Below, piece after piece: positions 1 to 64,000 of a stretch of DNA of 64,000 nucleotides. The translations under genes were made by a program, and so were the position numbers. The stretch's first letter is position 1. Each line of letters begins with the position of its first letter. Below the pieces are notes generated by a model, which saw only the letters and a program-made list of their open reading frames with translations, was not told where the DNA came from and did not search any database. The DNA comes from Rhizobium brockwellii (GTDB lineage: Bacteria; Pseudomonadota; Alphaproteobacteria; Rhizobiales; Rhizobiaceae): contig NZ_CP053440.1 in assembly GCF_000769405.2 (NCBI RefSeq), positions 620,001 through 684,000 on the forward strand, in the 5' to 3' direction.

Positions 1-1
1 C

Positions 2-811
2 GGCGAAAACAGCATTGGTGCAGCACTTTCCGCCCATGACGGCATCGCCAAGATGACCTTCACAGGCTCGACCGAGACCGGCAAGAAGGTCATGGCTTCG
101 GCTGTCGCGACGTTGAAACGCCTGACGCTCGAGCTTGGCGGCAATGATGCTGGTATCGTTCTTCCCGATGCCGACCCTGCGCAGATCGCCGAGGGCCTGT
201 TCTGGGGAGCCTTCATCAACAACGGCCAGACCTGCGCAGCGCTGAAGCGCCTTTATGTCCACGACAGCATTTATGAAGACGTCTGCGCACGGCTTGCCGA
301 CTACGCCGGCAGGATCGTGATCGGCGACGGCCTCGACGAAACCAGCATTCTTGGCCCGGTCCAGAACGAAATGCAGTTCAACAAAGTTCGCGAACTTGTC
401 GATGATGCGCGCGCCAATGGCGGCCGAATTCTCGCCGGCGGCACGCCGATCGATCGGCCGGGTTACTTCTATCCGATCACGCTTGTTGCCGACGTCGATC
501 ATGGTGTTCGTCTCGTCGACGAAGAGCAGTTCGGGCCGGCACTGCCGATCATTCGTTACACCGATATCGATGAGGTCATCGCCCGCGCCAACACCAATCC
601 TGCCGGGCTTGGCGGCTCTGTCTGGTCGGCGGACGCCGAAAAGGCCAAGCGCTATGCAATGCAGCTCGAATGCGGCTCGGTATGGATCAACAAGCACGGA
701 ACGATCCAGCCGAACGCCCCCTTCGGCGGCGTCAAACAATCGGGCATCGGTGTCGAGTTCGGCGCCGAAGGGCTGAAGGAATTCACCACAATCCAGACGG
801 TGTTGAGCTGA
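2..811 (+). CDS. NAD(P)-dependent aldehyde dehydrogenase, C-terminal part
   Basis: This is the last 269 codons of an aldehyde dehydrogenase; the frame is open to the left window edge, so the true start lies outside. The NAD-binding stretch FTGSTETGK is followed by LELGGND, which carries the general-base glutamate, and by NNGQTCAALK with the nucleophilic cysteine. The C-terminus has the family motif PFGGVKQSGIGVEFG. A complete ALDH is about 480-500 residues, so roughly 200 residues are missing here. The GMC oxidoreductase starts 3 bases after the stop, so the two are probably co-transcribed: the GMC enzyme would make an aldehyde from an alcohol and this enzyme would oxidise it to the acid. The substrate is unknown. 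Confidence 0.93.
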   Translation, partial: GENSIGAALSAHDGIAKMTFTGSTETGKKVMASAVATLKRLTLELGGNDAGIVLPDADPAQIAEGLFWGAFINNGQTCAALKRLYVHDSIYEDVCARLADYAGRIVIGDGLDETSILGPVQNEMQFNKVRELVDDARANGGRILAGGTPIDRPGYFYPITLVADVDHGVRLVDEEQFGPALPIIRYTDIDEVIARANTNPAGLGGSVWSADAEKAKRYAMQLECGSVWINKHGTIQPNAPFGGVKQSGIGVEFGAEGLKEFTTIQTVLS

Positions 812-814
812 GCC

Positions 815-2410
815 ATGGCGAACTTCGACTATATCATCGTCGGTGGCGGATCGTCCGGCTGTGTGTTGGCAAACCGGCTCTCCGAGAACCCGGAAAATAA
901 GGTCCTGCTGATCGAATCCGGTCGGCGTGACACGGACCGCTGGATCCATGTTCCAGCGACCTTCTTTAAGGTTCTCGGCAAGGGTGTCGACATTCACCCC
1001 TATGCCTCCGAGCCGGAGAAGGGCCTCAACGGCCGCGCTTGCATTACCCCGCAGGGAAACGTGCTCGGCGGCGGCAGTTCCGTCAATGCGATGATCTACA
1101 TCCGTGGCCACAGGAACGACTACGATACCTGGTCGCAAATGGGGTGTCACGGCTGGTCCTACGACGATGTGCTGCCGGCTTTCCGATCGCTTGAGAATAA
1201 CGAGAGCCTCAGTGGCGAATTTCATGGCCGCAGCGGCGGCCTGCACGTCTCGAACCCTCGTCACCGCCATCCACTGAGCGAAGCCTTCATTCAGGCAGCC
1301 ACGGAAGTCGGCATTCCGTATAATCCGGACTTCAACGGTGCGGACCAGGAAGGCGTCGGGTTCTATCAGAGTACGACTTACCGTGGGCGCCGCTGGAGTT
1401 CCGCGCAGGCGTTCCTGCGCGACGCGGAGATAAGGCCGAACGTCACGATCCTGACTGAACGCAAGGTCGCCCGCATCCTGTTCGAAGGTCGCCGGGCGAC
1501 GGGTGTCGCGTTGCAGGACGGCACCATATTCACCGCTTCCAAGGAAATCGCCCTGACGGCGGGTGCGATCGCGACACCCAAGATCCTGCAGCTTTCGGGC
1601 ATTGGCGAGGCCGAGCATCTCCGCTCTCACGGCATTAATGTGGTGGCCGACCTGCCGGGCGTCGGCGCAAACTATCAGGATCATCTCGAAGCGCCGGTTC
1701 AAGGCGAGACCCACGAGCCGATCTCCATCCTCGGGCATGACAGTGGGATTCGCGCCGCCGGACACATGGCGCGCTACCTGCTGTCGCATCGTGGCCTGCT
1801 TTCGTCGAACGTCGTCGAATGCGGTGGTTTCGTCGATACGGCCGGCACCGGCCAGCCGGATGTTCAGTTCCATGTCCTGCCGGTTCTTGTAGGCTTCGTC
1901 GACCGCGACCCCGAACCCGGTCATGGTCTCAGCATCGGCCCCTGCTACCTCAGGCCGCGCTCGCGCGGCACCATTCGTCTCAGAAGCGCCGACCCAAATG
2001 ACCGCGCGGAGTTCAACGCCAATCTCCTCTCGGACCCGGCCGACCTCGATACGCTGGTGCGCGGTGTCGAGACAGCGATCCGCATTCTGGATGCGCCAGC
2101 ACTTGCCAAGCTGGTCAAGCGACGCGTCCTGCCGAAACCGGGGGTCGAAAGTGATCCCGCGGCATTGCGCGACTACATCCGCCAGACCGCCAAGACCGTT
2201 TTCCATCCGGCGGGTACTGCGCGTATGGGCCGAGCAGACGATCCGATGGCGGTCGTCGGGGCCGATCTGAAGGTGCGCGGCGTCGAGGGCCTGAGGGTAT
2301 GCGACGCGTCGGTGATGCCGACGCTGGTATCGGGCAACACCAACGCGCCGGTGATGATGATTGCAGCCCGCGCGGCCGCCTTCATGACAGGCAAGGCGAT
2401 CGCCGGCTGA
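815..2410 (+). CDS. GMC-family FAD-dependent alcohol dehydrogenase/oxidase (choline dehydrogenase-like)
   Basis: The 531-residue protein has the expected length for bacterial GMC oxidoreductases. The N-terminus has the FAD dinucleotide-binding motif IIVGGGSSGCVLANRL ending in an acidic ribose-binding residue (LLIESG). GNVLGGGSSVNAMIYIRGH is the GMC signature 1. Near the C-terminus HPAGTARMG carries the active-site histidine and SGNTNAPVMMIA the second catalytic position. Members oxidise primary alcohols such as choline or polyethylene-glycol-like alcohols. Adjacent genes (ALDH upstream, Liv-type uptake downstream) fit import and stepwise oxidation of an alcohol. BetA itself is one option, but no betaine-specific partner is seen, so no symbol is given. 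Confidence 0.93.
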   Translation: MANFDYIIVGGGSSGCVLANRLSENPENKVLLIESGRRDTDRWIHVPATFFKVLGKGVDIHPYASEPEKGLNGRACITPQGNVLGGGSSVNAMIYIRGHRNDYDTWSQMGCHGWSYDDVLPAFRSLENNESLSGEFHGRSGGLHVSNPRHRHPLSEAFIQAATEVGIPYNPDFNGADQEGVGFYQSTTYRGRRWSSAQAFLRDAEIRPNVTILTERKVARILFEGRRATGVALQDGTIFTASKEIALTAGAIATPKILQLSGIGEAEHLRSHGINVVADLPGVGANYQDHLEAPVQGETHEPISILGHDSGIRAAGHMARYLLSHRGLLSSNVVECGGFVDTAGTGQPDVQFHVLPVLVGFVDRDPEPGHGLSIGPCYLRPRSRGTIRLRSADPNDRAEFNANLLSDPADLDTLVRGVETAIRILDAPALAKLVKRRVLPKPGVESDPAALRDYIRQTAKTVFHPAGTARMGRADDPMAVVGADLKVRGVEGLRVCDASVMPTLVSGNTNAPVMMIAARAAAFMTGKAIAG

Positions 2411-2434
2411 AGCAGAGGTTCCACGATGGAAGAC

Positions 2435-2453
2435 GTCCGCGGGGAGTGCGGAC
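2435..2453 (+). other. Small intercistronic hairpin between GMC and SBP genes
   Basis: GTCCGC and GCGGAC form a 6-bp stem with a 7-nt loop in the 69-base gap before the substrate-binding-protein gene. No T-tract follows, so an RNA processing or stabilising element is more likely than a terminator. It may simply be chance. Confidence 0.35.
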
Positions 2454-2479
2454 AATAACGGAAACTGGAGGAGGAAACG

Positions 2480-3736
2480 ATGAGAATAGATATGAGGGGG
2501 CTGGTGGTCGGCCTCGGCCTGACGCTGCTTTCGGCGTTCAGTGCCCATGCGGCTGCGTCCTGCGGCGACAACACCGGCAAACCGGCGACCGGCGAGCCGA
2601 TCGTCATCGGTGCGATCACCGGCAAAACCGGTCCGGACGACTTTTCGAATTCGACCAGGGCCGCAAAGGCCTATTTCGACTGCTTGAACGCCAATGGCGG
2701 GATCAAAGGGCGGCCGGTCAAATATCTGGTCGAAGACGACCAGTGGAATCCCGAGACGGCCGCTCAGCTGGCCGCCAAGCTCGTCAACGACGAGAAGGCG
2801 GTGCTGATGGTCGGTAATTCGAGCTTTGTCGAATGTGGCGCAAATGCTGATTTCTACAAGAAATCCGGCATTGTCGTCGTCGCTGGCGTCGGCGTTCCTC
2901 GCGAATGCTTCTTTGCCGAAAACTACGCCGCGACGAATGCCGGGCCGCGCGTCTCCACGCTGGGCGCCATGGGCTACGCATTGGATCAGCTCAAGGCAAA
3001 GTCGGTCGTTTGCATCGGTCCGAACATCCCGAATGTCGGTACATGGTCCTGCGACGGCATTAAGTCTCTGGCCAAGGAAAAAGGCTTTACGGCCGAAACG
3101 ATCCTGATGGATCCCGGTACGGCTGACTCGACCTCGATCATCCTGCAGGCGGCGGCTTCCAAGCCTGATGTCATTATCCTCGGCCTTCCCAAGGGCGTCA
3201 CAATCCCGCTTCTAACAGCGGCCGAAGAACAGGGACTCAACCAGACCATCAAGTTCCTCAGTGCCGCATCGGCTTATGACCTTTCGGTGCCCGGTACAAT
3301 TGGCGCAGGCTGGGATGGAAACTTCTATGTCAACATGGAGTTCAACGATCTCGAGGCCGCGACGCCCGACAATCAGAACTGGCTTGCCGTCATGGACAAA
3401 TATGGTCAGCCTTCCGATCCGCGCGACACGTTTGCCCAGGCCGGATATCTTGCCGCCCGGATTGCCGAGAAGGCACTGATGTCACTTGATCCCAAGGACA
3501 TCACGCGCGAAAGCACCAGCGCCGCCATCCGCCAGGTCAAGGGCTTTGCCAGCGATATTTTCTGCGCGCCTTGGTATTTCGGCGATGGTCAGCCGCGCCA
3601 CAATGCAAATTCAACGACGCGCATGGCAGTCAGCGAAGGCGGCAAGTGGAAGGTGATTTCCGATTGCGCGCCATCGCCCGATCCGGAGTTGGCCGACATC
3701 CGCGCCTTTGAAAAGAACGCCGGAATCGCTCCGTAA
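2480..3736 (+). CDS. Branched-chain amino-acid-type ABC transporter substrate-binding protein
   Basis: The 418-residue periplasmic binding protein has a Sec signal peptide: a basic start, the hydrophobic run LVVGLGLTLLSAFS and an AHAAA cleavage region. The mature part begins with the Peripla_BP_6 pattern PIVIGAITGKTGP and continues with GGIKGRPVKYLVEDDQWNPETAAQLAAKLV, typical of LivK/Leu-Ile-Val-type receptors. GGAGGAGG lies 6-10 bases before the ATG. It heads a complete Liv-type cassette. Despite the family name, many such receptors bind aromatic acids, amides or alcohol-derived acids. The flanking oxidoreductases suggest the ligand is the substrate or product of the GMC/ALDH pair. The ligand is not predictable from sequence. 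Confidence 0.92.
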   Translation: MRIDMRGLVVGLGLTLLSAFSAHAAASCGDNTGKPATGEPIVIGAITGKTGPDDFSNSTRAAKAYFDCLNANGGIKGRPVKYLVEDDQWNPETAAQLAAKLVNDEKAVLMVGNSSFVECGANADFYKKSGIVVVAGVGVPRECFFAENYAATNAGPRVSTLGAMGYALDQLKAKSVVCIGPNIPNVGTWSCDGIKSLAKEKGFTAETILMDPGTADSTSIILQAAASKPDVIILGLPKGVTIPLLTAAEEQGLNQTIKFLSAASAYDLSVPGTIGAGWDGNFYVNMEFNDLEAATPDNQNWLAVMDKYGQPSDPRDTFAQAGYLAARIAEKALMSLDPKDITRESTSAAIRQVKGFASDIFCAPWYFGDGQPRHNANSTTRMAVSEGGKWKVISDCAPSPDPELADIRAFEKNAGIAP

Positions 3737-3819
3737 ATTGAAGCATCACGCATCATCCCGTGGTCCGAGCACGGGATACGCTGCCCGCCGTCTCTTCGGC
3801 CGCACATCGGAATCCGCTC

Positions 3820-4686
3820 ATGACCTTTTTACCATTTCTGATATCGGGTCTCGGAATTGGGGCCGTCTATGCCCTCTCAGGCGTCGGCCTTGTCATCCTC
3901 TTTCGGGCAACCGGGGTCCTTAACTTCGCCTTCGGCGCGTTTGGTGCTATCGGCGCGCATTGCGCCTGGCAGCTTCTCGAATGGAAAATGCCGCTTTCTG
4001 TGGCCATCCTCGCGGCCGTCGTCGTGTCCACGGCCATCAGCTTTCTTTACGGGCGGATCTTTGCACCTATGCTATCGCATCGCGATACGGTCGTGCGTGC
4101 CGTCGGGACCTTGGCGCCGGCCTTGGTGCTGATCGCCCTGATGGGAATTATCTGGGGTGAGCTGCCGCGTCGCCTGCAGTTCCCGACCGACCAGATGTTC
4201 GTTTCCCTCTTCGGTGTTCGCCTGACCTATACGCGCATCATCGCCATCCTGCTTGCTGTGGTGATGGTTGGCGCGATCACCCTGCTGCTCAATCGAACGC
4301 GCCTGGGCCTTGACATGCGAGCCTTGGCCAACGACCGCGACCTGAGCGCGATTCTCGGTGTTCGCATTCTCTACACAGAAACGGCGGCATGGGTCATTAC
4401 CGGCATTTTTTCCGGTCTCGCCGGCCTGCTGCTTGCCGACCTCGTCCGCCTCCAGGGCACGTTCCTGACTTTGCTGGTGATCCCAGCGATCGCGGCGGCA
4501 ATTCTCGGCCAGTTGCGCTCGCTTTGGCAAACGGCTGTCGCTGGGCTTCTGATCGGCATTGCCGAAGCTGCGCTCACCCCGGTCGGCTGGATCTCACCCT
4601 ATCGCGCGGCCGCACCTTTCATTATCGCGCTCGTCGCGGTCACGATCTTGGGGAGTACGGCAAAGGCCGTGTTGAAGGACCGATGA
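3820..4686 (+). CDS. Branched-chain amino-acid-type ABC permease, LivH-like
   Basis: This 288-residue polytopic inner-membrane protein begins MTFLPFLISGLGIGAVYALSG, the standard LivH N-terminus. The reading frame extends upstream to 3760, but those residues are polar and arginine-rich and unlike the family, so ATG 3820 is preferred. About eight hydrophobic segments are visible, with the conserved middle stretch LDMRALANDRDLSAILGV (the cytoplasmic coupling region facing the ATPases). Its TGA overlaps the next ATG (ATGA), so it is translationally coupled to the LivM-like permease. Confidence 0.91.
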   Translation: MTFLPFLISGLGIGAVYALSGVGLVILFRATGVLNFAFGAFGAIGAHCAWQLLEWKMPLSVAILAAVVVSTAISFLYGRIFAPMLSHRDTVVRAVGTLAPALVLIALMGIIWGELPRRLQFPTDQMFVSLFGVRLTYTRIIAILLAVVMVGAITLLLNRTRLGLDMRALANDRDLSAILGVRILYTETAAWVITGIFSGLAGLLLADLVRLQGTFLTLLVIPAIAAAILGQLRSLWQTAVAGLLIGIAEAALTPVGWISPYRAAAPFIIALVAVTILGSTAKAVLKDR

Positions 4687-5720
4687 TGACTTCGCAGCAG
4701 ACCATACAGGCATTACCGGAGCGCGTTCCGGTGGCCCGGTTTCCCAAACAGCTTCTTCAAGTTCCTGCGACGATGGCTCTGTTTGCTGCCGTGGTCACGT
4801 GTCTTGCCAATTCCTACTGGCTGTCGGCCGCAACGTCGGCGGTGGCGCTGTCGCTCTCGGTGGCGGGGCTGGCGATCCTCTATGGGCAGCTCGGCCTCGT
4901 CTCGCTCTGCCAATTTGCGCTCGTTGGGGTTGGCGGCTGGGTAACGCTTCGTGTCGGCCACGCCTTTCACCCGCCGTTCGAAATCAGCCTTCTGGCCGGA
5001 GGCTTCGTCGCTTCCGTGGTCGGCCTTGCCTTCGGCTTGCCGGCGCTACGCTTGAGGGGGCTTTATCTTGCCCTTGTCACGCTGATGCTCGCGGGCGCGT
5101 TTCAGATCATCATCAGCGCCTGGGGCTTTCCCGACGGCGGCAACGGTTTTCTCGGCCGCGCCGACGGTTCCGGCCGGGCCATGCTCCCCCGGCCTGAAAT
5201 CGCCGAAGGAGCCGTCGGCTATTTCCTCTATGTTTGCCTTGCCGCGACAATCGCTCTGCTGATCGCCCAATGGCACAAACTGGGACGACCGGGCCGCGCC
5301 TGGGCTCTGATCCGCAAGGGCGAGACGGTCGCCATTGCAAGCGGCGTCAATGTGCTGACCTACAAGGCATGGGCATTCGCGCTCAGCGGCTTCCTCGCGG
5401 GCGTTTCTGGTGCACTGCTTGCCGGAAATGTCGGTCAGCTCGATGGTCGTGCGTTTGGCGCCTTCGAAAGCCTGAACCTCTTCGCCCTGGCGATCGTCGG
5501 AGGCGTCTACAACTGGTACGGAGCGCTGATTGCCGGGCTGCTGCTGCGGGCAGTGCCGGCGCTGCTGACCGATCTAGGGATCGACGGATATGTGACCATC
5601 GGTATTTTCGGCGTCGCTCTGTTCCAGGCATTGGCGACGGCACCATCCGGCATCGCCGGACAGATAGCCCCGCTGATCGCCCGGCTGCGGTTCGGTTCGG
5701 CAAAGGAGAGGGCGCGATGA
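4683..5720 (+). CDS. Branched-chain amino-acid-type ABC permease, LivM-like
   Basis: The 345-residue membrane protein is the second permease of the Liv cassette. After a short polar N-terminus there are repeated hydrophobic helices and the LivM-type motifs LSVAGLAILYGQLGLVSLCQ and LALVTLMLAGAFQ, and GEFVAIASGVN-like sequence (GETVAIASGVNVLTYKAWAF) forms the ATPase coupling loop. The start ATG 4683 overlaps the stop of the LivH gene, and its own stop overlaps the LivG start (ATGA at 5717), a tight operon arrangement. It should form a heterodimer with the LivH-like protein. Confidence 0.91.
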   Translation: MMTSQQTIQALPERVPVARFPKQLLQVPATMALFAAVVTCLANSYWLSAATSAVALSLSVAGLAILYGQLGLVSLCQFALVGVGGWVTLRVGHAFHPPFEISLLAGGFVASVVGLAFGLPALRLRGLYLALVTLMLAGAFQIIISAWGFPDGGNGFLGRADGSGRAMLPRPEIAEGAVGYFLYVCLAATIALLIAQWHKLGRPGRAWALIRKGETVAIASGVNVLTYKAWAFALSGFLAGVSGALLAGNVGQLDGRAFGAFESLNLFALAIVGGVYNWYGALIAGLLLRAVPALLTDLGIDGYVTIGIFGVALFQALATAPSGIAGQIAPLIARLRFGSAKERAR

Positions 5721-6421
5721 TCGCCATCGACAACCTTGTCGTCCAGTTCGGCGGCGTCAAGCCGATCAATGAATTGACTGCGACGCTTGCTGCGCCAATC
5801 GCCGGTCTGATTGGCCCGAACGGTGCGGGTAAAACAACCTTGCTCAATGTTCTCTCAGGTTTCGTCAGGCCGGCTCGTGGCAGCGTCGCACTGAATGGCG
5901 ATCAACTGCTCGACCTTGCACCGCTGCAGCGTGTGCGCGCCGGCCTCCGCCGGTCTTTCCAGACAGAGCAGGTCGTCGAGGATCTGACGGTGTCGGGCAA
6001 TCTCGCCGCGATCGCGGATCATGTAGTGGCGCCGCTAAATCGCGCCGCGGCCATCGATGCCGCTCTTGCTTTTGTCGGCCTCCGACCGGTGACCGATAAG
6101 CTCGGCCAGTCGCTCAATCTGTTCCAGCGGCGTCTGGTCGAGCTCGGCAAATGCGTGATCGGCAATCCCAGGCTCATCCTGCTCGATGAACCTGCCGCCG
6201 GTCTGACGGAAGAGGAGGGCGGTATGTTTCGCGAACTCGTTTTGCGCATCCCCGCCGAAGTCGGAGCGCAAGTATTGGTGATCGATCACGACGTCGAGCT
6301 CATTCGAGCGATGTGCAGCGAGACGATGGTGCTCGATTATGGAAAGCTGCTGGCGCTGGGGCCGACGGAAGCGGTGCTTGCCGACCCGAACGTGCGTCGC
6401 GCCTATCTGGGGGAATTCTGA
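5717..6421 (+). CDS. Branched-chain amino-acid-type ABC ATPase, LivG-like
   Basis: The 234-residue ATPase has Walker A GPNGAGKTTL at about residues 36-45 and Walker B LILLDEPAAGLTEEE at about 152-166, followed by the H-loop VIDHDVELI. The signature region reads LNLFQRRLVELGK, more divergent than the usual LSGGQ/LSYGQ form but in the right place. ATG 5717 (after GGAGAGGG) matches the family start, and codons further upstream overlap livM in another frame and are not coding. The stop overlaps the start of the LivF-like gene (TGATG). Confidence 0.9.
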   Translation: MIAIDNLVVQFGGVKPINELTATLAAPIAGLIGPNGAGKTTLLNVLSGFVRPARGSVALNGDQLLDLAPLQRVRAGLRRSFQTEQVVEDLTVSGNLAAIADHVVAPLNRAAAIDAALAFVGLRPVTDKLGQSLNLFQRRLVELGKCVIGNPRLILLDEPAAGLTEEEGGMFRELVLRIPAEVGAQVLVIDHDVELIRAMCSETMVLDYGKLLALGPTEAVLADPNVRRAYLGEF

Positions 6422-7140
6422 TGGCAGCGATCTCATCCGTGGTCGTTGAAAATCTCGCGGTCGAGCGCGGTGGCAAACGGGTCATCCACGATGTCTCCTT
6501 TGCCATCAAAAGCGGAGAAATCACCGCGTTGCTGGGTGCCAACGGCGCCGGTAAGTCGAGCACCGTTATGGCGCTTGCTGGCGTCCTGCCTATCGCTGGC
6601 GGCAGAATGCGGCTCGACGCGACGTTGCTCACCGGGCTTTCTCCCGATCGCATCCGCCGGGCCGGCCTGGCGCTGGTGCCGGAGGGTCATCGGGTGCTGG
6701 GCCAGCTGTCGGTGGAAGACAACATTCTCGTTGCTGCCTTCGATGGATCGCCTTCCGTCCGCCGCGAGGGACTCGAGAGAGCCTATGAAATATTTCCCGA
6801 ACTTGCCCAGCGCAAACGCCAGCTGGCTTCCGATCTCTCGGGGGGGCAGAAGCAGATGGTCGCGATGGCGCAGGCGTTTATCGCCAAGCCAGGCTTCATG
6901 GTGGTCGATGAGCTTTCGCTTGGGCTGGCGCCGGCTGTGGTCAAGCGGCTGGCGGAAGCACTAAAGATAGCGGCCCAAAACGGCATCGGCGTGCTCCTGA
7001 TCGAACAGTTCGCCAACCTTGCTCTCGATCTTGCCGATCACGCTATGGTCATGGAGCGCGGCCGGCTGGTCTATGACGGTGCTTCCGCGACGTTGAGGGC
7101 CAATCCCGAAATCCTGCATGGCGCCTATCTCGCCAGCTGA
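6421..7140 (+). CDS. Branched-chain amino-acid-type ABC ATPase, LivF-like
   Basis: This 239-residue ATPase is the second nucleotide-binding subunit. It has Walker A GANGAGKSST, the LivF-type RAGLALVPEGHRVLGQLSVEDNI Q-loop region, signature LSGGQKQMVAMAQA and Walker B FMVVDELSLGLAP. It completes the SBP-LivH-LivM-LivG-LivF set in canonical order with overlapping ends, so all five genes probably form one transcript. It starts at ATG 6421 inside the previous stop. Confidence 0.92.
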   Translation: MAAISSVVVENLAVERGGKRVIHDVSFAIKSGEITALLGANGAGKSSTVMALAGVLPIAGGRMRLDATLLTGLSPDRIRRAGLALVPEGHRVLGQLSVEDNILVAAFDGSPSVRREGLERAYEIFPELAQRKRQLASDLSGGQKQMVAMAQAFIAKPGFMVVDELSLGLAPAVVKRLAEALKIAAQNGIGVLLIEQFANLALDLADHAMVMERGRLVYDGASATLRANPEILHGAYLAS

Positions 7141-7155
7141 TCTCAAGGAGAGACG

Positions 7156-7872
7156 ATGACCTTTGGCAACGATCTTTTTACCGGCCGCACGGTCGTTATC
7201 CCCGGCGGAACATCTGGCATTGGGGCTGCGACGGCTGAGCGTTTTGCCGCGCTCGGTGCCCGGGTCGTCTGCTGCGGCCTTGGCGCCGCCGGTGGACCAC
7301 GCAGCGAGCGGATCGAGAGCCGGGACATCAACGTCCTTCAGCCCGGCGCTCTCGACGATTTCTTCGCGAGCCTCAATCAGATTGATGTGCTCGTGAATTG
7401 CACCGGTGTCAGCCGCGATCGCGACGAATGGAAGAAAGAGAAGTTCGATGAGGTCATAGCAATCAACCTGACGTCCGTCATGGATTGTTGTCGCTTGGGC
7501 CGCAGCCGGATGAAATCCGGTTCGTCCATCATCAACATTGCGTCCATGTATTCGACGTTCGGCGCGGCCGATCGGCCAGGTTATTCGGCCAGCAAGGGAG
7601 CGATCGTACAACTGACAAAGTCGCTGGCGCAGGAATTTGGGGCGGAGAATATCCGCGTGAATGCTGTCGCGCCGGGCTGGATCGTAACACCGCTGAGCCG
7701 GGCATTGTTTGCCGATGACGTCGTTTCGGCGCCGATCAGAAACCGCATACCGGCGGGACGATGGGGCGAGGCGGCGGAAGTCGCCGACGCGATCGTCTTC
7801 CTGTCGTCCGAGGCAGCACGCTACATAACCGGCGTCTGCCTGCCGGTCGACGGCGGCTACCTGACCTCATGA
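7156..7872 (+). CDS. SDR-family NAD(P)-dependent oxidoreductase
   Basis: The 238-residue classical short-chain dehydrogenase has the nucleotide-binding glycine motif GGTSGIGAATAERF near the N-terminus and an NCTG variant of the NNAG motif. The catalytic serine lies in IASMYSTFG, followed by YSASK (Tyr and Lys), and the C-terminal signature is PVDGG. It lies 15 bases after the LivF gene with its own GGAGAG site, so it is probably the last enzyme gene of the operon. It would oxidise or reduce a hydroxyl/keto group of the imported compound. Confidence 0.9.
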   Translation: MTFGNDLFTGRTVVIPGGTSGIGAATAERFAALGARVVCCGLGAAGGPRSERIESRDINVLQPGALDDFFASLNQIDVLVNCTGVSRDRDEWKKEKFDEVIAINLTSVMDCCRLGRSRMKSGSSIINIASMYSTFGAADRPGYSASKGAIVQLTKSLAQEFGAENIRVNAVAPGWIVTPLSRALFADDVVSAPIRNRIPAGRWGEAAEVADAIVFLSSEAARYITGVCLPVDGGYLTS

Positions 7873-7882
7873 GGAAGACAGC

Positions 7883-8824
7883 ATGGAACAGGTTTTCTCA
7901 TCCGTTAAAGTTGCAGGGGGAAGGGATTTTCCGAGCGTTGCCCGCAGCTTGTTCGGCAATGTGCGGCTCGATTTTCAATCGGGTGACGAAGATCAAAGCC
8001 GGCTGTTGTCGGCAATGCTCGGCACCTGCCGCCTGACGCTGCTGGAAGCCGATACGCACACGGTTTTTGGCGAGCGCGTGACCCTCGGCTCGGACTCTCC
8101 CGATTCCATCAAGTTGGTTTTCCAGACACATGGCTATTCGTCCCTCAACCAAAATGGCCGTAGCGTTCCAGTCGGCGCCGGCGCGAGCATCATGTATGAT
8201 CCAAGCCGTCCCTATGTGCTGACCAACAGAACGGCTGTCCGCCTGCTTCTCCTGCAATTGCCGCGTCGCGCGCTTCCAGTTCAAGCGGTCAACCGGCTGA
8301 TGGAGCCATTTGTCGCCATGCCTGAACATGCGGGGATGCAGCGCATCCTGCTTTCGCTGATGGATTCGACAATCCGGGAGATCGGCAGGTTGGACGACAT
8401 GGCGCGTGCCAGCCTCGGCCAGACGATGATCGAGCTCGTTCGCACCATGATCGGCGTCGATCCGCAGCGGGATCGATCAAGCGCCCATTCCCTTGACCTG
8501 CTGCGACGGCGTGTGAAGGACTTTGTCTCGGACCACATCTCGCGGCCAGATCTCGATGTCGGCATGATCGCGCGCCGTATGGGTTGTTCCATTCGCTACG
8601 TCTATCGTGCATTTGAGGCCGAGGGCGCGACGCCGGCCGACTATATCTGGAGCCTGCGGCTGGAACGAGCCGCGTCCCGACTACGGGACGCTGCATGTCG
8701 CCCGGGCGAAATATCGGAGATTGCCTTTGCGCTTGGGTTTTCTTCGAGCGCGCATTTCTCCCGGGCGTTTCGTGGCCGCTATGCGCTTTCGCCCTCCGAT
8801 TGGAGAAAGGGCGGCCCGGCGTGA
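7883..8824 (+). CDS. AraC-family transcriptional regulator
   Basis: The 313-residue protein has a N-terminal effector domain (about 1-200, AraC-binding-like cupin) and a C-terminal AraC double helix-turn-helix (about 215-312). The latter shows DVGMIARRMGCSIRYVYRAFEAEG for the first HTH and ISEIAFALGFSSSAHFSRAFR for the second, the strongest family signature. It follows the SDR gene by 10 bases and could be co-transcribed. It probably activates the ALDH-GMC-Liv-SDR operon, or the opposite-strand operon at 8.8-10.8 kb, in response to the substrate. Which it controls is inference. Confidence 0.92.
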   Translation: MEQVFSSVKVAGGRDFPSVARSLFGNVRLDFQSGDEDQSRLLSAMLGTCRLTLLEADTHTVFGERVTLGSDSPDSIKLVFQTHGYSSLNQNGRSVPVGAGASIMYDPSRPYVLTNRTAVRLLLLQLPRRALPVQAVNRLMEPFVAMPEHAGMQRILLSLMDSTIREIGRLDDMARASLGQTMIELVRTMIGVDPQRDRSSAHSLDLLRRRVKDFVSDHISRPDLDVGMIARRMGCSIRYVYRAFEAEGATPADYIWSLRLERAASRLRDAACRPGEISEIAFALGFSSSAHFSRAFRGRYALSPSDWRKGGPA

Positions 8825-8839
8825 ATCCGCGAGGCCGCC
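8810..8839. terminator. Candidate bidirectional hairpin between convergent genes
   Basis: GGCGGCC (8810-8816) and GGCCGCC (8833-8839) can pair as a 7-bp all-GC stem around a 16-nt loop, between the convergent AraC gene and NTF2-like gene. The left arm overlaps the last AraC codons. There is no T-tract, so the terminator role is tentative. Confidence 0.4.
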
Positions 8840-8845
8840 ACGCGT

Positions 8846-9235
8846 TTATCGCATCGCGTCCGCTACACGCAGCGTGTCGGTGAATTGTTCGAAGCGCCGG
8901 ATCTTGCCGTCTGCGACGCTCCAGACGTGAACGACACGCGCCTTGAAGGACTTGCCGGTCTGTCTGTAAGTCCCGGCATAATTACCGATTCCGATCACGT
9001 CGCTGCCTGCATCCAGCAGGCGTTCCAGCGCGAACGTATAGCCGTCGAAGGCTTCTCCGAGTGCGAAGAAAACGTTTTTGAAAACCTCTTGCGGACCGAC
9101 ATAGGTGCCGGCACAGGGAAAGCCATCCATTTCCGTCCATCGGCAATCGGCGGCGATGTCGGCAAGCATGCCGTCCATATCCCGGCGCGCGTTGGCGTCG
9201 TAGTGTGCCTTCACGACTTCATAGGCTGTGCGCAT
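8846..9235 (-). CDS. NTF2/SnoaL-like domain protein
   Basis: The 129-residue protein matches the nuclear-transport-factor-2 fold: an initial helix (AYEVVKAHYDANARRDMDGMLADIAADCRWTE), a middle AGTYVGPQEVFKNVFFALGEAF segment and a C-terminal beta-sheet (GKSFKARVVHVWSVADGKIRRFEQFTDT). This fold serves as a small-molecule binding or isomerase/dehydratase domain; the active residues are not fixed across the family, so the activity cannot be stated. It is the last gene of a minus-strand trio with the MoaF-like protein and an SDR, 9 bases downstream of the MoaF-like stop. Confidence 0.85.
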   Translation of the reverse strand: MRTAYEVVKAHYDANARRDMDGMLADIAADCRWTEMDGFPCAGTYVGPQEVFKNVFFALGEAFDGYTFALERLLDAGSDVIGIGNYAGTYRQTGKSFKARVVHVWSVADGKIRRFEQFTDTLRVADAMR

Positions 9236-9244
9236 CGTTCTGCC

Positions 9245-10024
9245 TCAAACTGGTTCCTGCCCGGGGAGATAGTAGGTCACCGACGCCTTGCGGATGAAGG
9301 CGCCGGCCGGGCTGTTCTGGATATGGCCATCACCAGTGATACCAAGGAATTTGCCTGTCGAACGCATATCCTTGAAATTGTAGAAGAATGTCGAGGCGAC
9401 AGCGATCTTGAATTCGCGGAAGGTGAAGATGTACTGATCATCGTCGAACTTGTAGGTGGTCGTCAGGTCGACGTCACCGTGCCCGCGTTGCACGCCGACA
9501 AGGCATTGCCATGCATAGCGTTGCGACGAGAGATAGGTATGTTCGTAGACGTGGTTCGGGCTATAGGTGAAATGCGCCCTTAGCCCGATCAGATCCCGGC
9601 TTTCGGCGGGCACCGGTCCGCTGACTGCGCCGCCTTCGAGAATACCGGGTCGGAAAATCTGCGCCACCTGCGGCTCTCCGACGGATTGCTCCTTTTCGCG
9701 AACAATCGAATAGATCGAGAGAACGCGGCGGCTGGAAACGTTCAGGATCAAGGTCTCGGCTTCTTTGGGTCGACCCGCGAAAATGACTTCGACGAAGAAG
9801 GTGTCGGGCGCAACCTCGATGACTTCGACCTTGTCGGTTGCGCTGTCATCGCCGTCCGACCATTGCACATTGTCATCGTGGAAGGTGAGTTGAAGCTTGC
9901 GTCCGTCGTCAAAGGCGATCGCGTGGGATGAGCCGGAAAGGGCATTCGTCGCCGGCAGGCGGTTCGCGTCGATCCCGTACGCGAACTGATCGTAGGTTTT
10001 CCAGTCTTTCGGATTCTGGTTCAT
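9245..10024 (-). CDS. MoaF-like protein
   Basis: The 259-residue protein resembles the two-domain MoaF family, named after a gene in the Klebsiella monoamine-oxidase operon and not after molybdopterin synthesis. The N-terminal half is beta-rich, with a calycin-like pattern (HAIAFDDGRKLQLTFHDDNVQWS). The C-terminal half shows the VYEHTYLSSQRYAWQCLVG and FKDMRSTGKFLGI segments I associate with the MoaF C-terminal domain. No signal peptide is seen. The biochemical role of MoaF is not established. Gene order SDR-MoaF-NTF2 suggests metabolism of an amine or aromatic substrate. Confidence 0.7.
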   Translation of the reverse strand: MNQNPKDWKTYDQFAYGIDANRLPATNALSGSSHAIAFDDGRKLQLTFHDDNVQWSDGDDSATDKVEVIEVAPDTFFVEVIFAGRPKEAETLILNVSSRRVLSIYSIVREKEQSVGEPQVAQIFRPGILEGGAVSGPVPAESRDLIGLRAHFTYSPNHVYEHTYLSSQRYAWQCLVGVQRGHGDVDLTTTYKFDDDQYIFTFREFKIAVASTFFYNFKDMRSTGKFLGITGDGHIQNSPAGAFIRKASVTYYLPGQEPV

Positions 10025-10037
10025 TATTGTCTCCTCC

Positions 10038-10823
10038 TCAGGTGAATGCGAGCGTGGGCAGATCGACAGTCCCGGCTCCGCCGTCGACCGTCAGGATGGC
10101 GCCGTTGACCATTGCGGCTTCCGCCGAGGCCAGGAAGCAGACTGCATTGGCGACATCTTCCGGCGTTGCGGGACAGCCAAGCGGCACGTCCTTCGTCACA
10201 AGGGCATAAGCGTCCTCGATGCTCTTCAGCTTGAATTTTTCCATGATGAATTCCATCTGCTCGTCGGCCATCGCCGTCGTCACCCAGCCGGGGCAAACGG
10301 TGTTGGTCCTCACGCCGAGGCGGCCGTAATCCCGAGCCAGCGACTTCGCCAGGCCGATACAAGCATGTTTCATGGTGACGTAGCCTGCGGCATCCGGACC
10401 GGCAAAAAGCCCCGCGATCGAGGCAAGCACGACGATATTACCTTTGCTCTCGATCAAATGCGGCAGCGTTTCGCGCGCACTGACGAAGGCCGTGTTGAGG
10501 TTGAGCCTGGTCGCCAGATCCCAAGTCTCGTCTGACATGCTGACAGTAGGGCCGACACCATGGCCGCCGGCATTGGCCACGAGAATATCCAGGCTGCCGA
10601 ACTGCTCGGCGACGGCAAGGGCGGCGGCCTTCATGCTGGCGCCGTCGGCTGCATCGGCGACAACGACCGTGGCTCCGATCTCTTCGGCAACTGCGTGGAG
10701 TGGATCGGGACGTCGCCCCACGAGCGTGACATTCCCACCTTCAAATCGAATCCGGCGGGCGACCGCCGCACCAATTCCCGTTCCCCCGCCCGTAATCAAG
10801 GCCGTCTTGTTCTTGAAGCGCAT
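10038..10823 (-). CDS. SDR-family oxidoreductase
   Basis: The 261-residue short-chain dehydrogenase has TGGGTGIGAAVARR at the NAD(P)-binding turn and NAGGHG for NNAG. Its catalytic stretch is ASIAGLFAGPDAAGYVTMK (Ser, Tyr-x3-Lys), and GAILTVDGG stands at the C-terminus. The frame extends about 48 codons further upstream, but ATG 10823 has the GAGAGGAGA ribosome site and the canonical N-terminus MRFKNKTALITGG. First gene of the minus-strand operon with the MoaF-like and NTF2-like genes. Confidence 0.9.
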   Translation of the reverse strand: MRFKNKTALITGGGTGIGAAVARRIRFEGGNVTLVGRRPDPLHAVAEEIGATVVVADAADGASMKAAALAVAEQFGSLDILVANAGGHGVGPTVSMSDETWDLATRLNLNTAFVSARETLPHLIESKGNIVVLASIAGLFAGPDAAGYVTMKHACIGLAKSLARDYGRLGVRTNTVCPGWVTTAMADEQMEFIMEKFKLKSIEDAYALVTKDVPLGCPATPEDVANAVCFLASAEAAMVNGAILTVDGGAGTVDLPTLAFT

Positions 10824-11991
10824 GATGTCTCCTCTCACCTTGGGGAATATCATGGCCCAAAGCGGCGGAGCCGTCGTGTCCACTTCTGCAGTATGTTTTG
10901 ACTGAGAGTGCACAGCCTTTGAATGCGGGCTGCATGGCCGAGGCATTCGCCTGATGTCAGAGCACAAGCATGAAGCTCACGAGCTTGCGACGATCCCCTG
11001 GAGGTTTCGGCGACTGATGATCAAGCAAGGCCGATACGATCGGCACCTTCTAATCAAAAGGCGGGTGCAGATGTCCATGTTGCCAAGCACGAAGGATAAT
11101 CTTTATTGCTTTGATACTTCCGCGACGGGCAGTGCGTTTCGCGCCCTCATCCAATTCCCGGGGGAAGAATAAGCGCCGCGAAGCTGAGGGGCGAAAGTCT
11201 TGTGCCTGCTTCTCATCAAGCTGAATGCAAAAAGTAAAGGCGTATCCTGTGTCGGCCCGCCCGCCGCAGCGCCACGTATTCGTTTCTACCCCTGGAAGCC
11301 AAAGGCACGATCAACTTTCTTAACAGCCAATCAAAAGTGGTTTCGGTGGTCCTGAGATGATGGACGAGAGTATAGATTGAGGCCCGATGAAGCAGGACAT
11401 CGAACTGTCCGGCCGGCTTGGGAACGGAGCTTAGCGTCGAATGTGTCACCGGGAATGGCCCGTAAGCTGCGGTGTTGCCGTTCGGACCAGTCTGCAGGGT
11501 CCCATCGACGGATGCCGAACTCAATGCTCGATCGGCCGATCTTGCCGATGGATGATTGTCATTTCAACGACATCACGCTCGTTCCCGTGGGTCGCGGCCC
11601 CAAAGTGCACGCGACACGTTTGATGCTTCGAGATTCGCACGGTCATCGGCCGTCCAAGATTCGGTGCCCGAAATCGCCGCGCTCCCGTTCGACATGCGCG
11701 TCGAGGTCGATAGGCCTGGCGGCGCGGCCGGCTCTTTTTTCGCTGAATGCGTGCGTCATTGTCGAAGGGGCCAGTTCAGCGTGCCAGCCCTCCTTGCAAG
11801 GTGTGAGGAGGGCTGATCTTCAAGGCCGGTTAGATGGCGGTTGGCCGATAGCGGTCACGCTCCTGCGCGATCTGCTCGTGGGTGATGGATCGAGCGTATC
11901 GTCGAACCGGGTGCATCCCTGTTCGTTATAGGCACGCCGGCGTTCGATCGGGTCGACCCAGTATGAACCCTGGAGAGCCCATCAACGTTGC
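10824..11991. other. Intergenic stretch without a recognisable gene
   Basis: About 1.2 kb upstream of the SDR operon. Open frames occur on both strands, but none has a recognisable start, domain or family-like composition, and they overlap one another. The promoter of the SDR operon should lie in the first 150 bases. The rest looks like decayed coding sequence. Confidence 0.5.
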
Positions 11992-12237
11992 CTATTCGTC
12001 GTCGACTACTTCGGTATCGGGCCGGTCGCCGCCATCGGCATGTTCCGTCTGCCACCGACCATCGGCGAGCTGATATGCAATTTCGGCATCGCGGCCTTCA
12101 ATGTGCTGACGCTGGGCCGCCGACTTGGCGGCAGCGAGAGCGCTGCCGTGGTCCGGATACGTCTCTGACCAGACGTCTCCCAGACGGTAGCCGAAGCCGC
12201 CGTCGTGCTCGCCGACATGGTACACGATAATCGTCAT
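11992..12237 (-). CDS. Small DUF2188-like protein
   Basis: The 81-residue acidic protein (start MTIIVYHVGEHDGGFGYRLG) has the pattern EHDGGFGYR...SETYPDHGSALAAAKSAA followed by an acidic tail ending TEVVDDE. This is the layout of DUF2188-type proteins common in rhizobia: a tryptophan/aromatic-containing strand pair, an alanine-rich helix that follows DH-x-A-L-A-A-A, and an AEIAYQLADGRW-like strand. The function is unknown; stress association has been suggested for some members. It stands alone in a non-coding region with a pyrimidine-rich complement (AAGAAGGGAAAC) just before the ATG as ribosome site. Confidence 0.75.
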   Translation of the reverse strand: MTIIVYHVGEHDGGFGYRLGDVWSETYPDHGSALAAAKSAAQRQHIEGRDAEIAYQLADGRWQTEHADGGDRPDTEVVDDE

Positions 12238-13199
12238 GCTGTTTCCCTTCTTAACGTCGATATTAAATTAGGGCGGAGCGCCCCACATTCCAAGCGCGCG
12301 GCCATACGCCGTCGGCGACGATTATGCCGCGCTACGGGATCTGAGACATGACTCAAGATGGTGGCGCAGTCTAAAAAACCGATGTCCGAAAGGAGTTGAG
12401 CTCCGTCGCGTTCGAACGGACACGCGGATTGCTGCTGGTAGCCGAGGTCCGCCCGCCAGGCAGTACGATCGCCCACCAATTCATTCTCAAGCTAACGGGT
12501 GCCGAGAAAATCACCGGCCGGAGCCGATCATCCAGGTGGAGCAGACCAACTTCGTGCCGCCATCACGGTCGCGCAAATGGTGCCTCACCCGGGCTGATGT
12601 CGAAATGTGCAGCTACGGGGGTCGGCGTTTCGAAAGCGCTTCGGCAATGCGCTGCGTAATATTATCCGACAGCAGTCTCCCGGTTTTTGTCATCCGCGCC
12701 TCAAATCCATGACTCGGCTGAACTGCGTTTGCGAATGATCCATGCGGATGGTTATGCCGCCACAGGTATCCAGAAAAACGCGGATGGGCGCAGCCGTGCC
12801 GAAGGCTTCCTTCTACGACGTCTGCAAATCCGGCGGAAAACTCGACACAAGGCTGGATTGCCAGGTGATGAATGGGGCACGATGCAGCCAACTATCATCA
12901 ACGGCGGCGAGAGATTTTTTGAGGAGACGTGCATTGAAAGGCATCACATTGACTCAACCCGGCGATTACCGCATCGAGCCACGCGTCCCGGGCATCGACG
13001 ATTATCTGCGCCTGCGCTTCCCCGCTTAGTTAAAAACAGAACAAGGATAGCCGCGACGCTCTGGTAGCCAAGTGAGAGTTTTGGCCATTCCAGGCGAATC
13101 GTCGGTAAGAGAGACGCATGAATCAAGTTTTATCGATCTGTTTCAACCCATTTTAAATTCATGAGGCCATAGCAGTTTCACTTCGTCACGGTGGTATTG
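12238..13199. other. Degenerate intergenic region
   Basis: Nearly 1 kb without an intact gene between the DUF2188-like gene and the GGDEF gene. Frames are short and interrupted. The only recognisable piece is the acetyltransferase-like fragment at 12934-13029. Base composition becomes more AT-rich towards 13190, consistent with a promoter region for the GGDEF gene. Confidence 0.5.
12934..13029 (+). pseudogene. Possible N-terminal fragment of a GNAT acetyltransferase
   Basis: A TTG codon preceded by GAGGAG opens a 31-codon frame whose end, EPRVPGIDDYLRLR, resembles the N-terminus of GNAT proteins with a VPSVEDYLRLR-type start. A TAG ends it where the acetyl-CoA fold should begin, and no continuation was found in other frames. 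If correct, it is a truncated remnant. Short length keeps confidence low. Confidence 0.3.
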
Positions 13200-13937
13200 A
13201 TGCGTCGTATTGTCGAAAAGTCTATTTTAACTGGACTGCTCTCAGTGTTCGCCTCACTGGCTCTTTCGTTCATCATTGTTCCACTGTTGGGCGGGCAGGT
13301 GGCAGGCGCTGGCCTGTTCATGACCATCTTTTGCCCACTGGCGATATCGATCCCGGCTTCGGCGCTGCATTTTGCTCAGTCGGAGAAAGTCCGACGCGCA
13401 GAAGCTGCGACAAAAGAGGCTTTGAACAAGCTCGCGGACGCTTATGATGCCCTTCGCGTCCAATCTCGCGCCGATGGCCTGACGGGCATTCTCACTCGCA
13501 GCGCCTTCATGGAAGACCTAGACGCGACCAGTCAACGCGGTATATCCGGCGCCTTGCTGTTTCTGGACCTGGACTATTTCAAGTCGATCAATGACCGATA
13601 TGGTCATGCAACCGGCGATGAAGCTCTTCGCTGCACCGGTCGTATCCTCGCCCGTTACCAAGGACAGTCAGATTTCGCAGGACGCCTCGGGGGCGAAGAG
13701 TTCGGTCTGTTTCAAAGCAATTTGACTGCTGCCGAGATGCTTATGCGCTGCGAGGAAATTCGGGAAGAGATCGCGCGTATTGATCTGCGGTCTCCGTCAG
13801 GTTCGAAAGTGCGGATATCGGCGAGTATCGGTGTGTTTCTTTGCCAGCCGGGGTTTCATCCCCACTCTTGCTTGAAAGCCGCGGACGAAAACCTTTATCA
13901 GGCTAAAGCCTCGGGTAGAAACATGGTCATCGGGTAG
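13200..13937 (+). CDS. Membrane-anchored GGDEF diguanylate cyclase
   Basis: The 245-residue protein has two N-terminal hydrophobic segments (about residues 8-28 and 35-55), a coiled-coil-like linker rich in Ala/Glu (RRAEAATKEALNKLADAYDALR) and a C-terminal GGDEF domain. The active-site loop reads GGEEF, a functional variant, preceded by LDLDYFKSINDRYGHATGDEAL. No EAL domain is present. It should make cyclic di-GMP at the inner membrane. The inhibitory I-site RxxD, expected five residues before GGEEF, reads FAGRLGGEEF and has no RxxD, so product inhibition may be lacking. GTG 13191 is an alternative start. It stands alone. Confidence 0.9.
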   Translation: MRRIVEKSILTGLLSVFASLALSFIIVPLLGGQVAGAGLFMTIFCPLAISIPASALHFAQSEKVRRAEAATKEALNKLADAYDALRVQSRADGLTGILTRSAFMEDLDATSQRGISGALLFLDLDYFKSINDRYGHATGDEALRCTGRILARYQGQSDFAGRLGGEEFGLFQSNLTAAEMLMRCEEIREEIARIDLRSPSGSKVRISASIGVFLCQPGFHPHSCLKAADENLYQAKASGRNMVIG

Positions 13938-14020
13938 CTCTCGAGCATGTGTCCGAAGATCGAGAAAAGACCTTTCCACGGTGACAGGTAGTGCTGAGGG
14001 TCCGAGAACCGGAGATTCAT

Positions 14021-14227
14021 TCACCGCTTGGGACACTTGGCCACAGCAGGGGATTCCGTGCGGGTTTGGCAGCACATGGTGATGTCGGACTGAGCCAGCA
14101 GAACGCTATTGATGCCAGCGTTGGTCCTGATTGACATTGCGCGGCCATTGGTCCCGAGGCTCACGACTAGTCGCCTACCTGTTTCGACCAGGTACAATGC
14201 ACTCACAGCATTCTGGGTCAATGTCAT
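14021..14227 (-). CDS. Hypothetical small protein overlapping the I78 gene end
   Basis: A 68-codon frame whose ATG overlaps the stop of the I78 inhibitor gene (ATGA), so it could be translated by coupling. The product begins MTLTQNAVSALYLVETGRR and contains three cysteines near the C-terminus (MCCQ and AKCPK). No family was recognised. Coupling is the only support; it may be a chance frame. Confidence 0.35.
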   Translation of the reverse strand: MTLTQNAVSALYLVETGRRLVVSLGTNGRAMSIRTNAGINSVLLAQSDITMCCQTRTESPAVAKCPKR

Positions 14228-14622
14228 CCGCAGGTGGCTCTCACCACCCGGCCAGAGGCAGAATCGGTCTCGAGGGTGACTCGGGCGGCTCTGTAATCAT
14301 GTGTAACGGGCTGCCCGGGTGCGATCTGACGCGCAATTGTTGCTCCGGTTATCCGCCTGGCTTCCTCGTCGGTCGGCTTGGACTTTCCAATGAGTGTTTG
14401 GGCGGCCGCGGCATCGCATCGGCCACTTGTAACTTTAGACGTTGTGCCAGCTGAACACGCCACCAACGCCGGAACTGCGCTCACGAATACCAGAACAGCT
14501 AGAACAGGGACTGCATGCAGTATTGATTTTTCCCGCTTCCTGCCGACGGTTAGTCCAGCGGTGCATGGGCCGGGACTAGTGCTGGGGAGTGTGTTGAAAT
14601 CTTGATCAGGTAGTCCAGTCAC
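14224..14622 (-). CDS. I78-family peptidase inhibitor, probable lipoprotein
   Basis: The C-terminal 65 residues fit the I78 inhibitor family: CDAAAAQTLIGKSKPTDEEARRITGA, then PGQPVTHDYRAARVTLETD and the terminal VVRATCG, with two cysteines for the family disulphide. Before it stands a hydrophobic run and a lipobox-like ALVAC, suggesting a lipoprotein signal. The true start is uncertain: the frame opens with GTG 14622, which overlaps the stop of the oxidoreductase gene, but those first 35 residues do not look like part of a signal peptide. The functional start may lie near 14520, where no ATG is visible. Family members inhibit serine proteases such as subtilisin in the periplasm. Confidence 0.72.
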   Translation of the reverse strand: MTGLPDQDFNTLPSTSPGPCTAGLTVGRKREKSILHAVPVLAVLVFVSAVPALVACSAGTTSKVTSGRCDAAAAQTLIGKSKPTDEEARRITGATIARQIAPGQPVTHDYRAARVTLETDSASGRVVRATCG

Positions 14623-15614
14623 AGGCTTAGCTCGCGCCGCATGGTCTCCAGCCGCTCCATGGCGATGACGCCGTCGGCAATGGTCGGTGCTGCGGTCTGA
14701 GCCCCGCCAAGTGCCGGGACGACATCGGCGAGCAGCGAATAATAACCCTTCGGATCTTCATTCGCGGCAGCCGTGAAGTTCGGCTTCCAGGTCAGGGTAT
14801 CGACGTCGTCCGCAAGCGTCGCGGCCGGATCGTCGATCTTGAAGGGCGGGCTGCGATGCCAACGGACCTCGATGACATCCTCGACCTCGATACGCTGATG
14901 GTCGCCCATCAGTTCGATGCGCTCGACCGGCGTACCCCGAGACTGGATGGTACCCATCGCGATGTTGCCAATGGCGCCGCACTCGAATTCGAAGGCGACA
15001 TGGAAGAGAACGCGGCCCGGTGTCTTTTCCACCTTGCGCGCCGAGATAGAGCGCACGGGCGAGACGAGGAAGGAGACGAGGTCCATATAGTGCACGCAAT
15101 GATGCAGGAAGAACCCGGTATAATCGACATTGCCTGCGAAGTAGCCGGGCGCCGTCATGTAATAGCCGGTCAGGCCCAGAACGTCGCCGAAACGGCCTGA
15201 TTTGACGATATTGGCGGCGATTTTGTTGCCGACCGAATAGCGCTTCATAAAGCCGACAAGGAGCGGCTTATTAGCTCTTTCGGATGCGGCGCGAAGTTCG
15301 CGCGCGCCCGCTGCCGTGCCCGACGGCGGCTTTTCCATGAAGACGCCAAGGCCGCGTTCGAGCGCTGCCTTGCCGAAGGCGAGATGTTGATCGGGTCCGA
15401 CAGCCATGCCGACGGCATCGAGGCCGGGGGTGCGAAGCAGCGTTTCGACATCGCCGGCCAATGCCTGGACGCCGAACTGCCGTCCCGCATCGGCAAGCCG
15501 TTTACCGTCGATATCGCAGAGCGCCGCAATCTGGACGTCATGGCGAACGAGTTGGGGAAGCAGCATCTGGGTAGCGTGGACGCCGCACCCGATCCAACCA
15601 ATTTTCAATGTCAT
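14619..15614 (-). CDS. Gfo/Idh/MocA-family NAD(P)-dependent sugar dehydrogenase
   Basis: The 331-residue protein begins with a Rossmann motif (KIGWIGCGVHATQMLLPQL). It continues through GLDAVGMAVGPDQHLAFGKAALERGLGVFMEKPPSG, the EKP motif that carries the conserved lysine of the family. The FLHHCVHYMDLVSF segment carries the usual catalytic Asp/His region. Such enzymes oxidise hydroxyls of sugars or inositols. Its start overlaps the stop of the TIM-barrel gene (ATGA), and it is the distal gene of the CUT1 system A operon. Confidence 0.9.
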   Translation of the reverse strand: MTLKIGWIGCGVHATQMLLPQLVRHDVQIAALCDIDGKRLADAGRQFGVQALAGDVETLLRTPGLDAVGMAVGPDQHLAFGKAALERGLGVFMEKPPSGTAAGARELRAASERANKPLLVGFMKRYSVGNKIAANIVKSGRFGDVLGLTGYYMTAPGYFAGNVDYTGFFLHHCVHYMDLVSFLVSPVRSISARKVEKTPGRVLFHVAFEFECGAIGNIAMGTIQSRGTPVERIELMGDHQRIEVEDVIEVRWHRSPPFKIDDPAATLADDVDTLTWKPNFTAAANEDPKGYYSLLADVVPALGGAQTAAPTIADGVIAMERLETMRRELSL

Positions 15615-16492
15615 CGGCGATATTCCGTCAGTGTGAGATGAGACTTGATGAAGGCACTGGAAGCGCTGAGACGATCGCTTTCATCCTCATGCGGCGGGCG
15701 CCATTGCGCGAAGGGAACACCGAACCGATCGTCTGCGCGGCGGAAGGGCTCAAGGGATATCGGCCCCTTGTAGCCAACCGCATGCAGGGCGCGGCAGACC
15801 GAGACCCAGTCCGTTGCGCCGGTTCCCGGAAAGCCGCGATGGTTCTCGTTCGCCTGGAAATGCACGATCCTGCTGCCGCCAAGAAGAATGGCCTCGGCTA
15901 TCGAGCTTTCCTCCATGTGCATATGGAAGGTATCGAGCATCAGTTGGATCGCGGGGTGGTCCACGGCATCGAGCAGTTCGATGGCCTGCTGCGTCGTGCA
16001 CAGCACGTCGCTCTCGAACCGGTTGAGGGGCTCGACGGCCAGCAGAATGCCGGCGGCCTTGGCATAATCGCCGGCCTCGCGCAGGCCTGCCACGCAGCGC
16101 CGCTTGCGGGCAAGGCGTTCTTCTTCCGCCACGGGCTGGGGCGGGCGGCCGGCAAAGACCAGGGGATTGCCCGTCAGCGGGCCTCCGACGATTTGCGCGC
16201 CAAGCGCCTTGGCACAATCGACCGTATATTTCAGGTAGTCGATGCCGGCGCGATGGGCGTCTCCCTCAACCGAAGACAGATTGCGCTGCAGGTTGACGCG
16301 TGCCGCCAGCACGACGCCAAGCCCCACGTCGTCCAGAGCCTTGCGCGCCTCCTTCATGTCGATCTCGCCGACTTCGGGAACCAGCAGCTCGACGAAATCG
16401 TAGCCGTGTTGGCGCATGCGCGCAAAGAGCGGGAAATGCTCGGCCGTGAAAGGCCTTGCATATTGCATGGAGATCAACCCGATCGGGTTCAT
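15611..16492 (-). CDS. Sugar phosphate isomerase/epimerase family (xylose isomerase-like TIM barrel)
   Basis: The 293-residue protein has the AP_endonuc_2/xylose-isomerase-like TIM-barrel layout. Metal ligands are visible as Glu in AVEPLNRFE, Asp and His in LMLDTFHMHMEE, His in IVHFQANENHRG and Glu in ISLEPF. Start ATG 16492 has AAAGAGGA upstream and matches the family N-terminus (MNPIGLISMQY); the frame extends 12 codons further without support. It probably epimerises a ketose or keto-inositol, working with the adjacent Gfo/Idh/MocA enzyme, a common pairing in inositol-like and rare-sugar catabolism. Confidence 0.88.
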   Translation of the reverse strand: MNPIGLISMQYARPFTAEHFPLFARMRQHGYDFVELLVPEVGEIDMKEARKALDDVGLGVVLAARVNLQRNLSSVEGDAHRAGIDYLKYTVDCAKALGAQIVGGPLTGNPLVFAGRPPQPVAEEERLARKRRCVAGLREAGDYAKAAGILLAVEPLNRFESDVLCTTQQAIELLDAVDHPAIQLMLDTFHMHMEESSIAEAILLGGSRIVHFQANENHRGFPGTGATDWVSVCRALHAVGYKGPISLEPFRRADDRFGVPFAQWRPPHEDESDRLSASSAFIKSHLTLTEYRR

Positions 16493-16547
16493 GTGTCGGT
16501 CCTCTTTCATCGACCGGCCCGGCATCATCGCCGGAGCGGAATGGTGG

Positions 16548-17381
16548 TCATCCTTTTACGGCACCCTGGGTCAACCCGCCGATCAGGCGGCGTTGAACGA
16601 GAAGGAAAAGAAGCGTCGCCGGCAGGGCCCCCACGACGGCGCCGGCGGCAAGCAGGCCCCATTCGATCTGGTATTCGCCGATCAGCGTCTGGATGGCGAC
16701 GGTCACGGGGCGAACGTTCTTGCCGCCGAGCGTCAGAGCATAGAGATATTCGTTCCAGGCGGTGATGAAGATGTAAATGCCGGTGGAGATGATGCCGGGC
16801 ATCATCAGCGGCAGCACGACGCGGCGCAATGCCGTCAACCGCGTGCACCCGTCCGTCATCGCCGCTTCGTCGAGGCTCCTGGGGATTGCGCCGACATAGC
16901 TCGTCAGCATCCAGACGGCAAAGGGAATGGCCGCCGTCGCATTGGCGAGGATCAGCGCGAAATGCGTGTCGAGGATGTTGAGCTTTCGAAACAGCACGAA
17001 GAGCGGCAGGATCAGAAGCACGATTGGGAACATGTTGATCAACAGAAACTGCAGCATGAACGCTTTGCGTCCTGCAAACCTAAAGCGCGAGAAGGCATAA
17101 GCTGCTGTAACCGAAACCAGCAGTCCGACAACGACGGTGCCCACAGCGATGATCAGGCTGTCCAGCATGTTCTTCAGAAATGACGTCTGTTCGATCAGGC
17201 GGACGTAATTGTCAAAGCTCCAGCCCGAGGGCGAAATGGAAACGCCTGTGGCACTGAGAACTGCCGTTGGAGTCAGCGATGTCAAGATCATCCAGGCAAA
17301 GGGCGCCATGGCGAAGATCACGATCAGGAGAACGGGCAGATCGGTCGTCAGGATGCGGCGTAAGGTGCTGGGTTTGCTCAT
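16548..17381 (-). CDS. CUT1 sugar ABC permease, MalG/UgpE-like (system A)
   Basis: The 277-residue inner-membrane protein has six hydrophobic segments and the permease EAA loop SLDEAAMTDGCTRLTALRRVVLPLMMPG near residues 190-215. The C-terminus LIGGLTQGAVKG is typical of MalG-type subunits. Its ATG overlaps the stop... of the upstream MalF-like gene (ATGA at 17378-17381), so the two are coupled. It forms the translocation pore with that protein. Confidence 0.92.
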   Translation of the reverse strand: MSKPSTLRRILTTDLPVLLIVIFAMAPFAWMILTSLTPTAVLSATGVSISPSGWSFDNYVRLIEQTSFLKNMLDSLIIAVGTVVVGLLVSVTAAYAFSRFRFAGRKAFMLQFLLINMFPIVLLILPLFVLFRKLNILDTHFALILANATAAIPFAVWMLTSYVGAIPRSLDEAAMTDGCTRLTALRRVVLPLMMPGIISTGIYIFITAWNEYLYALTLGGKNVRPVTVAIQTLIGEYQIEWGLLAAGAVVGALPATLLFLLVQRRLIGGLTQGAVKG

Positions 17382-18301
17382 CGTTCAACCTCGCGCATGG
17401 TGCGGGCAAGATAGACCGCGACGAAAGCGCCGAGCAAAAGGGTGAAGGTGACGGCGATGGTGGTGCCGTAGCCGAAGTCCAGATTCTGACGCGCCTTGAT
17501 GAAGGCGTAGAGCGGCAGCGTATGGGTGGCATAGCCTGGCCCGCCGCCGGTCATGACGAAAATCACGTCCATCGAATTGGCGACCCAGATTACCCGCAGC
17601 AGGCCGGCCGTCGCCAGAACCGGGCCGATACCCGGCAAGGTGATGTGCACGAATTGCCGCCAGGCGGACGCGCCATCGATCGAGGCGGCTTCATACTGGC
17701 TTTTCGGAATGCCCTGAAGCCCGGCGAGGATCATCACCGCGAAGAAAGGGAAACCCTGCCAAGTGAGGGTAGCGATGATGGCGTAAAGCGCGACGCCCGG
17801 ATCGGCAAGCCACGGCACTGCCGTCTGGACCACGTGCAGGTAGAGCAGGATATCGTTGAGGACGCCGGTGTTCGGATCGTAGATCCAACGCCACATCAGC
17901 GCGATGACGACGCTCGGCAGCGCCCAGGGAATGATGACAAGAGCGCGCGCCAGTCCGCGCCAGGGAAATTCGCGGTTGAGAAGCAGCGCTGTGAGGAGGC
18001 CAAGGCCCATTTGCAGCGGCACCGTCAGGCCGATCCAGATCACCGTGTTCCACAGGGCGCTCCAGAAGACAGGGTCGTTGAACAGTTTGACGTAATTGCC
18101 GAATCCGACAAAGCGGCTTGCATTCGGCTTGAACAGGACGAGATCGTAGAAGCTTGTGAAAACGGCCTGGATCATCGGCAGGAAGACGATCACAGCGGTG
18201 ACGCAAACAGCCGGTGCCAGCAGCCAATAGGGCATAAAATGCTGGCGTTGCCAGAACGGTTTTACCTTCTGTTCCCTGGGCGTGGAAACGATCGTCGACA
18301 T
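17378..18301 (-). CDS. CUT1 sugar ABC permease, MalF/UgpA-like (system A)
   Basis: The 307-residue protein starts at ATG 18301 (MSTIVSTPREQK), has a first transmembrane segment near WLLAPAVCVTAVIVFLPMIQAVF and the EAA loop SQYEAASIDGASAWRQFVHITLPGIGP, and ends with the usual MalF-type helix. The open frame reaches 18739, but that part is antisense-like to the SBP gene and lies past a strong hairpin, so it is not coding. It is partner of the MalG-like protein. Confidence 0.92.
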   Translation of the reverse strand: MSTIVSTPREQKVKPFWQRQHFMPYWLLAPAVCVTAVIVFLPMIQAVFTSFYDLVLFKPNASRFVGFGNYVKLFNDPVFWSALWNTVIWIGLTVPLQMGLGLLTALLLNREFPWRGLARALVIIPWALPSVVIALMWRWIYDPNTGVLNDILLYLHVVQTAVPWLADPGVALYAIIATLTWQGFPFFAVMILAGLQGIPKSQYEAASIDGASAWRQFVHITLPGIGPVLATAGLLRVIWVANSMDVIFVMTGGGPGYATHTLPLYAFIKARQNLDFGYGTTIAVTFTLLLGAFVAVYLARTMREVER

Positions 18302-18335
18302 GCGAAAATCCTGACTTTCAAATTTACGCGATGGG

Positions 18336-18366
18336 GTGGCTCCGGTGGATGGTCCACCGGAGCCAC
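18336..18366 (-). terminator. 14-bp perfect hairpin between SBP and permease genes
   Basis: Positions 18336-18349 and 18353-18366 are perfect inverted repeats (GTGGCTCCGGTGGA and its complement) with a 3-nt loop. The hairpin sits 6 bases after the SBP stop, inside the operon, without a T-tract. This place is typical of an element that stabilises SBP mRNA or partly terminates so that SBP is made in excess of the membrane subunits. It would be the terminus of most transcripts if strong. Confidence 0.8.
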
Positions 18367-18372
18367 GGGCGT

Positions 18373-19575
18373 TTACTCCGCAAAGAGCGTGTTGAGCTGC
18401 TCCATCATCTGCTGCGACGTGGTCTGACCGGTCAGGGACTGCTGCATCGCCGTCTGCCAGGCAGTGTTCACGAATTCGGACGTGCCGGAACTCTGGGGCA
18501 GGACGTGGGCAAAGGGCAGGGACTGCACAGTAGCGTCGACGAAGCGGCGTTCGTGAAGCTTCCAATTGGCTGCTCCGCTTTTCGTCACGGTCATCTGGCC
18601 GGTCGCGGTGTTGAAGGCGACATTGTTTTCGCCTTCCGCCAGGAACGAGATCCATTTCCAGGATGCATCCTTGACCGAGGACGACGAGAAGACGGCAAGC
18701 GACTCGTCGCCATAGGACGTCCACTGCTTGCCGCCGCATTTCGGCACCGGTACCGCCGAAACCTTGTCGCCCAGAGCGGCAACCAGATCCTTGGACGAGC
18801 CGATATGATGGATCGTCATCGCCGTCTTGCCGGTTTTGAAGGCGGCGATGATTTCCTGGAAACCGTCATTCGGTGCGGATGGCGGAATGACCTTGTCTTT
18901 CTGGAACAGGTCGATCAGCCATTGATTGGCGGCCACGGCTTCAGGCGTCGTCAGGCCGCCGGGCTTCAGTTCGGCGCCTTTCGAAAATACGAAAGCCCCC
19001 CACTGATCCCAGCCACCCTTGCCCCCACGCAGGCCGAAGCCGTAGGTGTCGGGCGCCTTGGTCAGCTTGATCGCCGCCTCGCGGAAATCTTCGCAAGTCG
19101 TCGGCGGCTTGAGACCGGCTGCTTCAAACAGATCGGCGCGGTAATAGAGGTAGAGCACCACATACTGGATCGGCAGGTAATATTGCTGGCCATCGGCGCC
19201 CTTGTTCAGTTCGAGCAGATTGTCGAGAAGATCTGCCTTGCCCTGCCACGCGTCTATGCGGTCGCCGATCGGCTCCAGCGCGCCCATTTCAAGAAGGCGC
19301 GGCTGCGCGAAAAGTTTGACCATGGCCGCATCCGGTGCGCTGCCGCCGACAAGGGCCGTGTAAAGATTGTCGTAATAGCTGTTCCACGGAACGTTTTCGG
19401 CCTCGATCTTGATGTCGGGATTGGCTTTTTCGAATTTGGCCACCAGATCGGACATCGGGTTTGCGGGGTTGTCGAAATGGTACCAGAAGCGGACTGTCTC
19501 TGCCGCCTGTGCCGAATTGAGCGCAAGGGAGGCAGCCATCGCCGCGCCCAAGGCCAGTTTCCTCAAAAGTTTCAT
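18373..19575 (-). CDS. CUT1 sugar ABC substrate-binding protein (system A)
   Basis: The 400-residue extracellular solute-binding protein (SBP_bac_1 type) has a signal peptide: KLLRK, hydrophobic LALGAAMAASLALNS and AQAAE cleavage. The mature sequence starts with VRFWYHFDNPANPMSDLVAKFEKANPDIKIEAENVPW, typical of glycerol-3-phosphate/oligosaccharide binders. Of two nearby ATGs, 19575 is best spaced from GGAGGAG. It is followed by a hairpin and two permease genes. The ligand cannot be read from sequence. Confidence 0.92.
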   Translation of the reverse strand: MKLLRKLALGAAMAASLALNSAQAAETVRFWYHFDNPANPMSDLVAKFEKANPDIKIEAENVPWNSYYDNLYTALVGGSAPDAAMVKLFAQPRLLEMGALEPIGDRIDAWQGKADLLDNLLELNKGADGQQYYLPIQYVVLYLYYRADLFEAAGLKPPTTCEDFREAAIKLTKAPDTYGFGLRGGKGGWDQWGAFVFSKGAELKPGGLTTPEAVAANQWLIDLFQKDKVIPPSAPNDGFQEIIAAFKTGKTAMTIHHIGSSKDLVAALGDKVSAVPVPKCGGKQWTSYGDESLAVFSSSSVKDASWKWISFLAEGENNVAFNTATGQMTVTKSGAANWKLHERRFVDATVQSLPFAHVLPQSSGTSEFVNTAWQTAMQQSLTGQTTSQQMMEQLNTLFAE

Positions 19576-19605
19576 TGCCTTCATCTCCTCCAGTTTCAGC
19601 AATTC

Positions 19606-20586
19606 TCACGTGCTGTTCTTCAAAGCCCTCGCCGCTGCACCGGCCGAGCGCAACGCCTCCCGCGCTGCCTCAAGCTCATTGGTGTTTTGCAGAAAGCCGT
19701 GCGTGACCCCAGCAACGATGTCGATGTGATCATTGCGATGCAGCGCCACGAGGCGCGCATGAAGCGCCATCGTATCTGAAAAGAGCGGATCGACCCCCGC
19801 AGCCATCAAATAGAGGGGCGGCAACCTCGACAGCGCGTCGTCCGTTGCCACCAGCGGACAGGCAAGTTCATCGGACGCGATTGCCTGATCGCCTGCGTAC
19901 CAATTCCAATAGCGTCGCATCCGCTCCGTCGTCAGGCCGGGTCCGTTTTCGAAGCGGCGATAGGACTCGCCGGAGAGATCGCACCGATAACAGCCGTAAA
20001 ACAGCAGGCCGCCGTCAGGAAGGGCGCGGTCGTCGCGCAATTCATGCAGGATTGCGGCAAGCGCCAGATTGGCGCCAGCGGAATCGCCCGCGATAAGAAG
20101 AGGTCGGCAATCGACACCCTCGATTTTGCCATCCAGCACGGCCCGAAGACATGCGACCGTATCAAGCAGCCCGGCCGGGAAGGGGTTTTCCGGCGCCAAC
20201 CGATAATCCGGCATGACGATGCTCATGCGCGCTTCCTCGGCCAGGACGCGCGCGAAACGTTCATGTGTTTCTGGACTGCAGAAGGCAAAACCGCCGCCAT
20301 GCACGAAAAATATGACGCCGCCTTCGGCATTCGCCGGCGAAAGGATACGCATGCGGCACGGGTGAGAACCAAGGCCGCTCTCGGCGGCGACCCACACCTG
20401 CCTGTCTACCTCCATCGGCGGCAGGTTGACGTTCCAGCGCGTGTTGTTGCGTGCCGACTGCGCACGGCCATCGGCAGCAGGCAGGAGTGTCGGATCGGTC
20501 TGCGGACCCGTGTCGGCAGCAACCCTTGCCCACAGGGCCTGCATCTCAGCCGACAGTACTCCGGGATCTGCCGCGACCGCACTCAC
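19606..20586 (-). CDS. Alpha/beta hydrolase, hormone-sensitive-lipase (HSL) family
   Basis: The 326-residue esterase has the HSL oxyanion motif HGGGF, the nucleophile elbow GDSAG, an aspartate in AAGVDPLFSD and the catalytic histidine in AGVTHGF, all at usual spacing. No signal peptide. The first codon overlaps the stop of the GntR gene (ATGA-type overlap), so it is coupled to the regulator and precedes the SBP by 30 bases. It may deacylate an imported acylated sugar, or open a lactone, but esterase specificity is not predictable. Confidence 0.9.
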   Translation of the reverse strand: MSAVAADPGVLSAEMQALWARVAADTGPQTDPTLLPAADGRAQSARNNTRWNVNLPPMEVDRQVWVAAESGLGSHPCRMRILSPANAEGGVIFFVHGGGFAFCSPETHERFARVLAEEARMSIVMPDYRLAPENPFPAGLLDTVACLRAVLDGKIEGVDCRPLLIAGDSAGANLALAAILHELRDDRALPDGGLLFYGCYRCDLSGESYRRFENGPGLTTERMRRYWNWYAGDQAIASDELACPLVATDDALSRLPPLYLMAAGVDPLFSDTMALHARLVALHRNDHIDIVAGVTHGFLQNTNELEAAREALRSAGAAARALKNST

Positions 20587-21260
20587 TGGTTCGCATCCGG
20601 AAAAACATCGGGACCTAGGTCGACGATCGTCGCGATATGATGGCGCATGACAGCGGTGGCATTGGCAATGTCACCGCTTTCTATGGCGTCTATGATGCTG
20701 CGGTGGCGCAACGCCGTCGCGCGAAGGTCGCGTGCCGAGCGGCTCCTCGAAATCTTGAAGCGGTGGTTGTGAACGAGGCACCGGTGCAAGATCGGATCGA
20801 GGGCCGGAAGATCGGCGGCTTCGAGAATGCGCCGATGGAAATCCCGGTCGATTGCCGCGAGATGAAGTTCATCGTCGCTCTCGGCCGCGGCCACCATATC
20901 GTCGAGCATAGCGTTCAAATCTGCGATCAACGCCTTGCCGGGCGACCGCATGGTCCGAGGAAGACCGCTGCACTCGATGTGGGTGCGCAAGCGGAACATC
21001 TCCACCGCCTCATCCGCTGTGCATTCGGAAACCTGGGTCCCGCGATGACCTTGGCGCCGAACGAGGCCCTCCTCCTGAAGCTGCAGAAGCGCTTCGCGCA
21101 CGGTCCCCTGGCTGCATTGAAAGTACGCGGCGAGTTCAAGCTCCGTCAGACCGGTTCCGGCTGCGAGGTTCCCCAGCATGATGTCGCGCTTCAGCGCATT
21201 GAAGGCGACCGAAGCCTTGGGCGGCTTGGTGACAGTGGGCCTGGGGGAAAAATATGCCAT
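20583..21260 (-). CDS. GntR-family regulator with FCD domain (system A)
   Basis: The 225-residue protein has an N-terminal winged helix (about 15-80: KRDIMLGNLAAGTGLTELELAAYFQCSQGTVREALLQLQEEGLV) and a C-terminal FCD domain (about 85-215), with metal/ligand histidines in RDFHRRIL and RHRSIIDAI...MRHHI. The frame continues to 21416, but ATG 21260 gives the family start; ATG 21284 is an alternative. It is first gene of the minus-strand operon and divergent from the ATPase gene. It probably represses both directions through the inverted repeat at 21301-21322. Confidence 0.9.
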   Translation of the reverse strand: MAYFSPRPTVTKPPKASVAFNALKRDIMLGNLAAGTGLTELELAAYFQCSQGTVREALLQLQEEGLVRRQGHRGTQVSECTADEAVEMFRLRTHIECSGLPRTMRSPGKALIADLNAMLDDMVAAAESDDELHLAAIDRDFHRRILEAADLPALDPILHRCLVHNHRFKISRSRSARDLRATALRHRSIIDAIESGDIANATAVMRHHIATIVDLGPDVFPDANQ

Positions 21261-21300
21261 TGATCGAACCTGTGCCGATTGCATCTCGATTGTCTTATCG

Positions 21301-21322
21301 TTATCGATAATGATATCGATAA
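21301..21322. promoter_or_regulatory. Candidate GntR operator between divergent genes
   Basis: TTATCGAT and ATCGATAA are perfect 8-bp inverted repeats with a 6-nt AT-rich spacer, in the 96-base divergent region between gntR (start 21260) and the ABC ATPase (start 21357). Symmetry, size and position fit an autoregulatory GntR site for both directions. Confidence 0.6.
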
Positions 21323-21356
21323 TGGCCGTCAAGGCCAAAAGACAGGGAGGAACCTC

Positions 21357-22424
21357 GTGGCCGGCATCACGCTCAACAAAATCCGCAAATCCTACGGGGA
21401 ACTGCAGGTTATCCACGATATCGACATCGATATTGCCAGCGGCGAATTTCTCGTACTGGTCGGGCCTTCCGGCTGCGGCAAGTCCACTCTGCTGCGCATG
21501 ATCGCGGGGCTCGAAGATATAACGGGAGGCGAACTTGCTATCGGCGGCGCCACGGTCAACACGTTATCGCCCGCCGAGCGAAACATCGCCATGGTATTTC
21601 AGGACTATGCGCTCTATCCGCACATGACTGTCGAAGACAACATGTCGTTTGGCCTCAAGATGCGTGGTGCGACGTCGGACGAAATCGGCAGACGGGTCGA
21701 AAACGCTGCCAACGTCCTCAAGATCAAGGATTTCCTCAAGCGCCGTCCTGCCCAACTGTCCGGCGGTCAACGCCAGCGTGTCGCCATGGGCCGCGCGATC
21801 GTTCGAGAGCCGGCGGCGTTTCTTTTCGACGAACCGCTCTCCAATCTCGATGCTTCCCTGCGCGTTGAAATGCGTCTGGAGATCGCCAAACTTCACAATC
21901 GCATGAAAGCAACCACTGTCTACGTCACCCATGACCAGGTCGAGGCCATGACCTTGGCTGACCGGATCGCAGTGATGAACGCTGGCGTGGTCGAGCAGAT
22001 CGGCAAGCCCCTCGATCTCTATCGCAAACCGGCAAGTCTTTTCGTGGCGCGCTTCATCGGCAGCCCGACGATGAACACCATCGACGCCGCGCCTGCAGAA
22101 GGCAATTCGATCACCGTTCTCGGACGCCGGATCGAGGTCGCGGAACATGCCGGTGAACGTCATGCGGCCCCGATCGTATTTGGCATTCGCCCGGAAGATC
22201 TCACCCGTTGTTCACCCGAGGAGGCATGGTTTTCGGGAGAGGTGTCCGTTGCAGAACGCCTCGGAAGTCAGACATACGCGTATGTCGAGATCGGGGGCAC
22301 CCGCATGCTGACGGCGGAACTGCCCCGCGAAACGGACATCGCCGTCGGAGATAAGATCCATCTGAAGGGGCATGCCGGATCAATCCATCTCTTCGACAAA
22401 TTGACGGGGCGACGTCTGAACTAG
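21357..22424 (+). CDS. CUT1 sugar ABC ATPase, MalK/UgpC-like (system A)
   Basis: The 355-residue ATPase has Walker [10 protein letters not shown], signature [14 protein letters not shown] and Walker [16 protein letters not shown], plus the H-loop YVTHDQVEAMTLADR. The C-terminal 120 residues carry the OB-fold regulatory domain (FGIRPEDL, LKGHAGSIHLFD). It uses GTG 21357 with GGAGG six bases upstream. It stands alone on the plus strand, divergent from the rest of system A, which lacks an ATPase of its own, so it is the likely energiser of that transporter. Confidence 0.92.
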   Translation: MAGITLNKIRKSYGELQVIHDIDIDIASGEFLVLVGPSGCGKSTLLRMIAGLEDITGGELAIGGATVNTLSPAERNIAMVFQDYALYPHMTVEDNMSFGLKMRGATSDEIGRRVENAANVLKIKDFLKRRPAQLSGGQRQRVAMGRAIVREPAAFLFDEPLSNLDASLRVEMRLEIAKLHNRMKATTVYVTHDQVEAMTLADRIAVMNAGVVEQIGKPLDLYRKPASLFVARFIGSPTMNTIDAAPAEGNSITVLGRRIEVAEHAGERHAAPIVFGIRPEDLTRCSPEEAWFSGEVSVAERLGSQTYAYVEIGGTRMLTAELPRETDIAVGDKIHLKGHAGSIHLFDKLTGRRLN

Positions 22425-22496
22425 CTGCAAAGCCTGACATCCGTCAAACCTGTTCCGCTTGTGCAGCAGCAGGCGACATCGCTGCGCGCACCAGCC

Positions 22497-23639
22497 TCAA
22501 GGGAGGGCTGGAAGTCTCGGATTGACAGGCGCTGGTCCAAGTTCTGATCGATCCAGCCGCTTTGGACGTGACCAGTCTTGCCTGGCTGCATCGCTCAAGG
22601 CGAGGCCATGTCCCGGGCGGGCCGGCGCATAGGCGAAGCCATCGCGGATTTCTATTGGCTGCTCTACGAGATGATCGAAATTCTGGAATGAATACTCGAG
22701 CCACTCGACCTCCGGAAGGGCGGCAGCCATGTGCACGCCGACTTCCAGGAAGGTGTTGCCGAGGCTGACCGGGATCCCGAGTTCGGCCGCGAGCCAGCCG
22801 ATCCGCATGACATCCGTTACTTGACCATGAACATTGAGCAGATCGGTTCCGAAATTCTCCATCAGGAGACGCTTTCCATTTGCATCGAGATACTCGCCGC
22901 TATTGATCTGCGTCCAGTTCACGGCGTGACGGAGCGTACGGAGACCCTCAAAGTCGTGGCGAAGAATCGGATCCTCTACCCACAGCAGGTCGTGGCCCGC
23001 GTTGCGGATCGCCGTCAATTTGACGAGCGCCTCCTTGGAATTCCAGGCTTCGTTTGGGTCGATCATAATCTGCGACCCGGCGGGGACGACCTCTTTGAGC
23101 AGGTCGAGCCGGCGCATGTCCCGCCTGAAGTCGGGATGACCGACCTTAATCTTGAATGCCTGGTAGCCAAGGGCGGCGGCGTGCGAGAACAGCGCGCAGA
23201 ATGCCTCGTCGCTCAGATGAAAGTCCAGACCGCTGGCATAGGCGCGGACCCGGTCGCGGCGGCTTCCTAGCAGCTTATGCAAAGGCAGTCCCACGTCCTT
23301 GGCCGCAAGGTCCCACAATGCGACCTGAAGAGCTTCGTGAAACGGCAGCGAGAAAGCCCGCTGATTGCCGCCTCGCGGGCGACTGACGCGATGGACCAAC
23401 CCGATCGCTTCTTGCCCCACGATTGCGGGCCATGCTTCATGTTTGAACACGGCTTCGATCTCGGCCTGATCCGGCAGGGGATGAAAGAGCGTTTGAATAA
23501 AGCCGAGCCCAACGTTTCCCGTTTCGCCGATCAGTTCGAGAGCGGCCACGTTGACGTCATCTGCACGGACCTGACTGTCACCGATTACTCTGTCGCGGGC
23601 GAATTGAAATCGGGTTATACGAAATCCGGATAGGGGCAT
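22497..23639 (-). CDS. Mandelate racemase/muconate lactonizing enzyme family protein
   Basis: The 380-residue enolase-superfamily protein has the catalytic lysine pair in AFKIKVGH, metal ligands in MIDPNEAW (Asp), LWVEDPI (Glu) and INSGEYL (Glu), and a C-terminal SLGNTFLEVGVHMAAAL segment. It begins with the capping domain. Members are dehydratases, epimerases or cycloisomerases of acid sugars and dipeptides; this variant resembles the MR/MLE set without a specific fingerprint I can name. It is convergent with the ATPase of system A and divergent from gntR 23701 with a 61-base shared promoter region. Confidence 0.9.
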   Translation of the reverse strand: MPLSGFRITRFQFARDRVIGDSQVRADDVNVAALELIGETGNVGLGFIQTLFHPLPDQAEIEAVFKHEAWPAIVGQEAIGLVHRVSRPRGGNQRAFSLPFHEALQVALWDLAAKDVGLPLHKLLGSRRDRVRAYASGLDFHLSDEAFCALFSHAAALGYQAFKIKVGHPDFRRDMRRLDLLKEVVPAGSQIMIDPNEAWNSKEALVKLTAIRNAGHDLLWVEDPILRHDFEGLRTLRHAVNWTQINSGEYLDANGKRLLMENFGTDLLNVHGQVTDVMRIGWLAAELGIPVSLGNTFLEVGVHMAAALPEVEWLEYSFQNFDHLVEQPIEIRDGFAYAPARPGHGLALSDAARQDWSRPKRLDRSELGPAPVNPRLPALP

Positions 23640-23672
23640 GGAGCGTGCTCTCTGATCGTTTTATATTGATAA

Positions 23673-23684
23673 CTGATCTATCAG
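23673..23684. promoter_or_regulatory. CTGATCNATCAG palindrome, gntR/enolase promoter
   Basis: CTGATCTATCAG lies 16 bases before the gntR start, within the 61-base divergent region shared with the enolase-family gene. An almost identical copy (CTGATCGATCAG) lies upstream of the SBP gene at 24459. Extra symmetry is seen just outside (TGATA at 23667 and TATCA at 23679). Likely binding site of the adjacent GntR. Confidence 0.65.
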
Positions 23685-23700
23685 AGGTATTACCGGACGG

Positions 23701-24396
23701 ATGAAAAAATCGCAAGTGCGCAAAGCGAAAGCAACGGTACCAGAGGTAGCTGCCCCCCGGCTCAGCGATCTCGCCTATGATCGCATCCTCGAAAGCCTGT
23801 TTGAACGAACAGTCCCTGTCGGCGCATTTATCTCCCAGAGCGAACTGTCCGAGATTGTCAGCGTGCCGGTTGCGCCGCTTCGCGATGCGTTGCGCATGCT
23901 CGAAGCCGAAGGCATTCTGACAATCCATCCTCGCTCCGGCATCCAGTTCGTGCGGCCCGGCCTTGAGCTGACGCGCTCGACGTACCAGTTCCGTGCGATC
24001 GTTGAACGCTCGGCCGTTCGCGTGTTCGCCGAAGAAGCCGGCGAGGACTTGATGAATAGCCTGGAAGTCCGGCATTCCAGGCTTTTGCGGAAGCTGGAGA
24101 AGGATGGACTGACGCCTGACCATCTCGCGGAAATGGATCTTCTCGAGCTCGATCTTCACGGTCAGATCATCGCGGCTTTGCGCAATCCACTCATCGATAC
24201 CGCATACCGTCGCATGCACAACTATCTACGTTTGCTGCGATTGGAGCGAAAGGTGACGCCCCCTATGCTTATTCGAACGCTGAAGGAGCATCTGGAAATC
24301 CTTGAGGCATGCTCTTCGAGAAACCCCGACGCGGCCGAGAAGGCGCTTCAAGCCCATTTCCAAGCGGCGATAAATCGTAATCTCGGCTTGGCTTGA
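23701..24396 (+). CDS. GntR-family regulator with FCD domain (system B)
   Basis: The 231-residue regulator has an N-terminal winged helix (about 20-85: LAYDRILESLFERTVPVGAFISQSELSEIVSVPVAPLRDALRMLEAEGIL) and an FCD-type C-terminal domain (about 95-225) with LDLHGQIIAAL and LKEHLEILEAC as metal-binding-like helices. It lies between the divergent enolase gene and the SBP of system B. The shared palindrome at 23673 and 24459 suggests that it autoregulates and controls the enolase and ABC genes. Confidence 0.91.
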   Translation: MKKSQVRKAKATVPEVAAPRLSDLAYDRILESLFERTVPVGAFISQSELSEIVSVPVAPLRDALRMLEAEGILTIHPRSGIQFVRPGLELTRSTYQFRAIVERSAVRVFAEEAGEDLMNSLEVRHSRLLRKLEKDGLTPDHLAEMDLLELDLHGQIIAALRNPLIDTAYRRMHNYLRLLRLERKVTPPMLIRTLKEHLEILEACSSRNPDAAEKALQAHFQAAINRNLGLA

Positions 24397-24458
24397 TCCC
24401 AGCCTATCCTTCGGTCAACTCCGGTGTTGCCGTGCATGCAAAAGGCTGCTATCTCCAT

Positions 24459-24470
24459 CTGATCGATCAG
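24459..24470. promoter_or_regulatory. CTGATCGATCAG palindrome upstream of system B
   Basis: A perfect 12-bp palindrome 32 bases before the SBP start, in the 106-base gap after gntR. It matches the gntR promoter site at 23673 in 11 of 12 positions. It is a likely operator for the system B ABC operon. Confidence 0.65.
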
Positions 24471-24502
24471 GTCGCCATTCTGATATCTGGGAGGATGAAG
24501 AG

Positions 24503-25741
24503 ATGCAGATCACCAAACGCGAATTCCTTGTTGCGACAGCAGCGCTAGCGCTTGCCAGCGGTATCCGCTCCGCAAGTGCTGCCATCGCGATCAACTATTG
24601 GCATCACTTTGCCAGCCAGTCGGAAATGGCCGGCCTGGTGAAAATTATCGAGCTGTTTGGAAAATCCCATCCAGGCATCACCGTCACGCAAGAGAGCATT
24701 CCGAATTCGGAATATATGGCCAAGGTTTCGTCGGCGGTCGTGGCCGGCGGGCGGCCCGACACTGGAATGGTTATCGCGGAACGCTTTGCCGATCTGACCG
24801 CGATGGGCGCGCTGACCGACATCACCGAGCGGGTGAAAGGATGGAAGGGAAAAGCCAATCTGCCGGACAACCGGTGGACTGGCATGTCTCAGGACGGCGC
24901 GATTTACGCGGTTCCGGCATATGCTTTTGTCGACTGGATGTACTACAGGAAAGACTATTTCGAAGAAGCAGGCCTGTCAGGCCCACCAAAGACTTTCGAT
25001 GAGTTTGTCGCCGCTTGCAGGAAGCTCACCGATCCGGCAAAGGGGCGCTACGCGTTCGGAATGCGCGGGGGTGCGGGGGCGTACAAATACGTCATCGACG
25101 TCATGGAGGCCTTCGGTTCGCCAATTGTAAAGGACGGTCAGGCGGCCATCGACAAGGCTGCTGCGGTAGAGGCGATCACTTTCTACTCAAGTCTGTTCCT
25201 GAAAGAAAAAGTCGCTCCTCCAAGTGCGCCGAACGACAGCTATCGGCAGATCATGGAAGGTTTCCGAACTGGCCAGACTGCCATGGTCTGGCACCATACC
25301 GGATCGCTGATCGAAATCTCGGCCGCCTTGAAACCGGGAGAGCAGTTCGCCACGGCTCCAATGCCTGCGGGGCCGAAGGCACATATCGCGCGTGTCGCCT
25401 ATGCCGGCAACGGCATCATGAAGGACGACAATGTCGATGCTGCCTGGGACTGGATCAGCTTCTGGGGAGAAAAGGACGCGGCGATAGCCTTGTTGGAAGC
25501 GACAGGTTATTTCCCGGCATCAACGGCAGCACTGGAAGATGAGCGGATCAAGTCCAATCCAATCTACCAGGCCGCTTCGCAGACGCTCGACTTCGGTCGT
25601 CTGCCGAACAGTTTCGTCGGCGCTGCAGGCTGGTCCGAAAATGTCGTCAATCCAACGTTCCAATCCGTTCTGACAGGTCAACTCACCCCTGAGCAGGCCG
25701 TCGACCGTATGATCGAGGGTCTGGAGACGGCGCTCCGGTAG
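24503..25741 (+). CDS. CUT1 sugar ABC substrate-binding protein (system B)
   Basis: The 412-residue SBP_bac_1-type receptor has a TAT-like/Sec signal: MQITKREFLVATAALALASGIRS with an ASAA cleavage region (single Arg, so Sec is more likely). The mature protein starts INYWHHFASQSEMAGLVKIIELFGKSHPGITVTQESIPNSEY, similar in layout to the system A receptor. Ribosome site GGGAGG 9 bases before ATG. The stop overlaps the GTG of the first permease. The ligand is unknown; the enolase-superfamily enzyme next door suggests an acid sugar or a sugar oxidised to one. Confidence 0.92.
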   Translation: MQITKREFLVATAALALASGIRSASAAIAINYWHHFASQSEMAGLVKIIELFGKSHPGITVTQESIPNSEYMAKVSSAVVAGGRPDTGMVIAERFADLTAMGALTDITERVKGWKGKANLPDNRWTGMSQDGAIYAVPAYAFVDWMYYRKDYFEEAGLSGPPKTFDEFVAACRKLTDPAKGRYAFGMRGGAGAYKYVIDVMEAFGSPIVKDGQAAIDKAAAVEAITFYSSLFLKEKVAPPSAPNDSYRQIMEGFRTGQTAMVWHHTGSLIEISAALKPGEQFATAPMPAGPKAHIARVAYAGNGIMKDDNVDAAWDWISFWGEKDAAIALLEATGYFPASTAALEDERIKSNPIYQAASQTLDFGRLPNSFVGAAGWSENVVNPTFQSVLTGQLTPEQAVDRMIEGLETALR

Positions 25742-26718
25742 TGAAGCCGACGCGACAAGACGTCGTCGCGTCCGAGAGGACGGCAAACCGCCGTGAAAAC
25801 ATGAAGCCAGCCTTGCACCGTGGTCCACTTACCCGCCTCGGCGATCTGTCCGAAACACGCTACTGGGTCTACTTCCTGCTGTTTCCGAGCCTGATCCTGC
25901 TTTTGCTGGTGGTCGCCTATCCGACCCTTTATGGCTTCGTCATCAGTGTGCGTGAAATGCGTCTCACCCGACCAGGTCTCAACGGCTGGGTCGGGGCAAA
26001 GCACTACGTCGCCATGATGTCGGATCGCGTGTTTTGGATATCATTGAAGAACACAGCGATCTGGGTGGCCGCAGCCATCGCGATCGAGGTGACGCTTGGC
26101 TTCATCGCTGCGATCGCGCTGAACCGCAATGTTCCAGGCACGAAGCTATTTGGTGTGTTGATCCTGCTTCCCTATTTCTTGCCGAACGTTGTCGCAGGGC
26201 ATATGTGGGCGCTTTTGCTCGACCCCCGTCTGGGTGTCATCAACGACCTGCTGGTGCGGGGCGGCGTGTTGAGCACCTACAAGGCATGGTTCGCCGATCC
26301 GGCCACCGCCTTGGCCGCGACCATCCTGGTCGAGGCATGGCATGGGTTTCCATTCTTCGCGCTGCTGTTTCTGGCCGGTCTCAAAGGCATCCCCGAGGAT
26401 CTTTACAAGGCCGCTGCAGTCGACGGCGCAGGGCCGGTTCGGCAGTTCCAACTGATCACCGTGCCGATGCTGAGAACGGTCATCACCGCGGCCGTTATCC
26501 TGCGCGTGATCAGCCTGGTGAACTCACCCGATCTGCTGCTCGTTCTTACAGGCGGGGGGCCAGGCAACGCCACACAGGTCCTGTCGCTCTACGCGTTCCA
26601 AACCGCCTATCGCGAATTCAACTTCGGGTATGCCGGGGCACTCTCTGTCGTCATGTTCGTCATCCTCATGGTGTTCGCAACCCTCTACATCAGGTTCACG
26701 CGGGTCTCGAAAGAATGA
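25741..26718 (+). CDS. CUT1 sugar ABC permease, MalF/UgpA-like (system B)
   Basis: Six-helix permease with EAA loop EDLYKAAAVDGAGPVRQFQLITVPMLRT and LTGGGPGNATQVLSLYAFQTAYREFNFGYAGA, typical of MalF-type subunits. GTG 25741 overlaps the SBP stop and gives 325 residues. ATG 25801 would give 305 residues and removes a charged arginine-rich leader; either start is possible. It is coupled to the MalG-like gene by ATGA. Confidence 0.91.
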   Translation: MKPTRQDVVASERTANRRENMKPALHRGPLTRLGDLSETRYWVYFLLFPSLILLLLVVAYPTLYGFVISVREMRLTRPGLNGWVGAKHYVAMMSDRVFWISLKNTAIWVAAAIAIEVTLGFIAAIALNRNVPGTKLFGVLILLPYFLPNVVAGHMWALLLDPRLGVINDLLVRGGVLSTYKAWFADPATALAATILVEAWHGFPFFALLFLAGLKGIPEDLYKAAAVDGAGPVRQFQLITVPMLRTVITAAVILRVISLVNSPDLLLVLTGGGPGNATQVLSLYAFQTAYREFNFGYAGALSVVMFVILMVFATLYIRFTRVSKE

Positions 26719-27566
26719 CAATATTCAAAACCAGTCGCGGTCGCCGGCTCATTGCCGACATCCTGACCTATGCTGTACTCGTCACGATGACGATTTTCTG
26801 CCTCGGACCGATCGTCTGGATGTTTTTGACGTCCTTGAAAGTCGAAGCCGACATCGTGACGTCACAGATGCAGTACATCCCTCGCACAATCACCTTTCAG
26901 AACTACCGCGCAATCTGGACGCAGTCGAATTTTCCGGTGCTGATCACAAACAGCCTGGTGGTGACGACGATTACGGTGGCTATCTGCGTCCTGACTGGAA
27001 CGCTTGCAGCCTATGCATTCTCGCGGCTGTCGTTCAGGGGCCGCGACCGACTGATGCTCAGCTACCTCCTGGTACGGATGTTCCCGGCCGTCATGGTGAT
27101 CATTCCGCTCTTTGTGATGATGCGGACCGTTGGCCTCGTCGACAGCCGCTTCGGCTTGGCGCTTGCCTATACCAGCTTCCTGCTGCCGCTGTTCGTCTGG
27201 ATGCTTAAAGGCTTCTTCGACGCAGCCCCGAAAGAGCTGGAAAGCGCCGCCCGTATCGATGGGTCCACCAGATTGGGCGCCATGGTGCGCATCATCTTGC
27301 CCCTGGCGCGCAACGGTCTCGTTGCAAGCTCGGTGTTCATCGCAATCGCCGCCTGGAACGAGTTCATTTTCGCGCTGATGCTGACGACCGGACAGGGGTC
27401 GAGGACCTGGCCGGTCGGTCTGCAACTGATGGTCGGCGAGTTTCAATTGCCATGGGGCGTTCTTGCTGCGGGCGGCATACTGAGCATTCTGCCAGTCGTC
27501 ATTCTCTTTGCGATCGTCCAACGCGCGATGGTTCAGGGCCTCACCGCAGGCGCGGTCAAGGGTTAG
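26715..27566 (+). CDS. CUT1 sugar ABC permease, MalG/UgpE-like (system B)
   Basis: The 283-residue permease begins at ATG 26715 in the preceding stop and shows the first helix ADILTYAVLVTMTIFCLGPIVWMFLTSL. The EAA loop KELESAARIDGSTRLGAMVRIILPLARNG and the family C-terminus GLTAGAVKG follow. It pairs with the MalF-like protein. The ATPase gene follows after 9 bases. Confidence 0.92.
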   Translation: MTIFKTSRGRRLIADILTYAVLVTMTIFCLGPIVWMFLTSLKVEADIVTSQMQYIPRTITFQNYRAIWTQSNFPVLITNSLVVTTITVAICVLTGTLAAYAFSRLSFRGRDRLMLSYLLVRMFPAVMVIIPLFVMMRTVGLVDSRFGLALAYTSFLLPLFVWMLKGFFDAAPKELESAARIDGSTRLGAMVRIILPLARNGLVASSVFIAIAAWNEFIFALMLTTGQGSRTWPVGLQLMVGEFQLPWGVLAAGGILSILPVVILFAIVQRAMVQGLTAGAVKG

Positions 27567-27575
27567 GAGACGATC

Positions 27576-28673
27576 ATGTCGAGCTTGTCCATCAGGGATA
27601 TTCAAAAGTCATATGGCGCACTGAAGGTGCTGCACGGAATAGACGTCGACCTGGAGGATGGTGGCTTTCTCGTGCTCCTTGGACCGTCAGGATGCGGCAA
27701 GTCCACCTTGCTCAATATCATTGCAGGACTTGATGAGCCGTCATCTGGTGATATTGCGATCGGCGATCGATCGGTCACGACGCTTCCGCCGAAGGACCGG
27801 AATATTGCAATGGTTTTCCAGTCTTACGCGCTCTATCCGACAATGTCGGTCGCTCGCAACATCGGTTTTGGCCTTGAGATGCGGGGTGTCCCGGAGCAAC
27901 AACGCAGGGCGGAGATTCAAAAGGCCGCGGAGATGTTGCAGATCGGACATCTTCTGGATCGGCTTCCAGCAAATCTCTCGGGAGGCCAAAGGCAGCGCGT
28001 TGCCATGGGGCGCGCAATTGTCCGGAGTCCCGATCTGTTTCTCTTCGACGAACCGCTCTCAAACCTGGATGCGAAATTGCGCGTAGAGATGAGGACCGAG
28101 ATAAAAAGGCTGCACGAACGCCTCGGCACGACCATCGTCTACGTGACCCACGATCAGATCGAGGCGATGACGCTAGCGACCAAAGTTGCCGTGATGAAAG
28201 GTGGCTATGTCCAGCAGCTTGCCGATCCCAGAACCATCTACGAACGGCCTGCGAACATGTTCGTCGCCGGCTTTATCGGATCTCCCGCGATGAACTTCAT
28301 CAGGGGCAAATTGATGTCGGATGACGGCGGTTTCCGATTTGAGAGCGGTGGCGTGATCGTTCCTGTCAGTATCCCAGATGACGCAGTCAAGCCCCGGGAC
28401 TGCGTCCTTGGGGTAAGACCGGAAGAGCTTAAGGTCGTCGAGAACGATGATGCCGCGATCCACGGAGTGATAGACGTGGTGGAGCCAACTGGTCCGGACA
28501 CGATGGTCACCGCTATGGTTGGCGGCCACGCGATCGTGGCAAGAGCCGAAGCGCGTTTCCAGGGTAGGAGAAGCGATAAGGTTCGCTTTAGCGTCGATGC
28601 GCAGAGTATCAACCTGTTCGATGCCGAAACTCAGAATCGAATAGAAACGAGGGCTAACCGTCAACCCTTGTGA
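27576..28673 (+). CDS. CUT1 sugar ABC ATPase, MalK/UgpC-like (system B)
   Basis: The 365-residue ATPase has Walker [10 protein letters not shown], signature [14 protein letters not shown], Walker [17 protein letters not shown] and the H-loop YVTHDQIEAMTLATK. The C-terminal OB-fold domain is present (GVRPEELKV). Ribosome site TTAGGAG before ATG 27576. It completes system B, the only one of the four CUT1 systems with its SBP, permeases and ATPase in simple order. Confidence 0.93.
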   Translation: MSSLSIRDIQKSYGALKVLHGIDVDLEDGGFLVLLGPSGCGKSTLLNIIAGLDEPSSGDIAIGDRSVTTLPPKDRNIAMVFQSYALYPTMSVARNIGFGLEMRGVPEQQRRAEIQKAAEMLQIGHLLDRLPANLSGGQRQRVAMGRAIVRSPDLFLFDEPLSNLDAKLRVEMRTEIKRLHERLGTTIVYVTHDQIEAMTLATKVAVMKGGYVQQLADPRTIYERPANMFVAGFIGSPAMNFIRGKLMSDDGGFRFESGGVIVPVSIPDDAVKPRDCVLGVRPEELKVVENDDAAIHGVIDVVEPTGPDTMVTAMVGGHAIVARAEARFQGRRSDKVRFSVDAQSINLFDAETQNRIETRANRQPL

Positions 28674-29148
28674 ATTTGAGGGCCGTAGGTTCGATACCTC
28701 GCGGCAACAGTCACTCGCCGTTTGCGAAAGATGGCAGGTTGAAAACCAAGTGGGTTTTTGGCTCTGTAAGGCCGCCGCTCGCCGCGGCGCAATCGAATCT
28801 TTGGCGTTTGCCTAATGAGCGCCTGACGCTAATCGGCATGGGTCGCATCGCGGGCAGCGCGACTTGGCGTCCGCTGCCAGCGAAGTGCCGACCGCAGGGC
28901 TACGATGTTGGCACCACTTCTTGACGATTTATGAGTTCCCCAGGACCGGTGCGGCAACGGGGCGCATTCCCACGCGGATATGGGATTCCTGTCAGGGATG
29001 ATATCGCGGCGAAGTCCTCATGGGGGCGGAGGTGCCGACCCCCATGTCGACGCAAGGCAGAAAGCACTTGCCTCATACAAATTAGATGATAACGTTTCAA
29101 TTAAATTGCATGCCGGAGGGCAGCAGTCATCGTTTGGGAGGACGTGAG
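28674..29148. other. Intergenic region before the fucoside operon
   Basis: 475 bases with no gene. It should hold the terminator of system B and the promoter of system C. The only element seen is an imperfect palindrome at 29087-29099. A tRNA-like TTCGA motif near 28690 does not fold (see rejected items). Confidence 0.6.
29087..29099. promoter_or_regulatory. Candidate LacI-family operator upstream of system C
   Basis: TGATAACGTTTCA is an imperfect inverted repeat with AACGTT at its core, 50 bases before the SBP start. LacI-family sites often have this shape (central CG with TGA/TCA arms). The LacI regulator at 34430 in the same cluster is the likely binder. Symmetry is incomplete, so this is tentative. 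Confidence 0.35.
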
Positions 29149-30456
29149 ATGACCAGCAGCAGCAGATTTATGCCTCAAATCCATCGCCGCACTCTGCTCG
29201 CCGGGGCAGGAAGTGCCGCATTGGCGGCGTTGGCCGGCCGCGCCCGGGCGCAGGATGCCGTGAGTGGCGAGCTTGTCGTTCTCAACTGGATCGGTGGTTC
29301 CGAGGCTGAGATGATGAAGACGATTCAGGCGGGGTTTCTGAAGAAATATCCCAACGTGAGGATCCGCGAGGTCAACATCACCGGGCAGGGCGATATGCGT
29401 GGCGGCATCCGTACCGCGCTGCTGGGAGGTGAAGTGGTCGACGTTCTGATCAACACCTGGCCCGCCTTCCGCAAGGAACTGTCGGATGCCGGCATGCTGC
29501 GGCCGATCGACGATCAGTGGAAGAGCTTCGGCTGGGACAAGCTCATCAGTAAGTCGTGGAAGGATCTGGGTTCGATCGATGGTGCGGCCTACGGGCTGAC
29601 CTACACATTCGGCGACCGTTCCGGCATCTGGTACAAGAAGGAGCATCTGGCCAAGGCGGGGATCACGGCGCCGCCGAAGACGTGGGATGAGTTCCTGTCG
29701 ACGTTTAGCAAGCTGACCAAGGCAGGTTACTCGGCGCCGGTTGCAATTCCCGGCAAATACTGGGCGCATGCCGAATGGTTTGAAAACCTGCTTCTGAGAA
29801 CCGCAGGCGTCGAGACGGCTGCGAAGCTCGCGGCTCACGAAATTCCGTGGACGGATCCGGCGGTGAAGACGGCGCTCAGCAAATATGCCGAGATGCTGTC
29901 GGCAGGCTGCTGCGGCGCGACTAACACAATGCTCGCCAATGACTGGGACGGCGAGGCAGATCAGATTTTCCAGGCCAATGCGAAGAACTATCTTCTGATC
30001 GGCATGTGGATGAACAACCGCGCCAAGAATGACTACAAGCTCGTCGAGGGTACCGATTACGACCTCTTCCAATTCCCTTCGCTTGGCATGGGCCACGACG
30101 ACACATCGAGCGTCGATGCCAAAGAGTTCCTGGTGACGAGCAACGGCGCCAATCCGAAGGCGGCCGACGCTTTCCTCGACTACTGGACAAGTGCGGAGGC
30201 TGCCAATCTGCTTGTCAAGAACGGCTATGCATCGCCGAGCAGCCAGGTCGACAGCGCTCTTTATGGAGCGGCGCAGAAGACGGCAACGGCCGCGGTCGCC
30301 AGTTCGAAGTTGCAATTCGTGCTGGGCGACCTGTTACCTGGCGATCTCGTCGACGAATATCGCGTTCAGTTGCAGAAATTCCTGCAGGATCCGTCTGAGG
30401 CCAATATCGACACGGTTCTTGGCGCCATCGAAACCAAGGCCCAGGGTTCCTACTAA
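29149..30456 (+). CDS. CUT1 sugar ABC substrate-binding protein (system C, fucoside cluster)
   Basis: The 435-residue receptor has a probable twin-arginine signal: a charged leader with HRRTLLAGAGSAALAALAGRARAQD, RR followed by a hydrophobic run and an A-x-A cleavage. The mature protein reads ELVVLNWIGGSEAEMMKTIQAGFLKKYPNVRIREVNI, typical of SBP_bac_1. ATG 29149 has GGGAGGA six bases upstream; earlier in-frame codons lack support. Given two alpha-fucosidase-like enzymes downstream, the ligand is plausibly a fucosylated oligosaccharide. Its stop overlaps the next ATG (TAATG). Confidence 0.92.
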   Translation: MTSSSRFMPQIHRRTLLAGAGSAALAALAGRARAQDAVSGELVVLNWIGGSEAEMMKTIQAGFLKKYPNVRIREVNITGQGDMRGGIRTALLGGEVVDVLINTWPAFRKELSDAGMLRPIDDQWKSFGWDKLISKSWKDLGSIDGAAYGLTYTFGDRSGIWYKKEHLAKAGITAPPKTWDEFLSTFSKLTKAGYSAPVAIPGKYWAHAEWFENLLLRTAGVETAAKLAAHEIPWTDPAVKTALSKYAEMLSAGCCGATNTMLANDWDGEADQIFQANAKNYLLIGMWMNNRAKNDYKLVEGTDYDLFQFPSLGMGHDDTSSVDAKEFLVTSNGANPKAADAFLDYWTSAEAANLLVKNGYASPSSQVDSALYGAAQKTATAAVASSKLQFVLGDLLPGDLVDEYRVQLQKFLQDPSEANIDTVLGAIETKAQGSY

Positions 30457-31415
30457 TGGCTGGTACTTCCGCCTCCTCGGTGCGGGAAGCGGCGGGCGTG
30501 ATGCAGGGTTCTGCGCTGGCGGCTGGCATCGAAGGCCGCCGGCGTCTGCTCAGGGACACGCCCGCTGCGCTTATCCTGATTGCACCGGTCATCCTGCTGT
30601 TTGCGATCGCCGTGGTCTATCCGCTGGCCGAGACGATCAGGCTGAGCTTCTGGGATATCCAGGGGCTCAGAAAGCCGGCCTTTATCGGCTTCGGCAATTA
30701 TGCGCGGCTGTTTTCGGACGCTGCCTTTCGCAACACGCTGCTGACGACGCTGATCTTTACCATCGGCACGACGGTGATTTCGGTGGCAATCGGCTGGGCT
30801 TTGGCAATGCTGTGCGCATTCGCGCCGCAACAGACGCTGCCGTTCCGGGTGATGATCTTTGCCGCCTTCGGCATTTCGGAAGCCGTTTCCGGTTACATGT
30901 GGATTGGCATTTATAGACCGGATGCCGGCGGTCTGCTCAATTCGCTGATCCAGCTTGTCGGGTTTTCCGGCTTTGCGCATGCATGGCTCGGTGACGCCAG
31001 TACTGCGCTCTGGGCGCTGGTCATTGCTGCGTCCTGGAGCGGCGTCGGCCTGCCGCTGATGCTGATCTTCGCCGCCATCCAGGTAATCCCGAAATCCGTG
31101 CTCGAAGCAGCCTATATGGATGGCGCCAAGCCGTTCTCGACGATGCGCCACATCATGATGCCGCTGTCGATGCCGGGCGTGCGTGTCGCGGTCTTCATCA
31201 ATCTTCTGGGTGCGCTGCGTGCCTTCGACATCATCTATATCCTCACCGGCGGCGGGCCAGTGCGCGCCACTGAAACCGTCGGCTATTTCATGTACCGGGA
31301 ATCAATGACCCAGTTCAAATTGGGCTACGGTGCGGCCGCAACCGTTATCTTGCTGCTTGCCGTGCTTATTGTCTCGATTCCCGCGATCGTCCAGCGAACG
31401 GCCGGTGCAAAATGA
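30456..31415 (+). CDS. CUT1 sugar ABC permease, MalF/UgpA-like (system C)
   Basis: The 319-residue permease has a first transmembrane segment near ALILIAPVILLFAIAVVYPLAETI and the EAA loop KSVLEAAYMDGAKPFSTMRHIMMPLSMPG. LTGGGPVRATETVGYFMYRES follows, as usual in MalF-type subunits. Start ATG 30456 overlaps the SBP stop. The next permease overlaps its end by ATGA. Confidence 0.92.
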   Translation: MAGTSASSVREAAGVMQGSALAAGIEGRRRLLRDTPAALILIAPVILLFAIAVVYPLAETIRLSFWDIQGLRKPAFIGFGNYARLFSDAAFRNTLLTTLIFTIGTTVISVAIGWALAMLCAFAPQQTLPFRVMIFAAFGISEAVSGYMWIGIYRPDAGGLLNSLIQLVGFSGFAHAWLGDASTALWALVIAASWSGVGLPLMLIFAAIQVIPKSVLEAAYMDGAKPFSTMRHIMMPLSMPGVRVAVFINLLGALRAFDIIYILTGGGPVRATETVGYFMYRESMTQFKLGYGAAATVILLLAVLIVSIPAIVQRTAGAK

Positions 31416-32233
31416 TCGGCAAGGCTCCCCGCTGGATTATCGTCGTCGTCGGCATCGTCGCCTTCATCTGGATCGTCCCGATCATCGGTATTGTCGTTAC
31501 ATCGCTGCGTCCACCGGAAGGCGTTTCGCTTGGCTGGTGGCGCTTCGATCATTTTGACTTGACGTTGAGTGCCTGGCGCCGCGTCTGGGACAAATATCCC
31601 CTTGCAGAGTCCATGTGGGCGACGATGAAGACGGCGGCCATTGCAACCGCTTTGACGATGCTGCTGACGCCGGCTGCGGCATATGCTTTCCACTTCCTGA
31701 CGTTCCCCCTGCGCCGCGTGCTGCTGATCATCATCATCAATGCCTTCGTGCTGCCGCAGCAGGTCGTCATCATCCCGCTTTTCACGCTTTGGCGCGATCT
31801 CGGGCTGATCGACAACATTCTTTCCGTGCTCATTCCCTATGTCGGGATGTCCTTCGCCTGGTCGATCTTCCTCGTCAAAAACTTCTTCGAAGATTTTCCG
31901 CGTGAACTCATCGAAGCCGCCAAGATCGATGGCTGCGGACCGCTTGCGACCTTCCGCCACGTGGTGCTGCCGAACAGCCTGTCACCAATCTTCGCCGTTG
32001 GCATCCTGCAGTTCCTCTGGACATGGAATGCCTTGCTGCTGCCGATGCTTTTCCTGCGCAACAACGTACCTCTTCCCGTGTTGCTCGCCCGTATTTCCGG
32101 CAGTTACGAAATCAACTGGGATCTGAGATCGGTGGCGGCCATCATCACCACTATCGTTCCCCTGCTCGTTTTCCTTGTCTTCCAACGTCAGTTCGCCGCC
32201 GGATCGCAGACACGCGCCGGCGCAAAGGAATAG
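31412..32233 (+). CDS. CUT1 sugar ABC permease, MalG/UgpE-like (system C)
   Basis: The 273-residue permease has six hydrophobic segments, starting IIVVVGIVAFIWIVPIIGIVVTSL, and EAA loop RELIEAAKIDGCGPLATFRHVVLPNSLSP. Translationally coupled to the MalF-like gene. It ends 4 bases before the GH151-like gene, so the transporter and the hydrolase share a transcript. Confidence 0.91.
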   Translation: MIGKAPRWIIVVVGIVAFIWIVPIIGIVVTSLRPPEGVSLGWWRFDHFDLTLSAWRRVWDKYPLAESMWATMKTAAIATALTMLLTPAAAYAFHFLTFPLRRVLLIIIINAFVLPQQVVIIPLFTLWRDLGLIDNILSVLIPYVGMSFAWSIFLVKNFFEDFPRELIEAAKIDGCGPLATFRHVVLPNSLSPIFAVGILQFLWTWNALLLPMLFLRNNVPLPVLLARISGSYEINWDLRSVAAIITTIVPLLVFLVFQRQFAAGSQTRAGAKE

Positions 32234-32237
32234 GACC

Positions 32238-34289
32238 ATGCCCAAGATCACCAATAAGCCGCTGCGTTATCGCCAGATCCATCTCGATTTCCATACCTCC
32301 GAACATATCCCCGGGATTGGCGCAGATTTCGATCCGGACGCCTTCGTCTCGACGCTGAAGGAGGCGCACGTCGATTCCATCACCATCTTCGCCAAGTGCC
32401 ATCATGGCTGGTCCTACTATCCAACCAAGGTCGGCAAGCCGCATCCGCAGCTTGCCCGCCCGGATCTGCTCGGGGACATGGTGAAAGCGCTTGCCGCCGC
32501 CGATATCGACAGCCCGATCTATATTTCCGTGCAGTGGGACGAACTGACCGCGCGAGAGCACCCGGAATGGCGCGCCATGAGCGCCTCGAACCGCTACCAT
32601 CATGACCGTCCTGCCGATCCATCGGCAGGCAAGCAGCTCAGCCCCGCCTGGCATACACTTTGCCTCAACCATGCGGGCCTGAGGCACTATATTCTCGATC
32701 AGGCACGGGAAGTCGCTGAAAGCTATCCGACACAGGGGCTGTTCTTCGACATCATTCTGACGCCTGATTGCGTCTGCCCGGCCTGCATCGAGCGCATGCA
32801 GTGCAATGGCCTCGACCCGGAAAATCCGGCAGACCGCCTGAAAAACGACGAAGCCGTCAACGAGCAGTTTCGCCGCGAGACCAGCGAGGCGCTGTTCGAA
32901 GAATTCCCCAATCTCAGGGTGTTCTACAATTGCGGTCATATCCACAAGCACGGGCCGGAGCGTTTCGCGACCTATTCTCACCTCGAACTCGAAAGTCTGC
33001 CGACCGGCGGCTGGGGCTACGATCACTTCCCATCCAGCGCCCGTTATGCGGCAACCCTCGGCATGGATTTTGTTGCCCATACCGGCAAGTTCCACACCTC
33101 CTGGGGCGAGTTCGGCGGTTTCAAGCATCCGGATGCGCTGGAATATGAATGCGCCCAGATGATTGCGCTCGGTTCTAAATGCCTGGTCGGCGATCAGCTT
33201 CATCCGAACGGGGCGATCAACCCCGATACCTATGCTTCGATTGCTCCGGCCTATTATCGCGTCGAGAAGCTCGAACCCTTCCTCGAGGGCGCAAGGCAGG
33301 TCTCCGAAATCGCCATCCTCTCGGCCGAACACATGAACCCTTCAGGTGCACGCAACCATCCGAGCGATGATGGCGCTGCGCAGGTGCTGCAGGAGCTGAA
33401 ACGTCCGTTCGACGTTCTCGATCTATCCGGCCGCTTCGAGCAATATCGGTTGCTGATCCTCCCTGACGAGATCCCCGTTGACGCGGCGCTCGCCGCGCGT
33501 CTGAAGTCTTACCTCGCCGGCGGCGGCAGGATCATCGCCTCCTGGCATTCGGGCCTCGACGAAGACGGCAAATTTGCAATCGACTTCGGTATTGAAAGGG
33601 GGCCTGCCCCCGTCGCTTTCAGGCCGAGCTATGTGAAGGCGGGCAAGGATCTCGATTCCTCCATGCCGGAGACGGCCTTTGTTTTTTATGAGGAGGCCGA
33701 AACGGTTCGCTCTGTCGGTGCAACGATATTGGCAGGGATTTTCCCCTCCTACTTCAACCGCTCCTACAAGCATTTCTGCTCGCACCAGCACGCGCCCGAC
33801 GATCCGGATGCCGACATGCTCGGCGCGGCCGTGACCGTGAACAAGGGTGCTGCCTATATCGCCTATCCCATCTTCCGGCTCTACCGCGCGATGGGTCAAC
33901 CTCTCTACAAATATGTCGTTCGCGGGCTCCTCGACCGTCTCGTTCCCAATCCGGCCATGGTCACCGACCTGCCCTCTTCCGGCCGGGCAACGCTGACGCG
34001 CCAAATCGAGCACGACCGCCATATCCTGCACCTGCTTTATGGCCCACCGCAAATCCGGGGCAAGGACGTGCGCGGTGATGACGGCTCGACCCGTATCATG
34101 GAGATGATCGAGGACATTCCGGCGATCGGCCCCGTCAAGGCCACCGTCCGGCTTCCCGCAAAGCCGAAGCGTGTCTTTGACGCGATGACGGGCGAGGATG
34201 TGGCTTGGAATGCCGGCGACGACGGAGCCATCAGCATCACGCTACCGCGCCTGCGTATCCACTGCGCCGTCGTCTTCGAAGGCGGCTGA
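32238..34289 (+). CDS. Putative glycoside hydrolase, GH151-like alpha-L-fucosidase (GHL6 plus trimerisation domain)
   Basis: The 683-residue protein has an N-terminal TIM-barrel of the GHL6/GH151 type (about 1-340: DFHTSEHIPGIG, KCHHGWSYYPTK, FFDIILTPDCVCPACIERM, GGWGYDHFPSSARY, FVAHTGKFHTSWGEFGG). A Rossmann-like beta-galactosidase trimerisation domain follows (about 360-600: EIAILSAEH, YRLLILPDEIPVDAALAARLKSYLAGGGRIIASW) and a small beta C-terminus. No signal peptide, so it acts on sugar after import. The GH95 enzyme in the same cluster supports alpha-fucosidase, but GH151 activity is inferred from family knowledge; 'alpha-amylase-like' annotations of the same fold are the main alternative. 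Confidence 0.78.
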   Translation: MPKITNKPLRYRQIHLDFHTSEHIPGIGADFDPDAFVSTLKEAHVDSITIFAKCHHGWSYYPTKVGKPHPQLARPDLLGDMVKALAAADIDSPIYISVQWDELTAREHPEWRAMSASNRYHHDRPADPSAGKQLSPAWHTLCLNHAGLRHYILDQAREVAESYPTQGLFFDIILTPDCVCPACIERMQCNGLDPENPADRLKNDEAVNEQFRRETSEALFEEFPNLRVFYNCGHIHKHGPERFATYSHLELESLPTGGWGYDHFPSSARYAATLGMDFVAHTGKFHTSWGEFGGFKHPDALEYECAQMIALGSKCLVGDQLHPNGAINPDTYASIAPAYYRVEKLEPFLEGARQVSEIAILSAEHMNPSGARNHPSDDGAAQVLQELKRPFDVLDLSGRFEQYRLLILPDEIPVDAALAARLKSYLAGGGRIIASWHSGLDEDGKFAIDFGIERGPAPVAFRPSYVKAGKDLDSSMPETAFVFYEEAETVRSVGATILAGIFPSYFNRSYKHFCSHQHAPDDPDADMLGAAVTVNKGAAYIAYPIFRLYRAMGQPLYKYVVRGLLDRLVPNPAMVTDLPSSGRATLTRQIEHDRHILHLLYGPPQIRGKDVRGDDGSTRIMEMIEDIPAIGPVKATVRLPAKPKRVFDAMTGEDVAWNAGDDGAISITLPRLRIHCAVVFEGG

Positions 34290-34378
34290 TGCAGGTGCAA
34301 GTGATGGGACCGTTGGACGTTGCTCTTGCTGCCGGCGCTACTGGTGGGCAGCGGGGCGCTGGGCTATACGACGGAAAA

Positions 34379-34394
34379 GTGCCTGATCAGGCAC
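34379..34394. promoter_or_regulatory. 16-bp perfect palindrome upstream of lacI-type gene
   Basis: GTGCCTGATCAGGCAC is a perfect palindrome 35 bases before the LacI-type start, in the 140-base gap after the GH151-like gene. It may be an operator, or a hairpin that attenuates transcription between the hydrolase and regulator genes (8-bp stem only if bases melt to a loop). No second copy was found. Confidence 0.45.
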
Positions 34395-34429
34395 CATTCC
34401 CCCTAAATGCGTGCAGGAGCCCACTCGAC

Positions 34430-35464
34430 ATGCGACAGACGGACCAAACGGCCGGAAGGAGGCGGGGAGCCACGATTATCGATGTTGCCAGAGTGGCAAA
34501 CGTCGCAGTCGGCACCGTGTCCCGATATATCAACGGCCAGACCATTCGGCGGTCAAATCGTGAGCAGATCGAGCGAGCGATCCAGGATCTCGGCTATCGG
34601 CGCAATGCCGCTGCCGCCTCCATCCGCACCGACCTCACTCATATGATCGGCTTCCTGGTGCCGACTTTCGACGAATTCCACGCGCGCATGCTGGAGCACC
34701 TTGCCCATTCGGTGCGCCAGACCGGACGTGCACTTTTGACCTACTGCCACGGCGGAGACCCTCGCGTGGTTGCCGAGGCGCTGGATTTCTTCGCGGCGCA
34801 GCGCGTCGATGCGCTGGTCATGGATGGTACCGCGGAGGTCTATGATCGCGTCGACGACCTGATCAAGCACGATATCCCGATCATCTTCTACAACAATGAC
34901 GTCCGCGGTCTGGCCGCCGACCGGGTGATGGTCGAGAACCAGCGCGCAAGCCATCGCATCGTCAGCCACCTGATCGACCTCGGCCATAGCCGCATCGGCA
35001 TCCTGACCGGCGACCCGCGCAACTCTTCGGGTATAGAGCGGCTTGCTGGTTACGAGCAGGCGCTGAGCGACAGAGGTATAACAATCGATCCGGCCCTTGC
35101 TGCGCGTGGCAACTGGCGCATGGACGGAGGTTACGAGGCCACCAAGCGGCTGATGTCACTCCAAACCCCGCCGACTGCAATCTTTTCCGCCAATTACGGC
35201 ATGGCAGTCGGGGCGCTCAGCTGGCTCAAGGAAAACGGCCGGCATGTGCCCGAGGATATTTCGCTTGCAAGCTTCGACGACGTGGCCATCTTCCGCCTCT
35301 ATGAAGCCGGCATCACCGCCGTTGCCCAGCCGGTGGCAAGCATTGCCGAAACGATCACAGACATCCTCGTGGAACGCCTGACAGAACCGTCAGGCGACGC
35401 GACGCGCAACGTCATTCTCGAATGCGACATCATCCTGCGAGGCTCGACGCGACGGATCAACTGA
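34430..35464 (+). CDS. LacI-family transcriptional regulator (fucoside cluster)
   Basis: The 344-residue repressor has a LacI helix-turn-helix at residues about 13-60 (GATIIDVARVANVAVGTVSRYINGQTIRRSNREQIERAIQDLGYRRN) and a periplasmic-binding-like effector domain (HMIGFLVPTFDEFHARML, RIGILTGDPRNSSGIERL, FSANYGMAVGALSWL). ATG 34430 with AGGAG upstream gives the normal N-terminus; the frame opens earlier without support. It sits in the middle of the transporter/fucosidase genes and probably represses them until an oligosaccharide or fucose appears. Confidence 0.92.
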   Translation: MRQTDQTAGRRRGATIIDVARVANVAVGTVSRYINGQTIRRSNREQIERAIQDLGYRRNAAAASIRTDLTHMIGFLVPTFDEFHARMLEHLAHSVRQTGRALLTYCHGGDPRVVAEALDFFAAQRVDALVMDGTAEVYDRVDDLIKHDIPIIFYNNDVRGLAADRVMVENQRASHRIVSHLIDLGHSRIGILTGDPRNSSGIERLAGYEQALSDRGITIDPALAARGNWRMDGGYEATKRLMSLQTPPTAIFSANYGMAVGALSWLKENGRHVPEDISLASFDDVAIFRLYEAGITAVAQPVASIAETITDILVERLTEPSGDATRNVILECDIILRGSTRRIN

Positions 35465-35500
35465 CGCGTCTGTCCGCCAAGGGATTAAAGGGAGGAAGCT

Positions 35501-36598
35501 TTGGCCAGCGTAGAATTGCAGCAGATAAACAAGTCCTACGGAAGCTTCCAGGCGATCGCCAACCTCAATCTGAGCATCGAGGATGGCTCCTTCACGGTCT
35601 TCGTCGGTCCCTCCGGCTGCGGGAAATCCACCTTGCTGCGGATGATCGCGGGTCTCGAAAAGATCACCGCAGGAGAACTGCAGATCGACGGCCGGCGCAT
35701 GAACGACGCTGACCCGATCGAGCGCGGTGTTGCCATGGTCTTCCAGAACTACGCCCTCTATCCGCACATGACCGTCGAGCAAAATATCGGCTTCTCGCTG
35801 CGTATGGCTGGCATGGGCAAGGTCGAGATCGAGCGCAGTGTCGCTGCCGCCGTAACGACGCTGCAGATCGAGCCGCTGATGAAGCGCAAGCCCGCGCAAC
35901 TTTCCGGCGGCCAGCGCCAGCGTGTCGCCATTGGCCGCGCGATCGTGCGCAACCCGGCCGTCTTCCTGTTCGATGAGCCGTTGTCGAACCTCGACGCAGA
36001 GCTCAGGGTCTCCATGCGCGTGGAGATTGCCAAGCTGCACCGTCGCATCGGCGCAACGATGATCTATGTCACCCACGATCAGACGGAAGCGATGACGCTT
36101 GCCGACAAGATTGTCGTGATGCGAGCGGGTAAAATCGAGCAGATAGGCACTCCGGACACGCTCTATGCGGATCCGGACAATCTCTTCGTTGCCGGTTTCA
36201 TAGGCTCGCCGCGGATGAATTTCCTGGATGGGACGCTCGGAGCTGATGGCCTAGTCAGGCTCGAATGCGGCGCGGTCTTCAGACCAGGCCCTGTACATGC
36301 GGCGGGCGACATTACGGTCAAACTCGGTATTCGGCCGGAACATTTCGTCGGACGCGACGACGCCGGTGGTGCGATCGATCTTAAGGTCGATGTGGTTGAG
36401 AACCTCGGCGGAACACGCTTCATCTACGGCACGGCGAATTCGGGACAACCGGTGATCGTGGAGGATCGCTCCGACACGGCCCGTCGCCCCGGAGACACCG
36501 TCACAGCCGGTTTTCCTGCAAGCAGAGCGCTGCTCTTCGGCGCAGACGGCCAGCGCATTCGCCAAGCCCGGCGTGCAAACGGCATTCCGGCGGAGTGA
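35501..36598 (+). CDS. CUT1 sugar ABC ATPase, MalK/UgpC-like (system C)
   Basis: The 365-residue ATPase has Walker [10 protein letters not shown], signature [14 protein letters not shown], Walker [16 protein letters not shown] and H-loop [15 protein letters not shown], then the OB-fold domain (GIRPEHFVG). The start codon is TTG 35501, set by GGGAGGA five bases upstream and the family N-terminus [13 protein letters not shown]. It lies after lacI and just before the GH95 gene and completes the transporter of the fucoside cluster. Confidence 0.92.
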
Positions 36599-36600
36599 CC

Positions 36601-38865
36601 ATGGCAGACGATCTTCTCTGGTACGATGCTCCGGCCCGGCTGTGGACGGATGCTCTGCCGCTCGGCAATGGTCGGCTCGGGGCCATGGTTTTCGGCGACC
36701 CGCTTTGCGAGCGGCTGCAGATCAACGAATCCACTTTCTGGGCCGGCGGCCCTTATCAGCCGGTCAATCCGGATGCTTTCAGACATCTGGCATCGGTGCG
36801 GCAGCTGGTCTTCGACGGCGGTTATGCGGAAGCGGAGGCGATGGCCGAAAAACACCTGATGGCGGAGCCGATCAAGCAGATGTCCTACCAGCCGGTCGGC
36901 GATCTCCACATTGAATTTGCTCACGCCGAAGGCGTCTCTCACTATCGACGCGCGCTCGATCTCGAAACCGCAACGGCGACCGTCTCCTATGTTGCGGACG
37001 GAGTCGCCTTTTTGCGCGAATCCTTCATATCACCGGTCGACGGCGTGCTGGTTCTGCGACTATCGGCCGACCGGAAGGCTGCGATCAATTGCCGGATATG
37101 GCTGAACAGCCCGCAGCACGGGGAGGCGAGTGGCAGCGAGGGTTCACTGATTTTTTCCGGGACAGGAAAACCGGAGTCCGGCATTACCGCTGCTCTGCAC
37201 TTCGCCTTCGGCATTAGGCTTATCAACAGCGGAGGAGTGGTCGGCGGGTCGGCCGAAGCCCTGTCGGTCGAAGCAGCCGACGAAGTGCTGCTCCTCCTCG
37301 ATGCCGCAACAAGCTTCAAGCGGTACGACGACGTGTCCGGGAATCCCCGTGCTGACATCGCCGCGAGGCTTGGGCAGGCCCATCACCGTGGTTTCGCGCC
37401 GATGCGTCGCGATCATGTCAAAGAACATCAAAGATTATTCCGCGCCTTCGCCATCGATCTCGGCTCGACCGCGGCGGCATCCCTGCCGACCGATCGCCGC
37501 ATCGCTGACTTCGCCGGCGGCAAGGATCCCGCATTGGCTGCGCTTTATGTGCAGTTCGGCCGCTATCTGATGATTGCTTCGTCGCGTCCCGGTACCCAGC
37601 CGGCCAATCTCCAGGGCATCTGGAACGCAGAAACCGATCCGCCCTGGGGCAGCAAATATACCGCCAACATCAATCTCCAAATGAACTACTGGCTGCCGGC
37701 GCCCGCCAATCTGCCCGAGTGTATTCAGCCGCTTGTCGCAATGGTGGAGGAGCTTGCCGAGACGGGCAGCGTGGTCGCCCACAGGCATTATCGCGCCCGC
37801 GGTTGGGTGATGCACCATAACACCGACCTTTGGCGAGCCGCGGGACCGATCGACGGCGCCAAATGGGGCCTCTGGCCCACAGGCGGCGCCTGGCTGATGG
37901 CACACCTGCTTGATCTGTGCGACTACCTCGATGACCCGGAGGCGATGCGGCGTAGGCTATTTCCTGTTGCGAAAGGGGCCGCGCAATTCCTCTTCGATGT
38001 CCTCGTCCCGCTTCCAGGTACGGACTATCTGGTGACGAACCCTTCTCTGTCTCCCGAAAACGTACATCCGCACGACGCTTCGATCTGCGCCGGTCCGGCA
38101 ATGGACCGCCAGCTCATCCGGGACTTTCTGGGCCTGCTTCGTCCCCTTGCAGCCTCCATGGCCGGCGAAGACGATCTCGTCGCGGACGTCGATCGTGTGC
38201 TGCTTCGCATTCCGCCCGACAGGATCGGCTCTGCCGGCCAGTTGCAAGAATGGCTGGAAGATTGGGATATGCAGGCGCCCGAAATCCATCACCGCCATGT
38301 CTCGCATCTCTACGGTCTCTATCCGAGCTGGCAGATCAATATGGAGGATACGCCGGAGCTCGCCGCCGCCGCCCGCCGCTCCCTCGAAATCCGCGGCGAC
38401 GATGCGACGGGATGGGGGATCGGCTGGCGCATTAATCTGTGGGCACGGCTTCGAAACGGCAATCATGCTTTTGATGTGCTGAAGCTTCTTCTCACCCCCG
38501 AGCGGACCTATAACAACATGTTCGACGCCCATCCTCCGTTCCAGATCGATGGGAATTTCGGTGGCGCGGCCGGCATACTGGAAATGCTGGTTCAGTCTTC
38601 TCCGAGGGAAATTCATCTCCTGCCGGCGTTGCCCTACGCGTGGCAGGCAGGGTCTTTGCGCGGTCTGCGTGTTCGCGGTGGTCTGCTGCTGGATATTGAC
38701 TGGCGCAACGGCATGCCGACGATGGTCACGCTGTCGGCAGTTCGCGCTGCAGTCGCGAAGCTCCGTTTCGGTCAAAGAACATGGGACGTCGATCTGCGAG
38801 CCGGTGAACGTCTTGTGCTCGACGCCATCGATGGGTTTTCCAAGGGAACGACGGGCAGCAGATAG
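36601..38865 (+). CDS. GH95-family alpha-L-fucosidase
   Basis: The 754-residue enzyme has the GH95 N-terminal beta-domain signature LWYDAPARLWTDALPLGNGRLGAMVFGDP followed by INESTFWAGGP. The alpha/alpha-barrel carries the N-x-N pair in ANINLQMNYW (Asn356, Asn358), a SPEN segment with Glu486 and QIDGNFG with Asp650, which fit the catalytic Asn/Asn/Glu/Asp set known from bifidobacterial AfcA. No signal peptide, so it acts in the cytoplasm. GH95 cleaves alpha-1,2-L-fucosyl (sometimes L-galactosyl) linkages. ATG 36601 has GGAG six bases upstream. Confidence 0.9.
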   Translation: MADDLLWYDAPARLWTDALPLGNGRLGAMVFGDPLCERLQINESTFWAGGPYQPVNPDAFRHLASVRQLVFDGGYAEAEAMAEKHLMAEPIKQMSYQPVGDLHIEFAHAEGVSHYRRALDLETATATVSYVADGVAFLRESFISPVDGVLVLRLSADRKAAINCRIWLNSPQHGEASGSEGSLIFSGTGKPESGITAALHFAFGIRLINSGGVVGGSAEALSVEAADEVLLLLDAATSFKRYDDVSGNPRADIAARLGQAHHRGFAPMRRDHVKEHQRLFRAFAIDLGSTAAASLPTDRRIADFAGGKDPALAALYVQFGRYLMIASSRPGTQPANLQGIWNAETDPPWGSKYTANINLQMNYWLPAPANLPECIQPLVAMVEELAETGSVVAHRHYRARGWVMHHNTDLWRAAGPIDGAKWGLWPTGGAWLMAHLLDLCDYLDDPEAMRRRLFPVAKGAAQFLFDVLVPLPGTDYLVTNPSLSPENVHPHDASICAGPAMDRQLIRDFLGLLRPLAASMAGEDDLVADVDRVLLRIPPDRIGSAGQLQEWLEDWDMQAPEIHHRHVSHLYGLYPSWQINMEDTPELAAAARRSLEIRGDDATGWGIGWRINLWARLRNGNHAFDVLKLLLTPERTYNNMFDAHPPFQIDGNFGGAAGILEMLVQSSPREIHLLPALPYAWQAGSLRGLRVRGGLLLDIDWRNGMPTMVTLSAVRAAVAKLRFGQRTWDVDLRAGERLVLDAIDGFSKGTTGSR

Positions 38866-39019
38866 CCTCCAGAAGCAGTCTATGACGATAGCAATGCCTG
38901 CGAGCCCTCCACATCGGCTGTTCCGGGAAGCGCTGCCGGCGTAGCTCTGAGGTCGCGCTCGTCGAAACGCCCGCAAGAAACTGCTTGACCGGTTCGAAAT
39001 TCAAACGGATCGGTTGGGT

Positions 39020-39871
39020 TCATGCCGCCGCGTGCCATCCATCGCGGATATGACGGTGGCCTTCGCGATAGACCGCTTCCGGTGTCTCGGAAAAGTCGCG
39101 CCAGACCTTTGTCGCGGCGGCGAGCTCCTTGAGCGCCCGGCCGAAGGCTTCGATTGTCAGCCATCCGTCGTAGCCGCTCGCCCGTAGTGCCCTGAATGTC
39201 TCCGCCCAGGGAATGTTGCCGCGACCGGGTACGCCGCGGTCGTTCTCCGAAATGTGGACATGCACGATGCGGTCACTGTTTCGCGTGAACGCGCCGATGG
39301 GATCTGTCTCTTCGATATTGCTGTGGAACGTGTCGTACATGGCGCGGATATGCGGATGTCCGACCGCGTCGATATGGGCCGCAAGATCGTCCATCGTGTT
39401 GAACAGGTAGCATTCGAAGCGGTTTAGCGCCTCAAGCCCGATCGTGATGCCATGCTTTGCTGCATGATCGCCGATCGCGCGTTGCGAGGAAACCGAGCGC
39501 TTGAGTTCCGCCGCGCTCGGCCCGCTTCCCGAAAATTTGCCGAGCGTCGAATGTAACGGCCCGCTCAGCATCGTCGCGCCGAGCGCATCGCTGCAGTCGA
39601 TGGCCCATTTCATGTAGTCGATGCCGCGCCTGCGGGTCGCGGCGTCGGCGGCGATCAGGTTCATCTGCGGATCGCCCATGGCGGAAACGGCGGTCCGTTC
39701 CAGGCCGATCCGGTCAAGCATGTCTGCCAGCCGGTGGTAGTCGTCGGGTGTGCCGGAAAAGATCGGGATCTCGACACCGTCAAACCCCGTGTCCTTGATA
39801 TCGCGTAACAGTGCCTCGTGTTTCCGGCCGACACTTGTCGTCCAGAGGAACATGCACATGCCGATCTTCAT
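39020..39871 (-). CDS. Sugar phosphate isomerase/epimerase family (TIM barrel)
   Basis: The 283-residue xylose-isomerase-like protein has the metal ligands of the family: Glu in GLEALNRFE, Asp/His in AMYDTFHSNIEE, His in VHVHISENDRG and Glu in LTIEAFG. ATG 39871 (GGAGGGG upstream) matches the family N-terminus MKIGMCMFLW. It is divergent from another barrel of the same class at 40217, with TGGTNNNACCA operators between them. It would interconvert ketoses or keto-acids in the same pathway. Confidence 0.87.
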   Translation of the reverse strand: MKIGMCMFLWTTSVGRKHEALLRDIKDTGFDGVEIPIFSGTPDDYHRLADMLDRIGLERTAVSAMGDPQMNLIAADAATRRRGIDYMKWAIDCSDALGATMLSGPLHSTLGKFSGSGPSAAELKRSVSSQRAIGDHAAKHGITIGLEALNRFECYLFNTMDDLAAHIDAVGHPHIRAMYDTFHSNIEETDPIGAFTRNSDRIVHVHISENDRGVPGRGNIPWAETFRALRASGYDGWLTIEAFGRALKELAAATKVWRDFSETPEAVYREGHRHIRDGWHAAA

Positions 39872-39935
39872 CTCCCCTCCACTTGGCCTGCGGCCACTCC
39901 AAGATGGTTTCAACGCCCTATCACTTTTTCAGATC

Positions 39936-39946
39936 TGGTCATACCA
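39936..39946. promoter_or_regulatory. TGGTNNNACCA operator, copy 1
   Basis: TGGTCATACCA, a perfect inverted repeat of the class bound by FadR-type GntR proteins (TNGTNNNACNA). Its 16-base context ATCTGGTNNTACCAAA (39933-39948) is repeated at 49968-49983 upstream of transporter D. Confidence 0.7.
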
Positions 39947-39950
39947 AACC

Positions 39951-39978
39951 TTGGAATCTGGTCAAGCCAGTTTATTAC
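39951..39978 (+). promoter_or_regulatory. Candidate promoter with operator-like repeat in its spacer
   Basis: TTGGAA (39951-39956) and TATTAC (39973-39978) are spaced by 16 bases as a sigma-70-type -35/-10 pair. The spacer holds CTGGTCAAGCCAG (39958-39970), a related but imperfect inverted repeat. A repressor bound there would block this promoter. Confidence 0.45.
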
Positions 39979-40216
39979 ACGCTTGGGGTGCCGGATTCGC
40001 GCCTAAGCGAGAAAATCAGTATTAAATATCGACGGCCTAAAGAAATATCGACCTTTTGGCCCCGTCTTGCAGAGGGTTAAGAATTGAGCTAGAGCTTTAA
40101 AATAACAAGAATTGGCCGAACCAGATTGCCGAAGGTGGCGAGAGTGGCCAACCATAACATGACCTTTTGCCGCCCGATTGGCGGTGGACCGTGCTGCAAC
40201 TGTCTGGGAGGACCTC

Positions 40217-41104
40217 ATGCATCTTTCGACACATAACTGGATGCGGGCCGAACCGCTCGCCGTCACGCTGAAGCGCATCAAGAAATATGGCTACGAAAGC
40301 ATCGAGATATCTGGCGAGCCGGCGCAGTACGACGTCAAGGAGACGCGCGCGCTGCTGAAAGAGCACGGCATCCGCTGCTGGGGTGCTGTTACGCTGACGC
40401 TCGGCGAACGCAATCTTGCCGCCAGGGATGAAGGCCAGCGCGCCAGGTCAGTGGACTATGTCAAGAGCGTCATCACCATGGTCAGCGAACTCGATGGCGA
40501 GATCGTCACCCTCGTGCCGGCCACCGTCGGCAAGGTGGTGCCGGATGGCACCGAGGAGGAAGAGTGGACATGGGTGGTGGACGCTACCAAGGAGTGTTTT
40601 GCCCATGCCCTGAAGAGGGGCGTGCGCATTGCCGTCGAGCCGCTCAACCGTTTCGAGACTTATTTCTTCAACCGTGCCGCCCAAGCGCTGGCGCTCGCCG
40701 ATGCCGTCAGCCCCGAATGCGGGGTTTGCCTTGATGCCTTCCACCTGAACATCGAGGAGGAAGACATGTATGAAGCGATCCGGCTCGCTGGAAAGCGACT
40801 GTTCGATTTCCACGTCGCCGATAACAATCGTTTTGCCGCCGGCCTCGGCCAGCTCGACTGGCCGAAGATCATCGGCACGCTGAAGGAGATCGGGTACGAC
40901 GGCGCCGTCACCAACGAATTCGTCGCTCCGGTCGACCGCACGCCGGCCTCAAAATATCCGGACATGGTCGAGCGCAACCCCGTCGATATTCCCCCGGAGC
41001 AACTGAAATTTATCCAGGACCACGGCTCAAGCCTTCTCACTGAGAAGTTCTACGACGATCAGATGCGGATCACTGCCGAGACGATCCTGCCGCTGATCAG
41101 GTAA
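40217..41104 (+). CDS. Sugar phosphate isomerase/epimerase family, ketose 3-epimerase-like
   Basis: The 295-residue TIM barrel has the ligand set of ketose-3-epimerase relatives: Glu in AVEPLNRFETYFFN, Asp and His in CLDAFHLNIEEEDM, His in DFHVADNNRFAAG and Glu in VTNEFVAP. ATG 40217 has GGGAGGA five bases upstream; earlier in-frame codons are not family-like. It leads the plus-strand operon isomerase-enolase-gntR-2HADH. The substrate is probably a ketose or its acid. Confidence 0.88.
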   Translation: MHLSTHNWMRAEPLAVTLKRIKKYGYESIEISGEPAQYDVKETRALLKEHGIRCWGAVTLTLGERNLAARDEGQRARSVDYVKSVITMVSELDGEIVTLVPATVGKVVPDGTEEEEWTWVVDATKECFAHALKRGVRIAVEPLNRFETYFFNRAAQALALADAVSPECGVCLDAFHLNIEEEDMYEAIRLAGKRLFDFHVADNNRFAAGLGQLDWPKIIGTLKEIGYDGAVTNEFVAPVDRTPASKYPDMVERNPVDIPPEQLKFIQDHGSSLLTEKFYDDQMRITAETILPLIR

Positions 41105-41163
41105 CGAACGGAAAGACATATGCCCTGTGGCTCGCGGGCCGTAAGGGGCAGGGGATCCGAGAC

Positions 41164-42333
41164 ATGCGCATTAAGACCGTAGAGGCCTGGTGGATCAAAA
41201 TTCCTATCGAGGCGAGCCGTCAGCACCGCAGCGACTTCGGCCGACTGACGACCTTCGATAGTGCGATCCTGCGGATCGAAACGGACGACGGCATGGTCGG
41301 CTGGGGAGAGGGCAAGAACGCCGCCGGCAGTTCGGGCACCTATGGCACGCTGGTACACATGATCAATCACGAGATTGGACCGAAGCTCATTGGCCGCGAT
41401 CCTGCCGACATCTCCACCATATGGGAGATGCTCTATAACGGTGTACGCCACGAGACGGCGGCGAGTTCGGGTCACGCCATGCCCGAGATCGCGCGGCGCG
41501 GTCTTTCCGTCGCGGCGATCAGCGCGGTCGACATAGCGCTCTGGGACATTCTCGGCAAGTCGCTCGGCGTCCCTGTCTGGAAGCTGCTGGGTGGGCGCAA
41601 GGCGGACAGGTTGCCCGCCTATGCCTCGGGCGGTTGGGAGAGCGTAGACCGGATCGGCGAACAGCTCCGGTCCTATATCGCGGCCGGTGGTTTCAAGTCA
41701 GTCAAGATGCGCGTCGGTGCGATGGATCGTGCGCTGCATGTCTCGGCATCGCGCGTGCGTGCGGCTCGCAAGGCAATCGGCCCCGACGTCGACCTGATGG
41801 TCGATGCGCACGGCACCTATACTGTTGCGGAGGCAAAGCGCTTCATCCAGATGGTCGCCGATTGCGACCTTGCCTGGTTCGAGGAGCCGGTAATAGCAGA
41901 TGACAAGCCGGGCATGGCGGAGGTGCGCGCGGCTGGGAACGTGCCGATCGCTGCGGGCGAAAGCGAGGCGACGCGTTTTGCCTTTCGAGATCTTGCCATG
42001 CTTCGGGCCGCCGACATATTCCAGCCGGATCCCGCCTTCTGCGGCGGCATTACGGAGGCGATGCGCATCAGTTCGCTCGCCAGCGCCTTCAATCTCCGTT
42101 TCGCGCCGCATCTTTGGGCCGGCGCGCCCTGCTTCTTCTCCGGCCTGCACTTGTGTGCGGCCTCCCCGGCAAGCTTCATCATCGAATATTCGCTCGGCGC
42201 CAATCCGATGATCCACGATCTTGTCGAGGACACTGTGTCGGTGAAAGACGGTATGGTAGAGATCCCGGATAGGCCTGGCCTGGGTTTCACGATCAATCAG
42301 CGGGTCCTGGAGACTCACGCGCAAAGACAGTGA
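41164..42333 (+). CDS. Enolase-superfamily acid-sugar dehydratase-like protein
   Basis: The 389-residue protein has the capping domain and a TIM barrel with the base lysine/arginine in SVKMRVG. Metal ligands lie in MVDAHGTY (Asp), AWFEEPV (Glu) and AAGESE (Glu), and the histidine in FAPHLWAGAP is consistent with MR-subgroup acid-sugar dehydratases. It likely removes water from a sugar acid to give a 2-keto-3-deoxy acid. L-fuconate dehydratase is longer (about 440) and is not clearly matched, so no symbol is given. Same operon as the isomerase upstream and gntR downstream. Confidence 0.88.
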   Translation: MRIKTVEAWWIKIPIEASRQHRSDFGRLTTFDSAILRIETDDGMVGWGEGKNAAGSSGTYGTLVHMINHEIGPKLIGRDPADISTIWEMLYNGVRHETAASSGHAMPEIARRGLSVAAISAVDIALWDILGKSLGVPVWKLLGGRKADRLPAYASGGWESVDRIGEQLRSYIAAGGFKSVKMRVGAMDRALHVSASRVRAARKAIGPDVDLMVDAHGTYTVAEAKRFIQMVADCDLAWFEEPVIADDKPGMAEVRAAGNVPIAAGESEATRFAFRDLAMLRAADIFQPDPAFCGGITEAMRISSLASAFNLRFAPHLWAGAPCFFSGLHLCAASPASFIIEYSLGANPMIHDLVEDTVSVKDGMVEIPDRPGLGFTINQRVLETHAQRQ

Positions 42334-42335
42334 CG

Positions 42336-43025
42336 ATGAAAGAAAATTCCCTCCTCTCCGATCTCGCAGCCCACCTGTTCTCGAACTCGAGCGGCAACGG
42401 CCGCACGCCTTCGGAGCGAGAGCTTGCGGAGCATTTCGGAGTCAGCCGGGGCCAGGTTCGCGAGGCATTGGCCATTCTGGAGGCAATGCGCATCGTCGAG
42501 CGCCGGGCCAAGTCGGGCATCTATCTGACGACCACGGAGGCGAGCGTGGAGGCAATGGCGCTTTTTGCCCGCGCCGGCGTGCCGCTTGATCCTATCCTGA
42601 TCTACGAGACCGTGGAGCTTCGCAAGATCCATGAAATCAAGGCCGCGGAACTCGCCTGCAATCGGGCGACGGAGGAGAATTACCAGCACTTGCGCGATAT
42701 CCTCGCCGCGTCGGAGGCGAAGCTAGCCGCCGGCGAGGGGCTGGCGCGCGAGGACCGGGATTTTCATTTGGAGATCGTCCGGGCCACCAAAAATAGCGTC
42801 TTCCATCGGGTGTGCAGCGTCTATTACGTCATGGGCGAGCACCGCCTGCCGATCTACTTTGCCGACGCCGCCCGCAGCCGGCGCTCGCATGAGGAGCATA
42901 TCCGCATCTACGAGGCGCTGCTTTCCCGAGACAGCAATCTCGCCCAGGCGCTGATGAGCGCGCATCTTCAAGGTGCGGAAAGCTATTGGAAGGGTCTTAT
43001 CGGCGGTCCAGCGACGGCAGCCTGA
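42336..43025 (+). CDS. GntR-family regulator with FCD domain
   Basis: The 229-residue regulator has the HTH in NGRTPSERELAEHFGVSRGQVREALAILEAMRIVERR (about 23-60) and FCD helices with RDFHLEIV and RSHEEHIRIYEALL (about 140-200). ATG 42336 is preferred over GTG 42330, which overlaps the previous stop; the two starts differ by two residues. FadR-type GntR proteins bind TGGTNNNACCA; such sites lie at 39936, 49971 and 50153, so it probably represses its own operon and transporter D. This link is inference. Confidence 0.92.
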   Translation: MKENSLLSDLAAHLFSNSSGNGRTPSERELAEHFGVSRGQVREALAILEAMRIVERRAKSGIYLTTTEASVEAMALFARAGVPLDPILIYETVELRKIHEIKAAELACNRATEENYQHLRDILAASEAKLAAGEGLAREDRDFHLEIVRATKNSVFHRVCSVYYVMGEHRLPIYFADAARSRRSHEEHIRIYEALLSRDSNLAQALMSAHLQGAESYWKGLIGGPATAA

Positions 43026-43050
43026 TAGGCGTAACCGGCGGGGAGGGCCG

Positions 43051-44025
43051 ATGAGCTTCATCTTTTCCACACATCCCCTGCACCCTGCGGCCAGGTCCAT
43101 GCTCGAGGCTGCGGGTGATCTGCGCGTCGCTTCCGCGCCCGATCCCGAAACATTGCTGCGAGAAGGCCGCGGCGCGGGCATCCTCGTCATACGAGCGCCG
43201 ATCCCGCCGGCCTTCTTCGAGGACGCGCCGGCACTTCGCGCGGCGATCCGCCATGGTGCCGGGCTCGACATGGTGCCGATGGATGCGGCGACCCGCGCCG
43301 GCGTGCTTGTCGCCAACGTCCCGGGCGCCAATGCCTCGACTGTCGCCGAGCACGTCTTCCTCGTGACACTGGCCCTGCTTCGGCGCTTCCGCCTGATGGA
43401 CCGCGAACTGCGTCAGAACGGCTGGGTGGCGGGCCGCGCCCAATCGGACGCGGCCGTCGACCTCGCCGGCCGCACCATGGGCATCGTCGGCATGGGCAAT
43501 GTCGGCAAGGCGATCTTCAAGATCGCGAAGTTCGGTTTCGGCCTGGAGGTGGTGGCCACGAGCCGGTCGCCGGAAAGCGTGCCGGACGGCGTGCGTTTCC
43601 TGACGATCGATGAGCTTGTTGCGACGGCCGACATCGTGGTGCTCTGCTGCCCGCTGACGCCGGAGACGACTGGCATGCTCAATGCCGGTCGCGTCGGGCG
43701 CATGAAGCCCGCGGCCATTCTGGTCAACGTCTCGCGCGGCCCCGTGATCGATGATGCGGCATTGATCGAGGCGCTGCGCGATGGTCGCATCGGCGGAGCC
43801 GCGCTCGACGTCTTTGCAACGCAGCCGCTGCCGCTCGACCATCCCTATTTCGGCTTTGACAACGTCATCGTCACGCCGCATCTGGCTGGTCTGACGGAAG
43901 AGAGCATGATGCGCATGGGAACGGGCGCGGCGAGCGAAGCCCTGCGCGTCATCAAGGGCGACTTGCCCGTTAATTTGCGCAACCCCGAAGTGGTAGAACA
44001 CTACCGCCGGCGCTTTCCCGAATAG
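43051..44025 (+). CDS. D-2-hydroxyacid dehydrogenase family protein
   Basis: The 324-residue NAD-binding protein has GIVGMGNVGKAIFK at about residues 145-158 and the catalytic arginine in VNVSRGPVID (Arg229) and histidine in TPHLAGL (His277). The position normally occupied by the catalytic glutamate reads Gln258 (DVFATQPLP), as in formate dehydrogenase-type members. ATG 43051 has GGGGAGGG upstream. It would reduce or oxidise a 2-keto acid made by the enolase-family dehydratase. A substrate cannot be named. Confidence 0.9.
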   Translation: MSFIFSTHPLHPAARSMLEAAGDLRVASAPDPETLLREGRGAGILVIRAPIPPAFFEDAPALRAAIRHGAGLDMVPMDAATRAGVLVANVPGANASTVAEHVFLVTLALLRRFRLMDRELRQNGWVAGRAQSDAAVDLAGRTMGIVGMGNVGKAIFKIAKFGFGLEVVATSRSPESVPDGVRFLTIDELVATADIVVLCCPLTPETTGMLNAGRVGRMKPAAILVNVSRGPVIDDAALIEALRDGRIGGAALDVFATQPLPLDHPYFGFDNVIVTPHLAGLTEESMMRMGTGAASEALRVIKGDLPVNLRNPEVVEHYRRRFPE

Positions 44026-44104
44026 CGCCTCGTCGCGACAACTCGAAACGCTCGCTGCCCCTGCCGTGCCGCCGAGACCGCGGGCATCCTTCGGACCGAT
44101 CAGG

Positions 44105-45181
44105 TTAGCCCGCGTGCCGCAGGCTTACACCGCTTCCGGCGTCAAACAGCACGACCTTCTCCGGATTCCACGAAAAGCGAACCTCATCCTCGATCCGAAG
44201 CGCCGTCTGTGTCGGCACGGTCGCGTGGATGAACTTCTCGCCGGTGCGCAGCGTCACGATCTTTTCAACACCATGGTTTTCCACGTCGTGGACACGTGCT
44301 TCGCCGGGCGCGCCACTGTCGAGAAAAATGTCCTCGGGACGGATGCCGAAGGTGAGCGGGCGACCGTCTGTCGCGATCCCGTGTCCGTTGCCGAGCGGCA
44401 GCCGGTAGCCCTCGCTCGCCACTGCCTCACCGCCGGCAAGCGTGCCGGCAATCAGGTTCATCGGCGGCGAGCCGACCGCGCGCGCGACGAAGGTGTTGAC
44501 CGGGTTTCCGTAGATCTCCTGCGGCGTACCCGTCTGCACCAGTTGGCCATTGTTCAGGACGCCGATCTTGTCGCCCATCGACATGGCCTCTATCTGGTCG
44601 TGAGTGACGAAGAGGAAGGTCGCGCCGAGGTTCATCTGCAGGTTTTTCAGCTCGGTGCGAAGTGCTTCGCGAAGCTTCGCATCGAGCGCCGAAAGCGGTT
44701 CGTCCATCAAGAAGACCCGCGGCTTGCGCACGATGGCCCGGCCGATCGATACGCGCTGCATCTCGCCTCCCGACAGTCGGTCCGTCTTGCGGTCGAGCAG
44801 ATGCTCGATGCGCAGGGTCTTCGCAACGCGGTCGACGCGCTCCTTGATTTCTCCGGGTTCAACGCGACGGATACGGGATTTCAACGGAAATTCCAGGTTC
44901 TCCCGCACCGTATAGCGCGGGTAAAGCGAATATTGCTGGAGCACCAGGGCCACGTCGCGCTCGGCGGCACCCCATTCGGCAACGTCCTGCCCGTCGATGA
45001 AGACCTGGCCTGCGGTAGGCTTTTCGAGGCCGGCGATCAGGCGCAGCGTCGTCGTCTTGCCGGCGCCGGTCTGCCCGAGCAGCACGAAGAACTCGCCGTC
45101 AGCAATGTCGATGTTCAGGTTTTTCAGCGCCGTGTGGTTGCCGAAGGTCTTGGTGATGCCCTTGAGTTCGATATGCGCCAT
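44105..45181 (-). CDS. ABC ATPase 2 of the two-ATPase transporter (system D)
   Basis: The 358-residue MalK-type ATPase has Walker A GQTGAGKTTT, signature LSGGEMQRVSIGRA (Glu in place of Gln), Walker B FLMDEPLSALDAKLR and H-loop VTHDQIEAMSMGDK, with an OB-fold C-terminus (GIRPEDIFL). Its ATG lies in the stop of the previous ATPase gene (TGATG). Two adjacent, non-identical ATPases with LSGGE/LSGGD signatures are a feature of GlpS/GlpT-like polyol transporters. It probably forms a heterodimer with the partner. Confidence 0.92.
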   Translation of the reverse strand: MAHIELKGITKTFGNHTALKNLNIDIADGEFFVLLGQTGAGKTTTLRLIAGLEKPTAGQVFIDGQDVAEWGAAERDVALVLQQYSLYPRYTVRENLEFPLKSRIRRVEPGEIKERVDRVAKTLRIEHLLDRKTDRLSGGEMQRVSIGRAIVRKPRVFLMDEPLSALDAKLREALRTELKNLQMNLGATFLFVTHDQIEAMSMGDKIGVLNNGQLVQTGTPQEIYGNPVNTFVARAVGSPPMNLIAGTLAGGEAVASEGYRLPLGNGHGIATDGRPLTFGIRPEDIFLDSGAPGEARVHDVENHGVEKIVTLRTGEKFIHATVPTQTALRIEDEVRFSWNPEKVVLFDAGSGVSLRHAG

Positions 45182-46290
45182 CAGAGTCTGATCCCGAGCG
45201 ACGAGCCGGTCGCGGTGTTGAAGAAATGTGCCTGGGCGGGGTCGATGCGCGCCCAGACGGCTTCGCCGGGACCAGGCACGAAACCGCTCTTGGTGCGTGC
45301 CCTGATCATCTGGTGACCGACCTTCAGGTCCACGATGTCGTGCGAGCCGAGAGGCTCAATGATATGCGCTTCGACCGGCATGAAGCCTTCGCGGGCCTCC
45401 CGTGAAACGAGCACGCCCTCAGGCCGGACCCCGAGTGTCAACTTGCCGTTTTCGGCCCTTGCGTCGGAAAGGCGGCTGGCCAGCACGGCGGGGAACTCGA
45501 AGCCCGTCGTGCCATCGCCGACCTGCACGCTGGTATGGCTGCCCGTTTCGCTGATAGTCGCCGGCGCCATGTTCATGACCGGACTTCCGACGAACTGGGC
45601 GACGAACGTGTTGGCGGGTTGCGCGTAAACCTCCTCAGGCGTGCCGATCTGCTGGAGGATGCCCTCGTGCATGATGACGATGCGGTCGGCGAGCGACATG
45701 GCCTCCACCTGGTCATGCGTCACGTAGATGGTGGTTGAACCCTGCTTGATATGCAGGCGCTTGATTTCCGCCCGCATCTCCTCGCGCAGCTTCGCGTCGA
45801 GCGCACCGATCGGCTCGTCCATCAGCATGGCCTTTGGGCGTCGCACCAGCGCGCGGCCGATTGCGACCCGCTGCATGTCGCCGCCTGACAGCGCCGAGGG
45901 CTTGCGGGCCAGCAAACCGGTGATGCGCAGCACACCGGCGATCTCGCGGACCGACGCATCGACATCGGCACGGCTCATCCGGGTAGCGCGGAGCGGGAAG
46001 GCGATGTTCTCGTAGACCGTCATGTGCGGATAGAGCGAGAAGGATTGGAACACCATGGCGATGTCCCTGCCGGATGCCTTGATATGCTGCACCGGCTGCC
46101 CGTCGATCAGAATGTCGCCTTCGTCGATCGTCTCCAGCCCCGCGACGGCGCGCAATGTCGTCGTCTTTCCGCAGCCCGATTGTCCAAGCAGCACGATGAA
46201 TTCGTTGTCGGCGATGGCGAGATTAAGGTCTTTGATGACCTGGACGGCACCGAAATATTTCTGAATTCCGCGAAGTTCGATCTGCGTCAT
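45181..46290 (-). CDS. ABC ATPase 1 of the two-ATPase transporter (system D)
   Basis: The 369-residue MalK-type ATPase has Walker A GQSGCGKTTT, signature [14 protein letters not shown] (Asp in place of Gln), Walker B AMLMDEPIGALDAKLR, H-loop YVTHDQVEAMSLADR and an OB-fold C-terminus (GVRPEGVLV). It overlaps the small membrane protein gene at its start and the second ATPase at its end. Signature changes from Q to D/E are compatible with activity when paired with another ATPase. Confidence 0.92.
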   Translation of the reverse strand: MTQIELRGIQKYFGAVQVIKDLNLAIADNEFIVLLGQSGCGKTTTLRAVAGLETIDEGDILIDGQPVQHIKASGRDIAMVFQSFSLYPHMTVYENIAFPLRATRMSRADVDASVREIAGVLRITGLLARKPSALSGGDMQRVAIGRALVRRPKAMLMDEPIGALDAKLREEMRAEIKRLHIKQGSTTIYVTHDQVEAMSLADRIVIMHEGILQQIGTPEEVYAQPANTFVAQFVGSPVMNMAPATISETGSHTSVQVGDGTTGFEFPAVLASRLSDARAENGKLTLGVRPEGVLVSREAREGFMPVEAHIIEPLGSHDIVDLKVGHQMIRARTKSGFVPGPGEAVWARIDPAQAHFFNTATGSSLGIRL

Positions 46291-46490
46291 GAATGGCTGC
46301 CTTCGTCTGGTTGCGCGTCCCGCGGGATTTTGGTCGCCACCATGAAGGCGATCAGTCCGACGAGCGTCATCGTCATGCCGTAGCGATGCAGAAACAGGTT
46401 CCAGGGCTGGCAGAGCGCGATAATGCCGAGGATCATCAGATACTGTGATGCGGGTTCGAGATATTTCTGGTTCAAGGCGCGGAAGGTCAT
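46287..46490 (-). CDS. Small two-TM membrane protein of the ABC operon
   Basis: A 67-residue protein starting MTFRALNQKYLEPASQYLMI, with two hydrophobic segments (about residues 16-36 and 37-54) joined by a short loop with HRYG, and a charged tail. ATG 46490 overlaps the stop of the MalG-like permease (ATGA), and its stop overlaps the ATPase start, so it is translated with them. GlpU in rhizobial glycerol ABC operons (glpSTPQUV) is a small protein of unknown role near this place; this may be an analogue. Easy to miss, since it lies within a longer open frame on the same strand. Confidence 0.8.
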   Translation of the reverse strand: MTFRALNQKYLEPASQYLMILGIIALCQPWNLFLHRYGMTMTLVGLIAFMVATKIPRDAQPDEGSHS

Positions 46491-47446
46491 TTGCGGATCG
46501 CTCCGAAGCTCATGCCGCGCAGGAGATGGTTCCTGAGCAGGAAGGTGAAGATGGCGACCGGTAGCAGGAACAGGAACGTGCCGGCCGCAATGACCGTCCA
46601 ATCCGGCAGGCCCGAGCCGACCTGGCTCGGGATGAAGGGTGGAGCCGTTTGCGCGCGTCGGTTCGTCATAATTAGCGCAAATGCATATTCGTTCCAGGCC
46701 GTGATGAAGCAGAAGACCGCGGTCGCGGCGATTCCGGTCGCTGCTTCCGGGATGACGATCTTGAAAAAGGCCTCCATCCGCGTGTAGCCGTCGACGAGCG
46801 CGGCCTCCTCGTATTCCTTCGGGATCTCGTCGATGAAGCCCTTCATCAGCCAGACGGAAAAGGAAAGGTTGAAGGCGGTGTAGAGTATGATGAGGCCCCA
46901 ATGCGTGTCGTTGAGGCCGACGACACGGTACATGAGGAACATCGGGATCGCCACGACGACGGGCGGCAGCATGCGCGTCGACAAGATGAAGAAGAGAAGG
47001 TCTGCCTCCCCCTTCACTTTGAAGCGCGAGAAACCGTAGGCTGTAAATGTCCCCATGCCGACAGCCAGCACCGTGGACGTGATGGCGACGATCAGCGAGT
47101 TCATGAAGCGGTTCGGATAGCCGGAGGGCTGCACCTCGCCGCGGCCGGAGCGAACGATCTTCTCGCCGCCGTCGAACACCATCCGCTCCCACCAGGGGGC
47201 GGCGGCATATTCTTCAGGGGTGGGCGCCCCGCGCAGTTGCGAGCGCTTGGTGAAGAGCTTCACGAAGGGCGAGAGTTCCGGCTCGAAGAGCACCGTCGGC
47301 GGAATGGTGGTGGCGAGGTTGCGCGGCTTGAAGGCCGTCGAGGTGATCCAGTAGATCGGCGCAAGGAAGATCAGCGTGATGACCAGTACGGCGGCGATCG
47401 CCACCCGGTTCAGCGCGCGTTCGGAGCGGGTTTGGACGGCAGCCAT
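46487..47446 (-). CDS. ABC permease, MalG-like (system D)
   Basis: The 319-residue permease is longer than usual because of a periplasmic insertion after the first helix (about residues 45-105, including RSQLRGAPTPEEYAAAPWWER), a feature of GlpQ-like subunits. EAA loop KEYEEAALVDGYTRMEAFFKIVIPEAATG is present. The C-terminus is HLLRGMSFGAIRK. Overlaps the downstream small gene. Confidence 0.9.
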   Translation of the reverse strand: MAAVQTRSERALNRVAIAAVLVITLIFLAPIYWITSTAFKPRNLATTIPPTVLFEPELSPFVKLFTKRSQLRGAPTPEEYAAAPWWERMVFDGGEKIVRSGRGEVQPSGYPNRFMNSLIVAITSTVLAVGMGTFTAYGFSRFKVKGEADLLFFILSTRMLPPVVVAIPMFLMYRVVGLNDTHWGLIILYTAFNLSFSVWLMKGFIDEIPKEYEEAALVDGYTRMEAFFKIVIPEAATGIAATAVFCFITAWNEYAFALIMTNRRAQTAPPFIPSQVGSGLPDWTVIAAGTFLFLLPVAIFTFLLRNHLLRGMSFGAIRK

Positions 47447-47447
47447 C

Positions 47448-48353
47448 TCAGCGCTCCTTCACTTTGTTGAGGTACTTGACGTAGATGTTGGTGATGGCAA
47501 GAACCATGATGAGGACGATGTAGGCGAGTGCGCAGGAGCGCCCCGTCTGCCATTCCTGGAAGGCCATCTTGTAGAGCCGGATGGAGATCACCTCGGTCGT
47601 CGGTTGGCTGGTCAGGATGTAGGCGAGGTCGAAGGTCTTGAAGGCCTCCATCGTACGGAAGATGATTGCGATCATGAGGATCGGCGCCACCAGCGGCAGC
47701 GTGATGCGGAAGAATGTATAGAACGGCCCCGCCCGGTCGATCGCCGCTGCCTCGTAGAGATGCTTTGGCACGGCCGAAAGGCCGGCAAGCGACAGCAGCA
47801 TCACGAAGGGCGACCACATCCAGATGTCCGTGATTGCGACCGCATAGAGCGCCATGTCCGGATTCGACAGCCACTCGAAGGAGCCGAGGCCGAGTGCGTA
47901 GTTGATGATGCCGAAGGACGGGTCGTAGAGCAGCTTCCAGAAGAGGCCGACCACGGCCATCGAGAGCATCATCGGCAGCAGCAGCAGCGTCGTCAGAAGA
48001 CCCTTCAGCGGGATATCGCGGTTGAGCAGCATCGCGGTGCCGAAGCCGACGATCACCTGCCCCGTCACAGAGACGATCACATATTTCGCCGTGATGGCGA
48101 AATTTGACCAGATGAAAGGATCGTTCAGCAACTCGCGGTAGTTCTGCAGGCCGACGAAGTTGGCCGGCGCGTTCGACGAAGCGCGAAAGTCGGTGAAGGA
48201 ATAGCCGAGCGAATAGATCAGCGGAAAGATGTTAAAGACGATCAGGAACAGGATCGTCGGAATGATGAAGAGATTGCGAATCCGGATGTCGCTCATGCCG
48301 CGGGATGCGGCACGCGATTTCGTGTCCAGCGATGTCATGACTGCGGTGGCCAA
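47448..48353 (-). CDS. ABC permease, MalF-like (system D)
   Basis: The 301-residue permease (from TTG 48353) has six hydrophobic segments, EAA loop KHLYEAAAIDRAGPFYTFFRITLPLVAP and a GlpP-like C-terminus. TTG 48353 has GGAGGAGAGG 5 bases upstream; ATG 48338 (MTSLDTKSRAASRG) is the alternative but is 19 bases from that ribosome site. The coding frame extends further upstream through the hairpin region but is not credible there. Confidence 0.9.
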   Translation of the reverse strand: MATAVMTSLDTKSRAASRGMSDIRIRNLFIIPTILFLIVFNIFPLIYSLGYSFTDFRASSNAPANFVGLQNYRELLNDPFIWSNFAITAKYVIVSVTGQVIVGFGTAMLLNRDIPLKGLLTTLLLLPMMLSMAVVGLFWKLLYDPSFGIINYALGLGSFEWLSNPDMALYAVAITDIWMWSPFVMLLSLAGLSAVPKHLYEAAAIDRAGPFYTFFRITLPLVAPILMIAIIFRTMEAFKTFDLAYILTSQPTTEVISIRLYKMAFQEWQTGRSCALAYIVLIMVLAITNIYVKYLNKVKER

Positions 48354-48440
48354 TCCTCTCCTCCTCCGAGAGTTCGGCGCCAGATGCCGGAACGGCATCA
48401 CGATGCGCGAAGTTGATGCCGGGCGCCGCGCCCTCTCGAG

Positions 48441-48495
48441 CCGCGCCCTTCGGCGCGGAGATGCAGAATGAATTGGGAGGGGCCGCGGCCCCTCC
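48441..48495 (-). terminator. Two hairpins between SBP and permease genes (system D)
   Basis: CCGCGCC/GGCGCGG (48441-48458) form a 7-bp stem with a 4-nt loop. A perfect 20-nt palindrome (48476-48495, GGAGGGGCC arms) lies just after the SBP stop. Both are in the 156-base gap between the SBP and MalF-like genes, as in system A. They probably favour SBP mRNA over downstream genes. Confidence 0.7.
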
Positions 48496-48509
48496 ACTGA
48501 GCGCGCTTG

Positions 48510-49820
48510 CTACTTGTGGCGTCCGTATTTCGCGAACGTCGCGTTCCAGTCCGCTGCCAGGGATTCGAGCGCTTCCTTCGCCGTGCCTTGGCCGGCGGTG
48601 ACGAAGGGATAAATGCGCTGGTTCATCTGGATCAGCAGTTCGGCATATTCAGGCGTTGCCCAGAAGTCCTTCACCTTGAACATCGTCTCGTAGAAGGCCT
48701 TATTATAGGGTGTCGCGTTCTGAAATTCCGGCGATTCAAGCACCTTGGCGCTTGCCGTGTAGCCGCCGAGTTCGGCCCAGCGCTTCTGGGTCTCGTCCTT
48801 AACGAACCATTCGAGGAATTTCATCGCCTCTTCCTGGTTTTTTGAGTAGGAGATCACCGATATGCCTTGGCCGCCGAGCGCTGCGAATTGCTCGCCGTTC
48901 GGGCCTGCCGGATTGGCAAAGAAGCCGGTAACCTTGGCGTTCGGGTTGGACGCCTCGTTCACCAGGGCAGGGAAGAAGGCGAAGTAGTTCATGCTCATCG
49001 CCGCCAGGTTCTCGGTGATCGCCTGGTTGTTCTCGACGAAGAAGGACTTGGCCCAGCCCGGAGGCGTAAAGCCGTAGAGCTCGCGATAAAGCTCGAGCGC
49101 CTTGACGTTCTTCTCGGAATTGATGATGCCGTCGACCTTGTAGCTCTGGTAGTCGCCGAGTTCGCCTCCAAACGAGAAGATCGCGTTCTCGACACCCATG
49201 ACGAGACCGTCATAAGAGTTGTCGGTGTAGATGGCGATTCCGTATCGCTTCTGGTCTGGACGGTGGAAGAACTCGGCGATGTCACGCATCTCGGCCCATG
49301 TCTTCGGCGGGGCGAGGTCGTAGCCGTATTTGGCCTTGAACGCCTCCATCTCCTTGGGATCTTCGAACCAGTCCTTGCGGTAGGACCAGCCGACGGCGTC
49401 GCCTTCGGCCGGAACCGACCAGTACTTTTTCGAGTTCGACGGATATTCGGAGTAGTATTTCACCGTTGCCGGGGCCATCACCTGGGTCAGATTGTGCTTG
49501 GTGAAGAAGTCGGTCAGATCGACGTAATGGCCGGCTTCGGACGCTGCCCCGATCCACTGACTGTCGCCGACGACCATGTCATAGGCTGAACCCTTGGCGT
49601 TGAACTCGGTGAAGGCCTTGGTCTGGAAGTCGGCCCACGGGGTGGTCTCGACCGTGACCTTGACGCCGGTTTGTGCCTCGTATTCGTTGGCGAGTTCCTG
49701 AAGGTAGTTTGCCGGGTCCCACTCAGCCCAGAAGATGGTCAGTTCCTGGGCCTGTGCGGATGTTCCGCACGCCCACATCAATCCGACACCGGCCAACAGA
49801 CCGGTCATAGTTTTGCGCAT
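48510..49820 (-). CDS. ABC substrate-binding protein (system D)
   Basis: The 436-residue receptor has a signal peptide (MRKTMTGLLAGVGLMWACGTSAQAQE). Mature sequence LTIFWAEWDPANYLQELANEYEAQTGVKVTVETTPWADFQTKAFTEFNAKGSAYDMVVGDSQWIGAASEAGHYVDL resembles SBPs of polyol/oligosaccharide transporters. ATG 49820 has GGAGGAA 5-6 bases upstream and is preferred to an earlier in-frame ATG at 49835. It is first gene of the minus-strand operon, preceded by operators at 49971 and 50153. Confidence 0.92.
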   Translation of the reverse strand: MRKTMTGLLAGVGLMWACGTSAQAQELTIFWAEWDPANYLQELANEYEAQTGVKVTVETTPWADFQTKAFTEFNAKGSAYDMVVGDSQWIGAASEAGHYVDLTDFFTKHNLTQVMAPATVKYYSEYPSNSKKYWSVPAEGDAVGWSYRKDWFEDPKEMEAFKAKYGYDLAPPKTWAEMRDIAEFFHRPDQKRYGIAIYTDNSYDGLVMGVENAIFSFGGELGDYQSYKVDGIINSEKNVKALELYRELYGFTPPGWAKSFFVENNQAITENLAAMSMNYFAFFPALVNEASNPNAKVTGFFANPAGPNGEQFAALGGQGISVISYSKNQEEAMKFLEWFVKDETQKRWAELGGYTASAKVLESPEFQNATPYNKAFYETMFKVKDFWATPEYAELLIQMNQRIYPFVTAGQGTAKEALESLAADWNATFAKYGRHK

Positions 49821-49967
49821 AACGTTTCCTCCCATTTATGCACGCCTCCCGCTTCATCGCGGGCCTCCCGATCTGGCTTCCCGATCCTCCTGGGTGGTGT
49901 TCGTGCTGGGGGTCCTCCTCGACCCCTTCGCGCGTTTCAGATCTCAAGCCTGAATGTCGTTACCTTA

Positions 49968-49983
49968 ATCTGGTATTACCAAA
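49968..49983. promoter_or_regulatory. TGGTNNNACCA operator, copy 2
   Basis: ATCTGGTATTACCAAA contains the inverted repeat TGGTATTACCA (49971-49981) and matches the isomerase-region site in 14 of 16 positions. It lies just downstream of a minus-strand TTGACG, in the direction of the system D SBP gene, where a repressor would block transcription. Confidence 0.7.
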
Positions 49984-50150
49984 TGCCATTATCGTCAAGC
50001 GCAACCTGGGAGAGCTCTCGTCAAAGGCTCGTCTTCGATGTTTCGACGTCCATCCCCTGCAAATGCGGGCCTGTCGACGCGGTCTTGTCGGTCCGTCTCA
50101 CAGTCATCATCGCCGATCCAGACCACACAATACAAGAACATATTACTGCC

Positions 50151-50165
50151 ACTGGTCTAACCAGT
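50151..50165. promoter_or_regulatory. TGGTNNNACCA operator, copy 3
   Basis: ACTGGTCTAACCAGT is a perfect 15-base inverted repeat (6-bp arms, 3-base centre), about 182 bases from copy 2. Two sites at this distance could allow looping by a dimeric GntR. It is close to the end of the TetR gene (50194). Confidence 0.65.
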
Positions 50166-50193
50166 TTGTGCACCAAGTCTGGGGCGTGCCACG

Positions 50194-50832
50194 TTATGCC
50201 TCGCTCTCTGCCTGCCGTAATGCGGTATCGACAAGAGCCCTGGCGGCCCACTCGGCAACAGACTGCGCGCCTTCCGAGGTCAGGCCCCAGATATCCTTCA
50301 ATACGATCAGCACCTCGACGCCGAAGACAAGCGAAAGAGCCTGCGCAAGGCGTTCCCGGGATTCGGGCGGCACGGTGCCCTGCAGGGGGGCAGTGACGCT
50401 CTTCAGCAGGTCGACCCGGTGGCCGCGCTTGAACAGCGGCTCGTTGCCGAGCGTGCCCGCCTGGCGCTGCGCCCACTGGTCCAGCGAAAGTTTCAGCGCC
50501 GCCTTGAAGGTGGCCTCGAACTCGTCGATGCGCGGCATTGCGGTCGCCAAGAGGTCGGCAACGCGGGTGCGTGCGTCCGGGCTGTCCGATGACCAACTGA
50601 GTATCGGCCCCAGAGCCTCATCCACCACGGCATGCACGAGCACGGCCTGGCTCGGAAAGTAACGGTAGGCCGTCGCGCGCGAGACTTCGGCCGCTTCGGC
50701 GACTTCACTTACCGACGGAGTGATGCCGGACTGCATGAGCCGTGTTGCCGTTTCGAGCATCAGTTTTCGCGTTCGGGCACGCGGGCCTCGCTCGGTCCTG
50801 GTTGTTTCGTTCTGTTGACGTGAGACATCCAT
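50194..50832 (-). CDS. TetR-family transcriptional regulator
   Basis: The 212-residue regulator has the TetR HTH (about 22-65: RKLMLETATRLMQSGITPSVSEVAEAAEVSRATAYRYFPSQAVLVHAV) and a helical effector domain. ATG 50832 is chosen; GTG 50856 would add eight residues. It is divergent from the Tm-1-like gene at 50933. GTGAGA/TCTCAC repeats between them suggest autoregulation and control of the divergent operon. Confidence 0.9.
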   Translation of the reverse strand: MDVSRQQNETTRTERGPRARTRKLMLETATRLMQSGITPSVSEVAEAAEVSRATAYRYFPSQAVLVHAVVDEALGPILSWSSDSPDARTRVADLLATAMPRIDEFEATFKAALKLSLDQWAQRQAGTLGNEPLFKRGHRVDLLKSVTAPLQGTVPPESRERLAQALSLVFGVEVLIVLKDIWGLTSEGAQSVAEWAARALVDTALRQAESEA

Positions 50833-50895
50833 GTCTTTATGATACGCACGTCTCACAATTTTGCAAGGGCCCGTCGCTTTGCCCCGAACGTGAGA
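50818..50895. promoter_or_regulatory. Repeated GTGAGA half-sites between tetR and the UPF0261 gene
   Basis: ACGTGAGA occurs at 50818 and 50888, and its core in the opposite direction (TCTCAC) at 50851. TCTCAC and GTGAGA at 50851 and 50890 are an inverted pair flanking the promoter region. TetR regulators often bind TGAGAC/GTCTCA-like arms. Exact operator limits are unclear, and one copy falls inside the start of tetR. Confidence 0.45.
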
Positions 50896-50932
50896 TATGC
50901 CGGGAGGAAATCCACCCGGTCGCGGAGGGGAA

Positions 50933-52129
50933 ATGAAGCAGATCTACGTGGTCGGCACGGCCGACACGAAGGGCGAGGAGCTTGAGTATCTGGCCGCTTG
51001 CATCGAAGCGGCGGGCGGGGGTGTTGTCCGCGTCGACGTCGGCATAGGCGAGCCTGCGACCGCCGTCGATGTGAAGGCCGACGCAGTGGCGGCGTGCCAT
51101 CCTGACGGGGCGGAAGCCGTTCTTGCCAGCGGGGACCGCGGAAGGGCGGTCGAGGCGATGGGCATTGCCTTCGCGCGTTTCCTCGTGGAGCGCCAGGATA
51201 TCGCCGGCGTCATCGGTATCGGTGGAGGCGGGGGCACTTCGATCATTACCGCAGGCATGCGCCAATTGCCGCTCGGTCTGCCAAAGATCATGGTCTCGAC
51301 GCTCGCATCCGGCGACGTTGCTCCCTATGTCGATGTTTCCGACATCGTGATGATGCCCTCGGTCACGGACATGGCGGGCCTGAACCGGCTGAGCCGCGTC
51401 ATCCTTCACAACGCCGCCCAGGCGATCACCGCCATGGCCCGCCGCCCGGCTGAGGTGACTGCATCCAAACCGGCCCTCGGGCTTACCATGTTCGGCGTTA
51501 CCACACCTGCCGTATCCGCCATGGCCGAGCGCCTTCGGGCGGACTATGATTGCCTGGTCTTCCACGCCACAGGCACGGGCGGGCGGGCGATGGAGAAGCT
51601 TGCCGACAGCGAGCTCATCTCTGGCGTGCTCGACATCACGACGACCGAGGTCTGCGACCTGCTTTTCGGCGGCGTCTTGCCCGCCACCTCGGACCGTTTC
51701 GGCGCCATTGCTCGCAAAGGCTTGCCCTATGTCGGTTCGGTTGGTGCGCTCGACATGGTGAATTTCTGGGCGCCGGAGACCGTTCCTGAGCGCTATGCCG
51801 GCCGGCTGTTTTACCGGCACAACCCGAACGTCACCTTGATGCGCACAACGTCGGCCGAATGTGCGCAGATTGGCCGCTGGATCGGCGACAAGCTCAATCT
51901 CTGCCACGGCCCCCTACGCTTCCTCATTCCCGAAAAGGGCGTTTCGGCCCTCGACATCGAAGGCGGTGCGTTCTTCGATCCGCAAGCCAACGCCGCGCTT
52001 TTTGCCGCGCTCGAGGCGACGGTGAAGCCGACGGCGTCGCGACGTATTATTCGCCTGCCGTTCCATATCAACGACCCAGATTTCGCCGAGGCCGCCGTCG
52101 CAGCCTATCGTGACATCGCCAACCCCTGA
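50933..52129 (+). CDS. Tm-1-like ATP-binding domain protein (UPF0261)
   Basis: The 398-residue protein matches UPF0261: N-terminal [26 protein letters not shown], then [42 protein letters not shown] and [19 protein letters not shown], and [14 protein letters not shown] in the second domain. Plant Tm-1 has the same N-terminal domain and blocks tobamovirus replication; the bacterial role is unknown. ATG 50933 has GGAGGGG five bases upstream. It leads an operon with the PEP-hydrolase-like barrel; in Tm-1 and some bacterial proteins these two are fused, so they are likely partners. Confidence 0.9.
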
Positions 52130-52140
52130 GAGACAAATCG

Positions 52141-52983
52141 ATGCCAGTCATACCGCGCAACACCATCCTCGAAAAATTTCACGGCATGATCGCAGCCGGC
52201 GTGCCGATCGTCGGCGGCGGCGCCGGCACGGGCATCTCCGCCAAGGCCGAGGAGGCAGGCGGCATCGACCTCATCATTATCTACAATTCCGGGCGCTACC
52301 GGATGGCGGGGCGCGGTTCGGCGGCCGGACTGCTGGCCTATGGCAATGCCAACGAGATCGTCAAGGACATGGCACTTGAAGTGTTGCCGGTCGTGAAAAA
52401 GACGCCGGTTCTCGCCGGCGTCAACGGCACGGACCCCTTCGTGCTGATGCCGCGCTTCCTCGCCGACCTCAAGGCAATGGGCTTTTCCGGCGTACAGAAC
52501 TTCCCCACCATCGGCCTCTTCGATGGCCGGATGCGGCAGAGTTTCGAGGAGACAGGCATGAGCTACAATCTGGAGGTCGAGATGATCGCCACCGCCCACG
52601 GGCTCGACCTGCTGACGACCCCCTATGTCTTCAACGAGAGCGAGGCTATCTCCATGACGGCGGCCGGGGCCGACATCGTCGTGGCGCATATGGGCGTGAC
52701 GACCGGCGGCACGATCGGGGCCACCTCCGGCAAGTCCCTCGATGACTGCGTCGATGAGATCGCTGCAATTTCCAAGGCGGCACGTTCCGTGCGCGACGAC
52801 ATCATCGTGCTCTGCCACGGCGGCCCGATCTCCATGCCGGAGGATGCGCGCTACGTTCTCGAGCGTTGCCCTGGCTGCCACGGCTTTTATGGCGCAAGCT
52901 CGATGGAGCGCCTGCCGGCAGAGGCGGCAATTCGCAAGCAGACGGAAGATTTCAAGGCGCTCGCCATCGGCGCGGTCGTCTGA
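52141..52983 (+). CDS. Phosphoenolpyruvate hydrolase-family TIM-barrel protein
   Basis: The 280-residue protein has the PEP-hydrolase/Tm-1 C-terminal barrel layout: [63 protein letters not shown] and [37 protein letters not shown]. It follows the UPF0261 gene after 11 bases. Reaction unproven; the family name rests on limited data. Likely a partner of UPF0261 in a catabolic or repair step on a phosphorylated or keto-acid substrate. Confidence 0.88.
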
Positions 52984-53007
52984 GGAAGGACGTGGAGGAG
53001 CCGTTTC

Positions 53008-53421
53008 ATGGTAAAGGACAAGTACTTCATTTATCCTAAGGATGTGAGCGCCTTCGGTTTCGACTGGGGCAAGCTGTCGCTGACTGTGGCGCCCGAGGTC
53101 AACGGCGCCAGCCGGTTTTCCGGCGGTGTCGTCGAACTGCCAAGCGGCGAGGGGCATTCCCGCCACAATCATCCTGGCGCGGAGGAAATCATTTTTGTGA
53201 TTTCCGGCAAGGGCGAGCAGATGGTCGAGGACGAGACGGGTAATCCGATCACGCGGAAGGTCGCCAGCGGCTGCACGATCTATGTTCCCGAAAGTCGCTT
53301 CCATTCGACGAAGAACACTGGCGGCGGGCCAATGCTCCTCTTCGTGGTCTACTCACCGGCGGGGCCGGAGCTTGCGCTTCGCGATTTGCCGGACTTCCGC
53401 CTGCTGCCGCCGGGCTTCTGA
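53008..53421 (+). CDS. Cupin-domain protein
   Basis: The 137-residue protein has one cupin: motif 1 SGEGHSRHNHPGAEEIIFVISGKGEQ (His-x-His and Glu) and motif 2 ESRFHSTKNTGGGPMLLFV with the third His. The metal-binding triad is complete. Such proteins can be sugar isomerases, dioxygenase-like enzymes or binding proteins; the type is not clear. It lies in the UPF0261 operon, 24 bases after the barrel gene and 31 before the M24 gene. Confidence 0.88.
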   Translation: MVKDKYFIYPKDVSAFGFDWGKLSLTVAPEVNGASRFSGGVVELPSGEGHSRHNHPGAEEIIFVISGKGEQMVEDETGNPITRKVASGCTIYVPESRFHSTKNTGGGPMLLFVVYSPAGPELALRDLPDFRLLPPGF

Positions 53422-53452
53422 AGCGTCGCATCCATTTTCTGGGAGGAAGACA

Positions 53453-54643
53453 ATGAACGACAATACAGGGCAAACAAAGCAGGCCGCCGTGACGCCGTTC
53501 GATACGGCCAAGCTCGACCGTCTCATGGAGGAAGCCGGTATCGACGTCATCGTCGCCACCTCCAAACACAACACGCAATACCTCATGGGCGGCTATAAGT
53601 TCATCTTCTTCGCCGCCATGGATGCGATCGGGCATAGCCGATATCTGCCGATGGTGATTTATGAGAAAGGCGCGCCCGATCACTCCGCCTATGTGGGCAA
53701 CCGCATGGAGGGCGCAGAGCACCAGAACAATCCATTCTGGACGCCCTCCGTGCATACGGCGACCTGGGGCACGCAGGATGCCGCCGGGCTCGCCGTCGAG
53801 CACCTAAAGAAAATCGGCAAGACCGGTGGGCGCATCGGCATCGAGCCAGCCTTCCTGCCATCCGACGCCCGCGACCTGCTTGCCTCTCGGCTGGAGGGCG
53901 CTCGATTTGTCGATGCCACGCATGTGTTGGAGCGGCTAAGGGCCGTCAAGACGCCGGACGAACTGGCAAAGCTGAGACGCGCCTCCGAACTGATTACCGA
54001 CTCTATGCTGGCGACGATCGCGGCGGCCCGCGCCGGCTCGACGAAGATGGAGATCATCGAGCAGCTGCGCCGGGAGGAAACGAACCGCGGCCTGCACTTC
54101 GAATACTGCCTGCTGACGCTTGGCTCCAGCCACAACCGCGCGGGCTCGCCGCAAGCCTGGGTCGAGGGCGAGATCCTGTCGATCGATTCCGGCGGCAACT
54201 ATCACGGATATATCGGTGACCTCTGCCGCATGGGTGTGCTCGGCGAGCCGGATGCGGAGCTGGAGGACCTTCTGGCCGAAGTCGAATGCATCCAGCAAGC
54301 GGCCTTCGCCAAGGTCAGGGCAGGGGTTGCGGGCAGGGAGATAATCGTAGCAGCGGAAGCCGAGCTCGAGGCCTCGCCATCGGCGGCCTTCACCGACTTT
54401 TTCTGCCATGGCATGGGCCTCATCACCCACGAAGCGCCATTCCTGATGACGAACCACCCCGTCACATATGATGGCATCGATGCCGACAAGCCGATGGAAG
54501 CCGGGAGCGTGATCTCGGTCGAGACGACGATGCTTCACCCAAAGCGCGGATTCATCAAGTTGGAGGATACGCTCGCGATCACCGATGGCGGCTATGAAAT
54601 GTTCGGCGACCGTGGCCGCGGCTGGAACCGCGGTGGAGCGTGA
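53453..54643 (+). CDS. M24-family metallopeptidase (Xaa-Pro peptidase/creatinase-like)
   Basis: The 396-residue protein has a creatinase N-terminal domain (about 20-170) and a pita-bread domain. All five metal ligands are visible: Asp in LSIDSGG, Asp in YIGDLCRM, His in FCHGMGL, Glu in SVETTML and Glu in KLEDTLA. ATG 53453 follows GGGAGGA. An aminopeptidase P, a creatinase-like C-N hydrolase or another M24 enzyme is possible. Last gene of the plus-strand run from 50933, followed by a strong hairpin. Confidence 0.91.
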   Translation: MNDNTGQTKQAAVTPFDTAKLDRLMEEAGIDVIVATSKHNTQYLMGGYKFIFFAAMDAIGHSRYLPMVIYEKGAPDHSAYVGNRMEGAEHQNNPFWTPSVHTATWGTQDAAGLAVEHLKKIGKTGGRIGIEPAFLPSDARDLLASRLEGARFVDATHVLERLRAVKTPDELAKLRRASELITDSMLATIAAARAGSTKMEIIEQLRREETNRGLHFEYCLLTLGSSHNRAGSPQAWVEGEILSIDSGGNYHGYIGDLCRMGVLGEPDAELEDLLAEVECIQQAAFAKVRAGVAGREIIVAAEAELEASPSAAFTDFFCHGMGLITHEAPFLMTNHPVTYDGIDADKPMEAGSVISVETTMLHPKRGFIKLEDTLAITDGGYEMFGDRGRGWNRGGA

Positions 54644-54661
54644 TTGCAGGCCAAACCGCAA

Positions 54662-54696
54662 AGAAGGCCTGGCAGATGTCACCTGCTAGGCCTTCT
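54662..54696. terminator. Bidirectional terminator hairpin
   Basis: AGAAGGCCT (54662-54670) and AGGCCTTCT (54688-54696) pair perfectly over 9 bp, with inner GCAG/CTGC extending the stem. It lies in the 72-base gap between the convergent M24 and DJ-1/PfpI genes. T-tracts are short on both sides. Confidence 0.7.
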
Positions 54697-54715
54697 GCTA
54701 TTTGGTACCGTCGTC

Positions 54716-55309
54716 TCAGGTGTGGTGGATCTCCGTTCCCAGCACCTTCAGGCATTCGCGGATAAAGGCGGCGAGCGCCGTCCAGCCCTTGGCCGAAACC
54801 ATCGTGCCATCGACATAGGCTTCGGTTGGCGAGAGGTCGATATAGGTTCCGCCCGCCAGGGTGACTTCGGGTTCGCAGGCCCCAAGTGCACCCACCTTCT
54901 TGCCGCGAACGACACCGTCGACCGCGATCAGGATCTGGACCCCGTGGCAGATGGTGAAGATCGGCTTCTTCTGCTCGTGGAAATGACGCACCATTGCCTG
55001 CACCCGCTTGTCGGTGCGGATATATTCCGGTCCACGCCCGCCGGCGCAGTAGACGGCATGATACTGGTCGAGCTGGTTCTCGGCCTCGGAAAACGTCTTG
55101 TTGATGGTGACATTGTGCCCGAGTTTTTCGGTGTAGGTCTGGTCTCCCTCGAAATCGTGCAGCGACGTCCTGAGGATGTCGCCGGCCTTCTTGTCCGGGC
55201 ACACAACGTGCACAGTGTGGCCGACCGCCTCCATCGCCTGCTGATAGACGAAGATTTCGTACTCCTCGGTGAAATCGCCGGTGAGCATCAGGATTTTCTT
55301 GCCTGGCAT
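54716..55309 (-). CDS. DJ-1/PfpI-family protein
   Basis: The 197-residue protein has the class I glutamine amidotransferase-like fold: KILMLTGDFTEEYEIFVYQQAMEAVGH, YHAVYCAGGRGPEYI and the nucleophile elbow FTICHGVQIL with the reactive cysteine and following His. Such proteins are deglycases/proteases/hydratases; specificity unknown. It is transcribed against the M24 gene and shares direction with the GntR gene 56 bases upstream. Confidence 0.9.
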   Translation of the reverse strand: MPGKKILMLTGDFTEEYEIFVYQQAMEAVGHTVHVVCPDKKAGDILRTSLHDFEGDQTYTEKLGHNVTINKTFSEAENQLDQYHAVYCAGGRGPEYIRTDKRVQAMVRHFHEQKKPIFTICHGVQILIAVDGVVRGKKVGALGACEPEVTLAGGTYIDLSPTEAYVDGTMVSAKGWTALAAFIRECLKVLGTEIHHT

Positions 55310-55365
55310 GGGTTCTCCTCCTCGTTGTCAGGTCGGGCAGGCTCGTCCTTGCCCGGCGCGGTTGC

Positions 55366-56064
55366 TCAGATTTCGTCGAATGCCGGCAACAGCCGGTCGC
55401 GCGAATGTTCGATATGAATGCGCATTGCGTTCGCAGCCGCGCCCGGGTCGCGCGCCGCAAAGGCATCGAGCAGCGTCTGATGCTCGGCGAGCGCCTCCTC
55501 GGTGACGCGGCGATGGAACATCAGGCGGAAGATATGGAAATGCGTGTGCTGGAATGTCAGCATCTCGCGGATCAACTCGTTGCCGGCAAATTCCATGATC
55601 CGGTCGTGAAAGATGGCATCCTGGCGCGCGAAAGCCGAATAGTTCGCTCGTTCGTCCCTGTCGTCGCTGCGTGTCATCACGCCCGCGGCCTCGGTGAGAA
55701 TGGCGAGCTTTCCGTCGTTCATCGCCTCGGCTGCCTTCGCAGCGCCGGCAGGTTCCAACAGCAGACGCAGTTCATAGAGCTCGTCGAAGCGGTGGCGCGT
55801 GATCTGCGGCGCGGCACGATAGCCAACGAGATGCTGCTTGACGACGAGGCCTTCGCCTTCAAGCCGGCCGAGGGCTTCGCGGATCGGCGTATGGGAGACG
55901 TTGAACTCCTTGACCAGGTTGTCGACCGTGATGCGCGTCCCCGGCGCAATCTTCAACGACATGAGCTGGTTGAAGATTGCCTCGTAGACGTCGCCCGCCA
56001 GGCTGTTGGCGCGCGGTATCTGGGTTGTGCCCGTTGAGGGTTCCTTCGGTCTCGTCGAAATCAT
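55366..56064 (-). CDS. GntR-family regulator with FCD domain
   Basis: The 232-residue regulator has an HTH in GTRITVDNLVKEFNVSHTPIREALGRLEGEGLVVKQ (about 40-78) and FCD helices with RQDAIFHDRIMEFAGN and ALAEHQTLLDAFAAR. It is divergent from the Ldh-type operon at 56161, with an AT-rich inverted repeat between them (56123-56149). It may also drive the DJ-1/PfpI gene downstream. Confidence 0.91.
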   Translation of the reverse strand: MISTRPKEPSTGTTQIPRANSLAGDVYEAIFNQLMSLKIAPGTRITVDNLVKEFNVSHTPIREALGRLEGEGLVVKQHLVGYRAAPQITRHRFDELYELRLLLEPAGAAKAAEAMNDGKLAILTEAAGVMTRSDDRDERANYSAFARQDAIFHDRIMEFAGNELIREMLTFQHTHFHIFRLMFHRRVTEEALAEHQTLLDAFAARDPGAAANAMRIHIEHSRDRLLPAFDEI

Positions 56065-56122
56065 CTGCTGCCTTGCCTCTTGACAGGTTCAATCGCTAGC
56101 ACGATGCTGCGGCCAAGACAAT

Positions 56123-56149
56123 CCTATATCCTATACGATTTAATATAGG
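56123..56149. promoter_or_regulatory. Candidate GntR operator before the Ldh-type operon
   Basis: CCTATAT (56123-56129) and ATATAGG (56143-56149) are perfect inverted 7-mers with a 13-base AT-rich spacer; CCTATA is also repeated directly at 56129. The site overlaps the ribosome site of the dehydrogenase gene, in a position to block its promoter. Confidence 0.5.
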
Positions 56150-56160
56150 GAGGAAAAATC

Positions 56161-57195
56161 ATGCGCCTATCCGAAGCAGCAGCCCTCGCGCTTGCCACCC
56201 GCCTGCTGGAAGAGCATGGCGCACCGCGTGACCATGCGGCCCTGCAGGCTCGCGTCCTGGTAGCAGCGGAGATGAAGGGGCACCCCTCGCATGGCCTGTA
56301 CCGGCTTCCGCGGCTGGTCGAACGGATCGAACGCGGGGTCATTGACCCACAGACGAAGGGCACGCAGCGCTGGCGCGCGGATGCGGTGCTGGAAGTGGAG
56401 GGTTCGTCGGGATTTGGCCCCGTCGTTGCCATGGCCGCGATCGAGCGGCTGGCGCCTCACATTCCCGATCTTGGTATCGGCCTTGTCGCCGTGCGCAATG
56501 CCAACCATCTCGGCATGCTCGCGCATTATGTGGAGGCCATCGCCGCAATCGGTTTCGTCGGCATCGCGCTCTCGTCGAGCGAGGCGCTGGTCCATCCTTT
56601 CGGCGGTACCCGGGCCATGCTCGGCACCAACCCCATCGCCATCGCCGTGCCGACGGCCGAAGAACCGCTCGTGCTCGACCTTGCCACCAGCCTCGTGCCG
56701 ATGGGCAGGATCCATCATCACGCGGCGACCGGCAGGCCCATTCCCGAGGGATGGGCGCGCGATGCGGCCGGCAACCCGACGACCGATCCGGGGCATGCGA
56801 AGGCCGGCGCGATTGCGCCCTTCGGCGACGCGAAGGGCTACGGCCTCGGCATCGCTTTGGAGCTGCTGGTGGCAGCTCTTGCCGGCTCGGCGCTCGCGCC
56901 GGATGTGCGCGGCACGCTCGACAGCCAGCCGCCGTGCAACAAGGGTGACGTCTTCATCTTGATCGAACCCAGTCTGGCGCCGGGACTGCCGGCGCGACTG
57001 TCGACCTACCTCGATGCCGTGCGCGGTTCACCACCCGCCAGCGCTGGCGAACCGGTTCTCGTCCCGGGCGATCGTGCCCGCCGGAGGCGGGCGGCAGCAA
57101 GCCGCAACGGGTTCGAGATCGACCAGCGCCTCTGGGAAGACCTCAACGCGCTTTCGCGCCCTCGCATTCTGGCCTTCGAGGGACAAAGATCATGA
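56161..57195 (+). CDS. Ldh-family (malate/L-lactate dehydrogenase type 2) oxidoreductase
   Basis: The 344-residue NAD(P)-dependent dehydrogenase has the Ldh_2 patterns HPSHGLYRLPRLVERI, AVRNANHLGMLAHYVE, ALVHPFGGTRAMLGTNPIAIAVPT and GYGLGIALELLVAALAGSAL. The catalytic histidine lies in NANHLG. Ribosome site GGGAGGA. Family members act on 2-hydroxy acids, ureidoglycolate or 2,3-diketogulonate. It overlaps the iron-ADH gene by ATGA and leads a four-gene operon. Confidence 0.91.
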   Translation: MRLSEAAALALATRLLEEHGAPRDHAALQARVLVAAEMKGHPSHGLYRLPRLVERIERGVIDPQTKGTQRWRADAVLEVEGSSGFGPVVAMAAIERLAPHIPDLGIGLVAVRNANHLGMLAHYVEAIAAIGFVGIALSSSEALVHPFGGTRAMLGTNPIAIAVPTAEEPLVLDLATSLVPMGRIHHHAATGRPIPEGWARDAAGNPTTDPGHAKAGAIAPFGDAKGYGLGIALELLVAALAGSALAPDVRGTLDSQPPCNKGDVFILIEPSLAPGLPARLSTYLDAVRGSPPASAGEPVLVPGDRARRRRAAASRNGFEIDQRLWEDLNALSRPRILAFEGQRS

Positions 57196-58421
57196 GCCTG
57201 TTTGCCGCCTTGAGGCTGCCGCGGGAAATCCTGTTTGGCGTCGGCCAGCGCCATGCGCTCGCGAGCGTCGCCAGCAGAACCGGCCGGCGCGCACTCGTCT
57301 GCACGGATGCGCGTTTTGCCGCAACACCGGTCTTCGCGGAAATGATCGCCGCGCTTGAAGCAGCCGGCATTGTCGTGCTGGTGCATGACCGCACGCTGCC
57401 GGACGTGCCGCAAGATACGGTCGCGGTTTGCGTTGAGGCCGCACGCGGTTTTGAGCCCGATATGGTGATCGGCATCGGCGGCGGCAGCTGTCTCGACATG
57501 GCGAAATGCGCTTCGCTTATGCTCGCTCACGGCGGCGCCCTCGCCGATTATTACGGTGAGTTCAAGGTGCCGGCGCCCGTCCTGCCGGTGATCGCCGTGC
57601 CGACGACGGCAGGCACGGGCTCCGAGGTGACGCCGGTCGCGGTTGTTTCTGATTCTGACCGTATCCTGAAGGTTGGCATTTCCAGCCCATATCTCATCGC
57701 CGCAGCGGCGATCTGCGACCCGGACCTGACCTTATCCTGCCCACCTGGGCTCACCGCGATTGCCGGTGCGGATGCTTTGACGCATGCCATCGAAGCCTTC
57801 ACGGCCATGCGCCGCCCCGGCGATCCTGAACTCGCGCAGCAGCATGTCTTCATCGGCAAGAGCGATCTCTCTGACCAGTTCGCGCTGCATGCCATCCGGC
57901 TCCTCAGCCGGAGCTTGGAAAAGGCCTTCGTCGACGGCGCCGACATCGATGCGCGCGCCGATGTGATGATGGGTGCGCTCGCAGCCGGCTGCGCCTTCGG
58001 AACGGCGGGTACCGCTGCGGCCCATGCCGTGCAATATCCGGTCGGTGCCTTGACCCATACGCCGCACGGCCTCGGGGTTGCGACCATGCTGCCCTATGTG
58101 ATGACATATAATCGCCGCGTCGCGGGCGCGGACATCGCCATTGTCGGTAGGGCGCTCGGCCTTGATCCGACCGGAGTGGAGGACGACGAGACTGTTGCCG
58201 ATGCCGCGATCGGCGAGGTGAGCCGCCTCTTCGCCGCGATCGGCATCGCGCCGACGCTTGCCGGGCTCGGCCTGCCGGAAGACAGGATCGACTGGGCCGC
58301 AGAGCAGGCGCTCGGCATCGGCCGGCTGATCAAGAACAATCCACGCTCCTTCGATACGGCTGCCATGCGCGGCCTGGTGCGGGCCGCCTATGACGGCGAC
58401 CTGGCCGCTTCCGCCCTCTGA
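57192..58421 (+). CDS. Iron-containing alcohol dehydrogenase
   Basis: The 409-residue enzyme has the Fe-ADH nucleotide motif GIGGGSCLDMAKC and the PTTAGTGSEVTPVAV segment. Metal ligands are in GADALTHAIEAF (Asp, His), HAVQYPVGAL and HTPHGLG. Family members include 4-hydroxybutyrate dehydrogenase and maleylacetate reductase. Coupled to the Ldh gene, followed after 13 bases by the aldehyde dehydrogenase, which resembles the BlcB/BlcA (4-hydroxybutyrate) pair of Agrobacterium. Confidence 0.92.
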   Translation: MSLFAALRLPREILFGVGQRHALASVASRTGRRALVCTDARFAATPVFAEMIAALEAAGIVVLVHDRTLPDVPQDTVAVCVEAARGFEPDMVIGIGGGSCLDMAKCASLMLAHGGALADYYGEFKVPAPVLPVIAVPTTAGTGSEVTPVAVVSDSDRILKVGISSPYLIAAAAICDPDLTLSCPPGLTAIAGADALTHAIEAFTAMRRPGDPELAQQHVFIGKSDLSDQFALHAIRLLSRSLEKAFVDGADIDARADVMMGALAAGCAFGTAGTAAAHAVQYPVGALTHTPHGLGVATMLPYVMTYNRRVAGADIAIVGRALGLDPTGVEDDETVADAAIGEVSRLFAAIGIAPTLAGLGLPEDRIDWAAEQALGIGRLIKNNPRSFDTAAMRGLVRAAYDGDLAASAL

Positions 58422-58434
58422 CTTGGAAACCATC

Positions 58435-59922
58435 ATGAACGTCAACCAGCATTCTGCGCATCCAGACCACGATCCCTTCGGGCTCAGCGCGTTCTCCCGC
58501 GGCCTCTATATTGGCGGCGCCTGGCAGCCTGCGGTGGGCAAGGGTCGGATCGAGGTGATCGACCCCTCGACCGAGGCGGTCATTGCCGCCGTGCCGGATG
58601 CGACCCTTGCGGATGCGGCAGCGGCCGTGGAGGCTGCGGCAAGCGCCGCGGAAAGCTGGCGCGAGATGGCGCCGAGAAAGCGTTCCGAGATCCTGCACCG
58701 CTGCTTTGAACTTATGGTGGAGCGCTCCGAAACGCTTGCCAGGCTCATTTCGCTCGAGAACGGGAAGGCGTTGCGTGACGCGCGCGGCGAGGTGGCCTAT
58801 GCGGCGGAGTTCTTTCGTTGGAACGCCGAGGAGGCGGTGCGGATCTCTGGTGAGTTTGGCCTTGCCCCGGCCGGCGGAAACCGCATCGTCGTCGATTACC
58901 AACCTATCGGCATCTGCGTTCTCATCACACCGTGGAATTTCCCGGCTGCGATGGCGACCCGCAAGATCGCGCCTGCCCTTGCCGCAGGCTGCACCGTCAT
59001 CCTGAAGCCGGCGAGCGAGACGCCGCTGACGGCCTATGCGCTTGCGGCTCTCTACGAGGAGGCCGGTGTGCCGCCGGGCGTCGTGAACGTGATGACAACA
59101 TCGACGCCGGGGCCCGTCATCACCGCCATGCTGGCCGACCCGCGGGTGCGAAAACTCTCCTTCACAGGCTCGACGGGCGTCGGCCGCACGCTTCTGGCGG
59201 AAGCGGCGAAAAATGTCATCTCCTGCTCCATGGAACTTGGCGGCAACGCGCCGTTCATCGTTTTCGACGATGCGGACATCGACGCGGCGATCGAGGGTCT
59301 GATGGTCGCGAAAATGCGCAATGCAGGTGAGGCCTGCACGGCGGCAAACCGCATTTATGTCCAGTCCGGTATCCACGATGCCTTCGTGGAGAAATTTACC
59401 CGACGCATGTCCGCCCTCAAGGTCGGCCCGGGTGTGGATCTGGATACGGAATGCGGTCCGATGATCACGCGCAAGGCGGTGGAGAAGATCGAGCGCCTTG
59501 TTACGGACGCCATTTCGCGCGGCGCGCGCGCGCTCTGCGGCGGACGAACATTGGCAGGACGCGGCTTTTTTTATCCGCCGACGGTGCTTATCGATGTTTC
59601 CCCGGCCTCCGACATGGGGTGCGAGGAGATTTTCGGTCCCGTCGCGCCGCTCTACCGTTTCGAGAGCGAGGCAGAAGTCATCGCTGCCGCCAACGATACG
59701 GAATATGGCCTCGCCGCCTACATCTATACCCGCGACATTGGCCGTGGCATGCGCGTCGCCTCCAAGGTCGAGGCCGGCATGATTGCGCTTAATCGTGGAC
59801 TGGTCTCCGATCCCGCTGCCCCCTTTGGCGGTGTGAAACAGAGCGGCCTTGGACGTGAAGGAGGGCAGCATCACGGTATCGCCGAGTTCATGGAAGCCAA
59901 GTACATTGCGACAAGTTTCTGA
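58435..59922 (+). CDS. NAD-dependent aldehyde dehydrogenase, succinate-semialdehyde type
   Basis: The 495-residue ALDH has TPWNFPAAMATRKIAPALAAG, FTGSTGVGRTLL, MELGGNAPFIVFDDADID with the general-base glutamate and NAGEACTAANRIYVQ with the cysteine. NRGLVSDPAAPFGGVKQSGLGREGG lies at the C-terminus, close to the succinate-semialdehyde dehydrogenase pattern. ATG 58435 gives the family length; the frame opens earlier inside the Fe-ADH end. It would oxidise the aldehyde made by the Fe-ADH. Confidence 0.93.
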   Translation: MNVNQHSAHPDHDPFGLSAFSRGLYIGGAWQPAVGKGRIEVIDPSTEAVIAAVPDATLADAAAAVEAAASAAESWREMAPRKRSEILHRCFELMVERSETLARLISLENGKALRDARGEVAYAAEFFRWNAEEAVRISGEFGLAPAGGNRIVVDYQPIGICVLITPWNFPAAMATRKIAPALAAGCTVILKPASETPLTAYALAALYEEAGVPPGVVNVMTTSTPGPVITAMLADPRVRKLSFTGSTGVGRTLLAEAAKNVISCSMELGGNAPFIVFDDADIDAAIEGLMVAKMRNAGEACTAANRIYVQSGIHDAFVEKFTRRMSALKVGPGVDLDTECGPMITRKAVEKIERLVTDAISRGARALCGGRTLAGRGFFYPPTVLIDVSPASDMGCEEIFGPVAPLYRFESEAEVIAAANDTEYGLAAYIYTRDIGRGMRVASKVEAGMIALNRGLVSDPAAPFGGVKQSGLGREGGQHHGIAEFMEAKYIATSF

Positions 59923-59933
59923 GGGAGAAACCT

Positions 59934-60761
59934 GTGGCCGCCGATCCGTTCCGCATTCGTGACCATGTCGCAGATTTCGACGCGATCGTTGGCGATATCC
60001 GAGCTCGCAGCCTTGCAACGCGGCGCACTGTCGCCATGGAGGCCAACATCGCCTACGGGGATAGGCCTGGCGAGACGCTCGATATCTTCCTGCCAGACAG
60101 TGCCGGCTCGGACATGCCGATCCACATGTTCATCCATGGTGGTTATTGGCGGATGTTTTCCAAGGCGGACTATTCCTGCGTCGCTGAGACCATCACCGGC
60201 GCCGGCGCGGTCGCAGCCATCGTCGATTATTCGTTGATGCCCATCGCGAGAATGGACGCCCTGGTTGGTCAGGTCCTGAAAGCCAAGGCTTTCCTACTGG
60301 CGAATGCCGATCGTTTTGGCGCCACGTCAAGGCGGCTCTCCGTCAGCGGCCACTCCGCCGGTGCACATCTTGCAACCTTTCTCTTCCATCGCTCGCCAGC
60401 GCCTTCGGGGGTAGTCGCCGCTTTCCTGCTTGGCGGGATATACGATCTCGAACCCCTGCAGACGTCCTTCCTGCAGGACGAGATTGCCTTGAGCGACGAG
60501 GAGGTGCGACGGTTTACGCCCATGCGTCACGAGCACGATCCTGCAACGCGTGTCGCTGTCATGACCGGCGAACAGGAAACTGATCCTTTCAAAATCCAGG
60601 CGAATGCGTTCAGGGACATTCTTGCCGCCCAAGGGCTTGACGTGCGGGCATCGCAGGTCGCAGACGGCAATCACATGAGCACGGTACGCGATCTCGCTGT
60701 CGCCGGCACACCTATGGCGGCAGCATTGCGCGCGTTCATTGCCACAAGCGGCGCATCATAA
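59934..60761 (+). CDS. Alpha/beta hydrolase, arylformamidase/kynurenine formamidase-like
   Basis: The 275-residue hydrolase has an HGG oxyanion motif (FIHGGYWRMFSKADYS), nucleophile elbow SGHSAGAHLA and a C-terminal catalytic histidine in DGNHMS. It starts with GTG 59934 after GAGGGAGA. The set resembles kynurenine formamidase but tryptophan-pathway partners are absent; an ester, lactone or amide substrate in the dehydrogenase pathway is more likely. Last gene of the operon. Confidence 0.87.
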   Translation: MAADPFRIRDHVADFDAIVGDIRARSLATRRTVAMEANIAYGDRPGETLDIFLPDSAGSDMPIHMFIHGGYWRMFSKADYSCVAETITGAGAVAAIVDYSLMPIARMDALVGQVLKAKAFLLANADRFGATSRRLSVSGHSAGAHLATFLFHRSPAPSGVVAAFLLGGIYDLEPLQTSFLQDEIALSDEEVRRFTPMRHEHDPATRVAVMTGEQETDPFKIQANAFRDILAAQGLDVRASQVADGNHMSTVRDLAVAGTPMAAALRAFIATSGAS

Positions 60762-60948
60762 CGATCTCAAGATTGCGCTCCCTGACCAAAGGTGTCGCTC
60801 TTTCGCAAGAAACTACGTCGTTGGATCCGCACGAACTCATCCAGGCTTTCGACGCCTCGAAGCGAGAGATCCAGAGCACGCTCAATGTATTCGTCGCACC
60901 GTGATTCGCTCGTCGGCTTGGCCGAAGCAAGACATTTCGCTTGTCCGA

Positions 60949-61644
60949 TCATGGAAGCTGCGGCATTTCCCCTTCGGCGACCCGCCAGATCCACGGTATA
61001 ATCTCCGGTCTCGTCTCGATCATCTCAGCCAACGCCTTCTCGAAATCTTCGCCGGCACCCGGAGCCACGATGAACATGGCGATGGGAGCCGGGCGTTGTT
61101 CCGGTAAGGTGACCGAGACGACCGGTTGCCCGCGCGCGAGATTGAAACGCAGGCCTTTCACGCTCTTTCGCTTCAGCCTTGAAAGCCGTTCCAGGAGATG
61201 TTGCTCTTGCATACTCTCGAATGGGATCCAATTCTCGTTGACCACCATTATGACGAGCTCCTCGATGGACGCGATCCCCGCGCCTGATATCCCGAAGGTC
61301 GCAATCATAGTCAGATGGAAGTCCTCGCTCGACCGCCAGAGTTCCAGCTCCGTCTCATATCTGGCGCTTAACCGCTTCCAGGTCCGTTCCTCGATCATAA
61401 AGGGGAAGGGAAGGTGACGAACGACGATTTTCTGGCCGCCCCGGGAAGCCTTGAACTCCTTCACCTCCGCCACAGTCATCATCAGTTTCCGCGGCCCGGA
61501 ACTGGCGGTATGGGCAGGAGCCAAGGCCGCCGCCCGGCGGGTGGCTATTCCCTCCCGCTCCTGCTGATGAAACACCCTCACGCTGTACACCAAGCTTGCC
61601 GGGTTCCGGCTCGTCGTCCTCGCAAACCGCTTCGGCGACGACAC
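60949..61644 (-). pseudogene. DUF1173-family protein, truncated at the N-terminus
   Basis: The 231-codon frame reads like the C-terminal half of DUF1173 proteins of rhizobial plasmids: HLPFPFMIEERTWKRLS, ATFGISGAGIASIEELVIM, NWIPFESMQEQHLLERL, KGLRFNLARGQPVVSV and the ending WRVAEGEMPQLP. The family is about 400 residues, so about half is missing, and the N-terminal 50 residues here do not look like it. No other frame supplies the rest. A remnant of plasmid accessory DNA. Confidence 0.7.
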
Positions 61645-61717
61645 CGATTTCTCGCGAGAGCTTCATGACTGCCTGATTGAAGGGCTCGAGGCGGCAATCG
61701 CTCGGATCCTTGTCATC

Positions 61718-62029
61718 ATGGAATTGGAACGAAACCTTCTCGTCGGAGATGACGAATTCATTGCCTGTCAGCTGCAGGGCGAGACCGAGATATTCGGGCA
61801 CTTCACCATCAATCTGCTGGATGATTTGGAGATCGACGACGACACGCATGAATACCGCATCAACGGCGGCAACTGGATCAACGCTTTGATGGCCGATGAC
61901 GGTGGGGTCAAGGTCAAGTTTCCGACATTGGTTCGGTTGACCGACGATGAACTCGGTTCACTGGCCTCGATAATTCAGGAAATCACGCTAGAAACTGATA
62001 TCCCCGTTCATGCGGTGCGCGCAATTTGA
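61718..62029 (+). CDS. Hypothetical acidic protein, start uncertain
   Basis: A 103-residue frame (start MELERNLLVGDDEFIACQLQ) with a protein-like hydrophobic/acidic pattern (FGHFTINLLDDLEIDDDTHEYRINGG, KFPTLVRLTDDELGSLASIIQEI). The frame is open without an ATG up to 61571 and the upstream part also looks coding, so the start may be lost. No family was recognised. It may be the 3' end of a broken gene. Confidence 0.45.
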   Translation: MELERNLLVGDDEFIACQLQGETEIFGHFTINLLDDLEIDDDTHEYRINGGNWINALMADDGGVKVKFPTLVRLTDDELGSLASIIQEITLETDIPVHAVRAI

Positions 62030-62238
62030 TCCTCGTGGTAAAGACGCTTCAGATGCTGAGAGACGGCGGACGACGGCCGCCGCCAATTGGCGATGGCTCA
62101 GTCGTCTGAGGCTGAACGGCAATGACGGGACACCCACGGCTACTTTCCAGGCATGATCGTAACGTCTCCAACCAGCAAACTTGCAGCACTGTTGGAAATG
62201 CTGTATTTTACAACAAATACAGCAACAAGGTGACCCAT

Positions 62239-62508
62239 ATGTCTAAGTCAAGCGGTTCCTATTCAACCAGCGACCTCTCCCGTAAGTCTGGCGACATCAT
62301 CGCCGAAGCCCTGCGCCATCCAGTGACCATCACCCAGCGGAATAAACCCCGACTGATCCTCCTCAATATCGAAGACTACCAGCGGCTGATGAGGCAGTCG
62401 GATCGGCGCGCCGCCGGTACCATCGAAACGATGCCCGATGAACTGTTTGCCGAGTTCGAAAACGCCGTCGAGGCCTACGCCAGCGAGGACGAGACAGGCC
62501 GCTCATGA
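62239..62508 (+). CDS. Phd/YefM-family antitoxin
   Basis: The 89-residue protein has the Phd/YefM N-terminal DNA-binding pattern STSDLSRKSGDIIAEALRHPVTITQRNKPRLILLNIEDYQRLM, followed by an acidic C-terminus (PDELFAEFENAVEAYASEDE) that would bind the toxin. ATG 62239 is taken because its N-terminus MSKSSGSYSTSDLSRK fits the family; an earlier ATG at 62122 adds a non-family leader. The next frame starts in its stop (ATGA at 62505) but codes only a remnant toxin. Confidence 0.85.
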   Translation: MSKSSGSYSTSDLSRKSGDIIAEALRHPVTITQRNKPRLILLNIEDYQRLMRQSDRRAAGTIETMPDELFAEFENAVEAYASEDETGRS

Positions 62509-62613
62509 ATTACGAGCTCATCCAGACCGCAAGCGTCAGCATTCTTCCTGCCGCTGCTGCGCGAGTTCATCCGTCTCCGCAAGTCGGCCACGGAGGTCAG
62601 CCGATTCCGCTGA
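62505..62613 (+). pseudogene. Remnant toxin gene with internal deletion
   Basis: The ATG overlaps the antitoxin stop, as usual for a toxin gene. The first eight codons read MNYELIQT, then the frame is lost; the +1 frame continues ASAFFLPLLREFIRLRKSA to a TGA at 62611. N-terminus and C-terminus therefore seem joined after loss of the middle. A full toxin of this layout would be some 100-140 residues. The inference rests on gene order and the two fragments; the toxin family is not named with certainty. Confidence 0.5.
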
Positions 62614-62894
62614 GCGGGCGCTGAGAGCTCGAATCAGGGTTTGCGCACGAACTCGGTGCGCGGCCGATGGTGACTCGGTCACCGTCATCTAGGATTTGAA
62701 GGTCAACGGAGCCGGATGCTGTCATCTCCGAAGCCGGACGCCATTTCATAGTTGTATTCGCGATTTCAGCGGCCATGTTCGCCTCGGTTCCTCAGAAGTC
62801 CTTGGCGCCTTCCGTGCGAGAGCGGTGTGCAAAGGCGCTTATCGCAGACGTTACCCAAGGCAACTCGGACGGCACTGCTGAACGTGTGAGATCG

Positions 62895-63115
62895 TCAAGT
62901 CCGCACGAAGCGATTGGCCTTTGCTTGCGCGTCCATATCCTCTCGCCGGAAATAGATCGCCCGGCCGCAACGGATCGGGCTATGGCCCTGGACGATGATG
63001 ATCTGCTCGTCCTTGCGCATCGACTGGGTGATCTCGGCCACAGCCGGTCGACCAAGATGCGCGTGCCGTCCTTGTCGTCTTTCGGCTCGTAGATTCGTTT
63101 GAGGTGCAAGGCCAT
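62895..63115 (-). pseudogene. Chimera of DUF488 N-terminus and TraG/VirD4 C-terminus
   Basis: From ATG 63115 the first 25 codons (MALHLKRIYEPKDDKDGTRI then LVDRLWPR) match the start of DUF488/YeaO proteins. At about 63041 the DUF488 frame is lost and another frame reads VAEITQSMRKDEQIIIVQGH followed by PIRCGRAIYFRREDMDAQAK, ending at a TGA at 62895-62897. This second part resembles the C-terminus of TraG/VirD4 coupling proteins (DEQI...G...P-R-CGRAI-FRR). The two pieces are unrelated, so a deletion or recombination joined them. Neither product is functional. Confidence 0.6.
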
Positions 63116-63370
63116 TTGTCCACCCGACATAAGTTCGAAAACTAGACGAATACGCGTGACAGGGTTTTGGTTCCAGGCTTGAGCCCGCAGCTCGATCTGG
63201 TGCGTGGCACAGGCAGCCATCGCACTCAACTTAGGAATATAGGTTGTCGGTCGGCCACAGATGAACGCCTCCGATTGCTGTAGCATTGTCGCGGCCAACT
63301 GACGTTGTTCGGTCCTTGGCCGCTGATATTTTTCGATTCTCCCAATATTGCCAAATGTCACGTTTCGAAT

Positions 63371-64000
63371 ATGCCTGTGGCTTTGTGGAGGGATTTGCAA
63401 TTGACGCAGCTTTCGAACGCCCGCGCTTCATTCTTCGAACTGATCGTTCTGATCGGGCTCGGCGTTGCCGTCAGCGCTCCAGCGGCATCGGCGGGCCAGA
63501 ACGAATGCGCCGGCCGCGCCTCAGACATCATCCGTCTTGCCTATCCGGGTGCCAACAACGCCGACGACGCTTTTCTGTTTGAGGGCGCAACCATCACATT
63601 GCCGACAGACGACAATGTCGACGGCGATCCGCGTCGGGTGATTTGCCGGATCTGGCCAGCTCAACCGCAACTGACGCTTGTTGCTGTCCCATTGATGACA
63701 GAGCAGTCGGATTCGGAAAACGAGGGGGACATCGAACTGCTCGTGGTCGACAGCACCAATCTTCATGTAAAGCAGCGCCTGCGTCTTCAGGGACTGATGT
63801 CCGACGATGCCATTCATGTAGAAAGCGTCGCCTTCGATACCGCACGTTATCAACTCGCTCCTGGGAAAACGGCTTTTGGACTGCGTGTTACGCTGGAAGG
63901 TAGCTCGCGCGCCAATCCATTCGGCGAAACGACCTTATGGCTCTTCTCAGTCGACGCTGATGGGCTGAAGCCGGTTCTCGACAATATTGTCGTCAGCGAG
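63371..64000 (+). CDS. Secreted protein of unknown function, cut by the window edge
   Basis: From ATG 63371 the frame is open to the window end (210 codons). An N-terminal signal peptide is clear: hydrophobic FFELIVLIGLGVAVSAPAAS and ASAGQ cleavage. The mature part reads NECAGRASDIIRLAYPGANNADDAFLFEGATITLP, then ICRIWPAQPQLTLVAVPLM, and RYQLAPGKTAFGLRVTLEGSSRANPFGETTLW with beta-rich character and two or more cysteines. TTG 63395/63401 with GGAGGG upstream are alternative starts. The type of sequence is seen in proteobacterial periplasmic proteins of unknown role. Confidence 0.75.
   Translation, partial: MPVALWRDLQLTQLSNARASFFELIVLIGLGVAVSAPAASAGQNECAGRASDIIRLAYPGANNADDAFLFEGATITLPTDDNVDGDPRRVICRIWPAQPQLTLVAVPLMTEQSDSENEGDIELLVVDSTNLHVKQRLRLQGLMSDDAIHVESVAFDTARYQLAPGKTAFGLRVTLEGSSRANPFGETTLWLFSVDADGLKPVLDNIVVSE

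Follow-up and report, generated by a model that had tools for sequence, protein, structure and literature searches.

A candidate two-operon regulon of an FCD-type GntR repressor joining an ABC transporter to an isomerase gene cluster in rhizobia

Genes and operator-like sites of the locus

The DNA analysed here, a stretch of 64,000 nt from Rhizobium brockwellii (the window), carries an isomerase gene cluster and a transporter operon, system D. On the minus strand, iso1 (39020..39871, ATG placed at 39871) encodes a xylose-isomerase-like TIM barrel protein (PF01261). The plus strand carries iso2 (40217..41104), for a xylose-isomerase-like TIM barrel related to D-tagatose 3-epimerases; mle (41164..42333), for an enolase-superfamily sugar-acid dehydratase-like protein; gntR (42336..43025, its ORF opening with GTG at 42330), for an FCD-type GntR regulator; and hadh (43051..44025), for a D-2-hydroxyacid dehydrogenase. 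The gntR gene lies inside the iso2 operon, and its product is the proposed binder of all sites described below. The system D operon, on the minus strand, starts with sbpD (48510..49820, ATG placed at 49820), encoding an extracellular solute-binding protein, and continues with two permease genes (47448..48497, with a probable internal true start judging from the annotation of the 3841 ortholog, and 46487..47446) and two ABC ATPase genes (45181..46290 and 44105..45181). Directly upstream of system D is tetR (50194-50856), encoding a TetR-type regulator.

An earlier note on this DNA had placed palindromes of the class TGGTNNNACCA at three positions, and all three were found there: A_I (ATCTGGTCATACCAAA, 39933..39948), A_D (ATCTGGTATTACCAAA, 49968..49983) and B_D (ACTGGTCTAACCAGT, 50151..50165), all read on the plus strand. 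The 16-mers of A_I and A_D share 14 of 16 bases, as the note had said. Its list of three sites in two intergenic regions was correct but incomplete, missing TGGCCGAACCA and TGGTCAAGCCA; the window holds five operator-like sites, paired in both the isomerase intergenic region and the region upstream of sbpD. TGGTNNNACCA occurs exactly three times in the window, against a mean of 0.44 in 100 shuffles, and because 2 of the 100 shuffles also reached three, the raw count is only modest evidence; it is the conservation of the sites across genomes that makes the observation firm. With a 19-bp matrix built from 87 loci, the window itself among them, the top five matches in the whole window (19.7-28.9 bits) all fall within the two intergenic regions, and the sixth-best in the 64 kb scores 8.9 bits.

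Three of the sites lie at putative promoters of the isomerase region. A_I, some 62 bp ahead of the ATG of iso1, covers the putative -10 box of that gene, and the extra operator-like site TGGTCAAGCCA (39959..39969, plus strand, 22.8 bits), 23 bp from A_I, covers the putative iso1 -35 box CTTGAC (39961-39966, minus strand). A second site above 12 bits is present in this A zone in 17 of 83 loci. B_I (TGGCCGAACCA, 40113..40123, plus strand, 20.4 bits), with one core mismatch, is a short way downstream of the putative iso2 promoter (40066..40093, plus strand; CTTGC at 40066-40070 and TAGA at 40090-40093). At system D, A_D lies 148 bp ahead of the sbpD ATG, over the putative -10 box of this gene and at a fixed offset from the putative -35 box CTTGAC (49994..49999, minus strand). 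B_D lies 182 bp upstream of A_D and 28 bp beyond the tetR stop codon; with no conserved promoter beside it, it resembles an auxiliary operator that may serve looping.

These positions recur in related loci. A leftward TTGAC is found at +24/+25 from the A_I-type site in 82 of 83 isomerase loci and at +23/+24 from the A_D-type site in 113 of 115 sbpD upstream regions; of 83 isomerase loci, 70 have CTTGC at -46/-47 from B_I and 72 have TAGA at -22/-23. Neither the paired arrangement of the sites nor their promoter overlap was part of the earlier note.

Conservation and co-occurrence across genomes

The sites are conserved in orthologous regions. In all 84 readable isomerase regions site A is exact and B_I has no or one core mismatch; TGGC replaces TGGT in B_I nearly always in Rhizobium, Sinorhizobium and Phyllobacterium loci. 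Each of 115 distinct sbpD upstream regions, 65 of them outside the matrix training set, contains two sites above 12 bits and no more. The long site form TCTGGTNNTACCAAA, a 15-mer, is present in all 16 gntR-bearing genomes among 150 (in two copies in 15 of them) and in 4 of the 134 genomes without gntR; it is nearly exclusive to gntR genomes and does not occur equally in unrelated genes. The bare 14-mer CTGGTNNTACCAAA was dropped as a diagnostic across 394 genomes as too unspecific (72 of 84 gntR genomes versus 43 of 310 others, subsets counted by hand).

Among the same 394 genomes, 79 carry both gntR and sbpD, 5 gntR only, 1 sbpD only and 309 neither (Fisher p ~9e-76, with the genomes related and so not independent). 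Every one of the 80 sbpD genomes, which belong to 34 genus groups, has the site pair ahead of sbpD, and both sites are retained in 8 of 8 genomes in which sbpD lies 42-243 kb from gntR on one contig. The uptake and catabolic system is located on 121 plasmid records, among others. Four sbpD paralogs of 62-64% identity have no sites. G104 is the only genome found with the transporter and TetR but without gntR (no ortholog at 1e-30) and without sites: sbpD and tetR are intact, and the best match in 19 kb is 2.8 bits. A broken sbpD was ruled out as the cause, the sole stop being the normal end at residue 431. Genome G237 has sbpD and both sites, yet no gntR match at 1e-60; its assembly is fragmented (770 contigs, 92% complete), so that the gene may have been missed, but the case still counts against the link between sites and regulator.

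In R. brockwellii's own genome, at least five other sites above 18 bits were seen in the loci examined, four of them within long ORFs and one between the genes of an unrelated pair. A larger regulon finds no support in these loci; as they are a part of the matching places, further regulon members are possible.

The GntR protein, the proposed regulation and its alternatives

The gntR protein has an N-terminal GntR winged helix (PF00392, E 1.5e-11, 44.2 bits versus a cut-off of 27) and a C-terminal FCD domain (PF07729, E 3e-22, 79.8 bits versus 24.3). Unlike NanR, LldR, UxuR, GlcC, ExuR and PdhR, it stays below the NCBIfam cut-offs of all six matched models, scoring at most 88.4 bits against cut-offs of 260-442 (LldR 67.6/311, PdhR 44.4/330, NanR 88.4/260), and is therefore taken to be a different, unnamed regulator. 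The metal and carboxylate pocket of the FCD protein Atu1419 consists of one Asp/Asn and three His, according to the part of PMC7797058 dealing with it. At sequence level, D142, H146, H190 and H212 are present in the gntR protein, and 87 orthologs conserve the motifs in which these residues lie. The ortholog in Rhizobium johnstonii 3841, a laboratory symbiont, is RL_RS35845 on pRL12. The sites fit the FadR-subfamily operator TKGT/ACMA with a 3-nt spacer and are assigned to the gntR protein by co-occurrence only. The earlier note's placing of TGGTNNNACCA with FadR-type GntR proteins agrees with what part of PMC4494728 describes.

These data make it highly probable that the two operons form a regulon under one local FCD GntR repressor. 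The sites, their conservation, their overlap with consensus promoters, their co-occurrence with gntR and their retention when unlinked are read from the sequence; from them we infer binding, repression, start points, inducer and looping. Without inducer, GntR would sit on the palindromes with core TGGTNNNACCA. Two putative promoters point leftward, that of iso1 and that of the system D operon (sbpD, permeases, ATPases); with an A site over the -10 of each, GntR would exclude RNA polymerase there. B_I lies some 10 bp beyond the predicted transcription start of the rightward iso2-mle-gntR-hadh promoter, where GntR would block promoter clearance; as gntR is within this operon, it would repress itself. 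The promoter-free B_D would probably strengthen repression by binding GntR together with A_D, either cooperatively or in a loop. The inducer, a metabolite formed from the imported compound and probably a carboxylate, would free the DNA of GntR, so that uptake and breakdown are induced jointly. GntR may instead be an activator.

For B_D, it is a tentative possibility, somewhat short of an even chance, that a TGGTNNNACCA-class FCD GntR acts as a bridging repressor, tying a promoter operator to a promoter-free auxiliary operator, with the operons far apart in some genomes. The A_D-B_D spacing is 159-184 bp in 106 of 115 regions, within a full range of 64-190 bp; rarer values are 64-65, 99, 143, 145, 153 and 190 bp. 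Helically phased spacing was our own criterion for a stiff short loop and is not taken from PMC7797058. At 10.5 bp, 87 clusters gave R 0.33 in a Rayleigh test (p ~7e-5), but helical phasing was rejected because the clusters are related and a periodogram on 97 distinct combinations had no peak at 10.5, where R was 0.27, a value that does not exceed those at 8.0-8.5 or 11.5. As the spacing varies and lacks helical phasing, a bridging protein would need to accommodate loops of about 64-190 bp; the absent periodicity and the wide range do not favour looping.

They speak for operators that act singly, B_D adding to repression only through a higher local repressor concentration, with no stable loop, which we also regard as possible at a little less than even odds. 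Spacing in the isomerase region points the same way: it increases as the intergenic DNA gets longer (r = 0.48, n = 44), as for independent sites, and constant spacing was rejected as a sign of cooperation there. On the other hand, 159-184 bp is kept in most sbpD regions though the intervening DNA is hardly conserved in an alignment of 30 representative loci, and for the tetrameric FCD protein Atu1419, with two palindromes 190 bp apart, looping is proposed in the part of PMC7797058 that covers it. Unlikely, in our judgement, is a third role, in which B_D is not a partner of A_D but a roadblock that keeps tetR transcription from reading into the system D operon. In the window B_D follows closely on the tetR stop and has no conserved promoter element beside it, but six loci in which no tetR was matched within 1.5 kb upstream of sbpD keep it at 159-169 bp from A_D.

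As to the binder of the sites, GntR is the likely candidate, not the adjacent TetR, since G104 keeps tetR and sbpD but lacks both gntR and the sites. That another FCD GntR paralog in this genome, also of the TGGTNNNACCA class, binds them is very unlikely; TKGT/ACMA boxes are common to FadR-subfamily regulators, mostly with a 3-nt spacer (PMC4494728, in part), and G237 has sites where gntR was not found, but the long site tracks the gntR gene and the other strong sites in the own-genome loci examined lie mostly in long ORFs or, once, between unrelated genes. Even more improbable is that TetR binds the system D sites, which would then resemble the isomerase sites for some other reason: of 29 family loci tested, 23 have tetR upstream of sbpD, and in the window it lies close to B_D, but the 6 loci without it (L240, L242, L243, L247, L248 and L258; five are from one genus, so perhaps two events) retain both sites, G104 with its tetR (56% identical) has none, and the isomerase region carries the same motif with no tetR beside it.

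The proposal that one FadR-type GntR (42336) serves both loci is thus supported by conserved, regulator-linked sites that are retained when the transporter is far from gntR. The single pathway that the earlier note had also suggested holds as co-regulation and as co-occurrence in the 79 genomes with both genes, but not as biochemistry. Very probably, judging from the conserved sites, one local repressor controls a sugar importer together with the enzymes acting on what it brings in, an arrangement kept across many genera. A well-supported candidate regulator, operators and target operons are now proposed for a conserved rhizobial uptake and catabolic system; joining an orphan transporter to its enzymes leaves fewer candidate substrates to consider, and the auxiliary operator, conserved but variably spaced, provides a natural series for testing how a GntR protein acts at a distance.

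Comparison with known systems

Regulation of this kind is already known in bacteria. The GntR-FCD domain order and TKGT/ACMA operators are shared with the group of DgoR, ExuR, GlcC, LldR and PdhR, whose operators have a 3-nt spacer between GT and AC; FadR-subfamily effectors are acidic metabolites, and double sites in divergons have been described (PMC4494728, in the part concerned). The cluster pRL120605-613, described in part of PMC1557990 as syntenic with S. meliloti pSymA, is probably another one, because pRL120609-10 is listed as a PepT system (PMC3333776, likewise in part). Among the open-licence papers listed in searches on the cluster, some of them by locus tags guessed from position, there was no account of this regulon or regulator, and none of the three papers listed for the motif concerns rhizobia; PMC7105596 has no bearing on it.

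Lac-type systems have auxiliary operators, in which a distant second operator accompanies the operator on the promoter. The present arrangement likewise has a distant second operator, but unlike the Lac type its spacing is not helically phased across species.

The further likeness is to Atu1419 of Agrobacterium fabrum, an FCD GntR of the VanR group, as far as the relevant part of PMC7797058 goes. It was not recognised among the 9 PDB matches of the gntR protein at E 0.001, though it may be among them under an entry code of its own. Both regulators are FCD GntR proteins with two palindromes in one intergenic region, one of them over a -10 box, and both have their own gene and catabolic genes as targets, here proposed from sequence. 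The palindromes are paired at a similar distance, 190 bp for Atu1419 and mostly 159-184 bp here, where all 115 regions are paired. The palindrome of Atu1419 is ATGTATACAT, in contrast to TGGTNNNACCA here, and unlike Atu1419 the present system has a second pair at a transporter promoter, which is unlinked in some genomes.

Operator sites in the window and in related genomes

The locus comprises iso1 (39020-39871, minus strand), encoding a xylose-isomerase-like TIM barrel, and iso2-mle-gntR-hadh (40217-44025, plus strand), encoding a second such barrel, a sugar-acid dehydratase-like protein, an FCD-type GntR regulator (42336-43025) and a D-2-hydroxyacid dehydrogenase. The ABC transporter system D follows, with two ATPase genes, two permease genes and the solute-binding protein gene sbpD (44105-49820, all minus); beyond sbpD lie a TetR-type regulator gene, tetR (minus), and then a UPF0261 gene (plus). 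Adjacent to the locus, 34205-38865 carries genes for a LacI-type regulator, an ABC ATPase and a GH95-type glycosidase. The contig is 0.97 Mb of a 7.1-Mb genome, and the equivalent block in R. johnstonii 3841 is RL_RS35830-RL_RS35890 on pRL12. Among the named records of the best 80 of 222, gntR orthologs were found in Rhizobium, Sinorhizobium/Ensifer, Phyllobacterium, Mesorhizobium, Chelativorans and a few others.

TGGTNNNACCA occurs three times in the 64-kb window against 0.44 expected, a number that 2 of 100 shuffles also gave; taken alone, this count is modest evidence, and comparison of relatives was therefore needed to decide. A 19-bp matrix was derived from the sites of the compared loci, the window itself being in the training set. 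Its top five matches in the window are at 49971 (site A upstream of sbpD, A_D), 39959, 39936 (site A between iso1 and iso2, A_I), 40113 (site B there, B_I) and 50153 (B_D), with 19.7-28.9 bits; the sixth-best reaches only 8.9 bits, and nothing higher was found elsewhere in the 64 kb, the adjacent 34205-38865 genes included. The three sites claimed in the earlier note were confirmed in position, but its list was incomplete: it had overlooked 40113-40123, whose core has a single mismatch (TGGC), and 39959-39969, a site overlapping the -35 box of iso1. A second A-zone site is present in 17 of 83 loci.

Conservation of the sites in orthologous regions, for which the earlier note had asked, was found in 84/84 readable isomerase and 115/115 distinct sbpD regions. 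Once duplicates were removed, 87 of 96 loci were retained. In the isomerase regions site A is exact and precedes the iso2 start by about 250-300 bp; site B, with at most one core mismatch, precedes it by about 70-120 bp. In the system D regions of the deduplicated set (50/50), both sites lie upstream of sbpD, A at a distance of about 140-165 bp and B at 290-340 bp. Further sbpD upstream regions from family genomes had two sites in 79/79, with cut-offs of >12 bits for 29 and >8 bits for 50; with the window, paired sites are present in all 80 sbpD-bearing genomes among 394 (34 genus groups). With identical sequences merged, each of the 115 regions has exactly two sites >12 bits, and the weakest site in the 65 outside matrix training scores 14.3 bits. 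As controls, sbpD paralogs had no site in 13 loci at 43-46% identity, nor in 4/4 loci at 62-64%.

Promoter geometry and the possible role of B_D

Site A has a leftward TTGAC at a constant offset in 113/115 system D and 82/83 isomerase regions, and the predicted -10 box therefore falls on operator A. The stretch of about 147 bp from A_D to the sbpD start (49821-49967) is presumably for the most part a long leader whose function is not apparent. CTTGC at -46/-47 from B_I (70/83 loci) and TAGA at -22/-23 (72/83) match the consensus of a putative iso2 promoter before B_I, the operator lying about 10 bp downstream of the predicted start. No comparable promoter element was found at B_D in the 115 regions, the best TTGAC offset (12/115) lying inside the palindrome itself. 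Since B_D has no promoter and is absent from none of the 115 regions, the best reading is that it would act at a distance.

A_D and B_D might form a loop. Their spacing is 159-184 bp in 106 of 115 regions, and 64-65 (four regions), 99, 143, 145, 153 or 190 bp in the remainder; the DNA in between is hardly conserved in an alignment of 30 representatives. Helical phasing is not supported: a Rayleigh test on clusters, which are not independent, was apparently significant (R 0.33), but the periodogram had no 10.5-bp peak (R 0.27, versus 0.32 at 8.0-8.5 and 0.31 at 11.5). The sites of the isomerase region tend to lie farther apart where the intergenic region is longer (r 0.48, n=44), which, by the reasoning of PMC4494728, suggests that they act independently.

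The probable regulator of the sites

Four lines of sequence evidence point to the gntR product as the binder. TCTGGTNNTACCAAA is found in 16/16 genomes with a gntR ortholog among 150, in two copies in 15 of these, and once each in 4/134 genomes without one. Both gntR and sbpD are present in 79 of 394 family genomes, against 5 with gntR alone, 1 with sbpD alone and 309 with neither (Fisher p about 9e-76, related genomes treated as independent). Both sites are retained where the two genes lie 42-243 kb apart on the same contig (8/8 genomes) and where they lie on different contigs (11/11, partly maybe broken assemblies). Genome G104 retains the transporter (sbpD 72%, unbroken) and tetR (56%), but a gntR ortholog is absent from it at E 1e-30, and 19 kb of its sequence show no site (best match 2.8 bits). 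Co-occurrence, site retention in unlinked genes and G104 support the earlier proposal that one GntR protein would control both loci.

Binding of the system D sites by the neighbouring TetR protein instead is very improbable, because G104 has tetR yet no site, whereas both sites persist in six loci where the 1.5 kb upstream of sbpD gave no tetR match; this separates gntR from tetR, with a single genome as the negative case and with five of those six loci from one genus. Against the gntR reading counts G237, in which sbpD has its two sites but gntR gave no match at E 1e-60, and our confidence is slightly lower for it; this assembly has 770 contigs and is 92% complete, and so the gene may have been missed. 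As a whole, we consider a two-operon regulon under one local GntR repressor highly likely.

Patterns shorter than TCTGGTNNTACCAAA are not specific. The 14-mer CTGGTNNTACCAAA was rejected as a gntR-specific marker, being present in 72/84 gntR genomes but also in 43/310 others (subsets counted by hand). One family genome (G527) has it 16 times against 0 in reversed controls; each of the 10 copies listed has the sequence CTGGTCGTACCAAA, resembling a dispersed repeat. The genome of the window also has a long intergenic palindrome, TTATAACTGGT...ACCAGTTATAA (25.5 bits; L004 1480-1520, C1:1208105), between a divergent gene pair, one member of which we take to resemble a CGNR-type regulator; it is probably another regulator's site.

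Pathway and relatives of the regulator

The iso2 product is kin to D-tagatose 3-epimerases and that of mle to sugar-acid dehydratases, neither with a match above the NCBIfam cut-off. In the two Mesorhizobium loci looked at, about 2.5 kb separates site A from iso1, and within it a third TIM-barrel isomerase was identified in L101 (6436-7497) and a Gfo/Idh oxidoreductase in L128 (5085-6377). Because of these extra genes, the operon that starts at site A seems to be longer in these loci, and the additional enzymes may help to name the substrate. Residues D142, H146, H190 and H212 of the GntR protein would fit an FCD metal pocket, hence our guess that the inducer may be a carboxylate.

Both domains, GntR and FCD, are present in this protein, which scores below the NCBIfam cut-offs of all six models matched. 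Most FadR-subfamily operators are described in PMC4494728 as TKGT/ACMA with a 3-nt spacer. Atu1419, according to PMC7797058, is a tetrameric FCD protein whose palindromes are separated by 190 bp, and looping was proposed for it; compared with the operator described there, that predicted for the GntR protein here has a different sequence.
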